Part shown: piece after piece, positions 1 to 64,000 of the stretch
How positions within the stretch are numbered: the stretch's first letter is position 1
How the letters are laid out: every line of letters begins with the position of its first letter
Assembly: GCA_951812305.1 (NCBI GenBank)
Contig: CATOSB010000012.1
Location: 81,591 to 145,590, forward strand
From: an uncultured Paracoccaceae bacterium
Lineage (GTDB): Bacteria > Pseudomonadota > Alphaproteobacteria > Rhodobacterales > Rhodobacteraceae
Length of the DNA: 64,000 nt
Direction: 5' to 3'
The notes under the pieces: generated by a model
The model's input: only the letters and a program-made list of their open reading frames with translations
The model's database searches: none
What the model was told of the DNA's origin: nothing
Made by a program: the position numbers and the translations under genes

Positions 1-1
1 G

Positions 2-166
2 ATGGACACCGGGCGGCACGCTGAAATCGCCCGGGGGCTGAAGCAAGTCACCAACGAGGAAGGTATCCAATACGCCTGGTACGCCTGGTCCAACGCGGCC
101 AGGTCGCTCGGTACGGGTCTCAATCCGGAACGCTCGCGCGGGCGCGGCATGGGCAGGGGGATGTGA
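2..166 (+). CDS. C-terminal end of an unknown protein, cut by the window edge
   Basis: An open frame runs from the first bases of the window to a TGA at 164-166, giving 54 residues that end in an Arg/Gly-rich tail (SRGRGMGRGM). An ATG lies at position 2, but the frame may extend upstream outside the window, so this may be only the tail. The next gene starts 3 nt after the stop, which suggests co-transcription. No family is recognised. Confidence 0.4.
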   Translation: MDTGRHAEIARGLKQVTNEEGIQYAWYAWSNAARSLGTGLNPERSRGRGMGRGM

Positions 167-169
167 GGG

Positions 170-1030
170 ATGTATGGAAAACCTGCGCGGGGCCATGCCA
201 CAGCCTGGTTGAACTCCCTCCGGGATCACGACCGCATCGTGGGTTGGCCGGATGGGCCAAAAGGCCGGAAGGCCCTGGATGTCTTCGACCGTTCCAGTTG
301 CTCCAAAAAACCCGGGCGGGTGCTCAAGCGCCTGCGGCCGCTCATGCGCCCGGTCTTCGACGATCCCGAGATTCCGGTCTGGACGAAACGGGAGACGCTG
401 GTCGTTGCCTCCGGGCTTTCGAAGGTCTCCGAGAACCGCATCTTCCACCTGCCGCAGGACGCGGAGCCGCTCTATGCCGAACGCGCGGTGTTCCTCTCCG
501 ATGCTATACTGGCGACGGATGACTTCGAAATAGAGTTCGGTGTCAGCACCCGGGCGAGCATGAGCCACCATGCGCTCGCGCGGCTCCTGGAACGGGGCGG
601 CGCATCTCCGGAGGACATTTCTTTCGAGGTGGAGCTGGCCTTGCGGCTGGCAGCCAAGCTTGCGGATGTTGCCCGTCAGATGGGGATCGGGCCGGAGGGA
701 ATGCAGAGCTTCATGATCCCGCATCCGCGCGGCGCGTTTGTCGCGGTCAGCATGGACATGGATCCGGGCAAGACAGGCAGCGGTGAGGAGCGGCAGCGCA
801 TTCTCTCGATCCGGACCTGGCTCGACGCGGACATGCTGTCGGAAGAAGATCATGAACGGATGGGATCCCGGTCGAGCGCCCTGCTTGCCGGCCTGTATGA
901 TCTCAGGGACAGACATCGGCTCTTCGAGCTATGGGTCAAAGGCAATGCCCGGCCCTGGAGTTTTGCCGATACAACGCTTGATAATGCCGGCAGGATATCC
1001 GGTACGGATTGTCTGGAGCGCAGATTGTGA
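170..1030 (+). CDS. hypothetical protein, 286 aa
   Basis: This is an uninterrupted 286-residue frame with an ATG 3 nt after the upstream stop. The product is soluble, with no signal peptide or membrane segment, and contains a mixed-charge alpha-helical stretch around residues 145-175. No catalytic motif or family is recognised. The stop overlaps a GTG of the next frame (GTGA), the same coupling style used in the transfer operon of this window. Its position beside a bactofilin and conjugation genes suggests a plasmid-borne accessory function, but that is inference only. It is longer and more protein-like than the competing frames at 163-522 and 252-533, which are shadows. Confidence 0.6.
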   Translation: MYGKPARGHATAWLNSLRDHDRIVGWPDGPKGRKALDVFDRSSCSKKPGRVLKRLRPLMRPVFDDPEIPVWTKRETLVVASGLSKVSENRIFHLPQDAEPLYAERAVFLSDAILATDDFEIEFGVSTRASMSHHALARLLERGGASPEDISFEVELALRLAAKLADVARQMGIGPEGMQSFMIPHPRGAFVAVSMDMDPGKTGSGEERQRILSIRTWLDADMLSEEDHERMGSRSSALLAGLYDLRDRHRLFELWVKGNARPWSFADTTLDNAGRISGTDCLERRL

Positions 1031-1592
1031 ACATTGTGCTGACAGAATTCAGCTACGGCTTTTTTGTCACAGGGACAGAAGGCGGGCTCAATTCGATTGC
1101 GGCGACATTTTCGCCACCCGATCTGGCACCGATGCCACCGAGGCTGCCACATCAGCGATGCAGGGCTTGATGGATCGCTGTATAGATGTCCTGGACCGGC
1201 TTTTTGATGCCGGTGTTCCCACAGGCAAAAAACAGCCCCCAATGACTGACTTTCCAGGCTCGGTCGATGTCGGCTACCGCTACAAGGGATCTTATCGAAA
1301 GCAATCTTCGTTTGGGCGGGCGCCGGATATGCGCGGTGATCACAATCCGCACAGCACGCATTCTGTGGACATCACATTTTCGGCTCGTAAAAACGGCACG
1401 ACATTACACAACCCCAGGGTCATCCTGAAATCCAGTCTGGATCACAAGCTGAACGCCTGTCTCTTTCGATTTACCCAATCGCTCGATGCGGTGGATGTTG
1501 CTGAAAGTGCCGCTGTGGATATGGCCATGCTCGACCGACGTTGGCGCTTGATTGGGACAGGACGGGACGCGACCATTACAAAGCGCATGGAT
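1027..1592 (+). pseudogene. frameshifted and 3'-truncated unknown gene
   Basis: A GTG at 1027 overlaps the previous stop and opens a 47-residue frame that ends at 1168-1170. From about 1098 a second frame carries plausible coding sequence (MQGLMDRCIDVLDRLFD onward) for some 165 residues, until it enters a repeated sequence at about 1594. The simplest reading is one gene broken by a frameshift near 1100 and truncated by the repeat. The alternative is a separate small gene starting at the ATG at about 1158. No family is recognised in either frame. Confidence 0.35.
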
Positions 1593-1593
1593 A

Positions 1594-1730
1594 CCCACGG
1601 TGGACACAAAAAATCCTTTGTAAACGCTGTGGGACGATTTTCGCAGCCGCATTCTGCAGACGATAGCCCGAAGACAATGGAAGGGCTATCATCCCCGCGC
1701 TTACACGCAGGGAGTTCCCGCTGGATTAAA
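1594..1730 (-). repeat. 137-bp repeat R2, copy A
   Basis: The reverse complement of this stretch matches 35686-36006 (once the MITE there is removed) with only about two differences by eye. It contains the hairpin CGCGTGTAAGCGCG and a second one around GATAGCCC/GGGCTATC. The first hairpin resembles the terminal hairpin of the IS200 element at 36089-36108 (CCACGGGTGTAAGCCCGTGG), so R2 may be a remnant of IS200/IS605-type ends. That link is inference. Confidence 0.7.
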
Positions 1731-1853
1731 GGGGTGCCGCAACGGATTTGAGTGGCTTGACGCCCTGGATTGTGCAATCTGACCTGAGGTATGGAAATTC
1801 GGCATCTGGCACCCGGAAAGGTATATCGCGCGTGCAGGACGAGGCGGGACACA

Positions 1854-2357
1854 ATGTTTTCAAAAGGCAAGATTAAGGGCGCAGGGGACGGGCCATCTCC
1901 CGGCACGCCACTGGAACCGGCGGGAAAACACGAGGCGGCTTTGACACCGGATGTTTCTTCGGCGTCTTTGGCTCCGGCAAAACCGAAATCCAAACCCTCA
2001 AGGCTGTCGCCCGATCTCACGATTGTCGGCACTCTCGGGACGCCCGGTGATATCCTGGTTGAAGGCACCGTGGAAGGTGATATCCGCGCCCATTGCGTCG
2101 ACGTCAGTGAGGGCGCTCTCGTCAAGGGTGAGATAGTCGGTGATGATGTCGTGGTGGAGGGACGCGTCACTGGCCGTATTTGCGCCCTGAAACTGCGCCT
2201 GACATCAACGGCCCGCGTTGAGGGCGACATCCTGCACAGGATAATCGCCATCGAATCCGGCGCGATTTTCGAAGGCACCGTGCAGCGGCGGGACGACCCC
2301 CTCGACACTGCCTCCGGCAAGGAACAGTTGGAAGATGCATGTCTTTCGGAAGGCTGA
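1854..2357 (+). CDS. bactofilin family protein
   Basis: The 167-residue product has the bactofilin layout. A disordered, Pro/Lys-rich N-terminus (about residues 1-45) is followed by a beta-helical core beginning SPDLTIVGTLGTPGDILVEG, with repeating hydrophobic/Gly turns (GTVEGDIRAH, GEIVGDDVVVEGRVTG, RVEGDILH) and a short tail. Bactofilins polymerise without nucleotide and act as cytoskeletal scaffolds. Plasmid-borne copies occur in alphaproteobacteria. The ATG at 1854 (MFSKGKIKG) is preferred over the ORF-track start at 1791 because the upstream 21 residues are not bactofilin-like. The 3' end is part of a strong hairpin. The gene sits outside the minus-strand transfer operon and its specific role is unknown. 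Confidence 0.85.
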   Translation: MFSKGKIKGAGDGPSPGTPLEPAGKHEAALTPDVSSASLAPAKPKSKPSRLSPDLTIVGTLGTPGDILVEGTVEGDIRAHCVDVSEGALVKGEIVGDDVVVEGRVTGRICALKLRLTSTARVEGDILHRIIAIESGAIFEGTVQRRDDPLDTASGKEQLEDACLSEG

Positions 2358-2387
2358 GCTCCCGCCTGAGCCTTCCGAAAGACATGC
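2337..2387 (+). terminator. 19-bp perfect hairpin at the bactofilin stop codon
   Basis: Arms 2337-2355 and 2369-2387 are perfect inverted repeats (GCATGTCTTTCGGAAGGCT) around a 13-nt loop. The bactofilin stop (2355-2357) lies at the base of the loop. A short T run (CTTTA) follows. The likely role is transcription termination or mRNA 3'-end protection. Confidence 0.65.
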
Positions 2388-2658
2388 TTTACCCGCACCC
2401 GGGAATATCATCAAACGCGCCGCCTTGTAACGCTTCGGACATGCTGTCCAGAAGTCGTGCAAAATGGCCACAAGCAGGATACCCGATGCTGGTCTCGTCC
2501 AGTTGGCCCGGCTTTGCATCATCAAGAGTGGGTCAGTTTTAAACGCTCATTGACAGGGGTAAGGGTCATGGACTGCCCCTTTCCCAGACTTCGCAGGTTT
2601 TGGCGTGTGAATCGGCCTGGAGCTTCGCAGACATCACCCTCTGGGACAAGGCGGCGCG
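2388..2658. other. 271 bp without a convincing gene
   Basis: No intact frame is credible here. On the plus strand at about 2606-2668 one frame reads SAWSFADITLWDKAARETT. This is loosely like the tail of the 286-aa protein at 170-1030 (RPWSFADTTLDNAGR), so the stretch may hold the decayed end of a paralogue. Confidence 0.3.
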
Positions 2659-2668
2659 GGAAACCACG

Positions 2669-2841
2669 CAGGGCAATCGACTGAACAACCCAAGCATTCA
2701 ACGCGACTCGTAAAAACCCTACAAAGCTGCACGTTTCGTCCCGGAATTGCCCTGAATACGCCTTTTGATGCCCCGAGTGCAGGATGCGCAAACGTCATAT
2801 GGCTCTTTTGCAGCATTTTTTCCATTCAATCGATTGCCCTG
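2669..2841 (-). mobile_element. 173-bp MITE, copy 1
   Basis: The element starts CAGGGCAATCGACTGAAC and ends TCGATTGCCCTG, so its ends are inverted repeats. It is flanked by a 10-bp direct repeat GGAAACCACG at 2659-2668 and 2842-2851. It has no coding capacity and is closely similar to copies at 6507-6679 (same orientation) and 35714-35886 (opposite orientation). A 10-bp duplication is within the range of IS4-family transposases, so such an element may supply the enzyme in trans (inference). Confidence 0.9.
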
Positions 2842-2874
2842 GGAAACCACGGAAGACCCTTCGATGCGCGCTTG

Positions 2875-3585
2875 TCAGTCTGCAAACGGGATGCCGGAAC
2901 TGTCGTCAATGAAGTCGGGGGTTCCGGGCCGGGCGGCGGCCCCTTTTGCATTCCCGGCCTCCAGAAGCGCATTGATCAGGGTGCAGGCGGTGTCGAAATC
3001 CATGACGGGTTCAATGCCATGATCCACCGCGAGCTTCTTGCCGGCTTCGCACAGTCGGAAGATATGGGCTGCCTGCCGAAAGCTGGCGGGCGTCTCCGGT
3101 AAATGGCTCTTCGGGGGCAGGGGCAGTGTCTCGTCTGATGCAAGGTCGAGAAGATCAGCGATCATGCCACGCAGGATCCCGGTTGCGCCTGTCTTTGTGA
3201 AGGGAGCCGTTAGGCCGAGCCGGGCGGCATCGACGGGGTATTGGTGAGCGCGATCGTAAAGATAAGCCTGCTGTCGAAAGCTGGAAAGGGCGCCCCGCCG
3301 CACCCTGGACGTTGTGTAATAGCCGAGGTGGTCCACCATGCACCACGCACGGCATTGCGCCAGCGTTGCGCTGAAGACATTTGTGTGTCCGCGCACGGTG
3401 GCGATTTTGCCCTCCAGGGCTTCGGCCATCTCCGCGGTGTCAGCCGGTACCGTGACATACCAGTGTTCCCCAATCCGTACCGGCCGCGCTTCGATTGCAG
3501 GCGACAGTTCCGGGGTGGGATCGGGGGTGCCTGACCCTGGACGCTTTTTTCGCCGCGTCCTGCGCGCATTGTTTCCGGTGGCCAT
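2875..3585 (-). CDS. hypothetical protein, 236 aa
   Basis: The 236-residue frame begins with a very basic N-terminus (NNARRTRRKKRP), followed by a compact hydrophilic protein. Aromatic and acidic positions include HWYVTVPAD (about residues 42-50) and CRAWCMVDHLGYYT (about residues 78-91). There is no signal peptide or membrane segment. A DNA- or relaxosome-associated role would fit the basic start and the neighbouring transfer genes, but no family is recognised. It is the last intact minus-strand gene of the conjugation segment. Confidence 0.6.
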   Translation of the reverse strand: MATGNNARRTRRKKRPGSGTPDPTPELSPAIEARPVRIGEHWYVTVPADTAEMAEALEGKIATVRGHTNVFSATLAQCRAWCMVDHLGYYTTSRVRRGALSSFRQQAYLYDRAHQYPVDAARLGLTAPFTKTGATGILRGMIADLLDLASDETLPLPPKSHLPETPASFRQAAHIFRLCEAGKKLAVDHGIEPVMDFDTACTLINALLEAGNAKGAAARPGTPDFIDDSSGIPFAD

Positions 3586-3940
3586 TCCGACTGCTCTCCC
3601 TGCGCTTTATCATAGCGCAGTATTGTCCTTTGAAACCAGCCAGGTGATACAGTTGCCCTGTCCCCGGCCTGTTGTTCAAAATCCGTCTTACGATTTCAAC
3701 AGATCGGCAAGCAACGCGCGTTTGGATCCGGGATCGGTTTCGGTGGCCAGAAACCCGTCGAGTTCGTCCCGGATGAGCGCGTCGAGACGGGGGAGGGCGG
3801 CGCGGCGGTCGAGGCCCCATGCGCCGAGCATGATCTGCCGTCTTGTGCGGTCGCGCCGGGCCTGCCCGGGTGTGATGTGGCCGTCGGCGGGCAGGGCGGT
3901 ATCCGATGCAAGCGTATGGAACCTGAGTTCTGGATAAGCG

Positions 3941-4876
3941 CTATATCTGGTATTCGACCTGCCTGATTGTTTCCGGCACGGTTATGGGTCCCATTTTAAC
4001 TTTGGTTTTCCCGAGCATATAGGCTGCGACACACGAGATGAGGTGTACGAATGCGTTGGCAGGCGATCTGTGTCGAGTGTGTTCCAGTCCCATGCTGGTT
4101 TTCAACTTATCGAACAGAGTTTCGATGATGAACCGCCTTCGCAACAGGATTTTGTTCAGGATTGGCAGGAGATAGTTTTTCATGTTGCGGCGAATGCCGG
4201 TGACGAGGTGGAGCCCACGCTGCCAGAGCCGTTGGAAGAGGGATTTGGAGATATAGCCCTTATCAGCAAATATTTTGCCTTCGAGGCCCGCGATCATGGC
4301 TTCAAACGGCTTTCGATCATCGACATTACCTGCCGTGATTTTGACGGCCATGATCTCCCCCTTGTTGTTGATGATTAGATGCAGTTTGAAGCCAAAGAAC
4401 CAGCCCATTGTGCTGCGACCGCGCTTTGCCAGCCCCTTGAAGACCTTGTTTCGATTAATGCGGGCATTGTGGCAGACCGCGAGCTTAGTGCTGTCGGCAA
4501 AATAGACGCCGGTTTTTTCACCGCTGAAGCAGTGCAGCAGTATGCAAAACGGCACCATTAATCTTGGCATGAGGCTGACAAACCGACCATAGCTCGGGAG
4601 GGTGCCAAAGCAGTCACGGTATTTCTGCTCAACGCCATAAATCCAATAATGTTTGAAGTCCTTGAACGGCGACAAGTGAAACAAGACCATGATGAACAGG
4701 CTCTCCCCCAGGGTCAGCTTGCCGGCGCGAAGCCTCTGACGACCCGAGGGGATCAACCGGTGGCGCTCCCAGTCCTCGTAGGTTTTTGCAAAATCATCGA
4801 GACAGACAAAAAGTGCGGTGTTAGTGATCGACATGAGTGGCGGTCCATATTGTGTCGCTTTTGAACCTTGAATCAT
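3941..4876 (-). CDS. IS982 family transposase
   Basis: The 311-residue transposase has the IS982 signature block [16 protein letters not shown] (the first catalytic Asp sits in ADST), followed by the Lys/Arg-rich [20 protein letters not shown]. The second Asp lies in [13 protein letters not shown] and the Glu in [14 protein letters not shown], so a DDE triad is present. The length is at the usual size for the family (about 290-310). The gene reads leftward with its stop 20 bp from the left end, and diverges from the passenger gene. It appears intact and differs from copy 2 by one visible residue (FGTLP versus FGNLP). Confidence 0.9.
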
Positions 4877-4962
4877 GGGGCAACGTACCTGGAAACCCCT
4901 CTCACCCCATACTAATCACGGGGGCATTCAGGCTGGTCAACACGGGGCAAAAGGTGCGCGCC

Positions 4963-5403
4963 ATGGAGAACAACTTCCCAATCAACGAAGATCTCGCTTA
5001 TGAGAAGATCCGGGACCTCATGTTCGACATGATGGAAGAGGACCCCAACCGTCTCTACGCCCTCACGGATAAGCTCAATGAACTGGCTGCGCTCCCTAAA
5101 AGAACCATGACACTTGTGCTCGATCTGATGGCCGCCACTCCCTTTCAGGTGATCATCCCGAAACACGTACGGAAAAATGACCCTGATACATTCAAAGCGG
5201 ATCACGAAACCGTTTCAAATGTTCTATTTCTTGGAGAGTTTGGCGGAATTGCCGTTGAACTGGAGCCAAATGAGGCTTTGAGAGAACCGAGGATCATTTC
5301 CATAACAATGGTGGAAATCCCTCATCGCAACCCTCTGCGAAAAAGGGTCAACGAGTATCGTAAAAAACGAATCAAAAAACTACGAAAAAATTCTGTCGAG
5401 TAG
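4963..5403 (+). CDS. passenger protein of the IS982-like element, 146 aa
   Basis: The frame starts MENNFPINEDLAYEKI and ends with a very basic tail (RKKRIKKLRKNSVE). The N-terminal 60 residues are acidic and helical, the middle is hydrophobic (TLVLDLMAATPFQVIIP), and the last 25 are Lys/Arg-rich. No signal peptide or known domain is recognised. The ORF track extends it upstream to 4837, but that part overlaps the transposase start and the ATG at 4963 is more plausible. The gene lies wholly within the element and is transcribed away from the transposase. In the second copy an IS66 interrupts it, so it is not needed for maintenance of that copy. Confidence 0.7.
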   Translation: MENNFPINEDLAYEKIRDLMFDMMEEDPNRLYALTDKLNELAALPKRTMTLVLDLMAATPFQVIIPKHVRKNDPDTFKADHETVSNVLFLGEFGGIAVELEPNEALREPRIISITMVEIPHRNPLRKRVNEYRKKRIKKLRKNSVE

Positions 5404-6034
5404 TGCACTGGTGACGCCAACGTCTTATCCAGAATCGGGGTTATGGAGAAAGCCCTTCATGAAGGCGCTGTTGCGCGCCGCCGTTGCCGCTGAGGGGTGC
5501 CCGGCGATATGGGCCTCGATATCGGATTTGAATTCATCGCAAAGATCGGGCTTGTGGCGAAACTGCGCCACGAGAAACCCTCCGAGGATGGCCTTGCGCC
5601 GGGCGTCATCGGTGCGCCCGGACTTGCTTGCGCGGTGCCTGATCCTCCGGACCTGGTCGGTGAGTCTGGCAAGGGACGAGAGCGGCGGCGTGTCGCGCTC
5701 GATGATGTCCCTGAACATCTCGACGAGCCGGGGCGTTGTCAGCCGGTGCCGGAAATACCCCGCCTTTCCGGCCGCCACGAGCAGGCGCTGTTCCTCCCGG
5801 GCGCGGACCCGCTCGGCCTCGGCCTCAAGCGCGGCGGTCTGCTCTCCGGGATCCGGCTTCCGGCGCTTGTTGCCGGATTTTGAAGCGGCCTTTTGGGGTG
5901 GTTGGGTCATTTGGCATCCTCGGCGTTCTACGCGCCACTGTTGTTTTGCAGGTCTTGCGTGTGGCGGCTTGATCGCTCCAATAATGTCGGGTGAAGGGGG
6001 GGTATGACGGTGAGATATTCAAATAAATGTCCCC

Positions 6035-6290
6035 CATCGGGGTCATATAATCCCTCGCCTTCAGGCGAAGGGAAGCTATTATCGACGTCGCCCCGGCGAC
6101 GGAGAAGCCCTTGCGGTCATACAGGACGAATGCGCACAGCAAATACGATTTGAAAGTACACCTGATTTGGATACCGAAGGACCGCAAGAGGGTTTTGACG
6201 GGACAAGCAGCAGAACGTGCGCGGGACCTGTTGCGGCAGATTTGCATGGAACATGAGATGCACATCAGCACATCATATCGAGCAAAGTGG
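6035..6290 (+). mobile_element. left-end remnant of an IS200/IS605 element
   Basis: The stretch starts near TCCCTCGCCTTCAGGCGA, a subterminal hairpin of the IS200/IS605 type, followed by a second hairpin CGTCGCCCCGGCGACG and the beginning of a tnpA frame. The frame is lost at about 6270-6290, where the sequence joins unrelated plasmid DNA. No matching right end is nearby. A right-end-like hairpin at about 35612-35635 could belong to another copy. Confidence 0.65.
6111..6265 (+). pseudogene. tnpA: IS200 family transposase TnpA, N-terminal fragment
   Basis: Residues HSKYDLKVHLIWIPKDRKRVL, then ERARDLLRQICMEH, match the start of IS200-type Y1 transposases (beta strand, then the WxPKxRxxVL region). 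The HUH motif and catalytic Tyr are missing because the sequence diverges after about 50 residues. The fragment cannot encode an active enzyme. Confidence 0.75.
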
Positions 6291-6363
6291 CCCCGGCCAC
6301 ATGGCCCGCTTCCCGGAACTCTTTGCTGAATGGGTTGTTTGATCGTGGTTTGGGCGCGGTCAT
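6290..6363 (-). pseudogene. N-terminal fragment of an unknown gene
   Basis: An ATG at 6363 (MTAPKPRSNNPFSKEFREAG) opens a plausible basic N-terminus. After about 24 residues it runs into the IS200 remnant. It lies directly downstream of the MITE-interrupted small gene on the same strand. Its function is unknown. Confidence 0.35.
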
Positions 6364-6418
6364 GTCGGCGTCCTCCGGCCCGGGGTCCGGGCTGTCTTCG
6401 GACACGATCTTCGTCGTA

Positions 6419-6850
6419 TCAGGCGACAAATCTACAAGGCGGTCCGAGGCTGATGGGTATTCTGTCTCGATAGGCCGGGCCCTTGCTATTTTGCGGGGCG
6501 TTCTGGCAGGGCAATCGACTGAACAACTCAAGCGTTCAACGCGACTCGTAACAACCCTACAAAGTTGCACGTTTCCTCCCGGAATTGCCCTGAATACGCC
6601 TTTTGATGCCCCGAGTGCAGGATGCGCGAACGTCATATGGCTCTTTTGCAGCATTTTTTCCATTCAATCGATTGCCCTGGGCGTTCTGGTCATGCGTCTT
6701 TTGGATTTGGGGCGTTTTGTCATAAGTTACTCCCTTCGGTTGGAGGCCTGGGCGGATATCCCTGTCGGCCTCTTCATTAAACCAGTATTCCTTTGTGAGC
6801 GGGTTTTCGGTCTTTTTCTCCCCGGTCGCAGGATCTGTCTTTCCGGTCAT
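6419..6850 (-). pseudogene. small unknown gene interrupted by MITE copy 2
   Basis: The frame starts MTGKTDPATGEKKTENPL at 6850. It reads to DQNAQ, where the MITE begins. Deleting the 173-bp element plus one 10-bp duplication leaves a 249-nt frame (82 codons plus stop) that ends in PPCRFVA at 6419-6421. The rebuilt protein is small, hydrophilic and of unknown function. It lies 27 bp downstream of traF on the same strand and was probably the next operon member. Confidence 0.55.
6507..6679 (-). mobile_element. 173-bp MITE, copy 2
   Basis: The ends are CAGGGCAATCGA and TCGATTGCCCTG. The 10-bp direct duplication GGCGTTCTGG lies at 6497-6506 and 6680-6689. Orientation matches copy 1, from which it differs at only a few bases by eye. 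It interrupts a small reading frame of the transfer region. Confidence 0.92.
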
Positions 6851-6876
6851 GGTCGTCCTTTCGATGTTTGCGGCTG

Positions 6877-7302
6877 TCAGCCCGGTGCTTTGGATGCGGG
6901 CGACGGATCGATGAGAAGAAGTGGCTTCCACCAGCCCCTCACGTTCTCGCGCCGGACCGCGCCGAGGACGCGGCTGTCCAGCGCCCCGGGCGTGTCGCCC
7001 TCGACGATGAGCGATCCGTCGGGTCGGCGCTCCGCGATGCGCTTGAGGATGCGCACGCCGTCCGGGGCATCGGGCGAGCAGAGACGGGAATACCATGGTG
7101 CGCCCCGGTGGCGGGGGTCGAGGCAGAAGGTGACATGGCTCGCCACTTCCGGTCCTGACCGGATATAGAGACCGCGCGGGACGGAACTGGTGGCATTGCC
7201 GATCAGAAGCCCGGCGGCACTTGCGGCCCAGACGAGCAGCAAAACCGCCATGACCGGTGCGCCGAACACAAGAGACCGGATGATTTCCTTTCGCAAGGTC
7301 AA
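6877..7302 (-). CDS. traF: conjugative transfer signal peptidase TraF (S26 family)
   Basis: The 141-residue protein has one N-terminal membrane segment (about residues 13-35, GAPVMAVLLLVWAASAAGLL). The catalytic Ser follows in NATSSVPRGLY and the general-base Lys is in VRILKRI, the S26/TraF arrangement. A C-terminal block EGDTPGALDSRVLG corresponds to the conserved SxDSR region. TraF-type peptidases mature or cyclise conjugative pilins in the inner membrane. It starts with TTG overlapping the upstream stop (TTGA at 7299-7302), so it is translationally coupled to the gene before it. The length is short but normal for minimal TraF proteins. Confidence 0.85.
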   Translation of the reverse strand: MTLRKEIIRSLVFGAPVMAVLLLVWAASAAGLLIGNATSSVPRGLYIRSGPEVASHVTFCLDPRHRGAPWYSRLCSPDAPDGVRILKRIAERRPDGSLIVEGDTPGALDSRVLGAVRRENVRGWWKPLLLIDPSPASKAPG

Positions 7303-7904
7303 AGGCTTTGTCCTTTTTCTTCAATCGGGGTCTGAACAGTCCTGTCGGCGCCGGACAGCCAGCGCGGGGTCCCGGGCGGGCGGTCCCGCATCACGGCGCG
7401 CAGACGATGAAGATGCCAGCGGAGCGGACTTTCGAGCCGCGCCCGCAGCCTCCAGACATGAACCTCATGGCGGCAGTGCGGTGAGGTGAGACACCAGTCG
7501 ATCAGATCGAGCGTGCGCATAAGACTGCCCCGGCGCATGTGGGGCCGGGGCAGGAGATCAATGCTCCATGGCCGGAGATTACGGGGCACCGGCAATCCCG
7601 CTGCGCGGTGCGGCGCCAGGAACCCGGACCAGCGGTTGGTGCGGCAGGGCTCCGGTCCGAAGTCGAGCGCCTCGAATGCGATCCCCGGCAATGCGTCCCA
7701 GATGCATCGGACGTCGATGTTGTCCGGTGCAGACTTCAGCGCAGGCAACGCTTCTTCCTCAGCCGTTTGCGCTGCCGCGCCCTCCGCATCACGAAACTCC
7801 AGGCCTTGCGACGGGATTGTTTCGGATCCCGGCGCGGGCGCATTGACGGGTGTTTCACGCCTCGTCGCCAGCCCTGGCGTCAGTCTTTTCAGCGGGTTTC
7901 GCAT
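7299..7904 (-). CDS. hypothetical protein of the transfer operon, 201 aa
   Basis: The ATG at 7904 (MRNPLKRLTPG) is chosen because the ORF-track extension to 8189 is only the antisense-like Arg/Pro-rich frame of the upstream gene. The protein is Pro/Arg/Trp-rich, has no membrane segment, and carries a His/Trp-rich stretch (CHRHEVHVWRLRARLESPL-like region near residues 145-165). The start overlaps the end of the 117-aa gene by 50 bp and the stop overlaps the traF start. No family is recognised; conserved position in the operon suggests a transfer role. Confidence 0.6.
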   Translation of the reverse strand: MRNPLKRLTPGLATRRETPVNAPAPGSETIPSQGLEFRDAEGAAAQTAEEEALPALKSAPDNIDVRCIWDALPGIAFEALDFGPEPCRTNRWSGFLAPHRAAGLPVPRNLRPWSIDLLPRPHMRRGSLMRTLDLIDWCLTSPHCRHEVHVWRLRARLESPLRWHLHRLRAVMRDRPPGTPRWLSGADRTVQTPIEEKGQSL

Positions 7905-8208
7905 TGCGATCTTTCTCCAGTTTTTCGAGCCGTCGGCGTATGGCCGCGGCGCTGCGGCCGAGTGTCCTGCCGACCTCTTCATGGGATTGTTCGGCCTTGA
8001 GCATGCTGAACATGCGGTCGTCCTCGTCGTCGGACCAGTTTTGGCCGTGGCGGTCGGGTTTGCCCGGTTTGTCCGCCGGCGGCGGGTCCGACGTGTTTCC
8101 GGCGGACCCGGAGATATCCTCTTCGTCCGCCCGGTCCGGGTCGCTGCCGGCGGGCGCGCCGGTCTCGCCCGTATCGTCCGGTCGCCCATGGTCCGGCGCG
8201 GGGGTCAC
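7855..8208 (-). CDS. small acidic protein with a helix-turn-helix-like C-terminus
   Basis: The 117-residue product starts with about 55 disordered acidic/Pro residues. It then has a Myb/SANT-like helical segment beginning NWSDDEDDRMFSMLKAEQ and continuing through VGRTLGRSAAAIRRRLEKL, the classic 'many-are-alike' recognition-helix pattern seen in GcrA- and Myb-like DNA-binding folds. It ends in a basic tail. The start overlaps the stop of the coupling-protein gene by ATGA. A regulatory or DNA-tethering role is possible. The fold assignment is inference. Confidence 0.6.
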   Translation of the reverse strand: MTPAPDHGRPDDTGETGAPAGSDPDRADEEDISGSAGNTSDPPPADKPGKPDRHGQNWSDDEDDRMFSMLKAEQSHEEVGRTLGRSAAAIRRRLEKLEKDRNAKPAEKTDARAGDEA

Positions 8209-10937
8209 AGGCTCCGGGGGGTGTCTGCGGCATCGCCCGGCTCGTCGGACCCGGTAACGGGCGGAGGCCCTTGTCCGGGCGCGTCGATTGCCTGTGTCTC
8301 TTCATCGGGCGCGACGGGTGGCGTCACATCCGGGTTTGGTTCGATGTCCGACGGACCGGTATCGGAGGTTTCGTCCGGTATCGGCGTTTTGCGGCCGCGC
8401 CCCTCAGTTGCGCCGGTCTCCTGTGCGGCGGCGGTATCCCGGCCCGTGTCCAGCAATCCCGGAACGGCCTCGATCACCCAGGGTTCGCCGGAGCGCAGCC
8501 GGGCGATGATACGCGCCTCGTCCCCGGACAGTGCGAGACTCTCCCCTGCCTCACCGGGAAGGGGGGTGGCATCGTCTCGCCCTTTCTGTCCCTCAACCCC
8601 GGGATATGGCCCGACCGCTGTGGTGTCCTTGCCACCGGGGCCTTGCCCTTCGTCCGCCCTGCGGGTCTCCAGGTCATAGTCGATATCCGGCTCCACCTCG
8701 GGGAAGCCGTCCTCGGGGGCGCTCTCGCCCGGGGATTGTGTGCCCTCTTTTTCTGGCCCCTGCGCCTGATCGGCCGGGCCATGACTCTGCGCTCCGGCCT
8801 CCGCTGCCTTCGCGCCCTTCACCGCCCCGGTTGCCGACGTGGCGACTTCCGGGTTTGTTTTGTCTTTCACGCCATCGGCGGCCTCTGCCTCCCCGATCCG
8901 TTTCATGACCTGCGCATGCCGTTTCGTAGCGGCGAGATGCTCTGCCACGTCTTCGGGCGATCTGACCCGGTCCTTCATGTCCGTCCGGGTGAACCAGATG
9001 GCTTTCGTGGCGAGGATCGGTTTGGACTTGCGGGTGAATATCAGCGCGCCATGCACGGGCAGCTGGCCCAGCGTTGCGGCCGACATGAGCGGCACCTCGC
9101 GGAGTTGTTCCTGCTCGCTGGTTCCGAGCGTGCCGGTCATGGGGGCGAGCGGCGCGGCCGAACTCGACGATCCCTGCGTCCGGGTGCGGATGGTGTGTTT
9201 ACCGAGCATGGTGACGATATCGCTGGCGGTGCGCGATGAGCCGACGGCACTGACCACCCTGGCCTCGCAGCTGTCGAACCAGGCGGAGGCCCCGGCATCG
9301 CCGCCCCAGGCCTCCACGAGCTGCCCGTAGTTCTGATAGATCAGCATGAGATGCATGCCGATGGAGCGCCCGGCATCGCGGACATTGGTCAGTATGTCCA
9401 TGCCACCGAGTACGCGGGCCTCATCGATGAGAAAGAGGCGGCGGGCTTTCGGGCGGTCGGGTTGCTCGGTGAGCCCGGCGATGACGAACATCGCGCCGAA
9501 CAAGAGGCGCGGGAAGGAGGAGAAGTCCCGGGCCGCAAGTTCGGGCAGGTTGATGAAGATGTCGGACTTTGGGCCGAGCGCGGCGATATGGTCGGTCGGG
9601 GACTTCCGCGACTGACCGAAGGCCTGGATATCGGGGAAGCGAACGAAGGCGAGCTTGTTGGAAATGCCCTTGACCACGCCCGGGAAGGTGCGGTCGTCGA
9701 GCGCCGCGATCCCGGTCATCTCGTCATTGATATAGGGCAGATCGGGGTAGGTGGCCGCGATGTCCTGCGCCTCTTCAATCACGTCCTCCCGCTTGCGGTT
9801 GATGAATCTCGAAATCTCCCCCGCGACATTGTTGTTCTTTCTCTCGACGTAATAGGCCATGAGCGCGGCGAAGAGGCTGACGGACATATCGTGGAAATAT
9901 TCGCTGTTCTCGGAGGACCGCGCATGGGCGGGCATCAGCGTTTTGGCCATGGTGTAGTAGACCGAAGGGGTGTCGGGTGCGAGCGGCGCGATGGCCTTGA
10001 AGGGATCGAACCCGGTTTCGGCATCGATGACGATGGCCCGATACCCCATGGCTTCGCGTGCCTCGCGGGTGCGCGCGTAGAGGTCGCCTTTGGGATCTAC
10101 GACGACGAGCGGGCCGTCATAGGTGAGAATGTTGGGAATGACGATGCCGGCGGTCTTGTACCCGGCCGAGGGGGCCAGCACCAGGGCATGGCCGTTGCCC
10201 GCGCCCGGGTCGATGGTGACGAGATGGCCGGTCCCCTGCCGCCCCCAGCTGCGGGGCCGTCCCGGATCGAAGCCGGGAGTCTCTCCGATGGGATCGGAAT
10301 GTTCGCCGAGCACGATGCCGCCGGGATGGGTAAATCGCTGCCGGATCTCGCCGCGACTGGCCCATGTGGCCTGAGGCAGACCGTCTTTATGTCCGCTCCC
10401 CGCCGGGCCGTCGCGGGTGGCGTCGTCAATGGCCCTGATCAGCCCTTTCCAGAGCCGGTAGCCCACGCCTGCGGTGATGGTCGCCATGATCACAAACCCG
10501 GCGAAGGCAAAGAGGACCGCTGTTTCTGCTGTGGAATAGTTGAAGAGGATGGTCCGGAACCAGGGCCATGTATTGTCGAAGACCCATGTGGCCTGCCAGG
10601 CGCCGTCGATCTTCCAGGGCCGGGTGGCATAGAGCGCGATGCCGGGAAACCAGAGACACCACCAGAGCGGGGACCTGCGCCCGAGACCGAGGGCGATCCC
10701 GTGGCAGATCATGGCGGGCAGGAGCGCGGCGAGCAGGAGGCCGGGATCGTAGGACCAGGCGGGTGTGGTGGCGCGCATATAGAGCGCGACGTTGACGATA
10801 AACCCGAGCCATGTGGCAAGGAGCAGGGCGAGCGGCAGGAGGCCGACAGGCGAGACGAGCGTGTCCCGCGCACGGGTCAGTCCCCGCCGGATGGCGGCAG
10901 CTGTCCTTTGTCTGCGGGAGATGTTTCGGTCGGTCAT
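8205..10937 (-). CDS. traG: type IV secretion coupling protein, TraG/VirD4 family
   Basis: The 910-residue protein has four predicted membrane segments in the first 160 residues (around 28-54, 66-86, 91-104 and 139-158). A RecA-like ATPase follows, with the Walker A variant APSAGYKTAG at 254-263 and Walker B LFLIDEA at 501-507. DPKGDLY at about 281-287 is the conserved strand after Walker A in TraG/VirD4 proteins. From about residue 650 a long Glu/Pro/Gly-rich, low-complexity tail runs to the end, which may receive relaxosome partners. Coupling proteins deliver relaxase-DNA to the type IV channel at the inner membrane. The start overlaps the traB-like stop by ATGA. Walker A lacks the usual GxGK spacing but keeps Lys-Thr. 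Confidence 0.9.
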   Translation of the reverse strand: MTDRNISRRQRTAAAIRRGLTRARDTLVSPVGLLPLALLLATWLGFIVNVALYMRATTPAWSYDPGLLLAALLPAMICHGIALGLGRRSPLWWCLWFPGIALYATRPWKIDGAWQATWVFDNTWPWFRTILFNYSTAETAVLFAFAGFVIMATITAGVGYRLWKGLIRAIDDATRDGPAGSGHKDGLPQATWASRGEIRQRFTHPGGIVLGEHSDPIGETPGFDPGRPRSWGRQGTGHLVTIDPGAGNGHALVLAPSAGYKTAGIVIPNILTYDGPLVVVDPKGDLYARTREAREAMGYRAIVIDAETGFDPFKAIAPLAPDTPSVYYTMAKTLMPAHARSSENSEYFHDMSVSLFAALMAYYVERKNNNVAGEISRFINRKREDVIEEAQDIAATYPDLPYINDEMTGIAALDDRTFPGVVKGISNKLAFVRFPDIQAFGQSRKSPTDHIAALGPKSDIFINLPELAARDFSSFPRLLFGAMFVIAGLTEQPDRPKARRLFLIDEARVLGGMDILTNVRDAGRSIGMHLMLIYQNYGQLVEAWGGDAGASAWFDSCEARVVSAVGSSRTASDIVTMLGKHTIRTRTQGSSSSAAPLAPMTGTLGTSEQEQLREVPLMSAATLGQLPVHGALIFTRKSKPILATKAIWFTRTDMKDRVRSPEDVAEHLAATKRHAQVMKRIGEAEAADGVKDKTNPEVATSATGAVKGAKAAEAGAQSHGPADQAQGPEKEGTQSPGESAPEDGFPEVEPDIDYDLETRRADEGQGPGGKDTTAVGPYPGVEGQKGRDDATPLPGEAGESLALSGDEARIIARLRSGEPWVIEAVPGLLDTGRDTAAAQETGATEGRGRKTPIPDETSDTGPSDIEPNPDVTPPVAPDEETQAIDAPGQGPPPVTGSDEPGDAADTPRSL

Positions 10938-12118
10938 TGGGACTGGCCTTTTGTGATGGGTCGGGCGGGTGTGGACAGAAGGAGCGCCGTCCGACCGGTT
11001 TCGGCGTGGTGGACCTGCCGTCCGGAGAGTCCGGCCATGGCGCGGGCGGCTTTCCGGCGCAGAACGGAAACGGGCAGCGATCCGAGCACGGGCAGCGATG
11101 CGACGACCGGCCCGAAGGCCCCATCGTTGGAGAGCACGACCACGGGCCGGGGATCTTCGGTAAGGAGAGACACCCAGGCCCAGGGCAGGAAGGCTTCGAG
11201 ACAGATCAGCACATCGAAGCCCGGGTCATGGGCAGCGGAGGTCCCGTCGCCCTCCATCAGCGTCCAGGTGCCGGTGACGCCGGGAATACCGAAGCCTGCG
11301 CGGGTGATCGTGGCATCGCCTGTGCGCGCGCATGTTTCCGGGTCCAGCCGCCGGAGCGCACTGCGGCGGACGCCCTCATATGGTTCGGAGACGCCGATAA
11401 AGAGGGTGAGGTTCCGGGTCTTTGCAGCGCGGCACCAGAAGGCGCGTGCGTCGGCGTCTTCGGCCCGGAAGATGTTTTCGCCCAAGCTTGCTGTGCCGCC
11501 CTCGGGAAGGCTGTCCCTGAGCGCGATCCAGCGGGCGCGTTCGGTGATGGTGACGGGTTCGGGGATCTCCCGCCACAGGGACGTGGCCCCTGCGCCGGGC
11601 GCACCGGGTAAGATATTCCAGACCGCAAGTGTCGCGGCAATGCCGGTAAAGAGCACCGTCCGGATCCTTCGGCTCCGCAGGGTCTCCGCGACGGTCAGCG
11701 CCAGCGCGGTGACGATCAGGCCGGCAAATCCCGCGCCTGGCAGAAGGGCGGCCAGCGGCAGGAGCGGCGAGGCGGGGAAGACCGGGAGTGCCAGAAGCGC
11801 CAGGGTCACGGGCAGGATGCCAATCCCTGCGGCAAGCAGCGAGAGCGCGACCACGATCCCTGCGGCTCCGGCCCAGGCAACTCCCGGCCCCATGCCAACC
11901 CCGACAAGACCAGTGGCCGAAGCGATGGCGGGCCAGAGCATGAAGCCGGCCATGGCGGCGGCACGCAGCGCGGCCAGTCCGGACCAGGCCGCGACGAGCA
12001 ATGGCAGCAGCGCCAGCGCGAAGGGCACGGGCGGCAGAAAGAAGGCCGCAAAGGCGAGCGCCGCGCTGCCGGGGACGAAGAGAAACCTGTGCCACCCGCC
12101 TGCCTTCAGGTGTCTCAT
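10934..12118 (-). CDS. traB: TraB-like conjugal transfer membrane protein (nitrilase-fold type)
   Basis: The real start is the ATG at 12118 (MRHLKAGGWHR), which overlaps the primase stop by ATGA; the ORF-track extension is a shadow. The 394-residue protein has six or so hydrophobic segments in the first 190 residues. The C-terminal half resembles the carbon-nitrogen hydrolase/Lnt fold (TLFIGVSEPYEG, VLICLEAFLPWAW, PRPVVVLSNDGAFG). TraB of Ti-type plasmids has this architecture and enhances conjugation. The Cys in ICLEAF sits where the nitrilase nucleophile is expected. Assignment rests on architecture and operon position rather than clear identity. Confidence 0.7.
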   Translation of the reverse strand: MRHLKAGGWHRFLFVPGSAALAFAAFFLPPVPFALALLPLLVAAWSGLAALRAAAMAGFMLWPAIASATGLVGVGMGPGVAWAGAAGIVVALSLLAAGIGILPVTLALLALPVFPASPLLPLAALLPGAGFAGLIVTALALTVAETLRSRRIRTVLFTGIAATLAVWNILPGAPGAGATSLWREIPEPVTITERARWIALRDSLPEGGTASLGENIFRAEDADARAFWCRAAKTRNLTLFIGVSEPYEGVRRSALRRLDPETCARTGDATITRAGFGIPGVTGTWTLMEGDGTSAAHDPGFDVLICLEAFLPWAWVSLLTEDPRPVVVLSNDGAFGPVVASLPVLGSLPVSVLRRKAARAMAGLSGRQVHHAETGRTALLLSTPARPITKGQSQ

Positions 12119-13173
12119 GCGCCCGCCCTCCGGGCCGAGGCGATGGCGCCGAGCAGGGCGAAAGCCCCCCGGGTCATCAGCGTGTCGTTGAGATCGCGTT
12201 TCGAGCCTTCCGGTTCGGGGGCCTCGGCGATGCGGAGTCGGCAGCCCCGGTCGAGATGAGGGGCCAGCGCCGCCCGAAACGCACGCCCCGCCGGGCTGCC
12301 CGGCGCATCCCGGTCGGGCGCAAGGATCACCACGCGGTCCACCGGGACCGGCGCGCGCTTCCATCCCGAGACCCCGAACACCGCCCAGGTCTCAAGCCCC
12401 GTTACGGATCGGAGTGTCAGGGCGGTCTCGGGGCCTTCGGCGATCACCAGTGGCGCGTCCTTCTCAACACTGCCCGCCGCCGGAAACCGGGCCGGTGCCC
12501 CGCCGATTGTGCCGAAGGCGGGCTTGGGGATTTCCACGGCGGCCTTGCGCCCGTCCGCATCGATCAGGATGCGCTGGCCGCCGACCGCATGCCCGTTCCC
12601 ATCCATGGCCCAGACCACAAGCGCGGGCCGGTCGGGATCGCGGACGCGCAGGCGCGGGATCGGCGGCAGCCAGGCCAGGCCGGTTTCGGGCAGGTCCCGA
12701 ATGCCACGCCCGGCGAGATAGACCTCTGCCGGACTGCCCCGCACCGGACGGGTCCATCCCTCTATCGTCTGCACCAGCGCCCGGAGGTAGGCGCGGTCCC
12801 CGGTATCTCTGTCTGCGGGCTTCCGTCTGTCCGGCATTGGGGCGTTGCCCAGCCAGCGCGACGCCTCTGCGAGCACACGCGGAAAGTCGCTTCGCGCGCT
12901 TGTGAGGCCACAGAACACCATCGCGGCAAGATCGAGAGTATCGCCGCCTTCCCCGGCGGAATGATCGCACCAGAGCCCGCGCCGATCACCCTTCATCCTC
13001 ATCGAGAGCGCGTCGTTTTCCTTCGCCCGCCAGTCAGAGGCTCCGGGACGGACCGGCTCGCCGAAGGCCCTGCGAAAGAGATCTTCCGCCCGGGCCTCGA
13101 GCGCGGCCCTGACCTTCGCCGCATCCGGGCCTGCCGGCTTGCCCGTGCCGGTATGGGTCTCACTCGACGGCAT
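12115..13173 (-). CDS. TOPRIM-domain DNA primase/helicase-like protein
   Basis: The ATG at 13173 (MPSSETHTG) overlaps the upstream gene by 14 bp. The 352-residue product has an N-terminal segment with WCDHSAGEGGDTLDL (about residues 75-90), the zinc-free CHC2-like entry of plasmid primase-type proteins. A TOPRIM fold follows, with its Glu in VIAEGPETAL (about 235-244) and its DxD in ILAPDRDAPG (about 275-284). Proteins of this layout are common on alphaproteobacterial plasmids beside traB and traG. The expected role is primer synthesis on the transferred or replicating strand, but no polymerase activity can be shown from sequence. Confidence 0.8.
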   Translation of the reverse strand: MPSSETHTGTGKPAGPDAAKVRAALEARAEDLFRRAFGEPVRPGASDWRAKENDALSMRMKGDRRGLWCDHSAGEGGDTLDLAAMVFCGLTSARSDFPRVLAEASRWLGNAPMPDRRKPADRDTGDRAYLRALVQTIEGWTRPVRGSPAEVYLAGRGIRDLPETGLAWLPPIPRLRVRDPDRPALVVWAMDGNGHAVGGQRILIDADGRKAAVEIPKPAFGTIGGAPARFPAAGSVEKDAPLVIAEGPETALTLRSVTGLETWAVFGVSGWKRAPVPVDRVVILAPDRDAPGSPAGRAFRAALAPHLDRGCRLRIAEAPEPEGSKRDLNDTLMTRGAFALLGAIASARRAGA

Positions 13174-14017
13174 AGGGATCAAGGCTCCAGTTGCGGACAG
13201 AGGGGGACAGCGTTCCGGCGCGTTCCGCGCCGCGCATGGCAGCACCGACATCGCGCAGCCTGACCGCGCCGAAGGCGAGAACGCTTGTGTCGGGGATGGG
13301 CGCGGCAGGCCGGGGGTTGTGGAGGGCCAGAGAGACCGGCTGGCCCGCCAGAACCGCGAGCACGGTGTCGGGGGTTGTGAGCGCCCGGTTGCCGGCCAGC
13401 CCGCGATAGGCGGAGTGTCCCCGCTGCGGTCCATGGGTCAGCGGCAGGGCGGCCCAGATGCCCGCGAGGCAATTGCCATAGCGGGGATGGTTGGCGGGCG
13501 GACCGGGGGTGCCGCATTCCGCGATCAGAAGCTCTGCGAGACGATCCTGAAGTGCTGCATCAAACCGGGTGGCGCGCGCGATCCCGTGGGTTCTGACCAG
13601 GCGGGCGAGCGTGTCGCGGATGAACTGGTAGCCCCCGGCAGCGGTGGAGGGTGCGCCTTTGGCCCGGACCCGGGTCTGCCAGTCGAGCACGTCGCCCACA
13701 GACATGGCGGTGAGCGGTTTCGGAGGGGCGCGCGGGATGCGGCGTTCGTAATCGTCATAGCCGCGCGGGGCCTCGAGCGCGCGGATGAAGCCCAGAAGAT
13801 CGGTGGTGGTGCGGGTCTCTGCCAGGATGGTGTCCAGAGGGGTCAGGCAGAGAACAAGCAGGAGGGTGAGGCCCTGCCCCGCACCGCGCAAAAGCCTGAC
13901 GGCGCGGCGCGGGAAGGTCAATGCCGCCGGGTCTTTGGTGCGGCGCTTTGCATGTCGCCGCTGTTGCCCGGTGGTCCGAAGATACCCATCGGCGGTCGTG
14001 CTGCGTGAGAGGCTCAT
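13160..14017 (-). CDS. lysozyme-like transglycosylase/muramidase of the transfer operon
   Basis: The start at 14017 (MSLSRSTTADG) overlaps the upstream stop by ATGA. The 285-residue protein has a basic N-terminus, a membrane or signal segment (about residues 45-67, AGQGLTLLLVLCLTPLDTILA) and a lysozyme-like domain. In that domain, LLGFIRALEAPRGYDDYERR carries the likely catalytic Glu and STAAGGYQFIRDTLARL is the muramidase AAGxYQ motif. This domain is paralogous to the N-terminal half of the next upstream gene. Such enzymes (VirB1-like role) open peptidoglycan locally for the conjugation channel. The last 60 residues are not recognised. Confidence 0.75.
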   Translation of the reverse strand: MSLSRSTTADGYLRTTGQQRRHAKRRTKDPAALTFPRRAVRLLRGAGQGLTLLLVLCLTPLDTILAETRTTTDLLGFIRALEAPRGYDDYERRIPRAPPKPLTAMSVGDVLDWQTRVRAKGAPSTAAGGYQFIRDTLARLVRTHGIARATRFDAALQDRLAELLIAECGTPGPPANHPRYGNCLAGIWAALPLTHGPQRGHSAYRGLAGNRALTTPDTVLAVLAGQPVSLALHNPRPAAPIPDTSVLAFGAVRLRDVGAAMRGAERAGTLSPSVRNWSLDPYAVE

Positions 14018-15369
14018 CTGACGATCCTTCCGATGGCGGGGGGCAGGAGCCACGCGAGCGCGGCGGCGGTGATCTCCAGCAGCAGGAATGACATCGCGGC
14101 AAAAAGCGGGTTGGTCTCTGAGCGGACCGTCCAGGCCATCTCGAGCGTGGTCCCGGTGAGGAGCATGACCACGAGCAGGGAGAGCCCCGCCGAGACCGGC
14201 AGCAGCGTGGCACTGCGCGCTTTTGCGGTGGTCTCCTTCAGCCCGCCGAAGCCAAGGGCGAAGAGGCCGGCGGCGGCGGCCAGCAACAGTCGGGCGCTCC
14301 AGTAGACGATAAGTCCCGGAAGAAGGGCGAAGGGTAAAAGGTTCAGCGCGGCGATTACGATCACGCCGACCTGTATCGCTATGGGCCAGATTCCCAACCC
14401 TTCGAAGAGCGAGAAGATGAGCGCCGTGCGGCCCGACACGAAGGCGTTGAGCGAAAACGCCGTGCCGGTGCCCGGGCTTCCGGCCAGTTGGCGTACAACC
14501 GCACCGATGAAGTCGATAAACGCGCCCGGCATGGTGAGCAGCGCAAGGCAGAGACAGACGGTCAGAAGCCGGAAGGCGATGCCTTTGTAGAGAACACCGG
14601 GATTGCCGGAGAGGATCCAGTTCCCTGCCCGGAGAACCAGATCGATGACGAAGAGGCCGAGCAGCAGGCCGATGGCCCAGATGCCGATCTCCGCGAGCAC
14701 CTTCTGCGAGGCCTGGGCGATCTCCTCCAGCACCTGGTCCCAGTGGAAGCCGAAGGCCCTGCCGCCCCGGATCGCGCCGATTTCCCCTCCGAGGCTGGCC
14801 ACATCCCGCTCGCAGGCGAGAACCGCCCTGTAGCTCGGGGCGGTGATGAGGGCGTGGTTCCCGGCAACCCCTTCGTAGATCGAGTGCCCCGCGCCGGCAC
14901 CGCTGACACGCGGCAGCGCGGCCCAGACCCCGGCAATCCTGTTGGCGGTCGCGGGTGAGGTATCGCCCGCCCGGTATCCGGTGGCGCGCAACAGGTGCCG
15001 CCCGAGCCGGTCCTGTGTCGCCGCGTCGAAGGTCTCCGAGGGCCGCACCAGACCCTGATCGACGAGACGCTGAAGGGTGGGGCGGATGATCTGGTACTTT
15101 CCGGCAGCCGAAGAGATCGAGCCGCCGCGCACCGTGTTGCGCTGCCAGGCCAGCACCTCGCCCACGCTCATCGTCGTGACCGCGCGGGGCGGGCGCACCT
15201 TCACCCGGTAATTGACGGTGTCATAGCTCCCGCGCGCTTCCAGCCGCCCGACCAGATCAAGCACCGTGTCCTCGGTGCAGGCAGGCGCAGGCAGGGCCAT
15301 AAAGAGACAGGCGAGACACAGCAGGGCCGAAAGCAGCCTGGACCGCAGAGGATATGCATCAAACCCCAT
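14014..15369 (-). CDS. lysozyme domain fused to a TrbL/VirB6-like membrane domain
   Basis: The ATG at 15369 (MGFDAYPLRSRLL) is followed by a signal peptide ending near ALPAPAC; the ORF-track extension to 15528 crosses brnT. Residues about 33-190 form a lysozyme-like domain (LVGRLEARGSYDTVNYRV, SSAAGKYQIIRPTLQRL). From about residue 225 to the end there are six or seven strongly hydrophobic helices (AIGLLLGLFVIDLVLRAG; LLTVCLCLALLTMPG; LLPFALLPGLIVYWSARLLLAAAAG; LLVVMLLTGTTLEMAW), as in TrbL/VirB6 channel proteins. One polypeptide therefore combines the VirB1-type and VirB6-type roles. It heads the minus-strand transfer operon and diverges from brnT. Confidence 0.75.
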   Translation of the reverse strand: MGFDAYPLRSRLLSALLCLACLFMALPAPACTEDTVLDLVGRLEARGSYDTVNYRVKVRPPRAVTTMSVGEVLAWQRNTVRGGSISSAAGKYQIIRPTLQRLVDQGLVRPSETFDAATQDRLGRHLLRATGYRAGDTSPATANRIAGVWAALPRVSGAGAGHSIYEGVAGNHALITAPSYRAVLACERDVASLGGEIGAIRGGRAFGFHWDQVLEEIAQASQKVLAEIGIWAIGLLLGLFVIDLVLRAGNWILSGNPGVLYKGIAFRLLTVCLCLALLTMPGAFIDFIGAVVRQLAGSPGTGTAFSLNAFVSGRTALIFSLFEGLGIWPIAIQVGVIVIAALNLLPFALLPGLIVYWSARLLLAAAAGLFALGFGGLKETTAKARSATLLPVSAGLSLLVVMLLTGTTLEMAWTVRSETNPLFAAMSFLLLEITAAALAWLLPPAIGRIVR

Positions 15370-15395
15370 GGGCGTGTCCCCATGGTCGTGCCGGA

Positions 15396-15426
15396 TTGAC
15401 CGCCGGAAATAATATGTACATATTAT
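15396..15426 (+). promoter_or_regulatory. brnTA promoter with perfect 18-bp palindromic operator
   Basis: ATAATATGTACATATTAT at 15409-15426 is a perfect palindrome lying 4 bp upstream of the brnT ATG. A -35-like TTGACC at 15396-15401 precedes it, and -10-like hexamers (CATATT or TATTAT) fall inside the palindrome. BrnA antitoxins are known to autorepress brnTA by binding inverted repeats in the promoter, so this is the expected operator. It may also affect the divergent transfer operon that starts at 15369. Confidence 0.75.
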
Positions 15427-15430
15427 GTAG

Positions 15431-15697
15431 ATGGATTTTGAATGGGATACGGCAAAGCGTCTGCGTAATTTGGGCAAACACGGGATCGACTTCGCGGCGA
15501 TAGGGTCTTTCGCATGGGAAATTGCCATAACCAGGGAGGACAGGCGTGGTGACTATGGCGAACGAAGATTCATCTCGATCAGTCTCATAGGTAACCGCCA
15601 CCATGTCGCTGTCTGGAGCCTGCGCGGTGATGCCCGCCGCCTTATTTCCCTTCGAAAAGCGAACAAACGAGAGGTTAAAGCCTATGTCGCAGAATAA
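15431..15697 (+). CDS. brnT: BrnT family toxin (ribonuclease)
   Basis: The 88-residue protein shows the BrnT pattern: MDFEWDTAKRLRNLGKHGIDF at the start, DYGERRFISISLIG in the middle, and the basic C-terminal segment RRLISLRKANKREVKAY. BrnT toxins have a RelE-like fold and cleave RNA, and BrnA neutralises them. The gene overlaps brnA by 14 bp in the normal toxin-first order for this family. It starts just 4 bp after a palindromic operator. All family-conserved blocks appear intact, so the module is probably functional and may stabilise this plasmid-like region. Confidence 0.92.
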   Translation: MDFEWDTAKRLRNLGKHGIDFAAIGSFAWEIAITREDRRGDYGERRFISISLIGNRHHVAVWSLRGDARRLISLRKANKREVKAYVAE

Positions 15698-15908
15698 ATC
15701 GTATATTGATGAAAACGGCGATGCCCTTGAACTGGATGAGGCGTGGTTTGCCAAAGCCCGGCGCGGACGGCCACCGTTGCCACCCGAGAAACGCAAGAAG
15801 TCGGTGCATATGATGCTGGATCCTGACATTCTGGCGCGCCTTAAATCGGAGGGCCGTGGCTGGCAGACGCGTGCCAACGCGCTTTTGCGCGCGGCTTTGG
15901 GCCTGTAG
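15684..15908 (+). CDS. brnA: BrnA family antitoxin
   Basis: The ATG at 15684 (MSQNKSYIDENG) lies within the brnT end. The 74-residue product has a short acidic toxin-binding start (LDEAWFAKARRGRPPLP), then a ribbon-helix-helix domain: the strand KKSVHMMLDPDILARLK followed by the helix region GRGWQTRANALLRAALGL. This matches the BrnA layout. BrnA dimers bind DNA at the brnTA promoter. The stop is followed within a few bases by the end of the trbI fragment on the other strand. Confidence 0.92.
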   Translation: MSQNKSYIDENGDALELDEAWFAKARRGRPPLPPEKRKKSVHMMLDPDILARLKSEGRGWQTRANALLRAALGL

Positions 15909-15912
15909 GCGC

Positions 15913-16374
15913 TCACGGGATCACCGCCGGGAGGGATATGTCGTCTTCGACGAGGACGTTCATGAGTGCGCCGGCCTTGACGCGGAAGCGGGGGCCACGC
16001 TCAAGCAACTGCCCGAGATAGTCTTCTGCCACGCGTCCGGTTGCGCTGCCGGTGGCCTGGGCGACGAGTGCGCCGAGATCGCTTTCTTCCCGGTCTTTCG
16101 TTCCTGTGAGGATCTGTGTTGCATTGCCGGCGAGATCAAACAGCACGGCGGCGCCGAGCGCGGTCAGCAGGCCGGTCGTGCGCTGCCCGCGCACGCCGGA
16201 GGCGCCGTCGGCCCCGAGGGTGGCGAATTTGTCCAGATCATGGCGCGTCCCGTCGGGCATTCGGAGATCGGTCCAGGCGAAGAAGAGCCGTCGCTGCCCG
16301 GTTCGGGTGTCCGAGCCATAGGTGCCGACAAGCGCCGCGCCGCGCGGGATGAGCACGCGCGTTCCGGTGTCGCT
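15913..16374 (-). pseudogene. trbI: TrbI/VirB10 C-terminal fragment
   Basis: The frame reads DTGTRVLIPRGAALVGTYGSD, then RLFFAWTDLRMPDGT and the AAVLFDLAGNATQIL region, characteristic of the C-terminal periplasmic barrel domain of TrbI/VirB10. The N-terminal two thirds are missing. At about 16375 the sequence switches to the AAA ATPase remnant with no insertion element at the joint. A complete VirB10 bridges the two membranes in the type IV channel; this fragment cannot. Its loss implies that the conjugation machinery in this window is incomplete. Confidence 0.8.
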
Positions 16375-16803
16375 GTGTTAGCAACAGTCTCCAACCTATC
16401 AATAAATTTCCAGTCTGCCTCATCTTCATCTCTGAACTTGATGTTGGTCACGACCAGTGACCATTCTGGATCTCCAACATCAAGAAAGATAGCCGCCGGT
16501 GCTCCAAGATGGTCACGCATCAACATGCGAACCCCATCAGAAATTCGAGCTTCCCAACCTTCGATGGTATGAGCTTGACAATACATCGGAGAGAACCGTT
16601 CCGGCTCTATAATTTTTAGGAGTTCGGTTTTACCAAGCATGTCAGGATCGGCCGCACTCACTCTTCCTTGCTCAACAAGCTTCCAAACTTCCGTCAAACT
16701 ATCGCTTGACGCAAAGATAATTGGTTTCACCGCCTTGGAGGCTTCCAAAAAATCCGCTGTGGATAAACAGCGCTCTTTAGTAACTTCTGTTAGAACTTCT
16801 GAC

Positions 16804-18404
16804 GTAACTCCCAAGCACCCCCCACGTTTGAGTGTTATTGTCAGTTTTATGGTGAGTCGAATTTGCCATTTTGCGCGTGTTTTTTTTCTTTCTTGTCTGA
16901 ATTCTGTGGCGCCGGGTTGATTTCTCTGAATCAGTGGTGGGATGGATCAGGTTGCCGCCCTTGAACAACTTCTCGCCACGGCTCTGCGTCGGATCGCTGA
17001 GCTTGAAGCTGCGTTGGCGAGCATGGCGGAAGAGATCACGGACCTGCGCCGACAGTTGGCCAAGAACAGCAGCAATAGCAGCAAGCCCCCTTCAAGTGAT
17101 GGCCTGAAGAAGCCAGCCCCGCGCAGCCTGCGTGGCAAATCCGGAAAGAAAAGTGGCGGCCAAGTTGGCCACCGGGGCGACACCCTGCGCCAGACGTCAA
17201 CACCCGACTTTGTCGAACGGCATGAGGCGACGCATTGCAGCGCCTGTCAGAGCGCCCTGACGGCGGAGATGGTGAAAGGGATCGAGAAGCGTCAGGTGTT
17301 CGACTTGCCTGCGCCACGCCTGGAGGTCACCGAGCATCAGGCGGCGGTTTATTGTTGCGACCATTGTCGAGCCACGACGACGGCTGGCTTTCCCGATGGC
17401 GTGGCCGCGCATGTGCAATATGGCACGCGCATGCGGGCAGTGGCGGTCTATTGCAATGTTCAGCAGCTGATACCCGAGGATCGGGTCTGCCAGCTTATGC
17501 GCGACCTGTTTGGGGCCACCAGCTTGTGCGCGGCCAGCGTGACCAACTGGACGCGCGGCGCGGCAAATAAGATGGGTGTCGTGGTTGAACACATTCTCGC
17601 CCGGCTTGCCGAAGGCGGCGTTCGGCATCTGGACGAGACCGGACTTCGTGTTGCCGGCAAGCTGCACTGGCTGCACACGATCTGCGATACCGCCTTCACC
17701 CATTACCGCATCAGCGCCAAACGCGGTGCTGTTCCAACCTTCCTGACCGGCGGGACGATCATTCATGATCACTGGAAACCCTACTACGCCCATATGAGCG
17801 GAGTGGACGCCCACGCCCTCTGCGGGGCGCATCACTTGCGCGAACTCAAGGCCATCGAAGAGATCGAAAAAGAGCCTTGGGCGACGGAGATGAGCGCAGT
17901 GCTTCATAGCGCCAATCAGCTCAGATGCGCGGCTCAGGATCAAGGCGAGACCGAACTCCCGGAACTGGTTCGCCAGGGTATAGTCACCAGATACATGGCG
18001 ATCCTCGCCAAGGGGCTCGCCTTCCACGAACGCCGGCCCCCGCTGGCCAAAAGCCCCGGCACCCGCGGCCGAAAAGCCAGGCGGCCAGGCCACAACCTGC
18101 TCCTCCGCCTGCGTGACTACCGCGATGACGTTTTGCGATTCATCGCCGACTTCGCGGTCCCATTCACAAACAATCAGGCCGAACAGGACCTGCGCATGAT
18201 GAAGCTGCGCATGAAAATCTCGGGCACCTTCCGCACCCTCGAGGGCGCGCGGGTCTTCGCCGACATCAGGTCCGTCATCTCGACGGCCAGAAAACACCGG
18301 TTCAACATCCTGGAAATCCTGACCCTGTCACCACCTCAGATCATCGCACGGCTCTGACGGAACAAAACCCCGCAACCCTATCGGACAGGGTGCTTGGGAG
18401 TTAC
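16804..18404 (+). mobile_element. IS66 family element, copy 1 (full length, 1601 bp)
   Basis: The element begins GTAACTCCCAAGCACCC and ends with its inverted copy GGGTGCTTGGGAGTTAC. It has a single transposase gene, as in the ISBst12-type branch of the IS66 family, without tnpA/tnpB. The 8-bp target duplication CTTCTGAC lies at 16796-16803 on the left. On the right, that duplication appears only after copy 2 (19922-19929), so copies 1 and 2 occupy one target site. Confidence 0.93.
16942..18357 (+). CDS. tnpC: IS66 family transposase (TnpC type), copy 1
   Basis: The 471-residue transposase starts with a leucine-zipper-like helix (LEQLLATALRRIAELEAAL), followed by the Ser/Pro linker NSSNSSKPPSSDG typical of IS66. 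A zinc-binding block is next (HCSACQSAL and CCDHCRATT). The DDE core has Asp in VRHLDETGLRV, Asp in IIHDHWKPYY and Glu in FTNNQAEQDLRMMKLRMKISGTF. The length matches single-ORF IS66 members. This copy carries the variant HERRPPLAK, shared with copy 3. The 366-aa antisense frame over every copy is a shadow. Confidence 0.95.
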   Translation: MDQVAALEQLLATALRRIAELEAALASMAEEITDLRRQLAKNSSNSSKPPSSDGLKKPAPRSLRGKSGKKSGGQVGHRGDTLRQTSTPDFVERHEATHCSACQSALTAEMVKGIEKRQVFDLPAPRLEVTEHQAAVYCCDHCRATTTAGFPDGVAAHVQYGTRMRAVAVYCNVQQLIPEDRVCQLMRDLFGATSLCAASVTNWTRGAANKMGVVVEHILARLAEGGVRHLDETGLRVAGKLHWLHTICDTAFTHYRISAKRGAVPTFLTGGTIIHDHWKPYYAHMSGVDAHALCGAHHLRELKAIEEIEKEPWATEMSAVLHSANQLRCAAQDQGETELPELVRQGIVTRYMAILAKGLAFHERRPPLAKSPGTRGRKARRPGHNLLLRLRDYRDDVLRFIADFAVPFTNNQAEQDLRMMKLRMKISGTFRTLEGARVFADIRSVISTARKHRFNILEILTLSPPQIIARL

Positions 18405-19921
18405 CTTTCTTGTCTGAATTCTGTGGCGCCGGGTTGATTTCTCTGAATCAGTGGTGGGATGGATCAGGTTGCCGCCCTTGAACAACTTCTCGCCACGGCT
18501 CTGCGTCGGATCGCTGAGCTTGAAGCTGCGTTGGCGAGCATGGCGGAAGAGATCACGGACCTGCGCCGACAGTTGGCCAAGAACAGCAGCAATAGCAGCA
18601 AGCCCCCTTCAAGTGATGGCCTGAAGAAGCCAGCCCCGCGCAGCCTGCGTGGCAAATCCGGAAAGAAAAGTGGCGGCCAAGTTGGCCACCGGGGCGACAC
18701 CCTGCGCCAGACGTCAACACCCGACTTTGTCGAACGGCATGAGGCGACGCATTGCAGCGCCTGTCAGAGCGCCCTGACGGCGGAGATGGTGAAAGGGATC
18801 GAGAAGCGTCAGGTGTTCGACTTGCCTGCGCCACGCCTGGAGGTCACCGAGCATCAGGCGGCGGTTTATTGTTGCGACCATTGTCGAGCCACGACGACGG
18901 CTGGCTTTCCCGATGGCGTGGCCGCGCATGTGCAATATGGCACGCGCATGCGGGCAGTGGCGGTCTATTGCAATGTTCAGCAGCTGATACCCGAGGATCG
19001 GGTCTGCCAGCTTATGCGCGACCTGTTTGGGGCCACCAGCTTGTGCGCGGCCAGCGTGACCAACTGGACGCGCGGCGCGGCAAATAAGATGGGTGTCGTG
19101 GTTGAACACATTCTCGCCCGGCTTGCCGAAGGCGGCGTTCGGCATCTGGACGAGACCGGACTTCGTGTTGCCGGCAAGCTGCACTGGCTGCACACGATCT
19201 GCGATACCGCCTTCACCCATTACCGCATCAGCGCCAAACGCGGTGCTGTTCCAACCTTCCTGACCGGCGGGACGATCATTCATGATCACTGGAAACCCTA
19301 CTACGCCCATATGAGCGGAGTGGACGCCCACGTCCTCTGCGGGGCGCATCACTTGCGCGAACTCAAGGCCATCGAAGAGATCGAAAAAGAGCCTTGGGCG
19401 ACGGAGATGAGCGCAGTGCTTCATAGCGCCAATCAGCTCAGATGCGCGGCTCAGGATCAAGGCGAGACCGAACTCCCGGAACTGGTTCGCCAGGGTATAG
19501 TCACCAGATACATGGCGATCCTCGCCAAGGGGCTCGCCTTCCACGAACGCCAGCCCCCGCTGGCCAAAAGCCCCGGCACCCGCGGCCGAAAAGCCAGGCG
19601 GCCAGGCCACAACCTGCTCCTCCGCCTGCGTGACTACCGCGATGACGTTTTGCGATTCATCGCCGACTTCGCGGTCCCATTCACAAACAATCAGGCCGAA
19701 CAGGACCTGCGCATGATGAAGCTGCGCATGAAAATCTCGGGCACCTTCCGCACCCTCGAGGGCGCGCGGGTCTTCGCCGACATCAGGTCCGTCATCTCGA
19801 CGGCCAGAAAACACCGGTTCAACATCCTGGAAATCCTGACCCTGTCACCACCTCAGATCATCGCACGGCTCTGACGGAACAAAACCCCGCAACCCTATCG
19901 GACAGGGTGCTTGGGAGTTAC
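18405..19921 (+). mobile_element. IS66 family element, copy 2 (lacks left 84 bp)
   Basis: The sequence starts abruptly at element position 85 (CTTTCTTGTCTGAATTC), immediately after the right end of copy 1. It runs to a normal right end, followed by the CTTCTGAC target duplication. The left terminal repeat is absent. The copy differs from copy 1 at marker bases (VLCGAHH; HERQPPLAK), so it is not a simple tandem duplication of copy 1. Confidence 0.92.
18459..19874 (+). CDS. tnpC: IS66 family transposase, copy 2
   Basis: This is the same 471-residue protein as copy 1, with two visible differences (Ala to Val in HVLCGAHH, and Arg to Gln in HERQPPLAK). The reading frame and DDE residues are intact. 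Only 54 bp of the native 138-bp leader remain, and the right end of copy 1 lies directly upstream, so expression would depend on a truncated leader or on read-through. Confidence 0.93.
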   Translation: MDQVAALEQLLATALRRIAELEAALASMAEEITDLRRQLAKNSSNSSKPPSSDGLKKPAPRSLRGKSGKKSGGQVGHRGDTLRQTSTPDFVERHEATHCSACQSALTAEMVKGIEKRQVFDLPAPRLEVTEHQAAVYCCDHCRATTTAGFPDGVAAHVQYGTRMRAVAVYCNVQQLIPEDRVCQLMRDLFGATSLCAASVTNWTRGAANKMGVVVEHILARLAEGGVRHLDETGLRVAGKLHWLHTICDTAFTHYRISAKRGAVPTFLTGGTIIHDHWKPYYAHMSGVDAHVLCGAHHLRELKAIEEIEKEPWATEMSAVLHSANQLRCAAQDQGETELPELVRQGIVTRYMAILAKGLAFHERQPPLAKSPGTRGRKARRPGHNLLLRLRDYRDDVLRFIADFAVPFTNNQAEQDLRMMKLRMKISGTFRTLEGARVFADIRSVISTARKHRFNILEILTLSPPQIIARL

Positions 19922-20403
19922 CTTCTGACTTTCTATAGTACGCCCGATAAACTGAATCCTCAACAACTTGCTCTAATTCCGCGCCTGTAAAACCCACAGT
20001 AGCTTCGACGATTCTATCGATATCAAGTTGGTCAGTCTTAATCTTCCGTTCAGCCAAATGGATTTTCAGGATTTCTTTTCTTGCCTCAATGCCTGGGCAA
20101 CCCAAAAAAAACTTTGCATCTAAACGTCCGGCACGAGTCAGCTCAGGTGGAAGATCCTCAAAGCGATTAGCTGTTGCCAAAACGAACACCTGTGCTTCGT
20201 GCTCTTGCAGCCAGGTCAAAAGTGACGCCCGCATATTGAGATCTACGCTATGAGTTGCATCATTCGTCTGAGCTACTGCTTTGTCAATTTCGTCTATCCA
20301 AAGGATGCACGGCGCTACACTTTCGATCATTTGCAAAGATGCGCGTAGCTTTCGTTCACTTTCTCCGAAGTACTTGTTTTTTAACCTGAGTTCTGGATAA
20401 GCG

Positions 20404-21339
20404 CTATATCTGGTATTCGACCTGCCTGATTGTTTCCGGCACGGTTATGGGTCCCATTTTAACTTTGGTTTTCCCGAGCATATAGGCTGCGACACACGAG
20501 ATGAGGTGTACGAATGCGTTGGCAGGCGATCTGTGTCGAGTGTGTTCCAGTCCCATGCTGGTTTTCAACTTATCGAACAGAGTTTCGATGATGAACCGCC
20601 TTCGCAACAGGATTTTGTTCAGGATTGGCAGGAGATAGTTTTTCATGTTGCGGCGAATGCCGGTGACGAGGTGGAGCCCACGCTGCCAGAGCCGTTGGAA
20701 GAGGGATTTGGAGATATAGCCCTTATCAGCAAATATTTTGCCTTCGAGGCCCGCGATCATGGCTTCAAACGGCTTTCGATCATCGACATTACCTGCCGTG
20801 ATTTTGACGGCCATGATCTCCCCCTTGTTGTTGATGATTAGATGCAGTTTGAAGCCAAAGAACCAGCCCATTGTGCTGCGACCGCGCTTTGCCAGCCCCT
20901 TGAAGACCTTGTTTCGATTAATGCGGGCATTGTGGCAGACCGCGAGCTTAGTGCTGTCGGCAAAATAGACGCCGGTTTTTTCACCGCTGAAGCAGTGCAG
21001 CAGTATGCAAAACGGCACCATTAATCTTGGCATGAGGCTGACAAACCGACCATAGCTCGGGAGGTTGCCAAAGCAGTCACGGTATTTCTGCTCAACGCCA
21101 TAAATCCAATAATGTTTGAAGTCCTTGAACGGCGACAAGTGAAACAAGACCATGATGAACAGGCTCTCCCCCAGGGTCAGCTTGCCGGCGCGAAGCCTCT
21201 GACGACCCGAGGGGATCAACCGGTGGCGCTCCCAGTCCTCGTAGGTTTTTGCAAAATCATCGAGACAGACAAAAAGTGCGGTGTTAGTGATCGACATGAG
21301 TGGCGGTCCATATTGTGTCGCTTTTGAACCTTGAATCAT
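20404..21339 (-). CDS. IS982 family transposase, copy 2
   Basis: The 311-residue protein is identical to copy 1 except for one Asn in FGNLPSYGR. All catalytic residues are intact. Its orientation relative to the passenger gene is the same as in copy 1. Confidence 0.9.
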
Positions 21340-21684
21340 GGGGCAACGTACCTGGAAACCCCTCTCACCCCATACTAATCACGGGGGCATTCAGGCTGGT
21401 CAACACGGGGCAAAAGGTGCGCGCCATGGAGAACAACTTCCCAATCAACGAAGATCTCGCTTATGAGAAGATCCGGGACCTCATGTTCGACATGATGGAA
21501 GAGGACCCCAACCGTTTCTACGCCCTCACGGATAAGCTCAATGAACTGGCTGCGCTCCCTAAAAGAACCATGACACTTGTGCTCGATCTGATGGCTGCCA
21601 CTCCCTTTCAGGTGATCATCCCGAAACACGTACGGAAAAATGACCCTGATACATTCAAAGCAGATCACGAAACCGTTTCAAATG

Positions 21685-23285
21685 GTAACTCCCAAGCACC
21701 CTGTCCGATAGGGTTGCGGGGTTTTGTTCCGTCAGAGCCGTGCGATGATCTGAGGTGGTGACAGGGTCAGGATTTCCAGGATGTTGAACCGGTGTTTTCT
21801 GGCCGTCGAGATGACGGACCTGATGTCGGCGAAGACCCGCGCGCCCTCGAGGGTGCGGAAGGTGCCCGAGATTTTCATGCGCAGCTTCATCATGCGCAGG
21901 TCCTGTTCGGCCTGATTGTTTGTGAATGGGACCGCGAAGTCGGCGATGAATCGCAAAACGTCATCGCGGTAGTCACGCAGGCGGAGGAGCAGGTTGTGGC
22001 CTGGCCGCCTGGCTTTTCGGCCGCGGGTGCCGGGGCTTTTGGCCAGCGGGGGCCGGCGTTCGTGGAAGGCGAGCCCCTTGGCGAGGATCGCCATGTATCT
22101 GGTGACTATACCCTGGCGAACCAGTTCCGGGAGTTCGGTCTCGCCTTGATCCTGAGCCGCGCATCTGAGCTGATTGGCGCTATGAAGCACTGCGCTCATC
22201 TCCGTCGCCCAAGGCTCTTTTTCGATCTCTTCGATGGCCTTGAGTTCGCGCAAGTGATGCGCCCCGCAGAGGGCGTGGGCGTCCACTCCGCTCATATGGG
22301 CGTAGTAGGGTTTCCAGTGATCATGAATGATCGTCCCGCCGGTCAGGAAGGTTGGAACAGCACCGCGTTTGGCGCTGATGCGGTAATGGGTGAAGGCGGT
22401 ATCGCAGATCGTGTGCAGCCAGTGCAGCTTGCCGGCAACACGAAGTCCGGTCTCGTCCAGATGCCGAACGCCGCCTTCGGCAAGCCGGGCGAGAATGTGT
22501 TCAACCACGACACCCATCTTATTTGCCGCGCCGCGCGTCCAGTTGGTCACGCTGGCCGCGCACAAGCTGGTGGCCCCAAACAGGTCGCGCATAAGCTGGC
22601 AGACCCGATCCTCGGGTATCAGCTGCTGAACATTGCAATAGACCGCCACTGCCCGCATGCGCGTGCCATATTGCACATGCGCGGCCACGCCATCGGGAAA
22701 GCCAGCCGTCGTCGTGGCTCGACAATGGTCGCAACAATAAACCGCCGCCTGATGCTCGGTGACCTCCAGGCGTGGCGCAGGCAAGTCGAACACCTGACGC
22801 TTCTCGATCCCTTTCACCATCTCCGCCGTCAGGGCGCTCTGACAGGCGCTGCAATGCGTCGCCTCATGCCGTTCGACAAAGTCGGGTGTTGACGTCTGGC
22901 GCAGGGTGTCGCCCCGGTGGCCAACTTGGCCGCCACTTTTCTTTCCGGATTTGCCACGCAGGCTGCGCGGGGCTGGCTTCTTCAGGCCATCACTTGAAGG
23001 GGGCTTGCTGCTATTGCTGCTGTTCTTGGCCAACTGTCGGCGCAGGTCCGTGATCTCTTCCGCCATGCTCGCCAACGCAGCTTCAAGCTCAGCGATCCGA
23101 CGCAGAGCCGTGGCGAGAAGTTGTTCAAGGGCGGCAACCTGATCCATCCCACCACTGATTCAGAGAAATCAACCCGGCGCCACAGAATTCAGACAAGAAA
23201 GAAAAAAAACACGCGCAAAATGGCAAATTCGACTCACCATAAAACTGACAATAACACTCAAACGTGGGGGGTGCTTGGGAGTTAC
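21685..23285 (-). mobile_element. IS66 family element, copy 3 (1601 bp)
   Basis: Both ends are complete. The 8-bp target duplication TTCAAATG lies at 21677-21684 and 23286-23293. The element is inserted in the passenger gene of the IS982-like element, so it arrived after that element had moved into the AAA gene. Confidence 0.95.
21732..23147 (-). CDS. tnpC: IS66 family transposase, copy 3
   Basis: This intact 471-residue transposase carries the HERRPPLAK variant like copy 1. It reads in the opposite direction to copies 1 and 2. Confidence 0.95.
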   Translation of the reverse strand: MDQVAALEQLLATALRRIAELEAALASMAEEITDLRRQLAKNSSNSSKPPSSDGLKKPAPRSLRGKSGKKSGGQVGHRGDTLRQTSTPDFVERHEATHCSACQSALTAEMVKGIEKRQVFDLPAPRLEVTEHQAAVYCCDHCRATTTAGFPDGVAAHVQYGTRMRAVAVYCNVQQLIPEDRVCQLMRDLFGATSLCAASVTNWTRGAANKMGVVVEHILARLAEGGVRHLDETGLRVAGKLHWLHTICDTAFTHYRISAKRGAVPTFLTGGTIIHDHWKPYYAHMSGVDAHALCGAHHLRELKAIEEIEKEPWATEMSAVLHSANQLRCAAQDQGETELPELVRQGIVTRYMAILAKGLAFHERRPPLAKSPGTRGRKARRPGHNLLLRLRDYRDDVLRFIADFAVPFTNNQAEQDLRMMKLRMKISGTFRTLEGARVFADIRSVISTARKHRFNILEILTLSPPQIIARL

Positions 23286-23594
23286 TTCAAATGTTCTATT
23301 TCTTGGAGAGTTTGGCGGAATTGCCGTTGAACTGGAGCCAAATGAGGCTTTGAGAGAACCGAGGATCATTTCCATAACAATGGTGGAAATCCCTCATCGC
23401 AACCCTCTGCGAAAAAGGGTCAACGAGTATCGTAAAAAACGAATCAAAAAACTACGAAAAAATTCTGTCGAGTAGTGCACTGGTGACGCCAACGTCTTAT
23501 CCAGAATCGGGGTTTTTTAATGCACCCATATCGAGTCGAATGAGAGGAATGCATATAACCGGACAGCACCCACCAAAGCCCCGCTCATCTTGCA

Positions 23595-23613
23595 GGGGGT
23601 GCTTGGGAGTTAC
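23595..23613. repeat. solitary IS66 terminus at a recombination joint
   Basis: GGGGGTGCTTGGGAGTTAC matches the inverted terminal repeat of the IS66 elements, but no IS66 body follows on either side. On its left is the 5'-truncated AAA gene and on its right the Tn3 transposase fragment. It looks like the scar of an IS66-mediated deletion or of loss of the element by recombination. Confidence 0.75.
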
Positions 23614-24261
23614 CTTGGTTTTAAATTGGCTCCGCGTCTGAAAGCCATCGCGCGCCAGAAACTGGCCCTGCCTGGCACCGGAATGCGAGGGCAACTGCCT
23701 CATTTGCAGCCGACTCTGTCTGGGGCCATCGACTGGGCGGAGATCGAACGGCAATACGACGAGATGGTCAAGTATGCCGCTGCCATGCAGCAGGGCACGG
23801 CAGATCCGGAAGCCATCCTGCGCCGCTTTGCGCGCGCTGATGTGATGCACCCAACCTACAAGGCACTCGCGGAATTAGGTCGCGGGATCAGAACGATCTT
23901 CCTGTGCCGCTATCTGAGGGCCGAGAGTTTCCGCCGGGAAATCCATGAGGGGCTTAATGTGGTCGAGAATTGGAACAGCGCCAACGGGTTTGTGTTCTTC
24001 GGCAAAGGCGGTGAAATCTCCAGCAACCGGATTGCCGATCAGGAGATCTCGGCGCATGCGTTGCACCTGCTTCAGGCGTCGCTAGCCTATGTCAACACGC
24101 GCATGGTGCAATCGGTGCTGTCGGAACCTGAGTGGATCCGCAGATTGTCAGATCGGGATCTGCAGGGGCTGTCCCCACTCTTTTATCTTCACATCAATCC
24201 ATATGGCCGTTTCGATGTTGATCTGGATAAACGGACCGACTTCGAGGCCATGGCCGCATGA
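23614..24261 (+). pseudogene. tnpA: Tn3 family transposase, C-terminal fragment
   Basis: The frame reads [60 protein letters not shown] and [14 protein letters not shown]. These are the conserved C-terminal blocks of Tn3 transposases, with the catalytic Glu in the EGLNVVE region. About 215 of the usual roughly 1000 residues remain. The 5' side is cut by the solitary IS66 terminus. A decayed tyrosine recombinase and an unknown gene follow, consistent with the rest of a Tn3-type transposon. Confidence 0.9.
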
Positions 24262-24345
24262 AACTCTTTACAAAGTGCGTGAACTGTTAAAAGTTTCCAG
24301 ACAAGCCCGCCAGTAAAACAAGGATGATGAGAGGTTCCGAAAGAT

Positions 24346-24710
24346 GCCGCCCAACCGGCGAAACGTAAAGAGTGTACGTCTGAGCAACCAGCGGATGGCC
24401 ATGAGCGCAGCCGGGACTTTCTGGGAGAGGCGGAAATGGTCCGCTTACTGAAGGCCGCCAAACGCGGCCGTCATGGGTCTCGGGATTATATTTTGCTTCT
24501 TCTGATGTTCCGGCACGGGTTGCGCGGGCCGGAAAGCAGGCGAAACTGGGGCACATCAATCCCCATATGCTGCGACATTCCTGCGGATTTGCGCTTGCCA
24601 ACAAAGGACACGATTTGCGCCTGATCCAGGATTATCTCGGGCATCGGGATCCACGCCACACCGCATATTACACACGCACGGCCGCAGGCCGGTTTGAAGA
24701 GCTATGGTAG
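24346..24710 (+). pseudogene. tyrosine recombinase with internal deletion
   Basis: One frame carries SRDFLGEAEMVRLLKAAKRG and LLLLMFRHGLR, holding the first catalytic Arg of small FimB/XerC-type integrases. A second frame carries GHINPHMLRHSCGFALANKG (the HxxR box), LIQDYLGHRDPRHTAYYTRT (second His and the nucleophilic Tyr) and ends EELW at 24708-24710. The joint after RHGLR lacks the middle of the domain, about 60-70 residues, and shifts the frame. The enzyme is therefore inactive. It lies between the Tn3 transposase fragment and the 479-aa gene, and was probably the resolvase or integrase of the same unit. Confidence 0.8.
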
Positions 24711-24722
24711 AGGACAGAAAGA

Positions 24723-26162
24723 GTGGCCATCAAAATTCCTGACAATATTTTCGCGGGCCTGGTCAGGTGGATGGTTCGGGGGCCGTGGCCCGAGCATTTC
24801 CAACAGGCCATTCACGACCACACCGGACTTTATTGCGAAGCCCACGACATCGACAGCTTCGAGGAGCTTTCCGATCGGATCGGTGGGCACTGGGTGATCG
24901 TGCTAAATGACATGGCAATGAATGATTTTCTCGGTCGGGAAACCGAGGATGGCAATGTTGTCGATCAATACCTCAAGCGGCGAGGCTGGAAAGAAACCAA
25001 GATCGCCCGCGCCTATCTAAAAGGCATCCGGGATTCCGCCGTCAGCCTCTACGAGGTCAGCGATATCGTCCCCGGAGAATCATTTCTTGCTCGTGATTTG
25101 ATCCTGGACGGTGAGCCCTTCCGGGTGTTGGAACGAAGCGCAACAAAGACAATGGTGTCCTGGGAACAATTCGCCATGCGTATCGTCAATGTGCGCGGCC
25201 AGAATATCATTGCCGGTGGGCTCTTACCGCTCGAACCGGAACTCGCAGATGATCTGCTGTCTGAATTCAACGAAATGGTCGCAGAGTCCGAAAGCCGGTT
25301 CGAAGAGATAATCGACGAAGCACGCGCAGAAGGTGACTTTGGCGAAGAGACCCCACCCGAAGGGTTTCAGGACATTGCTCTCGGCATCGCCCTGAAGTCG
25401 GCAAGCTCCTTCTTCGCTACAACCTGGATGGCCGCAACGCCCCTGCATCCGGACGAGCAAACGCTTCCCCAGCTCTTCAACTTCGATGGTGACGAGGTGG
25501 AGTTTATTCAGCTTGTCTACCGTTTTGAAAAGGGAACGACCCAGACCCAGATGCGCAAGATCCTTGACGGCGAGACGGACATGGAAGCCGCGTCAGACAA
25601 GATCTGGAACTGGGTGGATCGCGGCGCGCGCGCCAGACCAAAGCCGCAAAAAGCCCTGCCGGAGAGTGGCCAGATGTATAGCTCCCAACTCGACGACGGA
25701 TCACCGGTGCTCGGCATGATCACCCTCAAGGGCCGCACGCTCGAAGCGGATATCAATTCCGAGCCGCGGGCGGAGGAACTGAAAGCCCGTCTTGCCAATT
25801 TGCTCGGCGATCTCGTCAAACAGCCGCTTGTGGCCCGGCAGACACTGGAACAAGCCATGGCAGCGCATCACGAAAATGGCGCGGCCCCTGAGCCGCTCGA
25901 CCTTTCCGAAGAAGAGCAGGCAGCAATCCGGGCGGAGATGATGGGGCAGCATTACCAGGGCATCCTGGACCGTCCAATCGGCCTGCTCGACGACAAAACC
26001 CCGCGCGAGAGCGCACGAACGGCGAAAGGCCGACTGAACGTCGCCAAATGGCTCAAGGTCCTGGAGATGAACGAAGCTAAAGCAAGAGCGGGCACAAACG
26101 CACCGGTCTACGACTTCAGTTGGATGTGGCTGGAGCTGGGGGTCATTGAACTCAGACAGTGA
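24723..26162 (+). CDS. hypothetical protein, 479 aa
   Basis: The frame starts with GTG (AIKIPDNIFAGLVRW) behind an AGGA-type ribosome site and has no internal damage. It is soluble and acidic, with no signal or membrane segment. Residues about 200-235 are Glu-rich. The C-terminal 60 residues (LDRPIGLLDDKTPRESART, then GRLNVAKWLKVLE) resemble the short helical tail found in SEC-C-associated and Xre/MbcA-type toxin-binding proteins, where 'G.TPREAA.T..GR' recurs. No catalytic motif is recognised. It sits directly after the decayed recombinase with a 12-bp gap and may be transposon cargo. It is the only intact non-IS gene between 16.4 and 29.2 kb. Confidence 0.65.
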   Translation: MAIKIPDNIFAGLVRWMVRGPWPEHFQQAIHDHTGLYCEAHDIDSFEELSDRIGGHWVIVLNDMAMNDFLGRETEDGNVVDQYLKRRGWKETKIARAYLKGIRDSAVSLYEVSDIVPGESFLARDLILDGEPFRVLERSATKTMVSWEQFAMRIVNVRGQNIIAGGLLPLEPELADDLLSEFNEMVAESESRFEEIIDEARAEGDFGEETPPEGFQDIALGIALKSASSFFATTWMAATPLHPDEQTLPQLFNFDGDEVEFIQLVYRFEKGTTQTQMRKILDGETDMEAASDKIWNWVDRGARARPKPQKALPESGQMYSSQLDDGSPVLGMITLKGRTLEADINSEPRAEELKARLANLLGDLVKQPLVARQTLEQAMAAHHENGAAPEPLDLSEEEQAAIRAEMMGQHYQGILDRPIGLLDDKTPRESARTAKGRLNVAKWLKVLEMNEAKARAGTNAPVYDFSWMWLELGVIELRQ

Positions 26163-26279
26163 CGTTCACAAATGTTCCAGAATTTTTCCGATTTGATGGA
26201 GTGGACGCCTCTTCCCCCAAGGGCATCGCATTGTGCCAAGGTGGCGGTGTCAAAACAGCTACAAGAGGAGACGTCCAAG

Positions 26280-27305
26280 ATGGAAGTTAGCATAATCGGG
26301 ATCGATATTGCCAAGAATGTGTTTCAGTTTCATGGAGCTACCGCAGATGGGTCTACCGTATTCCGCCGCAAAATCCGGCGCGGGTGTGTTCTGGATTTTC
26401 TGTCGGCGCAAACATGTTGCCTTGTTGCGATGGAGGCTTGCGCCAGTTCCCATCACTGGGGCCGCGAGATCGAACGGCTCGGACATGAGGTTCGATTGAT
26501 CCCTCCGCAATATGTCAAGCCATTCAGGAAGCGACAGAAGAACGATATGGCTGATGCCGAAGCAATTGCGGAGGCCGCAGCGCGCGCCGGGATGAGATTT
26601 GTCGCCGTGAAATCGGCGGAACAGCAATCCCGATCCATGCTATTGAAAACGCGAGAATTGTTTGTCGGTCAACGCACGCAGGTCATCAATACACTACGCG
26701 GTCATCTAGGCGAGTATGGGATTGTGGCAGCTCAGGGCCCGTCCCACATCAGAAAACTCGAAGCTATGGTTATCGACGGCGAAACCACCGAACTCCCGTT
26801 GATAATGCGCAATATGTGCATCCGGCTCTTCGATCACTTGAGCATTCTGGATTGGCAGATTGATGACCTGACATCCCGGATCGAAGCCGCGGCCCGAATG
26901 GATGAGAATGCGCAGCGGTTGATGACCATACCTGGAATCGGGCCCATGTGCGCCATGGCAATATCATCTCTCGCACCCCCACGTGAAAGTTTTCGCAAGG
27001 GGCGGGATTTTGCCGCCTGGGCAGGCCTGACGCCGAAACAGAATTCAACAGGCGGGAAAACCCGGCTGGGGCGAACGTCGAAGATGGGCCAGAAAGATAT
27101 CAGAAGATTACTCATCCCTGGAGCAATGTCCGTCATCCAATCCAATGAACGAAAAGGTGGTGCACCCGATGGTTCGTGGCTCGACCGGATGCTGAAACGC
27201 AAACCCAAACTGCTGGTGGCCATCGCGCTGGCAAACAAGATGGCCCGGATGGCTTGGGCTGTGATGAAAAACGAGGATGTATATCGAGTTCAGTTGGCGG
27301 CCTGA
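26280..27305 (+). CDS. IS110 family transposase (IS1111 group)
   Basis: The ATG at 26280 (MEVSIIGIDIAKNVFQFHG) is the normal family start; the upstream ORF-track extension is the element's left end. The 341-residue protein has an N-terminal RuvC-like DEDD domain (Asp in IGIDIAKN, Glu in VAMEACASSHHW, the DMADAEAIAEA segment). The C-terminal transposase_20 domain has the Ser-containing PGIGPMCAMAISS and FAAWAGLTPKQNSTGGKTRLG blocks. It appears intact. In this family a structured non-coding RNA guides target choice, and in the IS1111 group it is encoded downstream of the transposase. Confidence 0.92.
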   Translation: MEVSIIGIDIAKNVFQFHGATADGSTVFRRKIRRGCVLDFLSAQTCCLVAMEACASSHHWGREIERLGHEVRLIPPQYVKPFRKRQKNDMADAEAIAEAAARAGMRFVAVKSAEQQSRSMLLKTRELFVGQRTQVINTLRGHLGEYGIVAAQGPSHIRKLEAMVIDGETTELPLIMRNMCIRLFDHLSILDWQIDDLTSRIEAAARMDENAQRLMTIPGIGPMCAMAISSLAPPRESFRKGRDFAAWAGLTPKQNSTGGKTRLGRTSKMGQKDIRRLLIPGAMSVIQSNERKGGAPDGSWLDRMLKRKPKLLVAIALANKMARMAWAVMKNEDVYRVQLAA

Positions 27306-27542
27306 GAAAAGCCAGCTGTCAGCCGGAATGCGGTAGATCTTAGCGGAGGATTATGGGCGAACAGTCGAGAATGACGGGATTGGGAAAACCAGGGAAGCTG
27401 CGTGGAGTTGAAACCCCGCAAATATGATTTGGACCCGATCTTCGAACTATCCATAAGGGCCCGCGAACAAGAGCGTCGCAATCAGAGGCCGAACACACGT
27501 AGGAACTCGACCGCATTTCCCAAAATCACTTAAAGATTCTGC
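27306..27542 (+). other. 3' non-coding part of the IS1111-type element, candidate guide-RNA region
   Basis: There are 237 bp between the transposase stop and the IS66 insertion without a credible gene. Together with 29144-29162 this forms the element's original 3' non-coding end, about 255 bp. IS1111-group elements encode their bridge/seek RNA in this position. The IS66 interrupts near its right edge. The RNA itself was not folded here. Confidence 0.45.
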
Positions 27543-29143
27543 GTAACTCCCAAGCACCCTGTCCGATAGGGTTGCGGGGTTTTGTTCCGTCAGAGCCGTG
27601 CGATGATCTGAGGTGGTGACAGGGTCAGGATTTCCAGGATGTTGAACCGGTGTTTTCTGGCCGTCGAGATGACGGACCTGATGTCGGCGAAGACCCGCGC
27701 GCCCTCGAGGGTGCGGAAGGTGCCCGAGATTTTCATGCGCAGCTTCATCATGCGCAGGTCCTGTTCGGCCTGATTGTTTGTGAATGGGACCGCGAAGTCG
27801 GCGATGAATCGCAAAACGTCATCGCGGTAGTCACGCAGGCGGAGGAGCAGGTTGTGGCCTGGCCGCCTGGCTTTTCGGCCGCGGGTGCCGGGGCTTTTGG
27901 CCAGCGGGGGCTGGCGTTCGTGGAAGGCGAGCCCCTTGGCGAGGATCGCCATGTATCTGGTGACTATACCCTGGCGAACCAGTTCCGGGAGTTCGGTCTC
28001 GCCTTGATCCTGAGCCGCGCATCTGAGCTGATTGGCGCTATGAAGCACTGCGCTCATCTCCGTCGCCCAAGGCTCTTTTTCGATCTCTTCGATGGCCTTG
28101 AGTTCGCGCAAGTGATGCGCCCCGCAGAGGGCGTGGGCGTCCACTCCGCTCATATGGGCGTAGTAGGGTTTCCAGTGATCATGAATGATCGTCCCGCCGG
28201 TCAGGAAGGTTGGAACAGCACCGCGTTTGGCGCTGATGCGGTAATGGGTGAAGGCGGTATCGCAGATCGTGTGCAGCCAGTGCAGCTTGCCGGCAACACG
28301 AAGTCCGGTCTCGTCCAGATGCCGAACGCCGCCTTCGGCAAGCCGGGCGAGAATGTGTTCAACCACGACACCCATCTTATTTGCCGCGCCGCGCGTCCAG
28401 TTGGTCACGCTGGCCGCGCACAAGCTGGTGGCCCCAAACAGGTCGCGCATAAGCTGGCAGACCCGATCCTCGGGTATCAGCTGCTGAACATTGCAATAGA
28501 CCGCCACTGCCCGCATGCGCGTGCCATATTGCACATGCGCGGCCACGCCATCGGGAAAGCCAGCCGTCGTCGTGGCTCGACAATGGTCGCAACAATAAAC
28601 CGCCGCCTGATGCTCGGTGACCTCCAGGCGTGGCGCAGGCAAGTCGAACACCTGACGCTTCTCGATCCCTTTCACCATCTCCGCCGTCAGGGCGCTCTGA
28701 CAGGCGCTGCAATGCGTCGCCTCATGCCGTTCGACAAAGTCGGGTGTTGACGTCTGGCGCAGGGTGTCGCCCCGGTGGCCAACTTGGCCGCCACTTTTCT
28801 TTCCGGATTTGCCACGCAGGCTGCGCGGGGCTGGCTTCTTCAGGCCATCACTTGAAGGGGGCTTGCTGCTATTGCTGCTGTTCTTGGCCAACTGTCGGCG
28901 CAGGTCCGTGATCTCTTCCGCCATGCTCGCCAACGCAGCTTCAAGCTCAGCGATCCGACGCAGAGCCGTGGCGAGAAGTTGTTCAAGGGCGGCAACCTGA
29001 TCCATCCCACCACTGATTCAGAGAAATCAACCCGGCGCCACAGAATTCAGACAAGAAAGAAAAAAAACACGCGCAAAATGGCAAATTCGACTCACCATAA
29101 AACTGACAATAACACTCAAACGTGGGGGGTGCTTGGGAGTTAC
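27543..29143 (-). mobile_element. IS66 family element, copy 4 (1601 bp)
   Basis: Both ends are complete. The 8-bp target duplication GATTCTGC lies at 27535-27542 and 29144-29151. The insertion lies inside the IS1111-type element, 20 bp or less from that element's right subterminal repeat. Confidence 0.95.
27590..29005 (-). CDS. tnpC: IS66 family transposase, copy 4
   Basis: This intact 471-residue transposase carries the HERQPPLAK variant, identical at the marker residues to copies 5 and 6. Confidence 0.95.
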   Translation of the reverse strand: MDQVAALEQLLATALRRIAELEAALASMAEEITDLRRQLAKNSSNSSKPPSSDGLKKPAPRSLRGKSGKKSGGQVGHRGDTLRQTSTPDFVERHEATHCSACQSALTAEMVKGIEKRQVFDLPAPRLEVTEHQAAVYCCDHCRATTTAGFPDGVAAHVQYGTRMRAVAVYCNVQQLIPEDRVCQLMRDLFGATSLCAASVTNWTRGAANKMGVVVEHILARLAEGGVRHLDETGLRVAGKLHWLHTICDTAFTHYRISAKRGAVPTFLTGGTIIHDHWKPYYAHMSGVDAHALCGAHHLRELKAIEEIEKEPWATEMSAVLHSANQLRCAAQDQGETELPELVRQGIVTRYMAILAKGLAFHERQPPLAKSPGTRGRKARRPGHNLLLRLRDYRDDVLRFIADFAVPFTNNQAEQDLRMMKLRMKISGTFRTLEGARVFADIRSVISTARKHRFNILEILTLSPPQIIARL

Positions 29144-29232
29144 GATTCTGCTTGCGTTCCAGGAGGCGTCCACACACACAGCTTCAGGCCGGTTAGGCCT
29201 ATAGGCAACTCTCCGACGCTCTCCGAATCCAA

Positions 29233-29646
29233 TCACGATCGAACGACGACAACGCTGCAATGGGCATTGCGTACAACGCGCGCTAAGTTGGGCCCAATTT
29301 CGTAATTTGGGAAGTCGCCCTTGGCTGAGGCCATCACAATCATGTCGAAACCGTCTCGGTGTGCAAGCTTTAAAATCTCGCGATAGACACTGCCTTGCTC
29401 GATATGGACGGGAACGCCCGTCGCGCCTTCGAAGGCCAGAATTTCGCTGACCTTGCCCTTAACGTGATCTTTGGCACCCGCGCCATAATTGGCAGGAAGG
29501 TTGGGCAGTTGAATGATTTTCGGGATTACGGAAACCGCATGAAGCTCGGCACCGTAGAATTTTGCTTGATCTCGAGCCATCGGCAATGCCGATTTCCAGG
29601 ATCGGTCATCTGTGTGATCAATTGGCAGAAGTATTTTCGTTGCCAT
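29233..29646 (-). CDS. universal stress protein UspA family
   Basis: The 137-residue single Usp domain starts ATKILLPIDHTDDRSWKSAL, contains VIPKIIQLPN, and ends with the nucleotide-loop-like stretch GFDMIVMASAKGDFP and VVRNAHCSVVVVRS. The ATP-binding G-2x-G-9x-G motif is only partly kept. It lies downstream of the AGCS symporter gene on the same strand, 70 bp away and separated by a strong hairpin. Usp proteins beside transporters often modulate them; that link is inference here. The stop is about 50 bp from the end of the IS1111-type element. Confidence 0.85.
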   Translation of the reverse strand: MATKILLPIDHTDDRSWKSALPMARDQAKFYGAELHAVSVIPKIIQLPNLPANYGAGAKDHVKGKVSEILAFEGATGVPVHIEQGSVYREILKLAHRDGFDMIVMASAKGDFPNYEIGPNLARVVRNAHCSVVVVRS

Positions 29647-29681
29647 CTGTCATCTCCTTGAAGTCTGTTTGTTCGTTGACC

Positions 29682-29706
29682 GGGGGGACCGTGAAGCGGT
29701 CCCCCC
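29682..29706. terminator. GC-rich 10-bp hairpin between the symporter gene and uspA
   Basis: GGGGGGACCG / CGGTCCCCCC with a 5-nt loop is a perfect stem. No U run follows on the minus strand, so it may stabilise the symporter mRNA or attenuate read-through into uspA rather than act as a full intrinsic terminator. Confidence 0.55.
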
Positions 29707-31005
29707 TGAAGTTTGTTACTCAGTTGCTGTGCCGTTGCCGTCTTCGGTGGCACCGTTTGACGCGAAGAATTCCTTGGTCAACTTGAAGACGATGGGACTG
29801 AGAAGCGCCAAGGCGATCAGGTTCGGAATGGCCATCATCGCGTTCAATGTATCGGCCAGCAGCCAGATAAACCCCAAATCAGCGGTCGCACCAAAATAGA
29901 TCATGCCGATCCAGCACACGCGGTACGGCATCAGTGACTTCGGGCCAAAGAAGAAGCCAATGCATTTCTCGCCATAAAAGGACCACCCAAGGATCGTCGT
30001 GAAGGCAAAGATCGACAGTGCAATCGCGATGAGCGATCCACCAATGCCCGGCAAGGAAAGCTCGAAGGCATGTGCCGTCAGTGCCGCACCGGATTCGCCA
30101 GACGTCCACGCACCCGACGCGATAATCGCCAAACCGGTGATCGAGCATACGATGATAGTGTCGATGAAAGTTCCCAGCATCGCAACCAAACCCTGGTTTA
30201 CCGGTCCTTTGGTTGATGCTGCTGCGTGCGCGATTGGTGCAGACCCAAGGCCAGCTTCGTTTGAAAAGACACCGCGCGCCACGCCGAACCGGATCGCGGC
30301 CCATACGGCTGCTCCTGCAAAACCACCTTCAGCGGCAGAGGGTGTGAAGGCATGGGTAAACACCATACTCAATGCATTGCCGATACCGCCGATGTTGATC
30401 AGCAAAACCAGCAGACCAGCCACAATGTATGCAACCGCCATGAACGGAACCAGTTTACCTGCAACTGAACCGATGCGACCAATACCGCCCAGGATCACAG
30501 CAGCGGTCAGAACCATCAACACAACACCGGTGACTGATGTGTTCACACCAAAGTTTGATTCCAGAACGCTGGCAACACCGTTAGCCTGAACACCGTTGCC
30601 GATGCCAAACGCCGCGATCCCACCAAAGAGTGCGAAGGCAGGTGCCAGCCAGTACCATTTTTTGTCGAGGCCGTTCTTGATATAGTACATGGGTCCGCCG
30701 ACGAAATTCCCCAGCTCGTCCGTTTCACGATATTTCACGGCCAGAACTGCTTCGGCGTATTTGGTCGCCATACCCACCAATGCGGTCATCCACATCCAGA
30801 ATAATGCGCCCGGACCACCTAGGAAAACCGCCGTCGCAACACCCGCAATATTACCCGTACCGATTGTTGCCGACAGCGAAGTCATCAGTGCGTTGAAGGG
30901 GCTAATCTGACCCTCGCCACTGCTTTCGCGACCCTTGAACAACAAGCTGAAGCCCGTACCCAGCTTGAGAATTGGCATAAACTTCAGGCCAACCTGAAGA
31001 AAAAA

Positions 31006-32606
31006 GTAACTCCCAAGCACCCTGTCCGATAGGGTTGCGGGGTTTTGTTCCGTCAGAGCCGTGCGATGATCTGAGGTGGTGACAGGGTCAGGATTTCCAG
31101 GATGTTGAACCGGTGTTTTCTGGCCGTCGAGATGACGGACCTGATGTCGGCGAAGACCCGCGCGCCCTCGAGGGTGCGGAAGGTGCCCGAGATTTTCATG
31201 CGCAGCTTCATCATGCGCAGGTCCTGTTCGGCCTGATTGTTTGTGAATGGGACCGCGAAGTCGGCGATGAATCGCAAAACGTCATCGCGGTAGTCACGCA
31301 GGCGGAGGAGCAGGTTGTGGCCTGGCCGCCTGGCTTTTCGGCCGCGGGTGCCGGGGCTTTTGGCCAGCGGGGGCTGGCGTTCGTGGAAGGCGAGCCCCTT
31401 GGCGAGGATCGCCATGTATCTGGTGACTATACCCTGGCGAACCAGTTCCGGGAGTTCGGTCTCGCCTTGATCCTGAGCCGCGCATCTGAGCTGATTGGCG
31501 CTATGAAGCACTGCGCTCATCTCCGTCGCCCAAGGCTCTTTTTCGATCTCTTCGATGGCCTTGAGTTCGCGCAAGTGATGCGCCCCGCAGAGGGCGTGGG
31601 CGTCCACTCCGCTCATATGGGCGTAGTAGGGTTTCCAGTGATCATGAATGATCGTCCCGCCGGTCAGGAAGGTTGGAACAGCACCGCGTTTGGCGCTGAT
31701 GCGGTAATGGGTGAAGGCGGTATCGCAGATCGTGTGCAGCCAGTGCAGCTTGCCGGCAACACGAAGTCCGGTCTCGTCCAGATGCCGAACGCCGCCTTCG
31801 GCAAGCCGGGCGAGAATGTGTTCAACCACGACACCCATCTTATTTGCCGCGCCGCGCGTCCAGTTGGTCACGCTGGCCGCGCACAAGCTGGTGGCCCCAA
31901 ACAGGTCGCGCATAAGCTGGCAGACCCGATCCTCGGGTATCAGCTGCTGAACATTGCAATAGACCGCCACTGCCCGCATGCGCGTGCCATATTGCACATG
32001 CGCGGCCACGCCATCGGGAAAGCCAGCCGTCGTCGTGGCTCGACAATGGTCGCAACAATAAACCGCCGCCTGATGCTCGGTGACCTCCAGGCGTGGCGCA
32101 GGCAAGTCGAACACCTGACGCTTCTCGATCCCTTTCACCATCTCCGCCGTCAGGGCGCTCTGACAGGCGCTGCAATGCGTCGCCTCATGCCGTTCGACAA
32201 AGTCGGGTGTTGACGTCTGGCGCAGGGTGTCGCCCCGGTGGCCAACTTGGCCGCCACTTTTCTTTCCGGATTTGCCACGCAGGCTGCGCGGGGCTGGCTT
32301 CTTCAGGCCATCACTTGAAGGGGGCTTGCTGCTATTGCTGCTGTTCTTGGCCAACTGTCGGCGCAGGTCCGTGATCTCTTCCGCCATGCTCGCCAACGCA
32401 GCTTCAAGCTCAGCGATCCGACGCAGAGCCGTGGCGAGAAGTTGTTCAAGGGCGGCAACCTGATCCATCCCACCACTGATTCAGAGAAATCAACCCGGCG
32501 CCACAGAATTCAGACAAGAAAGAAAAAAAACACGCGCAAAATGGCAAATTCGACTCACCATAAAACTGACAATAACACTCAAACGTGGGGGGTGCTTGGG
32601 AGTTAC
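31006..32606 (-). mobile_element. IS66 family element, copy 5 (1601 bp)
   Basis: Both ends are complete. The 8-bp target duplication AGAAAAAA lies at 30998-31005 and 32607-32614. The element is inserted after codon 30 of the AGCS symporter gene, in the same orientation as that gene. Confidence 0.95.
31053..32468 (-). CDS. tnpC: IS66 family transposase, copy 5
   Basis: This intact 471-residue transposase shows no visible protein difference from copy 4. Confidence 0.95.
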   Translation of the reverse strand: MDQVAALEQLLATALRRIAELEAALASMAEEITDLRRQLAKNSSNSSKPPSSDGLKKPAPRSLRGKSGKKSGGQVGHRGDTLRQTSTPDFVERHEATHCSACQSALTAEMVKGIEKRQVFDLPAPRLEVTEHQAAVYCCDHCRATTTAGFPDGVAAHVQYGTRMRAVAVYCNVQQLIPEDRVCQLMRDLFGATSLCAASVTNWTRGAANKMGVVVEHILARLAEGGVRHLDETGLRVAGKLHWLHTICDTAFTHYRISAKRGAVPTFLTGGTIIHDHWKPYYAHMSGVDAHALCGAHHLRELKAIEEIEKEPWATEMSAVLHSANQLRCAAQDQGETELPELVRQGIVTRYMAILAKGLAFHERQPPLAKSPGTRGRKARRPGHNLLLRLRDYRDDVLRFIADFAVPFTNNQAEQDLRMMKLRMKISGTFRTLEGARVFADIRSVISTARKHRFNILEILTLSPPQIIARL

Positions 32607-32767
32607 AGAAAAAAGCCAACGCCCAGAATGAGGATCAGCATGAGCGGCCCCCAAACGACGCCATTAATGGCTCCGACTATAGAACTTAACGCTTCCATGA
32701 TTTCCTCCCAGTGCGTTTCGGTTGATCCCTGATTGAACCGCCCCGGGTTTACCGGAGGGTTGTTGGT

Positions 32768-33720
32768 TCAAATGTTAGGCTGCTTTCTTGGCGTGTTCAA
32801 GGCTTCATAGAATTGGTCCTCTGCTTCTTGCGGCGTGATGTACCCGATTTTGCTGTGCAGGCGTTTTGTGTTGTACCAGTTCACCCATTTCAGAGTTTCC
32901 CATTCGATCTGTCCGATGGATTTCCAGGGGCCTATGAAGTCGATGACTTCGGTCTTGAACAGGCCGATCGTGCTTTCCGCCAGGGCATTGTCGTAACTGT
33001 CACCAACGCTTCCCACGGAAGGATCGATACCGGCTTCTATCAGGCGTTCAGTATATTTGATCGACAGGTATTGGCTGCCCCGGTCGCTGTGATGGATCAA
33101 GTTGTCAGCCTGGGAAGGCGCGCGTTGGCAAATAGCCTGGTTCAGAGCGTCCAGCACAAAGCCGGTTGTCATGGACGTGGACACGCGCCAGCCCACAATG
33201 CAGCGAGCGAAGACATCGATGACAAAAGCTACGTACACCATGCCCTGCCAGCTTGAGACATAGGTGAAGTCACTGACCCAGAGCTGGTTGGGCATGCTTG
33301 CTGTGAAGTCTCGGTTGACCTTATCGTCCGGGCACGGCCGGGATGTATCAGGATTGGTCGTGATCGGCTTTTGACCCCGCACAACGCCCTGTAGTCCCAT
33401 AGCTTTCATCCACTGCCCGGCAGGGTCATGCAAAGCATGATCCCGAGAGGGGGACGTTCCACTGTGCAGCGGGCAATGTCGTGGTTGTTCCGGCGAAGTT
33501 CATGCCAGATCTTGCGCGCGCCATATCGCTTGCCGCTGCCATCAAAGGCATCCTTGATCTCCTTTCGATCTATTGCGTCCTGTTTGGACCGGTCTGACGC
33601 CAGATCAGGATCACGGGCAATGGCAGCACGAGCATAGAATGTGGATGGGGCAATCGGCAGCACCTTGCAGATCGGCTCGACCCCGTGGGCCACTCTGTAC
33701 TCTTCAATGAAGGAAATCAT
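32768..33720 (-). pseudogene. IS3 family OrfB transposase (element A), frameshifted
   Basis: The N-terminal part (MISFIEEYRVAHGVEPICKVL, with RYGARKIWHELRR) starts at 33720, overlapping the orfA remnant stop by ATGA. After RCTVER an insertion of about 44 bp (near 33430-33473) shifts the frame. The rest continues as MKAMGLQGVVRGQ, with the rve core: Asp in WVSDFTYVSSW, Asp in IHHSDRGSQYLS and Glu in NALAESTIGLFKTE. The catalytic residues are present, but no single product can form without a frameshift. Confidence 0.85.
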
Positions 33721-33795
33721 TTGCGGAACGGGCGGTCGAGCTCCGCCTGGGCAAAATTGTCCGTCGTCAGGGTTTTCAGGAGAGCTGATGGTTTT
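33717..33795 (-). pseudogene. IS3 element A OrfA, C-terminal remnant
   Basis: The frame ends NFAQAELDRPFRK, the standard OrfA tail of IS3-group elements (usually ...FAQAELDR). Its stop codon TGA overlaps the orfB ATG. Everything upstream has been replaced by IS3 element B. Confidence 0.6.
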
Positions 33796-33832
33796 TGGCT
33801 AACCGAGGCTCTGGTCCATCTAGGGTTTCATA

Positions 33833-34813
33833 TTAGGCGGCAGCTTTCTGGTGCTGCAAGCGGCGTTTCTGGATTGTCAGTTTCTTGATCTTCTCCCTTT
33901 CTCTGAGGATGGTTTCCGCCCGGCCGAAGTAGACATCGGCTGGCGTGACGTTGTTCAGGCTCTCGTGGTAACGACGATTGTTGTAGTGTTCGACGAAGGC
34001 TTCGATCTGCCTTTCCAGATCACCGGGCAGATAGTAGTGCTCCAGCAAGACCCGGTTTTTCATCGTCTGATGCCAACGTTCGATCTTGCCCTGGGTTTGC
34101 GGATGGAACGGAGCACCTCGAACGTGATCCATGCCTTTGTCTTCGAGCCAGGCGGCCAGATCACCGGCAACGTAGGATGAACCGTTGTCGCTGAGCAGGC
34201 GTGGTTTGTGCAGGACGGTCGCCTGATCACAGCCTGACGCAGCCAAAGCCAGGTCCAGCGTATCGGTGACATCCCCGGCCTTCATCGTTGAGCAGAGCTT
34301 CCAGGAGATGATGTAGCGGCTGTAATCGTCCAGGATCGTGCTGAGATAGAACCAGCCCCAGCCGATAACTTTCAGATAGGTGAAGTCGGTCTGCCAGAGC
34401 TGGTTGATGGCCGTCGTTTTGTCTTTGAACTCTTCGGCAGCCTTGATCACCACGAAAGCGGGGCTGGCAATCAGGTCTTGCGCCTTCAAAAGCCTGTACA
34501 CCGTCGATTCCGACACGAAGTAACGCTTGGTGTCCGTGAACTTCACCGCCAACTCTCGTGGCGTCAGGTCCTCATTCTCCAGCGCAAAGTCGATGATTTG
34601 ATCCCGTTTGTCGTCGGGAACGCGGTTCCACACCGATTTTGGGTTGGGCGATCTGTCCTGCAGAGCCTCGACACCACCTTCCTGGAAAAGGTCGTACCAG
34701 CGGTAGAAGGTCGAGCTGGGGATGCCCAGCATCGCCAACGTCTGCTTGGCCGGCAGATGCGATGCCTCAACCGTGCGAATGATCTCCAGTTTTTCAGAGG
34801 CTGGGTATCTCAT
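33833..34813 (-). CDS. IS3 family transposase OrfB (element B), 326 aa
   Basis: The protein starts MRYPASEKLEIIRTVEASHLP, with a helix-turn-helix (TLAMLGIPSSTFYRWYDLF). It then has an integrase core with Asp in LWQTDFTYLKVIGW, Asp in RLLSDNGSSYVAGDL and Glu in HPQTQGKIERWHQTMKNR. The DDE motif is complete and the frame undamaged. The start overlaps the orfA stop by 4 bp (ATGA), so coupling rather than frameshifting may link the two frames. This OrfA/OrfB pair recurs in alphaproteobacteria. Confidence 0.9.
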   Translation of the reverse strand: MRYPASEKLEIIRTVEASHLPAKQTLAMLGIPSSTFYRWYDLFQEGGVEALQDRSPNPKSVWNRVPDDKRDQIIDFALENEDLTPRELAVKFTDTKRYFVSESTVYRLLKAQDLIASPAFVVIKAAEEFKDKTTAINQLWQTDFTYLKVIGWGWFYLSTILDDYSRYIISWKLCSTMKAGDVTDTLDLALAASGCDQATVLHKPRLLSDNGSSYVAGDLAAWLEDKGMDHVRGAPFHPQTQGKIERWHQTMKNRVLLEHYYLPGDLERQIEAFVEHYNNRRYHESLNNVTPADVYFGRAETILREREKIKKLTIQKRRLQHQKAAA

Positions 34814-35190
34814 TCCTCGTCCTCCCCATCCGCGATCATGCTTTTTTTGAGCAGACGGTTCTCCAGGGTGAGTTCAGCCACGACCTCTTTGAGTGCGGCA
34901 GACTCAGACCGCAAATCCTTCACCTCGGGTGATGTGGCTTGACGGGCCGTGTCTCCCGCTAAACGACGTTTCCCAGCTTCAAGGAACTCCTTCGACCAGC
35001 TGTAATACAGGCTCTCGGAAATACCCTCCTGGCGGCACAGCGAGGCGATGCTTTCCTCACCGCGCAGCCCGGCCAGAACGACACGAATCTTCTCCTCGGC
35101 AGAGTAATGCTTGCGGGTTTTGCGGCGAATGCCTTTCACCACCTTGTCAGCGGCGGCTTTCGACTGTCCGGATTTCTGTCTCATCTTCAC
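34810..35190 (-). CDS. IS3 family transposase OrfA (element B), 126 aa
   Basis: The protein has a basic N-terminus (GIRRKTRKHYSAEEKIRVVL), a helix-turn-helix (SIASLCRQEGISESLYYSWSKEFLEAGKRRL) and a C-terminal leucine-zipper-like helix (LKEVVAELTLENRLLKKSM). This is the DNA-binding subunit partner of OrfB. It is intact. Confidence 0.9.
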   Translation of the reverse strand: MKMRQKSGQSKAAADKVVKGIRRKTRKHYSAEEKIRVVLAGLRGEESIASLCRQEGISESLYYSWSKEFLEAGKRRLAGDTARQATSPEVKDLRSESAALKEVVAELTLENRLLKKSMIADGEDEE

Positions 35191-35314
35191 TCCATATCAG
35201 TTCCGATGAACCAGAAATCCTCCGTTGCTCAAATCACCAATTCTCTCCAACGAGTGCTGACGTCAGACACCTTTGGAGTGTTTTACCCTCCGGTAAACCC
35301 GGGGCGGTTCAGAT

Positions 35315-35685
35315 TGCAATCACGTGATGTGATTTTCAGGGGTGGAGGCAAAACCGCAGCATACTACCTAACTGATGCAGTGAGGCAGTTCCTAGCCTCC
35401 AGGCGAATTCCCATTGGTCTTCATATGTTTCCTGTAGTGGATTATCTTTCATAATCAACCTAGATTCTCTAATTCGTGTAACTGTGATCGGTTTGTACAC
35501 GCTGTAAGTAATTTGTTGAGAGGCGCTAAACATGACTGAGGACCGACGCCGGTCCCGTCAAACAGCGTCACCTCGTTATCAGATGTTCGGCCCGGGTGGG
35601 TGCGACTCAACAACCCTCGGCTATAAGTCGAGGGGTTCTAATGGGGATCGATTGAAAATGGCTCAGTTTACTATCCATGCCTTGG
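35315..35685. other. 371 bp without a gene; contains an IS200/IS605-type right-end hairpin
   Basis: The short frames here (for example 35336-35533 minus) have no protein character. CCCTCGGCTATAAGTCGAGGG at about 35612-35633, followed by GTTCTAATGG, looks like the right terminus of an IS200/IS605 element. No associated transposase or TnpB frame is present. Confidence 0.5.
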
Positions 35686-36006
35686 TTTAATCCAGCGGGA
35701 ACTCCCCGCGTGTCAGGGCAATCGATTGAATGGAAAAAATGCTGCAAAAGAGCCATATGACGTTCGCGCATCCTGCACTCGGGGCATCAAAAGGCGTATT
35801 CAGGGCAATTCCGGGAGGACACGTGCAACTTTGTAGGGTTTTTAGGAGTCACGTTGAACGCTTGAATTGTTCAGTCGATTGCCCTACCCCGCGTGTAAGC
35901 GCGGGGATGATAGCCCTTCCATTGTCTTCGGGCTATCGTCTGCAGAATGCGGCTGCGAAAATCGTCCCACAGCGTTTACAAAGGATTTTTTGTGTCCACC
36001 GTTGGG
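35686..36006 (+). repeat. repeat R2, copy B, interrupted by MITE copy 3
   Basis: After removal of the 173-bp MITE and one 10-bp duplication, this 137-bp sequence is nearly identical to the reverse complement of 1594-1730. Copy A therefore serves as the empty site proving the MITE insertion. It includes the hairpin CCCCGCGTGTAAGCGCGGGG, formed partly by the duplicated bases. Confidence 0.75.
35714..35886 (+). mobile_element. 173-bp MITE, copy 3
   Basis: It starts CAGGGCAATCGATTGAATGG and ends CAGTCGATTGCCCTA (last base changed from G). The 10-bp target duplication CCCCGCGTGT lies at 35704-35713 and 35887-35896. Orientation is opposite to copies 1 and 2. It is slightly more diverged than they are from each other. 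Confidence 0.92.
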
Positions 36007-36164
36007 ATCAACGAGCAAACGATACGGAATTACGTCCGATGGCAGGGCCAAGAAGATAATGGACAAGCCGAGCTTGACCTTTGAAAGAACCACGGGTGTA
36101 AGCCCGTGGGTATCTATAGCCCCCGTCTTCAGACGGGCTCGCTTTAGCGCGAACGAATCGTGTT

Positions 36165-36234
36165 ATGTTCAGTCCTTCCCGAAAATGAGCCGCCCGGCGA
36201 GGGCACAGGCTCATTTTCGGGAAGGACTGAACAT
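36165..36234 (+). promoter_or_regulatory. 26-bp perfect hairpin covering the tnpA ribosome site
   Basis: Arms 36165-36190 and 36209-36234 are perfect inverse copies with an 18-nt loop. The right arm, GCTCATTTTCGGGAAGGA and onward, contains the Shine-Dalgarno-like GGAAGGA and runs to within the ATG at 36233-36235. In an mRNA started upstream, the ribosome site would be buried. IS200 elements are known to repress transposase translation with such a stem-loop. Confidence 0.8.
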
Positions 36235-36628
36235 GCAATATGACACGGGCAAACACTGCGTCTACTACCACCGCTACCACCTGGTCTGGTCGACAAAATA
36301 CCGCTACAAGGTCCTGGTGGGAGAGCTTGGGTTGCGCGTGCGCGACATCTGCCGCCATGTGTGCGGAGAGAACGGCGTGGACATCATCCACGGGGTAGTC
36401 TCCCGCGACCATGTCCATATGTTTGTCTCGGTTCCGCCAAAGCTCGCAATCTCCGACCTGGTTCGGAAGATGAAGGGTCGCTCGTCTTATCGGATACAAC
36501 GAGAATTCCCGCAGATCAGGAAGCGCTGCCGGGGGTGCCGCTTTTGGGGAGGAGGCTATTTCTCGACCACCAACGGTGCCATCACAGAGGACCTGGTACT
36601 TCAGTACCTGGATCAGCACACCCCTTGA
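36233..36628 (+). CDS. tnpA: IS200 family transposase TnpA
   Basis: The 131-residue Y1 HUH enzyme starts MQYDTGKHCVYYHRYHLVWSTKYRYKVL. The HUH motif is in VVSRDHVHMFVSVPP and the C-terminal helix GGGYFSTTNGAITEDLVLQYL follows. The usual length is 130-150, so it appears complete. It transposes single-stranded DNA by recognising the terminal hairpins. Its start codon lies at the foot of a 26-bp hairpin. Confidence 0.9.
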   Translation: MQYDTGKHCVYYHRYHLVWSTKYRYKVLVGELGLRVRDICRHVCGENGVDIIHGVVSRDHVHMFVSVPPKLAISDLVRKMKGRSSYRIQREFPQIRKRCRGCRFWGGGYFSTTNGAITEDLVLQYLDQHTP

Positions 36629-36689
36629 TGCCACCGGCGCAAGCCGGTGGTTCTTCACGGATTTCGCGTTCTTGTGAGGGTATACCGTT

Positions 36690-36765
36690 CCGCTCAGCTG
36701 TACGGCCCAAAACACCGGGGGTTCACCCGGAGGGGTCTTTTTTCCTGAAAATATCGGTTGAATTT
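36690..36765 (+). terminator. possible intrinsic terminator
   Basis: CACCGGGGGTTCACCCGGAG can form a short GC stem (CCGGG/CCCGG) and is followed after GGGGTC by a run of six T. It lies between the IS200 element and the gene starting at 36817 and would block read-through from the left. Confidence 0.4.
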
Positions 36766-36928
36766 ACCTGCCAGCACAGGCAGGGTCCAGATCATCGGAT
36801 TAAAAAGGATATCCCGATGTTCAAATCCATTCCCATTCCGACCACCACCGCACTGGCCGTCATCGCCTCTATGGCCACTGCCGATTCAGGGGACGTCGCC
36901 AATACGCCGGACGGAGAATTTCCGGCCC

Positions 36929-38118
36929 CTTACCACCCTTCAAAATTTCCGGATCTGATTTGACGTTTGTCTGATCTGTGTGATTCAAGGAGTCTCCACT
37001 GCTGATATTGGAGGCTGGTTTGTTGGGAAATGTTTGTTTTTCAGAGCTTTATTCGAAGGTTGAGGCGGATTTTCAGGACCGCTTGCTCGGGTATCACAAG
37101 TCGCGCCGGGAGGGATTGTGCATCATAGCAAGCGTGATTTTGAACACGCGCAGCGTCAATCTGATGGAAAATGCGGCTGCTCTGCCCCGCGATATCGGCT
37201 CTGTGGACCACCGCTATCAATACATTTCGCGGGTTCTGGGCAATCCTCACATCGATACTGATGAGATCATGCAGGCCTATGTTGGTGAAATTTTCCGCCG
37301 CCAGTGTGAGGCCGGAGAAACGATTGTGGTGGCCCTTGATCAAAGCAAGCTCAACGAAGGGCATGAGGTTTTGATGTTATCGGTGCGGATGCGGGATCGG
37401 GCCCTCCCGGTCGCCTGGCGTGTACGCCAGACCAAAGGGCCGATTGGATGGCGCGTGCAACATGAGCTTTTGGAAGCAGTCCGCCCATGGCTCCCGGCGG
37501 ATGCGCGTGTGTTGCTGGCGGGAGATCGGTTTTATGGAACCGCCCGATTGGTCGCATGGTGCCAGGAGGCTGGATGGGACTACCGGCTGCGCATGAAGGG
37601 AAATATCACACTGCAACATCAGGGTGGCGAGATGATGACGCGCGAAATTGCCCAACTGATGCCCGAAGGGCTTGTAAACGCTGAGCTTTACGGAACGGGC
37701 GTCTTTAGCAACATTGGAGTGCTTCACGAAGAGGGGCACAAAGAGCCTTGGATTATTGCCATGAATGCAGCACCGTCCGAGTACAAGGTGCTCGATTATG
37801 GAATGCGTTGGGGAATTGAAGCCATGTTCTCCGACTTCAAAACCCGGGGCTTTGAAATTACTCAAAGCCAGATCAAAAAGCCGGATCGATTGGCCCGCCT
37901 CATTTTGGTGCTGGCAATCGCCATGTACTGGGCTGTTTCAACCGGAGCAAACGAAGAGCACCACGTCGCAATACGCGGCGAAAAAAGGGGATTCGAAAAG
38001 CCCGAAGGTCCTTATGCTCTCTCTTCAAGACAGGCCTTCGTGCTATCCGACGATGCCTCGCAGGTTATGCCAAAATCCCCAAGCTCTGGGATGTCTGGCT
38101 AAATTGAAGGGTGGTAAG
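36929..38118 (+). mobile_element. IS4 family element (1190 bp)
   Basis: The inverted ends are CTTACCACCCTTCAA and the inverse TTGAAGGGTGGTAAG. The target duplication TTCCGGCCC (9 bp; 10 if the ends are not symmetric) lies at 36920-36928 and 38119-38127. It carries a single transposase gene. Confidence 0.88.
37008..38102 (+). CDS. IS4 family transposase
   Basis: The frame starts with TTG behind AAGGAG (36988-36993). The 364-residue DDE transposase has Asp in IVVALDQSKLNEGHEV, Asp in ARVLLAGDRFYGTARLV and Glu with the YREK-like region in YGMRWGIEAMFSDFKTRGFEI. It appears intact. Its ends differ from those of the 173-bp MITE, so it is unlikely to be that element's direct parent, although the duplication sizes are similar. 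Confidence 0.88.
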   Translation: MEAGLLGNVCFSELYSKVEADFQDRLLGYHKSRREGLCIIASVILNTRSVNLMENAAALPRDIGSVDHRYQYISRVLGNPHIDTDEIMQAYVGEIFRRQCEAGETIVVALDQSKLNEGHEVLMLSVRMRDRALPVAWRVRQTKGPIGWRVQHELLEAVRPWLPADARVLLAGDRFYGTARLVAWCQEAGWDYRLRMKGNITLQHQGGEMMTREIAQLMPEGLVNAELYGTGVFSNIGVLHEEGHKEPWIIAMNAAPSEYKVLDYGMRWGIEAMFSDFKTRGFEITQSQIKKPDRLARLILVLAIAMYWAVSTGANEEHHVAIRGEKRGFEKPEGPYALSSRQAFVLSDDASQVMPKSPSSGMSG

Positions 38119-38417
38119 TTCCGGCCCCGGTCCTGATTGCAGATGTCGTCAAGGACTCCGAAATTCCCGAGGACAATGATGTGACCGGGGAGGCCCTGGA
38201 ACAGATACTCACCTGCGACCCCGGAGCGTTTGTCATCGGGAGTGATTCAAAATCCGGTGATAAAACAGACCAGCGCATTGCCAATCCTTGCAATATTGGC
38301 CCCGATCATGGTGAAGGACAATCATGTTCATCATGTCATTGACCTGCGCGCTGGCGGGCAAAATGTAAATTCCGGTACGGGCCGGACGACATCGTATTAC
38401 TTGGGAAATGTCGGTTA

Positions 38418-38556
38418 GGAGACACGCAAGAATAAGTGCTACGTTTGGTGGCGGCGGCGTGGTGTGATTGTGTAGTTCCATTCTGGGTGGAATGCATTCC
38501 CTTCGATGACGAGGCTATCCATTTCAGCTTTGGTAACCTTAACACCCTTCTCGTAA
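38418..38556 (-). mobile_element. ISAzo13 element, terminal remnant (139 bp)
   Basis: This matches the left end of the complete element at 57420 (GGAGACACGCAAGAATAAGT onward), including the last 25 or so transposase codons, with a few base differences. It breaks off after CTTCTCGTAA. Confidence 0.85.
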
Positions 38557-38653
38557 CAGAAAGCCCGGCAAGAGGTGTCACAGGCCTTGTTGCGCGCCGA
38601 CTGCTTCCCGGCGGGGATGGAGCTGTTCCCGGCAGCGGATGAGGAGCAGCTCC
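38557..38653 (+). pseudogene. DUF4062-domain gene scrap
   Basis: One frame reads KARQEVSQALLRADCFPAGMELF followed by PAADEEQ. This is the strongly conserved 'ALL..DC.PAGMELFPA.DEEQ' block of DUF4062 proteins, which are often found in defence-associated or NTPase-fused proteins. The fragment is about 30 residues and ends in the cobO-like scrap at a GAGCAGCTCC joint. Confidence 0.55.
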
Positions 38654-38740
38654 ATTTCAGTCACTAGATCGGCGATCTCGATCAGGCCCTCCTTGGCATT
38701 GCGGTTCGCCCGAACAGCACCGCAGGTGCCGGGCGAGCGC
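38647..38740 (-). pseudogene. diverged cobO 3' scrap
   Basis: The minus-strand frame reads NAKEGLIEIADLVTEMEL, matching RNAKEELIEIADLVTEMEL of the complete cobO 300 bp away. The DNA similarity is clear but imperfect, so the scrap comes from a different cobO allele. It marks the joint between accessory DNA and the chromosomal cobalamin genes. Confidence 0.65.
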
Positions 38741-38908
38741 CTGCCCGTCCCGGCGGGCTGGCGCTTTGGAGAGGTTGCGCACCTAATTGAGTTAGTATGT
38801 TGGCGGCGGGATAAAGTGTGTCACACGCGCGTTGCAGCGCCACCCCACCGGCAGGCGCGCCCTTTGACTTGAAGTTAGTTTGAGGTCCCGGATCGGGACT
38901 GCGATGCG

Positions 38909-39517
38909 CTAAAACTCCACCCCAATCTGCGCCTTAACGCCCGACCGGAACGGGTGTTTGATCAGCTCCATTTCGGTCACCAGATCGGCGATCTCGATCA
39001 GTTCTTCCTTTGCGTTTCGACCCGTTAGCACGACGTGGGTCATGGGGGGTTTTTCGGTCGCGAGGAACTCCACGACCTCTGCGATGTCGATATAGTCATA
39101 GCGCAGGGCGATGTTGATCTCATCCAGCAGGACCATGTGGTTGGCCGGATCGCGGATCAATTCCTTGGCCTTTTCCCACGCGGCCTGCGCCATTTCGGTG
39201 TCGCGAGTTTTGTCCTGGGTTTCCCAGGTAAAGCCCTCGCCCATCGTGTGAAAGGCGCAGAGGTCGGTGAACCGGTCGAGGATCATGTCGCGTTCACCCG
39301 TCGACATGCCGCCCTTGATGAACTGCACCACGGCGCATTGGCGGCCATGGGCGATGTGGCGGAAGATCATGCCAAAAGCGGCGGTGGACTTGCCCTTGCC
39401 CTTGCCGGTGTGGACGATGATCAGGCCCTTTTCCTCGGTCTTGGTCGCCATGATCTTGTCACGCGCGGCCTTTTTCTTGGCCATCTTGGTGGCGTGGCGG
39501 TCGGTGTCGTCGGTCAT
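38909..39517 (-). CDS. cobO: cob(I)yrinic acid a,c-diamide adenosyltransferase
   Basis: The ATG at 39517 (MTDDTDRHATKM) is chosen; the ORF-track extension overlaps the divergent GFA gene. The 202-residue protein has the P-loop HTGKGKGKSTAAFG (about residues 34-47), VVQFIKGGMSTGE, WETQDKTRD and LLDEINIALRYDYI, all CobO/CobA-type hallmarks. It adds the adenosyl group from ATP to cobalt in cobalamin synthesis or salvage. It lies close to cobN and cobW, on the same strand but separated by two plus-strand genes. The 3' end faces the accessory region. Confidence 0.95.
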   Translation of the reverse strand: MTDDTDRHATKMAKKKAARDKIMATKTEEKGLIIVHTGKGKGKSTAAFGMIFRHIAHGRQCAVVQFIKGGMSTGERDMILDRFTDLCAFHTMGEGFTWETQDKTRDTEMAQAAWEKAKELIRDPANHMVLLDEINIALRYDYIDIAEVVEFLATEKPPMTHVVLTGRNAKEELIEIADLVTEMELIKHPFRSGVKAQIGVEF

Positions 39518-39587
39518 GGGCGAGGCTCCTGATGCTTGCGCCGCGTTTGCGCGTGTCGCAGGGTGTATTTGACGGAAAGGGGACGCA

Positions 39588-39995
39588 ATGCGCAACACAT
39601 ATTCGGGCGGCTGTCATTGCGGGGCGGTCAGGTATGAGGCGACGGTCGATCCGGCCGAGGGGACGTTCCGGTGCAATTGCACGATCTGTGCGAAGCTGAG
39701 GAACTGGATCGTGCCGGTGCCGGAGGGCGATTTCCGGTATACGGCCGGGGAAGACGTGGTGACGGCTTATAACCCGCTGCCCGAGAAGATCGGCACCTTC
39801 TATTTCTGCCCCAAATGCGGGGTCAGGATCGGGACGGCGGTGAATAATCCGGCGAAGGGCGTGAAGCGGTTTAACCTGTCAGTGCCGACGTTGGAGGATG
39901 TGCCAGTCGAGGACCTGCTGGCTGCGCCGGTTCGGTGGGTGGACGGGTTGAACGACCGCTGGACGGAAGAACCGGAGGAAGTGCGGCACCTCTGA
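39588..39995 (+). CDS. GFA family (glutathione-dependent formaldehyde-activating-like) zinc protein
   Basis: The 135-residue protein has the GFA Cys pattern: GGCHCGAVRYEA at residues 8-19, CNCTICAKL near 30-38 and FYFCPKCGVRIG near 71-82. These Cys residues bind structural and catalytic zinc. Family members are small glutathione-adduct enzymes or zinc proteins of unknown substrate. It diverges from cobO with a 70-bp gap. No closer function can be assigned. Confidence 0.88.
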   Translation: MRNTYSGGCHCGAVRYEATVDPAEGTFRCNCTICAKLRNWIVPVPEGDFRYTAGEDVVTAYNPLPEKIGTFYFCPKCGVRIGTAVNNPAKGVKRFNLSVPTLEDVPVEDLLAAPVRWVDGLNDRWTEEPEEVRHL

Positions 39996-40040
39996 TCCGG
40001 GGACTTTCCAGGGTTTATTCCCATATTTCAAGGACAACAG

Positions 40041-40139
40041 ATGAGCGATCCTGCGCCCTGGGAGGATGGGCCAATGAAGTATTTCGCACTGGCGATGCTT
40101 ATTTGTTATCTGGGCGTGGCTGCGTTGGCAGCGGGGTGA
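40041..40139 (+). CDS. 32-residue single-helix membrane protein
   Basis: The frame MSDPAPWEDGPMKYFALAML, then ICYLGVAALAAG, ends in TGA at 40137-40139. It has an acidic N-terminal 11 residues and one hydrophobic helix of about 19 residues. AAGGACAACAG precedes the ATG as a ribosome site. It is too short for the ORF track. It lies between a GFA gene and the cobN-downstream gene. An internal ATG at residue 12 (MKYFALAML) is an alternative start. Function is unknown. Confidence 0.5.
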   Translation: MSDPAPWEDGPMKYFALAMLICYLGVAALAAG

Positions 40140-40585
40140 AGAGATTTGATGAAAGTCACGATTTCACCGTCGTCGCGGGTTTCCGTCCAACCCCAACGGA
40201 CATAGCGTCGGCGCAGGTCAGTTAGTGCGGATCCAGTGTCGAGGGTGAGTTGGCTGAACCCCAAGGCGCGGGCTTCATCTTCCGCGCGTTGCAGGAGTTC
40301 GGCGGCGAGGCCGGTGCCCTGGTGGTCCGCGCGCACGGCAAGCATGGAGAGGAAAAGTGCGCCGGGGATATCGTTCGAAGGACGCATGAAGAGGCAGGCG
40401 ATGGGGTCATCGGGGTTGATGACCCATGCGGTACCGGCGGCGGCTCGGTCGGCAAGGGTTTCCGGCGTCATAGACGTGGTGCGCGGCGGGAAACCCATGA
40501 TCGGTTCCATATAGGCGAACGCGTCCTGAACGAGGCGCAGGACTTTTTCCCAGCCGGTCGTCTCGGGGTTGGCGCTGTGGTTCAC
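40106..40585 (-). CDS. GNAT family N-acetyltransferase
   Basis: The GTG at 40585 (VNHSANPETTGWEK) overlaps the cobN stop (GTGA) and is preferred to the ORF-track start inside cobN. The 159-residue GNAT fold has LSMLAVRADHQGTGLAAELLQRAE, the acetyl-CoA-binding Q/RxxGxG/A loop, at about residues 84-107, then a C-terminal FSQLTLDTGSALTDLRRRYVRWGW. The substrate is unknown. It is translationally coupled to cobN. Confidence 0.85.
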   Translation of the reverse strand: MNHSANPETTGWEKVLRLVQDAFAYMEPIMGFPPRTTSMTPETLADRAAAGTAWVINPDDPIACLFMRPSNDIPGALFLSMLAVRADHQGTGLAAELLQRAEDEARALGFSQLTLDTGSALTDLRRRYVRWGWTETRDDGEIVTFIKSLHPAANAATPR

Positions 40586-43500
40586 CGAAGCGACTCGATC
40601 CGGGCACGGGCAGAGTTGGAACGCGGCGACCAAAGGCCACGATCAATGGCCTCCTGAAGCCGTTCAGCGATTTCCTTTAGTGCGGCGGGGTTTGCCTCTC
40701 CGATGAATTCGCGTGTGGCGTCGTCTTCGAGGAATGCGGCCTCTACGAGGTCGAAATGGTTGCCGCGCACCGCGCCGGTGGTGGCGGCGAAGGCGAACAG
40801 GTAGTCAACTGTGGCGGCGATTTCGAAGGCGCCTTTGTAGCCGTGGCGTTTGACACCGTTGATCCATTTCGGGTTCACGACGCGCGAACGAACCACGCGG
40901 GCGATTTCGTCATCCAGTGTTCGGATGACCGGGCGTTCAGGGCGCGAATGGTCGTTGTGATAGATCGGGCGGTCCTGCCCTTGCAGTGTGCTGACCGCCG
41001 CAGCCGCACCGCCTTCGAATTGGTAGTAATCGTCGGAATCGAGAATATCGTGTTCGCGGTTGTCCTGGTTCTGGACAATGGCTTCTGTCTGAGACAGGCG
41101 CTGGGTCAGGCCGTCGCGGTCGCGTGTGCCTTCGCCACCGGTATAGGCGTAGCTGCCCCATTCCAGATAGGTCTCGGCCAGATCGGATTTGTCGGCCCAG
41201 AGGCGTTCGTCAATCATCGCCTGCAGCCCGGCACCGTAGGCGCCGGGTTTGGAGCCATAGACACGCGACTGCGCCTCACCAGACCGGGCACGGGCGGCAG
41301 CGGGATTGTCGGCGTCGGGTTCGTTCAGCGCCTGAACGGCGCGGGCGGCGCTGTCGACGAGGGCCATCTGGCTGGGGAAGGCGTCGCGGAAAAAGCCGGA
41401 AACGCGCAGGGTGACGTCGACGCGGGGGCGACCCAATGCGGTGTTTGGGATGATCTCAAAGCCGGTGACGCGGCGGTTGGCGGCGTCCCATTGCGGTTTA
41501 ACGCCCATCAGCGCGAGGCATTGCGCGATGTCATCACCGCCGGTCCGCATGTTGGCGGTACCCCATGCGGTCAACAGCATCGTGCGCGGCCAGTCGCCGT
41601 GATCCTGCAGGTGTTTCTCGATCAGCAGATTGGCGGATTTCCAGCCCAAGGCCCAAGCGGTCGGGGTCGGCACGGCGCGGCTGTCGACGCTGAAGAAATT
41701 GCGGCCCGTCGGCAGAGTGTCGGGCCTTCCGCGCGTGGGCGCGCCGGACGGCCCCGGGGCGAGGAAGTGCCCTGAGATGGCGGTGAGGAGGCCCGCTCCC
41801 TCGTTTGGTCCGCAGGCGCGCAGGGCGGGGATGATTTCGCCGTGCAGGCTTTCCAAGACCGGTGCAGTGTGCTTGAAATCGCGCGGCGTTTCGGGCCACG
41901 CTATAGCCAACTTCGCCAATTCTTCCAGCCGTTCCACTGTGTCGCCATTGCTGCGCCAGACGTTGTCGGCCCCACCTGCCGCCCAAAGAAATTTGTGACG
42001 AGGGCCGGTCCATGGGGCGGCCATATCGCAATCGAGCGGGTCGAATTCCGTGCCAATCGCACAGTCTCGCGCAAGGGCGCGCAGAAGCGAGGCATTGCCC
42101 CATTTGCCATCACCGCGGGGAACCCGGGCGAGGGCGATTGCGAGATCGCGTTCAAGATCCCCATCGGGAGACGAACCGAATATGTGCAAGCCATCGCGAA
42201 TTTGCGCCTCTTTCAATTCGCAGAGATACGCATCAAGCTTGGCGAGGTCGGTTTCCTCGTCTTCACCGGTCATGCCAACATCGGTATCCAGACCAGTGGC
42301 GGATGTAAGCGACAGGATTTCACGTCGAAGTAGGTCAATACGGCGGGGGTCGACACCGGCGGCTTCGAAATATTCGTCAACCAGCGCTTCGAGGTCGCGC
42401 AGCGGCCCATAGGTTTCAGCGCGGGTCAGTGGCGGCGTCAGGTGATCGATAATGACCGCCTGCGCGCGGCGCTTGGCTTGCGTCCCCTCCCCGGGGTCGT
42501 TGACGATGAAAGGGTAGATATGGGGCATCGGGCCGAGAACCGCCTCTGGCAGACAGGTCTCTGACAGAGCCAGCGCCTTGCCCGGAAGCCATTCGAGATT
42601 GCCGTGCTTGCCCATGTGGATGATGGCGTCCGCGCCCCAGTGTTCGCGCAACCAGATGTAGAAGGCGAGGTAGTTGTGCGGCGGGACAAGGTCGGGTGAG
42701 TGGTAGGTGTCGGTTGGGTCAATATTGTAGCCGCGCGCAGGTTGAAGGCCGACGACGGCGTTGCCGAATTGGTGGATTGAGAGTTTGAAGGCGGGGGTTT
42801 CAACAGTGCCAGCCTCCCCCCCCGGGGGGGCCCTCCCACACGAGGGGAGAGTAACGTGTTCGACGAAGGGGTCGTCTTCGGGTTTGCCCCAACGGTCTTC
42901 GATCTTTTGTTTCACCTCCCACGGCATGGCGGGGAAGTGCAAATGATATGTCTCCAAAGATAGAAAGACGCCACCTTGCTTTTCTGCGCGGTCAGTCAGC
43001 CAGTTGGTGGGGCTGGAAGTAAGTTGCGCCATCAAAACGGCGCTGTCAGGCGGAGCGTTGTCGATGGAATAGCCGTTATCTGCAAGGAGCTGCAGTGTAT
43101 TGACGGTGGCGGCGGGCGTGTCGAGGCCCACGCCGTTGGCTAGGCGACCGTCCTTGTTGGGATAATTGGCGAGGATCAGGGCAACTTTGCGGTCGGCGGC
43201 GGGTTTGCGGCGCAAGCGAGCCCAGTTTGCGGCGAGCCGTGCGACGAAATCGATCCGGTTGCCGTTGGCACGGTAGGTCGCGATGGCGCATTCCGTGGCT
43301 TCGTCGAAAAACGCTTCTCCCTTGAAACTTATCGCGCGGGAAAGGATGCGACCGTCGACTTCCGGCAACGCGACATTCATGGCGATGTCGCGCGCGTTGA
43401 GACCGGTCAGTCCCTCAGACCACGCATCTTCGGTGCCTGAAGACAGGACGACCTGAAAAACGGGTGCCTTGTTGGCCGCCAGTGTTGTGAGCGGGTTTTC

Positions 43501-44340
43501 AGGCGCGTCGTGGCCATGTGCCGACCCGACCGCGAAGCTGGTCGCGTTCAGGATCACATCGGGCGGCGCGGCGGCGAACAACTCCTGAAGCGTTGCGGCG
43601 GAAACCGGATCCTTCAGGGAGGCCACGAAGATCGGCAGCGGATTGAGGCCCCGTCTCAGAAGCGATTTCGTGAGCCGGTTGATCGGATTGAGACCTGCGC
43701 CCTGTACCAGCGCACGGTAGAAGATGATCGGGACTATCGGGTTGTCGGCGGCCCAATTTTCCCGCGCGGCGTCAATGCCCGAGACGCCGGAACCGGGCCA
43801 ATAGACGCCAGCTTTCAAAAGAGGTTTGGCGGACGGGATATCATCGACTCTGGCGTCCTTTGCCACGGCACCGGCCCGGCGCAGGAAGTTGGCACTGTTT
43901 TCCGGCCCACCCTCGACGAGATAGGACCAGAGCGCATCATAGTCGTCCGTGGAGACGGTCGAGAGGTCCCGCAATTCAGGGTCGGGTTTGTCGTCGCCGG
44001 GAAGGAGGGCGAGAGGGATGCCAGCCGCATGAAGGTGCGCGGCATATTGCTCGGCCCCGTAGCGCCAGTAACCCACACCGCCAAGCACGCGGGCTATAAC
44101 GATTTTGGATTTGGTGGCGCAGTTTTCGATGTGAAGATCGACCGACATCGGGTGGCGCAAATGGGTCAGGTTGGCAAGGCGCAGCGTTGTGGCCTCTCGC
44201 ATTTCCGAACGTGCCTCTGAAAGTGCCGCCAATTCGGTATCAGCGGCCGAGAGGAACACGATATCGGCTGGCGTTTGGCCGAGATCGACGGGTTCGGTGC
44301 CGTCGTCGATGACGCCGGGGGTGGCAGCGAGGAGGTGCAT
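40582..44340 (-). CDS. cobN: cobaltochelatase subunit CobN
   Basis: The 1252-residue protein is of normal CobN length. It contains YWPGSGVSGIDAARENW, HMGKHGNLEWLPGKALALS (CobN/BchH signature) and GVKPQWDAANRRVTGFEIIP near the C-terminal third, then the late block VEAAFLEDDATREFIGEANPAAL. CobN binds hydrogenobyrinic acid a,c-diamide and, with CobS and CobT, inserts cobalt in the aerobic B12 pathway. It is the fourth gene of the riboswitch-controlled hupE-cobW-GNAT-cobN cluster. CobS/CobT are not in the window. Confidence 0.97.
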   Translation of the reverse strand: MHLLAATPGVIDDGTEPVDLGQTPADIVFLSAADTELAALSEARSEMREATTLRLANLTHLRHPMSVDLHIENCATKSKIVIARVLGGVGYWRYGAEQYAAHLHAAGIPLALLPGDDKPDPELRDLSTVSTDDYDALWSYLVEGGPENSANFLRRAGAVAKDARVDDIPSAKPLLKAGVYWPGSGVSGIDAARENWAADNPIVPIIFYRALVQGAGLNPINRLTKSLLRRGLNPLPIFVASLKDPVSAATLQELFAAAPPDVILNATSFAVGSAHGHDAPENPLTTLAANKAPVFQVVLSSGTEDAWSEGLTGLNARDIAMNVALPEVDGRILSRAISFKGEAFFDEATECAIATYRANGNRIDFVARLAANWARLRRKPAADRKVALILANYPNKDGRLANGVGLDTPAATVNTLQLLADNGYSIDNAPPDSAVLMAQLTSSPTNWLTDRAEKQGGVFLSLETYHLHFPAMPWEVKQKIEDRWGKPEDDPFVEHVTLPSCGRAPPGGEAGTVETPAFKLSIHQFGNAVVGLQPARGYNIDPTDTYHSPDLVPPHNYLAFYIWLREHWGADAIIHMGKHGNLEWLPGKALALSETCLPEAVLGPMPHIYPFIVNDPGEGTQAKRRAQAVIIDHLTPPLTRAETYGPLRDLEALVDEYFEAAGVDPRRIDLLRREILSLTSATGLDTDVGMTGEDEETDLAKLDAYLCELKEAQIRDGLHIFGSSPDGDLERDLAIALARVPRGDGKWGNASLLRALARDCAIGTEFDPLDCDMAAPWTGPRHKFLWAAGGADNVWRSNGDTVERLEELAKLAIAWPETPRDFKHTAPVLESLHGEIIPALRACGPNEGAGLLTAISGHFLAPGPSGAPTRGRPDTLPTGRNFFSVDSRAVPTPTAWALGWKSANLLIEKHLQDHGDWPRTMLLTAWGTANMRTGGDDIAQCLALMGVKPQWDAANRRVTGFEIIPNTALGRPRVDVTLRVSGFFRDAFPSQMALVDSAARAVQALNEPDADNPAAARARSGEAQSRVYGSKPGAYGAGLQAMIDERLWADKSDLAETYLEWGSYAYTGGEGTRDRDGLTQRLSQTEAIVQNQDNREHDILDSDDYYQFEGGAAAAVSTLQGQDRPIYHNDHSRPERPVIRTLDDEIARVVRSRVVNPKWINGVKRHGYKGAFEIAATVDYLFAFAATTGAVRGNHFDLVEAAFLEDDATREFIGEANPAALKEIAERLQEAIDRGLWSPRSNSARARIESLR

Positions 44341-44446
44341 CAGGCCACTTCAAATTGCGCTGCGCGCAATCCGACCGGTGCGAGGGGGGCCAGCCCCCCT
44401 CGCGCTCCCCCCGGCATATTTGGAACGAGAAGAAGTTGTTGGCAGG

Positions 44447-44902
44447 TCATCGGTTCAGTGGTTTTTCCATGAATATGCTGAGCGGGTCTTCAGGATAGTC
44501 GCCAAAAGGGCCGCGATAGGTGAAGCCGAAGCGTTCATAGAGGCGGTGGGCGGCGTGCAGCGAATTTCCGGTTTCCAGCATCAGTTTGGGCAGGTCTTGC
44601 GCGCGGGCGCGGAGTTCAAGTTCCGTCAGGATTGCTTTTGCCGCGCCGGTGCCGCGGGCCCGGGGGGCAGTGAACATCGATTTGATTTCGCCATAGCCGC
44701 CTTTGTTGGCAAGTGCGCCGGTGGCGATGATCTGATCACCCTGCATTGCGGTGAGAAAGGTGATTTCCGGGACGCAAAGCGCATCAATGGGAAGGAAGTG
44801 GTTGGAGTCAGCGGGAAAAAGCTCCTGCATCAGTGCGTGGCTGGCCCGCAAAAGGGCGGTAGCCTGCGGGTCGCGCGGGTCGCCGGGTTGGACCGTGATC
44901 AT
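44447..44902 (-). CDS. GNAT family N-acetyltransferase
   Basis: The 151-residue acetyltransferase has KSMFTAPRARGTGAAKAILTEL as the acetyl-CoA loop and LMLETGNSLHAAHRLYERFGFT as the conserved C-terminal region (ETG...A..LYE..GF). Its start overlaps the cobW stop by ATGA, so it is co-translated in the cobalamin operon. The substrate is unknown. Confidence 0.88.
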   Translation of the reverse strand: MITVQPGDPRDPQATALLRASHALMQELFPADSNHFLPIDALCVPEITFLTAMQGDQIIATGALANKGGYGEIKSMFTAPRARGTGAAKAILTELELRARAQDLPKLMLETGNSLHAAHRLYERFGFTYRGPFGDYPEDPLSIFMEKPLNR

Positions 44903-45957
44903 GTCAGCGCGGCGGTGATGGCGGCACGGTCGAGTCCCTGCTGGCCGATGACGACAAGGCGGGTTTCGCGGGGATCCTGTCCGAGCGGGCGATCGAAATA
45001 GGCTTCAACCCGAGGACCAACTGCCTGAAGCGTCAGGCGCATGGGTTTCCCTGCGACGGCGGCGAATCCTTTGAGGCGCAGGATGCCGTGGGTGCGGATG
45101 ACGTCGGCGACCTGTTCGGCAAAGGCGGTAGGGTCGGCTATTTCGGGTCGCGTCACCACGAAACTGTCAAATTCATCATGGCCGTGCTCATGTTCATGGT
45201 CGTCATGGTGATCGTCGCCATCGTGATCGTGATGATGGTGAATTTCGCGGCGTGCAGAGATGTCGTCTTCGGCTGCCTGACCGCGTCCGAGCAAGACATC
45301 GACCGGCAATTTGCCCATTGCCGTCTTGATCACCTGCACGCCTTCACGGCTGTCCTCTGTCAGACGGGAGGCGAGGCCGGTGGCCTCGCGATCCTCCAGC
45401 AGGTCAGTCTTGTTCACCACGATCATGTCGGCACAGGCGATCTGGTCTTCGAACAACTCTGACAGGGGCGTTTCATGGTCGAGGTTTTTGTCCATCGCGC
45501 GCTGGGCGTCTACGGCGGCTGTGTCGTGCGCAAACCGCCCCTCGGCAACAGCTTTGCCATCAACCACGGTGACGACACCGTCGACGGTGACTTTCGTTGC
45601 GATCTCGGGCCAGTTGAAAGCGCGGACCAGCGGCTGTGGCAAAGCAAGACCGGAAGTTTCGATCACGATGTGGTCGGGTGGTTCGGGCCGGTCGAGAAGT
45701 TTCTCCATTGTCGGCACGAAATCTTCGGCGACCGTGCAACAGATGCAGCCATTAGACAGCTCCATAACGTCGTCATCTGTGCAGGTCTCGTCGCCACAGC
45801 CTTTCAGGATGTCACCGTCGACGCCCAGGTCGCCGAATTCGTTGATGATCAGCGCAATGCGGCGACCATTCGCATTTTGCAAAATGTTGCGGATCAGCGT
45901 GGTTTTGCCGGAACCAAGGAAGCCGGTGACGATGGTGGCGGGGATCTTGGCGGGCAT
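44899..45957 (-). CDS. cobW: CobW family GTP-dependent metallochaperone
   Basis: The 352-residue G3E GTPase has the P-loop GFLGSGKTTLI (residues 12-22), the metal-binding NGCICCTV (about 69-76), NKTDLLED and a C-terminal CobW_C domain. A His/Asp-rich run (HHHHDHDGDDHHDDHEHEHGH) at about 240-262 suggests metal storage. CobW supplies cobalt to CobN-type chelatase under low cobalt. It sits between hupE and cobN in the riboswitch-controlled cluster. Confidence 0.95.
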   Translation of the reverse strand: MPAKIPATIVTGFLGSGKTTLIRNILQNANGRRIALIINEFGDLGVDGDILKGCGDETCTDDDVMELSNGCICCTVAEDFVPTMEKLLDRPEPPDHIVIETSGLALPQPLVRAFNWPEIATKVTVDGVVTVVDGKAVAEGRFAHDTAAVDAQRAMDKNLDHETPLSELFEDQIACADMIVVNKTDLLEDREATGLASRLTEDSREGVQVIKTAMGKLPVDVLLGRGQAAEDDISARREIHHHHDHDGDDHHDDHEHEHGHDEFDSFVVTRPEIADPTAFAEQVADVIRTHGILRLKGFAAVAGKPMRLTLQAVGPRVEAYFDRPLGQDPRETRLVVIGQQGLDRAAITAALT

Positions 45958-46022
45958 AGGCGCGTGTCCTCAAATGGAGCAAGCCGCCCCGGTTGGGGCG
46001 GCTTTATTGGGAATTGGTTGGG

Positions 46023-46667
46023 TCAGATACCAAAAAGCGCGGAGAGAACCGGGCCTTCGACAGTTTCCAGAACCAAAAAGAAACCGACACCAGCGATCAT
46101 TGCACCTGCGAGGCGGGCATTGACGGCGGAGGCCTCGGTCGCGCCAAGTACTTTTTCGGTCACCCAGCCAGCCGCGATGGCAATCAGATATTGAATTGCA
46201 GCGAGGCCAATCAGATAACCGATCAGAACACCGCCGCCGATACTACCCTCTTGCGCGGCGAGGCTGTCGCCAAACGCCGAGCCGTGGAACAGGCCGAAAC
46301 CAGCAAACAGGATCAACGCTGCTGTGGTGCCAAGGGCCCGGCCCATCAGGACGGCGCCGCCAAGGGCGAGAAGCGACACAGCGATCACCGCTTCTTTCAG
46401 CGGAAGACTAATGCCGGCATACATCAGTCCGCAGCCGAGAATCATGGCCGCAATGTAGGCAGCGGGCGTGATCAGGCGCCGTGCCGTGAACAGCGCCACG
46501 ATCCCGACCGCAATGACAAAGAACAAGTGGTCAAAGCCAAGGACAGGGTGACCGGCGCCCGACAGGATTCCGTGCGCAAATATTTCCATCGGCATTCCGC
46601 CCAGCGGATGGTGAGCAAGTGCGGGTGTTGCGGCCAGCGAAAAGCCAGCGGCGAGAAGTTTCTTCAT
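46023..46667 (-). CDS. hupE: HupE/UreJ-type nickel/cobalt permease
   Basis: The ATG at 46667 (MKKLLAAGFSLAATPALAHH) begins with a signal-like segment ending in ALA; the ORF-track extension lies in the leader. The 214-residue protein has about six membrane helices. The metal motif HPVLGFDHLFF (HX5DH) lies near residues 40-50, and FGLFHGSAFGDSLA lies in a later helix. In a B12-riboswitch operon it most likely imports cobalt for CobN/CobW. It is the first gene of the cluster. Confidence 0.9.
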   Translation of the reverse strand: MKKLLAAGFSLAATPALAHHPLGGMPMEIFAHGILSGAGHPVLGFDHLFFVIAVGIVALFTARRLITPAAYIAAMILGCGLMYAGISLPLKEAVIAVSLLALGGAVLMGRALGTTAALILFAGFGLFHGSAFGDSLAAQEGSIGGGVLIGYLIGLAAIQYLIAIAAGWVTEKVLGATEASAVNARLAGAMIAGVGFFLVLETVEGPVLSALFGI

Positions 46668-46734
46668 ATCGGTCCCCTCCGGATCCGTTTGTCGGGATGG
46701 TGCGAAGGAGCCGGTGATATTCGGCAACCCTTCA

Positions 46735-46945
46735 CGGAACACCCCGTCCGTTACTCAGGCCGGACGCGACAAAGCGCCCGTGCATGGCTGGTCTCCTGGC
46801 TTCGTGGGTCGATGCGGTTCCGTCGCCTTCCCGGGGTGTTGGCCCCAGTGGCACTTGACGGGCGCTCGCCACGAACAGTCGCGGGGGCGGCTTTGGCAGT
46901 CGGTCCCTGTTTGGGTCACCGATCCCAAATTCCCAATTAGCGCCT
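46735..46945 (-). promoter_or_regulatory. cobalamin riboswitch
   Basis: Read on the minus strand, the leader contains GCCACTGG, then GGGAAGGCG, then the B12 box AAGCCAGGAGACCAGCC (46786-46802), in the order and spacing of the AdoCbl riboswitch class. The following GGACGGGGTGTTCCG can form an expression-platform hairpin upstream of hupE. It should repress hupE-cobW-GNAT-cobN when B12 is plentiful. The span limits are approximate. Confidence 0.93.
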
Positions 46946-47124
46946 TTCGAGCTTTGGCTCGGTTACGGGCACCATGCGAGAAGCATTTGGCGCGGAATCA
47001 TCTGTGAGGTCAAGGCGGATTGCGACCGCTGCCAGTTCATTCGCGGCCGGGCCCGTTTTGAACCCAGTATTCCCGATATCTTGTGGATAACTGGCGCGAT
47101 CACGCTATATCAGGGGTCTTTTCG

Positions 47125-47153
47125 TTGACTTGCCCCCCGGCCTTCAGGGTAAT
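47125..47153 (+). promoter_or_regulatory. putative smc promoter
   Basis: TTGACT at 47125-47130 and GGTAAT at 47148-47153 are separated by 17 bp. Transcription would begin near 47160, downstream of the GTG at 47156, which favours the TTG at 47186 as the smc start. Confidence 0.45.
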
Positions 47154-47185
47154 TAGTGCAGTCAAGAATCAAGCGGGCAGGCAGT

Positions 47186-50100
47186 TTGCGGTTTTCGCGT
47201 CTTAAGTTGAACGGTTTCAAAAGCTTCGTCGATCCCACCGATCTGGTGATCGCCGACGGCCTGACCGGCGTTGTCGGGCCGAATGGCTGTGGCAAGTCCA
47301 ATCTGCTGGAGGCGTTGCGCTGGGCGATGGGGGAAAACCGCCCAACCTCCATGCGCGGGTCGGGCATGGAGGATGTGATATTTGCCGGGGCGGCCACGCG
47401 GCCCGCGCGCAACTTCGCCGAAGTTTCGATCCATATCGACAACGAAGACCGGCTGGCACCGGCGGGATTTAACGAGAGCGACCAGCTGGAAATCGTGCGC
47501 CGGATTACCCGAGATGCGGGGTCTGCGTTCAAGGTCAACACCAAAGATGCGCGCGCGCGCGATGTGCAGATGTTATTCGCCGATGCTTCCACTGGCGCGC
47601 ATTCGCCCGCGTTGGTGCGGCAGGGGCAGATTGCCGAGTTGATCAACGCCAAACCGCGCGCACGCCGGCGCATTCTGGAAGAAGCGGCGGGGATTTCGGG
47701 GCTGTATCAGCGGCGCCATGAGGCGGAACTAAAGCTGAATGGTGCGGAACAAAACCTGTTGCGCGTTGATGACGTGATCGAGCAGCTGGCAGCGCAATTG
47801 GCACAATTGGCGAAACAGGCGCGACAGGCGAAACGGTACCGGGCGATCGGGGATGAACTGCGCAAGGCGGAAGGCATGTTGCTTTATCGTCGCTGGCGTG
47901 AAGCGGATGCGGCAAGGGCGGAGGCAAGCGGTGCATTGCGTGAGGCGTCGACCGCGACGGGAGAAGCGGAGCGCGCAGCATTGGCTGCAGGCAATGCGCG
48001 GGAAGAGGCGGAGAACGCCGTACCGCCAATGCGCGAAGAAGAGGCCGTAGCCGCCGCGATCTTGCAGCGCGTTCTTGTCGAACGTGACCGGTTGGCAGAC
48101 GAGGAAAAGCGGGCGCAGCAGTCGATTGACACTTTGGTCGCACGGATCAACCAGCTTGGGCGGGATCTGGAACGCGAGGCGGCGTTAAACCATGATGCGG
48201 GCGAAACCATTTCGCGATTGCGGGATGAAGAGGCCGACCTGCGCGACGCGGGCGAGGGGTTTGAAGAGTCGCTGGCAAGGGCAGAAACGGAGGCTCGTGA
48301 GGCGGCAACTACCTTGCAGGAACAGGAAGCCAATCATTCACGGCTGACGGAAGACACCGCGAGACTAACGGCACTGCATCAATCGGCCCAGCGACGGATG
48401 CAGGACAGCCAGAAAACGCTAGAGCGGTCTGAGGCGGGTGCAGCTGATGCCAAATCCTCGTTGCAAACTGCCAGAACCACGCAGTCGGCAGCCAAGGCTG
48501 CGCTGGAAAGTTCACAACAGCAACATGAGCAGGCGGCGAAAGCGGCGGAGGACGCTGAGGCCGCATTGGCGAAGGCAGATCAGGATCGCGCTGACGCACA
48601 GGCGAAAGAGGCCGATGCGCGCGCTGGACGCTCCGAAGCGGAGGGCGAGGTCACTGCGTTGAATGCGGAGGTGACGGCGCTGGCACGGCTGGTAGAGCGG
48701 GATACGGCGGAAGGTGGGCAGGTTCTGGACGATCTGCGCGTATCAACCGGCTACGAAAAGGCGCTGGGCGCGGCGTTGTCGGATGATTTGCGTGCGCCTG
48801 CGGTAAGCCGGGAGGCACGGTCAGGATGGGCGCCGTTGCCCGCATACTCCAAACCACAGGCATTGCCGGAAGGCATCAAGTCGCTATCGAATTACGTGTC
48901 TGTGCCCGAAGTGCTGGCGCGTCGGATTGGGCAGGTCGGGTTGGTCGACCCGGTGGACGGTGCGCGGTTGCAATCGGAATTGCTTCCGGGGCAAAGGCTG
49001 GTCAGCATCGAGGGCGATCTTTGGCGCTGGGATGGGTTTCGTGCTGGCGCAGAGGATGCGCCTTCAGCGGCTGCGTTGCGGCTGCAACAGCTAAACCGGC
49101 TGGAAGAACTGAAGCAGGAATTGGTATCGGCGACCGCCAGGGCAGACGGCGCGACACAAGCGCATGATGTGTTGAAAGCGGAGTTGATTGACTTAACGGA
49201 TATCGACACGAAAGCGCGTGAAGACCGGCGAAACGCAGATACAGCAATGGCCGATGCCAGCCGTGCGTTAAGTAAGGCAGAGGCTGACAGCAACATTGGC
49301 GCTGGCAGGGTTGAAAGCCTTGGGCTTGCCGTGAAGCGACATGAGGATGAGGCAACAGAAGCGCGCTCTGCGGCACGTGAGGCAGAAGCGGCCCTGGCTG
49401 ATCTGGGCGATGTCGATGCCGCGCGGGCAACGGTCGAAGAAGCCAAGATGGGCGTGGAAGCTGCGCGTATCGCGATGATGTCGCGCCGCGCATCGCTTGA
49501 TGAGTTGCGCCATGCGGGCGAAGCCCGCGAAAAGCGAATGCGCGCCGTGCTCGCAGAGTTGGAAACCTGGCAGACGCGATTGGAAAACGCTGACGCGCGA
49601 ATGAACGAACTGTCAGATCGTCGCGAGGGATCCGAGGCAGAGTTGCAGGTCGCGCAAAAAGCACCGGAAAGGATCGCAACAAACCGCGAAGCGCTGGCTG
49701 GCAAGATTACCGATGCCGAGAAACGGCGCAGCAAGGCGGCGGATGATCTTTCAGTTGCAGAAATGACATTGCGAACGGCCGTGGCCGATGAACGCGACGC
49801 CGAGCGTCGTGCAGGCGAAGCGCGTGAAGCGCGTGCCGTGGCAGAAGCGCGCTCAGACGCGGCGTTGGAGGCCGTTCAAACAGCTACGGCGCGGATTGCG
49901 GAGGCAGAAGAGGGATCGCCAGAGGCGTTGCTGACCCGGTTGGAGGTCGAGCCGGCTCGGATGCCGTCGGCTGAACGGATCGAGAATGACGTCAATCGCC
50001 TTAAGCGCCAGCGCGAGGCGCTGGGTGCCGTGAATTTGCGGGCGGAAGAGGACGCGCGCGAAGTGCAGGAAGAGCACGACGTACTGGTCAACGAAAAATC

Positions 50101-50641
50101 CGATCTGGAGGAAGCTATCCGCAAGTTGCGCTCTGGCATCAATACATTGAACCGCGAGGGGCGGGAACGCCTGCTGACCGCTTTTGAGCAGGTAAACAGC
50201 AATTTCACGCTGCTGTTTCGGCACTTATTCGGTGGCGGTGAGGCTAACTTGGTGTTGGTTGAGTCTGACGATCCGCTGGAGGCGGGTCTCGAGATCATGT
50301 GCCAGCCACCAGGAAAGAAACTGTCGACGCTTTCGTTGCTGTCCGGTGGGGAACAGACTCTAACAGCGCTCGCCCTGATCTTTGCCGTTTTCCTTGCAAA
50401 CCCGGCGCCAATCTGTGTGCTCGACGAAGTCGACGCACCGCTGGATGACGCAAACGTCAACAGGTTCTGCGACCTGCTGGATGAGATGACGCGGCGCACC
50501 GACACCCGATTTCTGATCATCACCCACCACGCGGTGACGATGAGCCGGATGGATCGCCTGTTCGGGGTCACGATGGCGGAACAGGGGGTCAGTCAGTTGG
50601 TCTCTGTCGATCTGAAAAAAGCCGAACAATTGGTTGCTTAG
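47186..50641 (+). CDS. smc: chromosome segregation protein SMC
   Basis: The 1151-residue ATPase starts (with TTG) MRFSRLKLNGFKSFVDPTDL, the usual N-terminus of the family. The ORF-track GTG at 47156 adds ten atypical residues. Walker A is VVGPNGCGKSN. Two long Ala/Glu-rich coiled coils flank a hinge (about residues 510-640, with GYEKALGAALSDDLRAP and VGLVDPVDGARLQSELLPG). The C-terminal head has the signature TLSLLSGGEQTLTALAL and Walker B CVLDEVDAPLDDANV. SMC with ScpA/ScpB compacts and aligns chromosome arms. No scp genes are adjacent. Confidence 0.97.
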   Translation: MRFSRLKLNGFKSFVDPTDLVIADGLTGVVGPNGCGKSNLLEALRWAMGENRPTSMRGSGMEDVIFAGAATRPARNFAEVSIHIDNEDRLAPAGFNESDQLEIVRRITRDAGSAFKVNTKDARARDVQMLFADASTGAHSPALVRQGQIAELINAKPRARRRILEEAAGISGLYQRRHEAELKLNGAEQNLLRVDDVIEQLAAQLAQLAKQARQAKRYRAIGDELRKAEGMLLYRRWREADAARAEASGALREASTATGEAERAALAAGNAREEAENAVPPMREEEAVAAAILQRVLVERDRLADEEKRAQQSIDTLVARINQLGRDLEREAALNHDAGETISRLRDEEADLRDAGEGFEESLARAETEAREAATTLQEQEANHSRLTEDTARLTALHQSAQRRMQDSQKTLERSEAGAADAKSSLQTARTTQSAAKAALESSQQQHEQAAKAAEDAEAALAKADQDRADAQAKEADARAGRSEAEGEVTALNAEVTALARLVERDTAEGGQVLDDLRVSTGYEKALGAALSDDLRAPAVSREARSGWAPLPAYSKPQALPEGIKSLSNYVSVPEVLARRIGQVGLVDPVDGARLQSELLPGQRLVSIEGDLWRWDGFRAGAEDAPSAAALRLQQLNRLEELKQELVSATARADGATQAHDVLKAELIDLTDIDTKAREDRRNADTAMADASRALSKAEADSNIGAGRVESLGLAVKRHEDEATEARSAAREAEAALADLGDVDAARATVEEAKMGVEAARIAMMSRRASLDELRHAGEAREKRMRAVLAELETWQTRLENADARMNELSDRREGSEAELQVAQKAPERIATNREALAGKITDAEKRRSKAADDLSVAEMTLRTAVADERDAERRAGEAREARAVAEARSDAALEAVQTATARIAEAEEGSPEALLTRLEVEPARMPSAERIENDVNRLKRQREALGAVNLRAEEDAREVQEEHDVLVNEKSDLEEAIRKLRSGINTLNREGRERLLTAFEQVNSNFTLLFRHLFGGGEANLVLVESDDPLEAGLEIMCQPPGKKLSTLSLLSGGEQTLTALALIFAVFLANPAPICVLDEVDAPLDDANVNRFCDLLDEMTRRTDTRFLIITHHAVTMSRMDRLFGVTMAEQGVSQLVSVDLKKAEQLVA

Positions 50642-50731
50642 AGGCCCGGTCCGGTTCGAAACGCCGTCGCGTAAGCGTGATGTGTGAAATATCCAATTTG
50701 CGATAGGGTTGGCGGAACAGCGGAGATTTTC

Positions 50732-51100
50732 ATGCGCGCCTTTGCCCTCATCCCGATTCTGTTCGCGACTTCGCTTGATGCTCAACAGTCACCGCGAAGT
50801 GGCGACACACTGCTTGATCAATCTGCGCTAACCGAGTTGCTGCGCGGGCAGGAAATTGAATTCTATACCGGTGGTCTGGCGGAGTATTACGCTGATGGCA
50901 GCTACTCCTACCGATATGCGTTGGGCGGGGAGCGCGTCATGGGTGTTTATGAATTCCGCGACGACAGCTTTGTTTGCACGGTGTTCAATAACGGGTTCGA
51001 CCGGTGCGACTTGGTCGTGCAATCCGGCGAACGCACGGTGATGGTGGTCGAAAATGGCGAACGCTATCCGATCAAATTCATCAATCCGATGCCGGAATAG
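50732..51100 (+). CDS. small secreted protein of unknown function
   Basis: The ATG at 50732 (MRAFALIPILFATSLDAQQ) begins a signal peptide of about 18 residues; the ORF-track start at 50684 adds residues upstream of it. The mature part of about 104 residues includes LTELLRGQEIEFYTGGLAEYYADGSYSYRYALGG and two Cys (FVCTVFNNGFDRC) that could pair in the periplasm. This pattern recurs in small periplasmic proteins of Rhodobacterales, but no function is known. It lies 90 bp after smc on the same strand. Confidence 0.7.
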   Translation: MRAFALIPILFATSLDAQQSPRSGDTLLDQSALTELLRGQEIEFYTGGLAEYYADGSYSYRYALGGERVMGVYEFRDDSFVCTVFNNGFDRCDLVVQSGERTVMVVENGERYPIKFINPMPE

Positions 51101-52345
51101 TCACACGGCAGCCCGTTGCGCCAAGGGTTGCTCTTTCACCGGCAGATGCACAATCGCGCTGAATGCGCCTACTGCCACACCGACCCACCAGACCGCAGTG
51201 TAGTCGCCATATGCATCATACATCCGACCACCCAACCAGACGCCAAGGAAGCTGCCCAACTGGTGGCTGAAGAACACAATGCCATAGAGTGTGCCCATGT
51301 AGCGTAGCCCGTAGATATAGGCGACGAGGCCGGAAGTCAGCGGGACGGTCGCCAACCACAGTGAACCCATGACGACCGAAAAAATGATGACGCTTGTCGG
51401 AGTGATCGGGAAGTAGATGAAGATTGCTGCAGCCAGCGCGCGGCAGGTATAAATCCCCGCCAACAGGTATTTCTTGGTGTATCGTTTGCCCAGCCAACCC
51501 GCCGTCAGAGTGCCCGCGATATTGGCCAGCCCAATGAGCGAAATTGCGACAGCGCCAAGCGCCGATGTGCTTGTAATGCCGATGGAGGCAAGGGTACCGG
51601 ATGGGTCAATTGGCCCACACATTTCGGTAATCATCGCCGGGAAGTGGGCGGTAACGAAGGCAAGCTGATACCCGCAGGAAAAGAAGCCGAGAAAGATCAG
51701 CGTGTAGGTCGGGTCGCGGAATGCCTTCTTGAGAATCCCGCTAAGGCTTTCTTCTAGCTCGGCCTTACTTGCAATTTCAGGCGCCCGGATCATGGGAAGG
51801 ACGGCAAGCGATGCCAGTACGGCGACCGCAAAGACCACGAATACCGATTGCCACGGCATGATCGTCAAAAGATATTCGGCCATTGGCGCGCCAATCACCT
51901 GCCCGCCGGAGCCGGCGGCGGTGACGATGGCCAGCGCCATCGAACGATTTTCGTCACTTGCCGCGCGCCCCACAACCGCCAGCAGCACACCGAACCCTGT
52001 TCCGGCAACACCAAAGCCCACCAGAACCTCCAGCCCCCAATGTTGGACAGGCGTCGTGGCAAGGGATGACAGTACAAGTCCGGCAGCATAGATAAACGCG
52101 CCAAGGACCAGCGCCTTGCGGTCACCGACCTTCTCTGCAATTGCGCCGAAAATCGGCTGGCCGATACCCCAGGCGAGGTTTTGAATAGCAATTGCCATCG
52201 AGAATTCAGCGCGCAGCCAGCCGAACTCTTCGGCGATCGGAATTTGGAACACACCGAACGACGCACGGATCGCAAAACTGATCAGAATGATAATGCAGCC
52301 GCCGATCAGAACCGGCGTTATCAGAGGGGATCGCTCTGTGGTCAT
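51101..52345 (-). CDS. MFS transporter
   Basis: The ATG at 52345 (MTTERSPLITPVLIGG) is chosen over the TTG-started extension. The 414-residue protein has about 12 membrane helices, with the MFS loop GAIAEKVGDRKALVLG between helices 2 and 3. GWLGKRYTKKYLLAG is the matching loop after the mid-point. The family resembles oxalate/formate- or monocarboxylate-type carriers, but the substrate cannot be read. It is divergent from zapE. Confidence 0.85.
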   Translation of the reverse strand: MTTERSPLITPVLIGGCIIILISFAIRASFGVFQIPIAEEFGWLRAEFSMAIAIQNLAWGIGQPIFGAIAEKVGDRKALVLGAFIYAAGLVLSSLATTPVQHWGLEVLVGFGVAGTGFGVLLAVVGRAASDENRSMALAIVTAAGSGGQVIGAPMAEYLLTIMPWQSVFVVFAVAVLASLAVLPMIRAPEIASKAELEESLSGILKKAFRDPTYTLIFLGFFSCGYQLAFVTAHFPAMITEMCGPIDPSGTLASIGITSTSALGAVAISLIGLANIAGTLTAGWLGKRYTKKYLLAGIYTCRALAAAIFIYFPITPTSVIIFSVVMGSLWLATVPLTSGLVAYIYGLRYMGTLYGIVFFSHQLGSFLGVWLGGRMYDAYGDYTAVWWVGVAVGAFSAIVHLPVKEQPLAQRAAV

Positions 52346-52459
52346 GGGGCCTCGCGCTCGTCGCAAAACGCTCTGCCAATTTCACAACGGGGTCAAATCG
52401 AATTTTGTGAGGCACAAGATCATCTTTTCTTATGTCGTCTCGCCGATTATCCGGGTGTC

Positions 52460-53539
52460 ATGGGGCACGTGATGCAGGACATATACGCCGCGCAGGTGGC
52501 CGACGGCGTGATCAGCGATGATCCCGCGCAGCGGGGCGTATTGCCGTTGCTTGAAAACATCCGGGTGCATTTCGCAAACCTGCCCGAAGGCGGCGGGTTG
52601 CTGGCATCGCTGTTTTCCAAAGCACCACAGCCGCCAAAGGGTATTTACATTTGGGGCGGGGTCGGGCGCGGAAAATCGTTTCTGATGGACATGTTCTTTG
52701 ATGCCGTTCCGACCGAGGGCAAACGGCGCGTCCATTTCCACGCCTTCATGCAGGAAATTCACAGCGGCATGAACGAAGTCCGTAGAACCGGTGCGGACGA
52801 TGCGCTGAAACCCGTGGCGGACAGGGTCGCAGATGACGTGCGACTTCTGTGTTTTGACGAGATGCAGATCACCGACATCACTGATGCGATGATCGTTGGA
52901 CGGCTTTTTGAGGCGTTGATCGGCGCTGGTGTGGTAATTGTGACGACTTCAAACCGCACGCCTGATGATCTTTATAAGGACGGGCTGAACCGGCAATTGT
53001 TTCTGCCATTCATCGATTTTCTGAAAGAACGTCTGGTGGTGCATGAACTGACATCGCAAACCGACTACCGTAAGGAGAAATTGAGCGGTTCGGATGTGTA
53101 TTTTCACCCGGCGAATGCGGCAGCCCGTGATGCAATCGATTCGATCTGGCAGGAACTGACGGGCGGAGTTACGCAAGGCCTGGTCCTGCATGTAAAGGGT
53201 CGCGAAATTGTGCTTTCCGACCATCTGAACGGTGTGGCGCGGGCGCCGTTCTGGGAATTGTGCGGCAAACCCCTTGGTGCGGCGGATTATCTGTCGCTGG
53301 TGCAGAATGTGCGTGTATTGCTGTTGGAAGATGTGCCGCGCCTGAGCCGATCAAACTTCAACGAGGCGCGCCGTTTCGTAACGCTGATTGACACACTCTA
53401 CGAAGGTAAGGTGCGGTTGATCATGTCAGCAGCGGACATTCCAGAACGGCTTTACGTCGAGGGCGAAGGCAGTTTTGAATTTGAACGCACCGCCAGCCGG
53501 TTGCGCGAAATGCAGGGTGCCGACTGGGGCAAGGAGTGA
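52460..53539 (+). CDS. zapE: cell division ATPase ZapE (AFG1-like)
   Basis: The start is MGHVMQDIYAAQ at 52460, or MQDIY at 52472 where GGGG gives a better ribosome-site spacing; the ORF-track extension to 52181 crosses the MFS start. The protein is about 359 residues. The P-loop IWGGVGRGKSFLMDMFF, Walker B LLCFDEMQITDITDA and VIVTTSNRTPDDLYKDGLNRQLFLPFI are AFG1/ZapE hallmarks. ZapE associates with the division ring in E. coli. The stop overlaps the thpR start. Confidence 0.93.
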   Translation: MGHVMQDIYAAQVADGVISDDPAQRGVLPLLENIRVHFANLPEGGGLLASLFSKAPQPPKGIYIWGGVGRGKSFLMDMFFDAVPTEGKRRVHFHAFMQEIHSGMNEVRRTGADDALKPVADRVADDVRLLCFDEMQITDITDAMIVGRLFEALIGAGVVIVTTSNRTPDDLYKDGLNRQLFLPFIDFLKERLVVHELTSQTDYRKEKLSGSDVYFHPANAAARDAIDSIWQELTGGVTQGLVLHVKGREIVLSDHLNGVARAPFWELCGKPLGAADYLSLVQNVRVLLLEDVPRLSRSNFNEARRFVTLIDTLYEGKVRLIMSAADIPERLYVEGEGSFEFERTASRLREMQGADWGKE

Positions 53540-54087
53540 TGCGGGCCTTTGTCGCGATTCCGATCCCGGAAGAGCAGGTCGCAGCGTTGGAAAGATTGCG
53601 GGACGCATTGCCGGTGGGGCGAAAGGTAAATTCCGAAGGATTGCACATCACGCTGGCCTTTCTGGATGAGCAAACGCAGGCAACTCTATCTGCGCTGGAC
53701 GGCGAGTTGCGTGGCGTCTCGGTACCGGAATTTGAGGTTCGCCTGCGCGGTGTTGATGTGTTTGGCGGAAAGGAGCCGCGCCTGATCTGGGTTGGTGCGG
53801 ACGGCGGCGAAGCGCTGGTTGGATTGCGGAAATCTGTCCGCGATGTGGCCCGGCAAATTGGCATTTACTTGCCGCGAGAGCGGTACCGTCCGCATGTGAC
53901 CCTGGCACGGTTCCGCAAAGGTCTGCGCCCGGAAGAGAGCGGAAAGATCGGGACGTATCTTGTTGAATATGGCGGCTTCAGTTGCCCGGCATTTCAGGTG
54001 AATGGATTTGCGCTTTATCGCTCAGTGCTAACAGAGACCGGCGCGGTTTACACAGTGCTGGCAGAGTATCCGCTAGGCTCAATGTAG
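53539..54087 (+). CDS. thpR: RNA 2',3'-cyclic phosphodiesterase (ThpR/LigT)
   Basis: The 182-residue 2H phosphoesterase starts MRAFVAIPIPEEQ. Its two HxT/S motifs are LHITLAFLDE (about residues 35-44) and RPHVTLARFRKG (about 117-128). It starts at the ATG overlapping the zapE stop (TGATG), so the two are co-translated. The family opens 2',3'-cyclic phosphate termini in RNA. Confidence 0.93.
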   Translation: MRAFVAIPIPEEQVAALERLRDALPVGRKVNSEGLHITLAFLDEQTQATLSALDGELRGVSVPEFEVRLRGVDVFGGKEPRLIWVGADGGEALVGLRKSVRDVARQIGIYLPRERYRPHVTLARFRKGLRPEESGKIGTYLVEYGGFSCPAFQVNGFALYRSVLTETGAVYTVLAEYPLGSM

Positions 54088-54217
54088 GACATAATTACAT
54101 TGGTGGAATGCAGGTTCGTGGGAGCGATTGTGTGTAGCTCTTCGCACATTATGCATCAGGTTAGGGCATCGACAAATCGTGGCAATTGGCAAACGATCTG
54201 TCGGAAACTCAGGCTCT
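54088..54217. other. 130-bp convergent intergenic region
   Basis: This lies between the ends of thpR and folC. No clear terminator stem or gene was seen. Confidence 0.5.
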
Positions 54218-55492
54218 TCACCCGTTCTCTGTAAGGACGGACCCGGCCAGATAGAGTGAACCGCAAATCAGGATGCGCGCGTTCGGGCATTCCGCGACGA
54301 TGGCGTTGACACCGTCGGCGACATTATCAGCCACATTAGAAGAAATCCCGACAGACTGGGCAGCCGCGACAGTGTCTTCGGCAGGAAGCGTTGCTGTTGC
54401 ATTAGGAATGGTCACTCCAAGTAAACGCCGCACGAGCGCGGCAAGCGGGCGCATATAACCCGCAACATCCTTGGTGTTTTGCATACCTGTGATTAGATAG
54501 AGCGGACGATCCGACATGGTCGCCAGCGTTTCCGCAAGAACGACTCCGGCGGCCGGGTTATGGCCGCCGTCAAGATAAATTTCGGCACCCGGTGCTGAAT
54601 CGATCAATGGGCCTTTGCGCAACCTTTGCATCCGTGCCGGCCAATTGGCAACCGTGACGGCGCCTTCGCAGGCGGCTTCGTTGTAGCCAAGCGCGCGAAG
54701 AGCGGCGATGGCAGTTCCGGCGTTTTCGATCTGATGCGCGCCGGGAAGAATGGGCAGAGGCAGGTCGAGCAACCCGGTCTCATCCTTAAATACCAGACGG
54801 TCGTGTTCGTGGGCAACATGCCATTGCTGCCCGCGCGCAAACAGCGGCGCGCCCATTCTGGTTGCCTGACGCTCGATAACTTCAAGCCCGTCGTCGTCCT
54901 GTGCAGCCACAACACATTCCACTCCACGCTTGATGATGCCCGCTTTTTCAAAAGCGATTTCCGCAAGGGTGTCACCAAGGAATTGCTGGTGGTCGATGGA
55001 CACTGGAGTGATGACCGTCAGCACTGGATTATCGACAACATTTGTCGCGTCTAGCCGTCCGCCCAGCCCAACCTCCAACAACGTGTAATCAGCGGGCGTT
55101 CGGGTGAAAGCAAGGAGCGCCGCGCAGGTGGTAATCTCGAAATAGGTGATCTCCGCACCGCCATTAGCCTCATAACACTTATCCAGCACATCAATCAGTG
55201 CGGTTTCCGTGATCAGATCTCCGGCCAGCCGGATGCGTTCGTGAAAGCGAACAAGATGTGGCGATGTATAGGCGTGAACGGTTTTGCCGGCTGCTTCCAG
55301 CCCGGCACGGATCATCGCCTGAGTGGAGCCTTTGCCGTTCGTCCCGGCGATGTGGATCACTGGCGGCAGCTCATTCTGGGGATTGCCGATGGCGTCAAGC
55401 AGACGCCAGACGCGATCCAGCGACAGATCCATATACTTGGGATGAAGAGCGTTCATCCTGTCCAAGATGACGTCGGATGTTTTCGCGCTCAC
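54218..55492 (-). CDS. folC: bifunctional folylpolyglutamate synthase/dihydrofolate synthase
   Basis: The 424-residue Mur-ligase-type enzyme starts with GTG overlapping the accD stop (GTGA). The P-loop is IHIAGTNGKGSTQAMI (about residues 46-61). SPHLVRFHERIRL, ITYFEITTCAA and LEVGLGGRLDATNVV are FolC signatures, and the C-terminal YLDGGHNPAAG is the DGAHN-like motif. It couples dihydropteroate to glutamate and extends the folate tail. Pairing with accD is conserved in proteobacteria. Confidence 0.96.
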   Translation of the reverse strand: MSAKTSDVILDRMNALHPKYMDLSLDRVWRLLDAIGNPQNELPPVIHIAGTNGKGSTQAMIRAGLEAAGKTVHAYTSPHLVRFHERIRLAGDLITETALIDVLDKCYEANGGAEITYFEITTCAALLAFTRTPADYTLLEVGLGGRLDATNVVDNPVLTVITPVSIDHQQFLGDTLAEIAFEKAGIIKRGVECVVAAQDDDGLEVIERQATRMGAPLFARGQQWHVAHEHDRLVFKDETGLLDLPLPILPGAHQIENAGTAIAALRALGYNEAACEGAVTVANWPARMQRLRKGPLIDSAPGAEIYLDGGHNPAAGVVLAETLATMSDRPLYLITGMQNTKDVAGYMRPLAALVRRLLGVTIPNATATLPAEDTVAAAQSVGISSNVADNVADGVNAIVAECPNARILICGSLYLAGSVLTENG

Positions 55493-56451
55493 GCCTTTTC
55501 AGGCTCCGCAGCATCGCCTGTCGATGCATCCAACGACGGCGTGGCAGTGTCGTCCGCGTTTTCCTCGTTTTCGGGTGGCGGCAGCTCGCCCTTCACCGCC
55601 GGCGGTTTGCCCAAAAGAATCCGCAGAATGGCGATCAGCTCGTCCTTGATCTTGTGGCGGTGCGAGACGCGGTCGAGCATCCCGTGATCCAGCAGATATT
55701 CGGCGCGCTGAAACCCCTCGGGCAGCTTTTCACGGATGGTCTGTTCAATCACGCGCGGTCCGGCAAAACAGATCAGCGCGTTGGGTTCTGCGATATGAAT
55801 GTCGCCAAGCATTGCGTAGCTTGCGGTAACACCGCCCGTGGTGGGGTGCGTCAGCACAACAATATAGGGAAGCCCTGCGTCCTTCACCATTTCAATGGCA
55901 ACCGTCGTACGCGGCATCTGCATGAGGCTAAGAATACCCTCCTGCATCCGCGCGCCACCGGCCGCAGAGAACAGAACCAGCGGCGCGTTTGCCTTCACTG
56001 CGGCTTCTGCGGCGGCAATAAGCGCATTGCCGACATACATGCCCATCGAGCCGCCCATAAATGAGAAATCCTGCGCAGCCGCGACAATGGTGGTCCGCCC
56101 CATCTCTCCCTGCGCGACCAGCATCGCCTCTGTCTCGCCAGTGGTCTTCTGGGCCGTTTTCATCCGGTCAGGGTAGCGTTTCTGGTCGCGAAATTTCAGC
56201 GGGTCTTCGATTGGCTGCTCTACGGCCACTTCCGCAAATGTGCCGCCATCAAACAGTGCCGCAAACCGTTCGCGAGGTGTGATCGCCATGTGATGATCAC
56301 AGCTTGTGCAGACAAACAGATTGTCACTTAATTCGCGGTGAAACAGCATCGTGCCGCATTCGGGGCATTTCTTCCAAAGGTTTTCCGGCACCTCGCGGCG
56401 CGAAAAGATCGAGTTGATGCGGGGCCGGACGTAGTTGGAAATCCAGTTCAT
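55489..56451 (-). CDS. accD: acetyl-CoA carboxylase carboxyltransferase beta subunit
   Basis: The 320-residue protein has an N-terminal C4 zinc ribbon (KCPECGTMLFHREL, FVCTSCDHHMA) and a crotonase-like carboxyltransferase core: DFSFMGGSMGMYVGNAL, LVLFSAAGGARMQEGILSLMQM and VVLTHPTTGGVTASYAMLGD. It pairs with AccA to transfer carboxyl from biotin to acetyl-CoA, the first step of fatty acid synthesis. The acidic tail after residue 285 is variable. It overlaps folC by 4 bp. Confidence 0.97.
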   Translation of the reverse strand: MNWISNYVRPRINSIFSRREVPENLWKKCPECGTMLFHRELSDNLFVCTSCDHHMAITPRERFAALFDGGTFAEVAVEQPIEDPLKFRDQKRYPDRMKTAQKTTGETEAMLVAQGEMGRTTIVAAAQDFSFMGGSMGMYVGNALIAAAEAAVKANAPLVLFSAAGGARMQEGILSLMQMPRTTVAIEMVKDAGLPYIVVLTHPTTGGVTASYAMLGDIHIAEPNALICFAGPRVIEQTIREKLPEGFQRAEYLLDHGMLDRVSHRHKIKDELIAILRILLGKPPAVKGELPPPENEENADDTATPSLDASTGDAAEPEKA

Positions 56452-56515
56452 GCGCGGGCAAAGCCTTTTCGATGCGGTTGGGCGGTGAGATAAGGCGCAA
56501 GGGCAGGAATTGCAA

Positions 56516-57406
56516 TCAACGCCGCAACACCCGGCGCAGGATCAACCATGTGATTAATAGTGTTCCCATGTCGAGCCAGATAAGCCGCTGCATGATCGGA
56601 TTATCTGCACCATAAGGTGTTAGAAAAAGGGCGAGCCCGGGTAAGGTGCCATCAACGGCGATGATAAGGACGGCGAAGAAATTGTTGGCGAAATGCAGGC
56701 CCCACGCGGCCCCAAGACTGCCGGTTCGGGCGGTCAGATCAGCCGCAATAAAGCCAAACAGACCGGTGGCAAGCAAGATCAGCCAAAGGTTTTTGCCGCT
56801 GGTGTCAGGGTCATAGTGGGCAAGGCCGAAAAGTATACTTGGCACAAGCATCCAGATCAGCGCGGAAGAAAAACGCGCAGCAAGTTGCTGTTGCAGATAC
56901 CCGCGAAAGATCAGTTCTTCCGAAAGTGTTTGGATAAGCAGGCCGATCACGCCAATTGGAAGCAACACCAGCCAAATTCCAAAAGTCAGATTGGGAACCG
57001 CGTCGTAAAGGACGAACCAGATCGCAACTGTCAAACTATAGATAAATCCAGTTGTGACGGCGGTTTTTAAGAAATCGGGTAAGACCCTTGCGCGCGGCCC
57101 GAGCAGCGTATGAAATCGGCGTTTGTGCAGAAACCGGGCGACCAGCCAGGTGCCAATTGCCATACCTGAAAACGTAGCCAGTAAAACGAACATCTGTATC
57201 GGTTTTGTGGGGCTTGCAAAGCCTGCGGCAGCAGCAAGAGGGTCGTCGCCACCTGCCAGAAATGCATAACCGAAAATGATCGCCAGTGTGATACCGCCGT
57301 AGATCAGTGCAATCAGGCAAAGTCCGGCCAAGGTGCGCCAGATCTCTGCGCGTGGCCGCGCGGGATCGACAAACCTTTCGAAATCGGGCGTAGCTATCGA
57401 CGACAT
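56516..57406 (-). CDS. CPBP family intramembrane glutamic endopeptidase
   Basis: The ATG at 57406 (MSSIATPDFERF) follows GGGAG at 5-bp spacing and is preferred to the GTG at 57412. The 296-residue protein has about eight membrane helices. The ABI/CAAX-protease motifs are SEELIFRGYLQQQL (EExxxR), SILFGLAHYD and GLHFANNFFA (HxxxN). Bacterial members are membrane proteases of mostly unknown substrate. An ISAzo13 element is inserted just upstream of its ribosome site, so its native promoter is displaced. Confidence 0.85.
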   Translation of the reverse strand: MSSIATPDFERFVDPARPRAEIWRTLAGLCLIALIYGGITLAIIFGYAFLAGGDDPLAAAAGFASPTKPIQMFVLLATFSGMAIGTWLVARFLHKRRFHTLLGPRARVLPDFLKTAVTTGFIYSLTVAIWFVLYDAVPNLTFGIWLVLLPIGVIGLLIQTLSEELIFRGYLQQQLAARFSSALIWMLVPSILFGLAHYDPDTSGKNLWLILLATGLFGFIAADLTARTGSLGAAWGLHFANNFFAVLIIAVDGTLPGLALFLTPYGADNPIMQRLIWLDMGTLLITWLILRRVLRR

Positions 57407-57419
57407 CGCCACTCCCTAA

Positions 57420-58758
57420 GGAGACACGCAAGAATAAGTACTACGTTTGGTGGCGGCGGCGTGGTGTGATTGTGTAGTTCCATTCTGGGTGGAATGCATT
57501 CCCTTCGATGACGAGGCTATCCATTTCAGCTTTGGTGACCTTAACACCCTTCTCGTAAATACTTTCGTCAAGTGCGCATTCTACTTTCAGCCCAGCGTTC
57601 GTCGTCGTCGCCCCGATCAACTCGACGACTGCCATACGGCTGGACAGCGGCCGTCCGCGCCAGTTCTGTGTGATGTGGCAAAACATCCGATGCTCGATGA
57701 GGTTCCACTTGGATGTGCCGGGCGGATAGTGATGGACGTGCAAGACAAGGTCGGTTTCGTCAGCAAACCTCTGCAGCTCTACCTTCCATAACCGGACGCG
57801 CGCACCGTTCGATCCGCCGCAGTCAGCAGTTATTGTCAGCTCGCGCATGCCAGGATGGCGCTTCTGACCCATGCGCTTCCGCCAGGTACGGATAGAGTTG
57901 ACGGCGAATGAAGCAGTGTCAGCGGTGACGCCCACGCTAACCCAGCCAGTATTGGTGCCAACGTCGTAGACACCGTAGGGCGCCACCTTGCCGAGCTCCT
58001 TGTCGGGGAAATCATGTATGTTAACGCAGCGGGGGTCGCCTTTTGGCCGGTAGTCGCTGCCATCGTTGCGGTAGTTTCCGATCAACTCCTTCTTTTTGGT
58101 GTCGACCGAGATGACAGGCTGCCCAGCCGCCTGCGCGTCCAATACCCTGGCGTTAATATGCTCAAACTGCGCGTCGCGATCAGGGTGGTTGGTGCCATCG
58201 TGCGTTTTGCGATTGACCTGCCGCGAATATTCCAACTTTGTTTCCAGCAACCTGGCGACAGTATTGGCACATATAGTATGGCCTGCAGCACACAGTGCCG
58301 CTGCCAGCTTTGCCGGGCTCTTCGACACCCATTTAAGCGGACGTATAGGATCACCCATCGTCGCTGGCTCGGCGAGACGCTGCAAGTCGGACACCAGCGT
58401 CGTATCAAGGTCGGCGACCTCGCGTCGCCCTCCACCCTTGCGGCGCACGCGGCCATTGCCTGGACCTGGAGTATCAAGATCATTGATGCCTCGCCCGATG
58501 GTGGAACGTGCGAGGCCAGTGATCTCCGCAACTGCCGCAAGACCGCCACGCCCCGCCGCTCGGGCTTCTGCGGCAGCAAACAAACGCCGACCTCGTTCGC
58601 CAAGCTTCGAACCAAAAACTTCCCATCGCTCCTGAATTTGTTCTCGCTCTACCATGATTATCGATTACCATATTGAGAACGGCATGAGAATCGTGCGGAC
58701 CAGAGTCAAACCGTCGCAGCGGCAAAGGTTTGCGATTCACTTATTGTTGCGTGTCTCC
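57420..58758 (-). mobile_element. ISAzo13 family element (1339 bp)
   Basis: The inverted ends are GGAGACACGCAAGAATAAGT and GGAGACACGCAACAATAAGT. A 3-bp duplication TAA lies at 57417-57419 and 58759-58761. It carries one transposase gene reading toward the CPBP gene. A terminal remnant of the same element lies at 38418-38556. Confidence 0.9.
57441..58655 (-). CDS. ISAzo13 family transposase
   Basis: The 404-residue protein has an N-terminal helix-turn-helix (GLAAVAEITGLARSTIGRGI). The catalytic block is QPVISVDTKKKELIGNYRN (first Asp), then LTITADCGGSNGARVRLWK (second Asp) and PPGTSKWNLIEHRMFCHIT (Glu). VKVTKAEMDSL and HPEWNYTITPR near the end are ISAzo13 features. It appears intact. Confidence 0.92.
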   Translation of the reverse strand: MVEREQIQERWEVFGSKLGERGRRLFAAAEARAAGRGGLAAVAEITGLARSTIGRGINDLDTPGPGNGRVRRKGGGRREVADLDTTLVSDLQRLAEPATMGDPIRPLKWVSKSPAKLAAALCAAGHTICANTVARLLETKLEYSRQVNRKTHDGTNHPDRDAQFEHINARVLDAQAAGQPVISVDTKKKELIGNYRNDGSDYRPKGDPRCVNIHDFPDKELGKVAPYGVYDVGTNTGWVSVGVTADTASFAVNSIRTWRKRMGQKRHPGMRELTITADCGGSNGARVRLWKVELQRFADETDLVLHVHHYPPGTSKWNLIEHRMFCHITQNWRGRPLSSRMAVVELIGATTTNAGLKVECALDESIYEKGVKVTKAEMDSLVIEGNAFHPEWNYTITPRRRHQT

Positions 58759-58802
58759 TAACGCAGCAATTCGTTGCTGGAAAGGGAGCAACCGAAGAAC
58801 CT

Positions 58803-60074
58803 CTAGTGATAGCATTTCTTGGGAGCCTGCGCACAGGCCGGGCCGGCCCCGCTGGGCGTACTCATGGGCGGCCAGCCTGCTCTTTGCACATATGTGCGGA
58901 ATTCGCTGTGGGTTGATGGCTCGGTATGGCATTGCGACGCGCATGTCGGATCACCAGCGGGGGTCGCGAATGCCGCGGGGTTGACCCAATCCGTTCTGGC
59001 CGGTGTCCCTGACAACGGCTCATAGCGGGACATGCGTTGCGCTGGGTTCGTGTTCGGGACTGTTATCTGGTTAACCGCGCCCTCGACCTCCAATGTGAAA
59101 TTCGCCGCGTTTACGCCAATGCGCGCGGTATTCATCTGGCCGCAGCCCTGCTTTCCACTGCGCATCAGCTTGCACCAGGTGTCATCATCCGGCGCAAGAA
59201 GGAAAACGTTGTTGCCGCGATGACAATCCGTGCAGTTCTGCGTCAGCGTGGTGGCATCTTCCATTTGCTTGAGATCAATAACATGGGTGTCCCAATTCGG
59301 CCTGCGACCATTAATTTCCAGCGTGTTGTCCCAGAAACACGCCTTTCCGTTTGTGGCGTTCTGACAGATGATGCCTGCGGTACTGCCGCCATAGCGTGGC
59401 AATGCGATACAAGCCCCGCGATTTGAATCAACATATGTCCATATTTCCATATTGTTGTCGGAAGGGTCGAGGATGTTGATGTTAGGTTTGCCCTGATTGT
59501 CCCATATTCCTGAATTCTTGCCAAAGGACGCCGGGGTGGGAACGCCAGCGGCCTGACATTGGCGGGCATAGGGCGTGTCGGTTTTCGCAAGATACCAGGC
59601 GCGCATCAGCTCTTCGATGGCCAGGTAATTCGGATCGATGAAATACTCTTCCTTCAGCTGATACTGATTCAAAAGGTACTTGTTTCGCCACCAGTACTTG
59701 TCTCGCAATTGTTCATCCATCATCAACGTCAACGCGCGAAGCTGCATCGAACGGAGCAATGCCGCCTCACCCGCCTCAAGCTCTTTGTCCAACAGCAATT
59801 CAGCCGCCCCATCCGCGACCTGAAGAAGAGTTTTGTCCTCCGCGACGAGAGGTTCCATCTGTGCGTCATTCCACAAGGCGATGTGAAGATCGGTCTGCTC
59901 TTCGGTCGTGAGAGAAACCCTTTCCCCTTCGTCGCCCCAGGCCAAGCCATGCGCTGTATAGGCAAGCCGTGTTTCATAATCCACTTTTCCGCCGCCGTAC
60001 GGTGTGAAGAAGACTGTGACAATTACCGCAGCGACAACTGCAAGGAACAAAATGCCGATGGGTCGAAAATTCAT
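58803..60074 (-). CDS. membrane-anchored haem-motif (c-type cytochrome-like) protein
   Basis: The ATG at 60074 (MNFRPIGILFLAVVAAVIV) starts a signal anchor; the ORF-track start at 60140 is a TTG with no added family support. The 423-residue protein has a helical periplasmic region and haem-type motifs NCTDCHRGNN (CxxCH) and CASQCHTEPS (CxxxCH). Several further Cys occur (CQAAG, ICQNATNGKACFWD). It could be a di-haem redox protein, but the family is not recognised. It is divergent from ilvD. Confidence 0.7.
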   Translation of the reverse strand: MNFRPIGILFLAVVAAVIVTVFFTPYGGGKVDYETRLAYTAHGLAWGDEGERVSLTTEEQTDLHIALWNDAQMEPLVAEDKTLLQVADGAAELLLDKELEAGEAALLRSMQLRALTLMMDEQLRDKYWWRNKYLLNQYQLKEEYFIDPNYLAIEELMRAWYLAKTDTPYARQCQAAGVPTPASFGKNSGIWDNQGKPNINILDPSDNNMEIWTYVDSNRGACIALPRYGGSTAGIICQNATNGKACFWDNTLEINGRRPNWDTHVIDLKQMEDATTLTQNCTDCHRGNNVFLLAPDDDTWCKLMRSGKQGCGQMNTARIGVNAANFTLEVEGAVNQITVPNTNPAQRMSRYEPLSGTPARTDWVNPAAFATPAGDPTCASQCHTEPSTHSEFRTYVQRAGWPPMSTPSGAGPACAQAPKKCYH

Positions 60075-60228
60075 GACGCGCCTTGGGAATTCATTGAAAA
60101 TGAATGCCTCAGTTTGGCCTGAGGTCGGCGCATCGCTCAAGTAGGGTATACCCGACCCTCCCTGTGCGCTTGTCCTTGACCGCCGGCTCCCTTATGCCGA
60201 GCGGGAAAAATTCGCGGGAGGCCAAGCC

Positions 60229-61992
60229 ATGCTCAAAAGAGAATTCGACAAGTCAAAACTGCCCAGCCGTCATGTGACGGAAGGTCCGGCACGGGCACCG
60301 CATCGATCCTATTACTATGCGATGGGCATGACCGAGGAAGAAATCCACCAACCCCTGATTGGTGTGGCCACCTGTTGGAACGAGGCCGCGCCCTGCAACA
60401 TCGCGCTGAACCGGCAGGCGCAGGCTGTGAAGATGGGTGTCAAATCGGCGTTCGGCACACCGCGCGAATTCACCACGATCACTGTAACGGATGGCATCGC
60501 GATGGGTCATGAGGGAATGCGATCCTCGCTAGCGTCGCGTGAGGCCATCGCGGACACCGTCGAACTGACCATGCGCGGCCATTGCTATGACGCGTTGGTG
60601 GGGCTTGCCGGATGTGACAAAAGCCTGCCGGGGATGATGATGGCAATGATCCGGTTGAACGTGCCGTCAGTATTCCTGTACGGCGGCTCGATCCTGCCTG
60701 GCAAGGCGCCCAATAACCCAGTCGTACCGGCAGATTTCGCCAACCGCGACCTGACTGTGCAAGACATGTTCGAGGCAGTTGGAAGGCATCAGAATGGTTC
60801 AATGTCTGACGAAGCGCTGGAAGTTCTGGAACGCGTTGCCTGTCCCAGCGCCGGAGCCTGTGGCGGCCAGTTCACCGCCAACACGATGGCCTGCGTCTCT
60901 GAGGCGATTGGTCTGGCATTGCCAAATTCCTCCGGCGCGCCTGCGCCATATGAATCGCGCGACCAATATGCAGAGGCCAGCGGTTCTGCGGTGATGAACC
61001 TGATCGACAAGAACATCCGCGCACGTGATGTCTGTACGCGCGAGGCATTTGAAAATGCGGCACGGGTCGTGGCCTGCACCGGTGGATCGACCAATGCCGG
61101 CCTGCACTTGCCGGCGATGGCGCATGAGGCGGGGATCGAGTTCTACCTCGATGATGTCTGCGAAATATTCAAGGACACGCCCTATTTCGTCGATCTGAAA
61201 CCAGGCGGTCAATACGTGGCCAAGGACCTCTACGAAGTTGGCGGCGTATACGTAGTGATGAAGGAATTGCGCAAGGCAGGGCTGATCCACCAGGACTGTC
61301 TGACCGCCACAGGCAATTCGATTGGCGAGGAACTGGACAAGATCGCGCTAGAAGCCGACGGCAAAGTCATCCACCCGGTCGCCACGCCGATCACCAAAAC
61401 CGGTGGCGTTGTCGGTCTGAAGGGCAATATCGCCCCGCAGGGTGCAATCGTGAAAGTGGCAGGTATGGAGACGCAGCATCAACGTTTCGTTGGCCCTGCG
61501 CGCGTCTTTGAATGCGAACAGGATGCGTTCGAGGCGGTGCAGGAACGTTCCTACGAGGAAGGCGAAGTGATCGTCATCCGCAATGAGGGCCCTGCTGGCG
61601 GCCCGGGAATGCGAGAGATGTTGTCGACTACTGCTGCACTTTCCGGTCAGGGTATGGGCAAGAAAGTCGCGCTAATTACCGATGGCCGGTTTTCTGGCGC
61701 GACCCGCGGGTTCTGCGTGGGGCATGTGGGGCCAGAGGCCTATCACGGCGGGCCGATTGCATTGCTGCAAGACGGCGACGTGATCACAATTGATGCGATC
61801 AATGGCGAAATCAGTGTGGACTTGTCTGACGAAGAACTGGCCGAGCGCAAACAGGCATGGCCGGGGCCGAGGCAGACGAATTATCAATCAGGCGCGCTTT
61901 GGAAATACTCGCAGCTTGTGGGCGAGATCTACAAAGGGGCGGTCACGCATCCCGGTGGCGCGAAAGAAACCCATGAATACATGGATCTCTGA
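60229..61992 (+). CDS. ilvD: dihydroxy-acid dehydratase
   Basis: The 587-residue enzyme is slightly longer than the E. coli type. The cluster-ligating Cys residues lie in [24 protein letters not shown] and [21 protein letters not shown]-terminal signatures are [15 protein letters not shown] and [24 protein letters not shown]. It makes 2-keto acids for valine, isoleucine and pantothenate synthesis. The start follows GGGAGG with 7-bp spacing. The lipoprotein gene follows closely. Confidence 0.97.
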
Positions 61993-62004
61993 CGCAGTAA
62001 TGCC

Positions 62005-62739
62005 GTGCCAGTTTCTGTCCGTTCCGTGCTGAATTTGCGCCTTGTCGCAACCTTGCTGGCTGCCGTTTTTTTGGCGGCTTGCGAAGACCTGCCGACAATA
62101 GAAACCTCTGGGCAATCGATCACGACCCGCAAAGTTTCCGATTCCGTCGTGCTTGCAGGTGGTGACGTCGTTGTCAAAGGCCCTCGGGGGTATTGCATAG
62201 ACCGCCAAAGCAGCCGATTGGCCAGCGACCCGGCATTTGTGCTGCTTGGCAATTGCGCGTCCCTGTCCGGAGACCCCGAGTCCGGCATTCCCGGAATCTT
62301 GGGGATATTGACGGCGTCTGTCACCAAACGCGGCGCGGCCAGCGAATTTGACGGCGCGGCATTGGACCAGATGCGCGGGTTCTTTGAACGCGCCAATGGT
62401 CGTGCACTGTTGGCGCGCGATGGCAACCCGGCGTCGGTTGATGTCCACGATTCGGTGGCGCGAAACGGCGTTTTGTTTCTGCGACTGAATGATCAAAGTG
62501 ACAATGTTGCACCCGGTCTAAGCAGCCAATATTGGCGGGGCCTTTTTGTGCTGAATGGGCGGTTGGTAACGATTTCATTCTTTGATTTCGCAGACAACGC
62601 GCATTCGACTGGCGCAAGCTTCGATACGCTCGCCGCCTTTCTGGATAGTATCAGGAACGCCACTCCCAAACGCGCGGCGGCAGCGCAACAGGTTGAGACG
62701 ACCCGGGCGTCATTGCAGCTTTTCAGACGCGGCGGGTAG
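62005..62739 (+). CDS. putative lipoprotein of unknown function
   Basis: The GTG start (MPVSVRSVLNLRLVATLL) leads to a lipobox FLAAC at about residues 22-26, then the mature protein begins CEDLPTIETSG. The mature part of about 219 residues includes a GYCIDRQSSRL segment and a late VLNGRLVTISFFDF strand pair. No domain is recognised. It lies 12 bp after ilvD and is probably co-transcribed. An IS66 is inserted 9 bp after its stop. Confidence 0.7.
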   Translation: MPVSVRSVLNLRLVATLLAAVFLAACEDLPTIETSGQSITTRKVSDSVVLAGGDVVVKGPRGYCIDRQSSRLASDPAFVLLGNCASLSGDPESGIPGILGILTASVTKRGAASEFDGAALDQMRGFFERANGRALLARDGNPASVDVHDSVARNGVLFLRLNDQSDNVAPGLSSQYWRGLFVLNGRLVTISFFDFADNAHSTGASFDTLAAFLDSIRNATPKRAAAAQQVETTRASLQLFRRGG

Positions 62740-62748
62740 AATTATTTG

Positions 62749-64000
62749 GTAACTCCCAAGCACCCCCCACGTTTGAGTGTTATTGTCAGTTTTATGGTGA
62801 GTCGAATTTGCCATTTTGCGCGTGTTTTTTTTCTTTCTTGTCTGAATTCTGTGGCGCCGGGTTGATTTCTCTGAATCAGTGGTGGGATGGATCAGGTTGC
62901 CGCCCTTGAACAACTTCTCGCCACGGCTCTGCGTCGGATCGCTGAGCTTGAAGCTGCGTTGGCGAGCATGGCGGAAGAGATCACGGACCTGCGCCGACAG
63001 TTGGCCAAGAACAGCAGCAATAGCAGCAAGCCCCCTTCAAGTGATGGCCTGAAGAAGCCAGCCCCGCGCAGCCTGCGTGGCAAATCCGGAAAGAAAAGTG
63101 GCGGCCAAGTTGGCCACCGGGGCGACACCCTGCGCCAGACGTCAACACCCGACTTTGTCGAACGGCATGAGGCGACGCATTGCAGCGCCTGTCAGAGCGC
63201 CCTGACGGCGGAGATGGTGAAAGGGATCGAGAAGCGTCAGGTGTTCGACTTGCCTGCGCCACGCCTGGAGGTCACCGAGCATCAGGCGGCGGTTTATTGT
63301 TGCGACCATTGTCGAGCCACGACGACGGCTGGCTTTCCCGATGGCGTGGCCGCGCATGTGCAATATGGCACGCGCATGCGGGCAGTGGCGGTCTATTGCA
63401 ATGTTCAGCAGCTGATACCCGAGGATCGGGTCTGCCAGCTTATGCGCGACCTGTTTGGGGCCACCAGCTTGTGCGCGGCCAGCGTGACCAACTGGACGCG
63501 CGGCGCGGCAAATAAGATGGGTGTCGTGGTTGAACACATTCTCGCCCGGCTTGCCGAAGGCGGCGTTCGGCATCTGGACGAGACCGGACTTCGTGTTGCC
63601 GGCAAGCTGCACTGGCTGCACACGATCTGCGATACCGCCTTCACCCATTACCGCATCAGCGCCAAACGCGGTGCTGTTCCAACCTTCCTGACCGGCGGGA
63701 CGATCATTCATGATCACTGGAAACCCTACTACGCCCATATGAGCGGAGTGGACGCCCACGCCCTCTGCGGGGCGCATCACTTGCGCGAACTCAAGGCCAT
63801 CGAAGAGATCGAAAAAGAGCCTTGGGCGACGGAGATGAGCGCAGTGCTTCATAGCGCCAATCAGCTCAGATGCGCGGCTCAGGATCAAGGCGAGACCGAA
63901 CTCCCGGAACTGGTTCGCCAGGGTATCGTCACCAGATACATGGCGATCCTCGCCAAGGGGCTCGCCTTCCACGAACGCCAGCCCCCGCTGGCCAAAAGCC
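62749..64000 (+). mobile_element. IS66 family element, copy 6, cut by the window edge
   Basis: It begins with the full left end GTAACTCCCAAGCACCC directly after ATTATTTG (the expected 8-bp target duplication, 62741-62748). The right end is beyond the window. Confidence 0.93.
62887..64000 (+). CDS. tnpC: IS66 family transposase, copy 6 (3' end outside window)
   Basis: The first 371 codons are present and match copies 4 and 5 (HERQPPLAK variant). It is missing from the ORF track because it runs off the edge. One silent change is visible near 63926 (ATC instead of ATA). The start is 138 bp into the element, as in the other copies. Confidence 0.93.
   Translation, partial: MDQVAALEQLLATALRRIAELEAALASMAEEITDLRRQLAKNSSNSSKPPSSDGLKKPAPRSLRGKSGKKSGGQVGHRGDTLRQTSTPDFVERHEATHCSACQSALTAEMVKGIEKRQVFDLPAPRLEVTEHQAAVYCCDHCRATTTAGFPDGVAAHVQYGTRMRAVAVYCNVQQLIPEDRVCQLMRDLFGATSLCAASVTNWTRGAANKMGVVVEHILARLAEGGVRHLDETGLRVAGKLHWLHTICDTAFTHYRISAKRGAVPTFLTGGTIIHDHWKPYYAHMSGVDAHALCGAHHLRELKAIEEIEKEPWATEMSAVLHSANQLRCAAQDQGETELPELVRQGIVTRYMAILAKGLAFHERQPPLAKS

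Follow-up and report, generated by a model that had tools for sequence, protein, structure and literature searches.

What does a protein do that carries, in a single chain, a wall-cutting enzyme and a relative of VirB6, a subunit of type IV secretion systems? Such a protein is encoded in a stretch of 64,000 nucleotides (the window) from an uncultured Paracoccaceae bacterium (assembly GCA_951812305.1, contig CATOSB010000012.1, positions 81,591 to 145,590), the initial annotation of which suggested that a fusion of a lysozyme domain and a TrbL/VirB6-like channel domain could couple wall opening and channel formation during assembly of the secretion system. Gram-negative VirB1 proteins are described as soluble (PMC12857230); soluble VirB1 acts first, and the VirB5/VirB6 stalk is inserted later via a VirB6-VirB10 contact, with VirB1-type lysis and VirB6 insertion placed at one site, around VirB10 (PMC12624023). 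A 2025 review notes that the understanding of how VirB1 is regulated is incomplete and that direct observations are lacking for most assembly steps (PMC12624023). It is understood only in part how a conjugation machine opens the wall at one spot while sparing the donor from lysis.

The gene lies on the minus strand at window positions 14014..15369 (including the stop codon) and encodes 451 residues, as initially annotated. The encoded protein starts with a signal-peptide-like stretch (residues 1-30, positions 15280..15369, minus strand; hydrophobic from residue 7 to 33), for which cleavage is predicted, as read by eye, after the terminal APA and before C31. This stretch, which bears out an earlier claim of a signal peptide, is followed by a phage-type, GH104-like lysozyme domain (residues 31-190, 14800..15279, minus strand), and then by a TrbL/VirB6-like membrane domain (residues 207-450, 14020..14751, minus strand).

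An assembly or annotation artefact can be ruled out by the presence of four full-length copies in the source genome and of homologues in three other organisms. In the source genome, the copies at C8:579795, C32:63281 and C10:69510 are 88-91% identical to the window copy (C12), and there are two further copies, one frameshifted (C8:110604) and one truncated (C3:74807). At G000:C3:74213-75193 (L037, L038), an internal deletion has brought the start of trbG up against what is left of the fusion gene, its last third. The full-length homologues outside the source genome all belong to Rhodobacteraceae: an uncultured Rhodobacteraceae MAG (L074), with 88% identity in its best segment, Roseobacter sp. 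HKCCD6576-2 (L075, NZ_WVNW01000006), with 51%, and an Aestuariivita MAG (L076, the same contig as G030), with 48%. Full copies are thus known from four organisms, and the fusion of lysozyme and TrbL, which belongs to conjugation operons of marine bacteria, is rare: of 397 genomes of the family, three (G000, G030 and G342) encode a canonical TrbL belonging to this operon type, and two of these carry the fusion; a sample of 385 genomes from across the class yielded no other full-length fusion. A scan of genome contigs with a single fusion sequence returned nothing, but an alignment query did find homologues. In the plasmid collection, matches were restricted to the lysozyme half, with none to canonical TrbL, and none of 28 PF04610 proteins sampled across the phylum, a small set of best-scoring TrbLs, has more than about 100 residues ahead of the domain.

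The intact copies are also under constraint. Between them, full-length dN/dS ranges from 0.13 to 0.41 (0.13-0.33 for most pairs), with values of 0.06-0.18 for the lysozyme half, except for one near-identical pair with too few changes, and of 0.08-0.41 for the TrbL half; in several comparisons with the Aestuariivita copy, dS is saturated. According to these values, both halves evolve under purifying selection, and the enzyme half is the more constrained. The several copies, the occurrence in other organisms and the selection acting on both halves argue against chance or assembly error.

As judged by its profile matches, the N-terminal half is a GH104-like lysozyme of the phage type, with predicted lytic activity. 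Residues 36-175 match the endolysin family PHROG 90 (E 4e-11), relatives in phages are lysozyme-like proteins and endolysins (E down to 4e-19), and some relatives on plasmids are annotated as glycoside hydrolase family 104. A profile built from 62 family members aligns colinearly with that of lambda lysozyme R (HHalign, probability 97.3, E 7e-11), and in this alignment the column of E44 (codon 15238..15240, minus strand) falls on E19, the catalytic residue of lambda R. Glutamate occupies the column in 54 of the 54 sequences that have it, which agrees with the earlier mention of a likely catalytic Glu; A88, G90, T98, Q119 and W149 are invariant as well. The AAGKYQ motif of the initial annotation is located at residues 88-93. 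Weaker evidence comes from a profile search of PDB, in which lambda lysozyme appears only at E 0.16-0.17, and from a fold search with the full-length fusion model, of moderate confidence, which matched 1am7 at probability 0.66. A fold search with a model of the lysozyme domain alone returned no lysozyme and nothing convincing, and no SLT match was found in the fusion.

The C-terminal half is recognizably TrbL-like, as had been proposed. Residues 211-450 match TIGR02783 (TrbL_P) with E 2e-7, at a score of 30.7 compared to a curated cut-off of 128.85, and the match to Pfam PF04610 (TrbL) is likewise sub-threshold (11.7 vs 25.9 bits). In a profile-profile comparison, HHalign aligns residues 207-450 to the canonical TrbLs from related operons at a probability of 99.4 (E 2.8e-21). 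An AlphaFold2 model of the fusion has moderate confidence (mean pLDDT 71, pTM 0.48), and its top eight Foldseek matches in PDB are all VirB5/VirB6 stalk complexes of R388 containing TrwI/VirB6 (best E 1.2e-4). Searches of PDB sequences with phmmer and the fusion protein, or with the TrbL profile, gave no matches. The "six or seven" helices initially counted are a fair description, since hydropathy shows five to six hydrophobic stretches and the C-terminal half of the model seven helices. The first membrane stretch starts near residue 222; together with the signal-peptide-like stretch ahead of the lysozyme domain, this topology implies that the enzyme should be periplasmic. Three conserved residues of canonical TrbL are replaced in 6/6 fusions, namely E185 (by R or N), R206 (by T) and K219 (by A or S), among them a Glu within a hydrophobic stretch. 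The chain moreover stops directly after the last membrane helix, except in G030, so that the C-terminal tail is lost. In sequence terms, the fused half amounts to another TrbL paralogue, a second copy that has diverged.

Gene order in the operons, mapped with reference proteins, is trbB, trbC, trbG, DUF2726, trbH, trbE, trbJ, trbL, trbF, trbI, fusion, free lysozyme, Toprim, membrane protein and traG. In all four organisms, the fusion has its place after trbI and ahead of the free lysozyme, a conserved slot. For L075, no DUF2726 gene was detected; in G030, a DNA-methyltransferase-like gene is inserted between trbF and trbI, the Toprim gene is displaced, and trbI and the fusion overlap directly. 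In G342, the order trbE-J-L-F-I is followed by the free lysozyme only, with no fusion. A frameshift interrupts trbE in the copies on C8 and C32; in L074 and L075, the operons of which show no visible damage, the gene is a single frame. A canonical TrbL (PF04610 above cut-off) is encoded wherever an operon has survived across this region, which means that the fusion is an additional component. A replacement of TrbL by the fusion was considered and is ruled out by the canonical TrbL that accompanies it in the same operons.

Downstream of the fusion in the window, and also on the minus strand, the free-standing lysozyme paralogue noted at the outset (13160..14017, 45% identity) begins with an ATG that overlaps the fusion stop; the sequence of the overlap, ATGA, suggests translational coupling of the two genes. 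Profile matches and operon mapping identify the next genes as a Toprim-domain protein that is conserved downstream (12115..13434, minus strand) and, beyond it, the coupling protein TraG/VirD4 (8205..10937, minus strand); between them lies a membrane protein of unknown family with the same order downstream in relatives (10934..12364, minus strand, operon mapping). Upstream, the window retains only the 3' part of trbI/virB10 (15913..16374, minus strand; residues 198-350 of a relative by profile match and operon mapping), of which the 5' part is lost. Everything upstream of this trbI end is missing and transposase genes follow, hence no functional system in cis can be presupposed for the window copy.

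Five copies of a 471-aa ORF that by eye resembles an IS66-type transposase, together with IS982-family transposases, crowd the sequence upstream of the broken trbI; the positions concerned are 16942-32468, 3941-5403 and 20404-21761 of the window. Between trbI and the fusion, a BrnT/BrnA toxin-antitoxin pair is encoded on the opposite strand (15431-15908, plus strand; Pfam matches with E 3e-22 and 3e-17), and by eye a BrnT-like ORF is located at the same place in L074 (9574-9855). Upstream of the trb operon in G030 (C68, 70736-80461), and upstream of a free-standing fusion-type lysozyme in Ruegeria (L077, 1826-9962), genes were seen by eye that resemble those of type IV pili or type II secretion, comprising ATPase, inner-membrane and prepilin-like ORFs.

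In a small, midpoint-rooted TrbL tree, the six fusion domains fall into a single clade (100/100), whose sister group is made up of the canonical TrbLs from the same operons; the joint group has a support of 95/93, the TrbL of G342 falls outside, and the fusion branch has a length of 1.77. The sister position and the long branch indicate, at the level of sequence, that trbL was duplicated in this operon lineage and that the fused copy then changed fast. In the lysozyme tree, the fusion lysozymes form a clade of their own (100/99), apart from the free ones, which group with that of G342; the order between the groups is weakly supported. A plain tandem duplication of the free lysozyme, considered as an origin, is not supported, given this separate clade. 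Within the fusion clade lies also the free-standing L077 of Ruegeria, which groups with the Aestuariivita fusion (96/85), so the TrbL half was probably lost in this Ruegeria lineage.

The reading that we favour, with some reserve, is that the fusion serves as a secretion-dedicated, membrane-anchored peptidoglycan lytic subunit, which docks at the base of the secretion system via its VirB6-derived anchor. The signal peptide would export the lysozyme domain to the periplasm, and the TrbL-derived membrane domain would hold the enzyme at the inner-membrane base of the system. Docking might involve contacts inherited from VirB6, e.g., with TrbI/VirB10 or with TrbL itself, which is plausible because the TrbL half was duplicated from the same operon lineage. 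E44 would then cut glycan strands locally, allowing the periplasmic complex to be built, and the role of stalk and channel would stay with canonical TrbL. This lytic-anchor role is supported by the identification of both halves by independent methods, the conserved slot, the invariant predicted catalytic Glu and the purifying selection. Counting against it are the fold search with the lysozyme domain, which gave no lysozyme, and the restriction of full copies to four organisms; moreover, the free lysozyme next door could cut the wall alone, as in the fusion-less G342.

The initial proposal of a fusion that couples wall opening with channel formation stands with respect to both domains, each of which gave the match that the annotation itself had asked for, and to the trb-type type IV secretion setting, but the fused half is not the sole channel subunit, since related operons have an ordinary TrbL, and the decay of the window's own operon means that a working system in cis cannot be assumed. 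It could still be argued that the fusion itself is part of the stalk or channel, either in a VirB6-type pentamer mixed with TrbL or in a second pentamer, so that wall opening and channel are coupled in one particle. As a VirB1-VirB6 hybrid in a mixed stalk, it would restrict peptidoglycan cutting to the place and moment of stalk insertion. The homology of the membrane half to full-length TrbL and the R388 stalk complexes as top fold matches agree with this idea, as does the pentameric state of VirB6 in R388 (PMC12857230). We nevertheless regard it as unlikely: a canonical TrbL is also present, conserved TrbL residues including the Glu in a hydrophobic stretch are replaced, and the fused domain sits on a long branch after the duplication. 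The loss of E185, R206, K219 and the tail, with a canonical TrbL in the same operon, argues for a changed role. The persistence of canonical TrbL and the lost polar residues thus make an anchor or docking role at least as likely as channel formation, and the fusion probably does not replace the channel subunit.

Two further explanations would take the protein out of secretion altogether. That it is a functionless chance joining, persisting in decaying elements, might be suspected from the frameshifted and truncated copies, the frameshifts of trbE in two copies and the broken operon of the window; however, the dN/dS of either half stays well below 1, whether copies or species are compared, the predicted catalytic Glu is invariant and the operons of L074 and L075 look undamaged, all of which makes this very unlikely. 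An equally marginal role, and one that we would hardly expect, is that of a lysis or antagonism protein, i.e., an endolysin with a membrane-active carrier that travels as cargo of the element like a toxin-antitoxin pair. The lysozyme half is indeed of the phage endolysin type and the BrnT/BrnA pair adjoins the fusion in the window, but the fixed place in the trb operon in four organisms, including the overlap of trbI and fusion in G030, and the TrbL homology across the whole membrane half speak for a secretion component, and no immunity gene was seen.

Each half of the preferred lytic anchor is known from established systems. With TrbL/VirB6 (PF04610, TIGR02783; TrwI of R388), the fusion shares homology over the full length of its C-terminal 244 residues, a fold match and the operon, but it differs in the enzyme domain at its N-terminus, in scores that fall short of the curated cut-offs, in the replacement of E185, R206 and K219, and in an operon that has its own canonical TrbL. 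With lambda R and phage endolysins, it has in common a colinear profile, a Glu at the position of E19 and the conserved G-x-YQ motif, whereas its lysozyme is part of a polytopic membrane protein, the gene for which belongs to a secretion operon rather than a phage lysis cassette. Like the lytic transglycosylase VirB1/TrbN, it is a peptidoglycan enzyme of a secretion operon with a presumed function in local wall opening; VirB1, however, is a soluble protein of the SLT type (PMC12857230), compared to a GH104-like domain on a VirB6-like membrane part. Extended VirB6 proteins also carry extra domains, but these are central or C-proximal and of unknown role (PMC12857230), whereas that of the fusion is N-terminal. 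The Gram-positive VirB1 proteins PrgK, TraG and Orf14 resemble it in combining a lytic enzyme with a membrane anchor, but their anchors are not described as VirB6-derived (PMC12857230). The literature searched, with most subscription papers outside its coverage, contained no fusion of VirB6/TrbL with a lysozyme, endolysin or muramidase, and the combination of lysozyme and TrbL is new to the sources of these limited surveys. A natural fusion of a wall-cutting enzyme with a VirB6-type subunit would constitute genetic evidence that both act at one site, and the fused protein would bring wall cutting and stalk insertion to one place.

GH104-like lysozymes were also observed in other settings. On two alphaproteobacterial plasmids (NZ_CP021331, 25323-26267, L151; NZ_CP151764, 299492-300415, L153), free ones are encoded near genes for a MobF relaxase and a coupling protein, placed as if they were a local substitute for VirB1. 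Another is part of a provirus-like cluster near an aroQ-like gene (L129, 9991-15446, G112:C1), together with a P2-type coat protein (PM2/corticovirus-like) and a packaging-type ATPase, and by eye similar genes are present in L132 (G333:C27).

What the first reader, a model, noticed from the sequence alone, without database searches (positions are those of the whole stretch)
38418..38908. Patchwork joint at the boundary of accessory DNA and cobalamin genes
In about 320 bp there is an ISAzo13 end, a DUF4062 scrap and a diverged cobO scrap joined at a short shared sequence (GAGCAGCTCC). The scrap duplicates the end of the nearby complete cobO, suggesting that the accessory region arrived by recombination at cobO from another strain.
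Basis: partly seen in the sequence, partly recalled or inferred. Interest (0 to 1): 0.5.

Follow-up and report, generated by a model that had tools for sequence, protein, structure and literature searches.

The report
Scar of a cobO-docked phage-defence gene
Next to a vitamin B12 gene (cobO) lies a dead scrap of a phage-defence gene fused to a scrap of a foreign cobO; the same kind of defence gene sits tail-to-tail with cobO in five related genera, so the scar marks a spot where such genes have repeatedly docked.

Summary
The patchwork is real. Seven of the eight cobO-scrap differences from the resident gene are at third codon positions, so the scrap diverged as a working cobO: it comes from another lineage, not from local decay. 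The DUF4062/cobO pairing is not accidental: in five other genera a DUF4062 gene lies tail-to-tail on the intact cobO (three with overlapping stops), and the only same-genus genome held carries two DUF4062 genes plus a cobO 3' scrap at hisB. DUF4062 is the NADase domain of the antiphage system Swarozyc. In the cobO-linked genes it is 93-98% identical across genera (73-76% in one), whereas everything after it falls to 21-33%: a constant effector with a swapped sensor. The window joint is the collapsed remnant of such a gene plus its cobO tail. That the whole accessory region entered this way is not shown. The scar is dead; the cobO-docked locus it reveals is the interesting part.

The parts
38414..38556 (.). 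143-bp terminal fragment of an ISAzo13-family IS (TIR TAGGAGACACGCAA...), IS end at 38414, broken internally at 38556
38557..38649 (+). fragment of a DUF4062 (Swarozyc-type TIR-like NADase) gene, about codons 17-47; lacks start, catalytic Glu motif and sensor part
   Evidence: 82-84% DNA identity to DUF4062 genes of G078, G089, G152, G001; 31/34 aa; Pfam DUF4062 E=0.0017
38644..38653 (.). joint GAGCAGCTCC; strict overlap of the two parents is CAG (38647-38649), CAGYTC with one mismatch
38647..38704 (-). cobO' scrap: internal piece near the 3' end of a diverged cobO, convergent with the DUF4062 fragment
   Evidence: 85% to own cobO 38960-39019; differences concentrated at third codon positions
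38705..38863 (.). dispersed palindromic (REP/MITE-like) repeat, at least 21 copies in the genome
38909..39598 (-). intact cobO, ATP:corrinoid adenosyltransferase
   Evidence: PF02572 E=7e-65; one match in own genome
57419..58758 (+). second, near-complete copy of the same ISAzo13-family IS (99%)

Best explanation
The joint is the collapsed remnant of a DUF4062 (Swarozyc-type) antiphage gene that lay tail-to-tail against a cobO 3' end. Shown: the pieces, their order and orientation, and the same DUF4062 -> <- cobO pairing in five other genera and, with a cobO scrap, at hisB in the same genus. Inferred: DNA carrying DUF4062 and the 3' part of a foreign cobO joined this chromosome at cobO by recombination anchored in cobO homology on one side and illegitimate on the other, leaving a duplicated cobO piece (either the incoming or the displaced resident end). 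A deletion then fused DUF4062 codon ~47 to cobO' at a 3-6 nt overlap, removing the catalytic and sensor parts and the last 17 cobO codons; a second break joined an IS fragment to DUF4062 codon ~17. The remnant makes no working protein; the resident cobO stays intact.
For: Scrap identities. Same order and orientation elsewhere: G152 (L262), G089 (L263), G078 (L264), G397 (L265) and G485 (L301), with overlapping stops in G078, G397 and G485. G001: DUF4062-TIR, DUF4062 and a cobO 3' scrap with stop codon at hisB. Third-position bias: window scrap 7 of 8, G001 scrap 12 of 16 against window cobO and 10 of 15 against its own cobO. Insertion seen against empty sites: cobO is followed within 6-45 bp by cobQ in L040, L046, L048, L051, L053, L054, L111, while in G078 DUF4062 lies between them. 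All the tested DUF4062 N-domains match the solved KpSwz protein, E 1e-49 to 3e-40.
Against: Only 57-60 bp of cobO' and about 93 bp of DUF4062 remain, so no donor can be named (best cobO matches 88-91% in several genera). The cobO' scrap touches a dispersed repeat, so an intragenomic rearrangement through repeats could have contributed. No chimeric breakpoint was found in the resident cobO genes tested. No sister strain of this species was available. The one-sided-homology route is inferred from end products only.
Confidence: 0.72

Rival explanations
1. Local origin: the resident cobO end was duplicated in place (for example through repeats or replication slippage) and the duplicate decayed, and an unrelated DUF4062 fragment landed beside it by chance.
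For: Scrap and resident are direct repeats about 316 bp apart with a repeat element between them.
Against: Seven of eight differences are at third codon positions, not expected of a decaying copy; DUF4062 next to cobO recurs in five genera and with a cobO scrap in a sixth genome.
Confidence: 0.1
2. Site-specific integration: the cobO 3' end is an attachment site of an integrase-borne island and the scrap is its second attachment copy.
For: Direct repeats of the cobO 3' region in the window; a second 15-17 bp cobO-end-like sequence (GGTGTGGAGTTTTGATC) 325 bp from the scrap in G001.
Against: The window scrap lacks the last 17 codons and the stop, where a core site would lie; no integrase was found among the neighbours examined at the DUF4062-cobO pairs or in the G001 locus; what lies between the two cobO copies is only a repeat and about 45 bp.
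Confidence: 0.07
3. Old vertical arrangement: DUF4062-cobO was ancestral to the family and the window shows in-place erosion, with the scrap as a displaced resident end rather than an import.
For: The pairing occurs in several genera with fixed geometry; third-position divergence of DUF4062 roughly tracks that of cobO in some pairs.
Against: None of the 80 named cobO loci fetched has it (with 6-kb flanks where held); in G078 cobO is only 61-68% identical to the others while its DUF4062 N-domain is 93% identical to four of them; a genus-mate of G152 lacks the gene.
Confidence: 0.11

Closest known systems
Swarozyc (DUF4062 TIR-like NADase antiphage system; PMC13174449, PDB 10wc)
   Same: DUF4062 domain with aligned active-site motif in the related genes; modular N-terminal effector plus C-terminal auxiliary part; spread by horizontal transfer
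   Different: The window holds only a dead 31-codon fragment; related genes are docked at cobO, keep a near-constant NADase domain and carry C-terminal parts with no detectable sequence match to the KpSwz auxiliary domain
Displacement by homology-facilitated illegitimate recombination (Vibrio T6SS effector-immunity arrays, PMC5361080; C-terminal displacement in rhs loci cited there)
   Same: Constant part anchored by homology, variable part exchanged, orphan 3' pieces left behind
   Different: Here the anchor would be a housekeeping gene (cobO) next to a defence gene, and the orphan piece is a cobO fragment; the mechanism is inferred, not observed
ISAzo13-family insertion sequences (PF07592)
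   Same: Transposase family and terminal inverted repeats of the intact genomic copies
   Different: Only 143 bp of one end remain at the joint
REP/BIME or MITE-type dispersed repeats
   Same: Short, palindromic, many diverged copies
   Different: No family assigned here; no mobilising transposase tested

Membership tests
Swarozyc (DUF4062 antiphage gene) | DUF4062 TIR-like domain | tested here: met
   Window fragment: Pfam E=0.0017, partial (positions 12-44 of 82), below the curated cut-off; related full genes match KpSwz
Swarozyc (DUF4062 antiphage gene) | Catalytic Glu | tested here: not met
   The window fragment ends before the TEMEYDYA motif; relatives keep it. Equating this Glu with E97 of KpSwz is my own residue count.
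Swarozyc (DUF4062 antiphage gene) | C-terminal auxiliary (sensor) domain | tested here: not met
   Absent from the window; present but divergent in relatives
Swarozyc (DUF4062 antiphage gene) | NADase activity and phage protection | not testable with these tools
   needs experiment
ISAzo13 IS family | PF07592 transposase and terminal inverted repeats in full copies | tested here: met
Homology-facilitated illegitimate recombination scar | one homologous and one non-homologous end, with a duplicated or displaced resident end | tested here: inconclusive
   duplicated cobO piece present; no chimeric cobO detected
Integrase attachment-site duplication | duplicated gene end containing the core site, with a recombinase nearby | tested here: not met
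   the scrap lacks the gene end; no integrase found among examined neighbours
REP/MITE repeat | many palindromic copies | tested here: met
   intergenic position of each copy not checked

The most novel reading that the evidence does not exclude
In this family the 3' end of cobO is a docking site for a diversifying phage-sensing gene: the NADase domain and the cobO end act as constant bookends between which the sensor domain is exchanged by recombination across genera, and stray cobO 3' fragments (this window, G001) are the by-products of those exchanges.
Probability: 0.3. Interest if true: 0.65.

Novelty: new variant of a known kind. Interest (0 to 1): 0.42.

Why it matters
The scar itself is inert, but it points to a fixed chromosomal address for Swarozyc-type genes whose effector domain is nearly constant across genera while the part expected to recognise phage is replaced. 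If bookend exchange is right, it gives a defined place to watch sensor swapping in an innate immune gene, and cobO 3' scraps become markers of past exchanges.

Tried and rejected
Chimeric cobO in G078 (resident 3' end imported with DUF4062): rejected, its last 45 codons are closest to its own clade (88-89%). The joint as a plain IS insertion into DUF4062: rejected, the IS is broken internally at the DUF4062 side. Naming the donor from the scrap: not possible with 57 bp. An Rfam RNA at the joint: none. Plasmid or phage carriers of the close DUF4062 clade: plasmid hits are all below 60% identity and phage hits 27%; IMG/VR hits are 39-58% with no cobO found. PADLOC gave only weak TIR-type hits. 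The idea that the dispersed repeats beside the two cobO scraps (window and G001) are one family: rejected, they differ. Whether cobO downstream DNA is a general defence hotspot: mostly not; the commonest neighbour among 56 scanned ORFs is a thiamine-diphosphate enzyme (about 14).

Full report
What is there. The window is G000:C12:81591-145590, from a 7.2-Mb alphaproteobacterial genome. The named cobO relatives fetched are mostly Rhodobacteraceae-type genera such as Roseovarius, Amylibacter and Octadecabacter. Reading left to right, 38414-38556 is the first 143 bp of an IS found in 18 other places at 98-99%. Its intact copies are about 1345 bp, encode a PF07592 (ISAZ013) transposase, end in TAGGAGACACGCAA/TTGCGTGTCTCC, and one lies at 57419-58758 of the window. 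The terminus is on the left; the right edge at 38556 is an internal break. From 38557 the sequence reads in frame as DUF4062 (QKARQEVSQALLRADCFPAGMELFPAADEEQ), 31/34 aa identical to the G001 protein over 38557-38658. At CAG (38647-38649) it passes into cobO read on the minus strand, up to about 38704. A dispersed palindromic repeat follows to about 38863, then about 45 bp, then the stop of intact cobO at 38909.

The cobO scrap is of foreign descent. Between 38960 and 39019 nine bases differ from the scrap; one of them lies inside the joint, and of the other eight, seven are at third codon positions. The whole set of nine gives binomial P = 0.008; without the joint base my own calculation gives about 0.003. 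A decaying local copy would not show this. The G001 scrap shows the same (12 of 16 at third positions against window cobO). Sixty bases are too few to name the donor. The data do not decide whether the scrap is the incoming end or a displaced former resident end.

DUF4062 belongs at cobO. A search of 397 genomes of the family with the G001 DUF4062-TIR protein found 10 with a match. Those with N-domains at least 93% alike are G001, G078, G089, G152 and G397. In G078, G089, G152 and G397 the gene lies directly downstream of intact cobO in convergent orientation. A further genome, G485, found in an order-level search with N-domain identity 73%, has the same arrangement. In G078, G397 and G485 the two stop codons overlap. 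In G089 a repeat of the same family as the window's lies between them, but this is the only such case among 90 cobO loci other than the window. In G001 the two DUF4062 genes and a cobO 3' scrap sit beside lin0512/hisB-like genes, away from that genome's intact cobO. Gene names there beyond the Pfam hits are my reading of the sequence. The more distant DUF4062 genes (53-61% N-domain, and viral contigs) have no cobO in the flanks fetched. Comparison sites without the gene exist: cobO runs straight into cobQ in several genomes, and G078 has DUF4062 inserted antisense between them. G089's DUF4062 lies between cobO and a thiamine-diphosphate enzyme gene, a common cobO neighbour.

Constant effector, exchanged remainder. 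Over the first 103 residues the proteins of G078, G089, G152, G397 and G001 are 93-98% identical (G485 73-76% to these), while the rest is 21-33%. The break is sharp, just after RLLHKDP. A bioRxiv preprint held in PMC (PMC13174449) shows DUF4062 to be a TIR-like NADase, names the antiphage system Swarozyc, and shows that its auxiliary C-terminal domain binds the phage portal. The N-domains here match that solved protein (PDB 10wc) with E from 1e-49 to 3e-40, the match ending at query residue 165-216 depending on the protein. Function of the genes found here is inferred from this homology.

How the joint probably formed. A DUF4062 -> <- cobO pair, as in the other genera, existed at this cobO or came in with foreign DNA. 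One-sided homologous joining at cobO, with an illegitimate second end, would leave a duplicated cobO piece; PMC5361080 proposes such displacement for Vibrio effector-immunity arrays and cites it for rhs loci. A deletion then fused DUF4062 and cobO' at a 3-6 nt overlap, and a second break at the IS removed the gene's start. The order of these steps is not determined.

Limits. The collections hold one genome per species, no sister strain was available, and the genome has 5.6% estimated contamination, though the joint lies inside a 378-kb contig. Linkage counts are not independent, because shared descent and transfer both contribute.

Noticed in passing
window 38705-38863; L009-L028: Dispersed palindromic repeat of about 150-160 bp: at least 21 copies in the genome (about 200 first-look candidates) and matches in many other genera of the family; the window copy is closer to copies in G010, G381 and G376 (79-80%) than to own-genome copies (76%).
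   Followed up: partly
L079:7390-7523 (G001) and L181-L196: A different dispersed repeat with dozens of copies in G001, one of which abuts the cobO scrap there.
   Followed up: partly
L079:7312-7326: A second short cobO-end-like sequence (GGTGTGGAGTTTTGATC) about 325 bp before the cobO scrap's end in G001; real relic or chance not settled.
   Followed up: no
L079:7621-8154: The G001 DUF4062 gene next to the scrap runs through the antisense of the cobO 3' end and takes its stop codon there.
   Followed up: partly
L080:6606-9161: Downstream of intact cobO in G001 is a bacterial Pnkp-type RNA-repair gene (PNKP_ligase, AAA_33, Metallophos).
   Followed up: partly
window 16942-18357, 18459-19874, 21732-23147, 27590-29005, 31053-32468: Five ORFs of exactly 471 aa, apparently copies of one IS66-type transposase (only the first was tested against Pfam).
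   Followed up: partly
window 44349-44435 and L079:10846-10933: 82% identical 89-bp stretch upstream of cobN in the window and beyond hisB in G001; probably an intergenic repeat.
   Followed up: no
window 35867-36625: Y1 (IS200-like) transposase ORF; not tested as a partner of the palindromic repeat.
   Followed up: no
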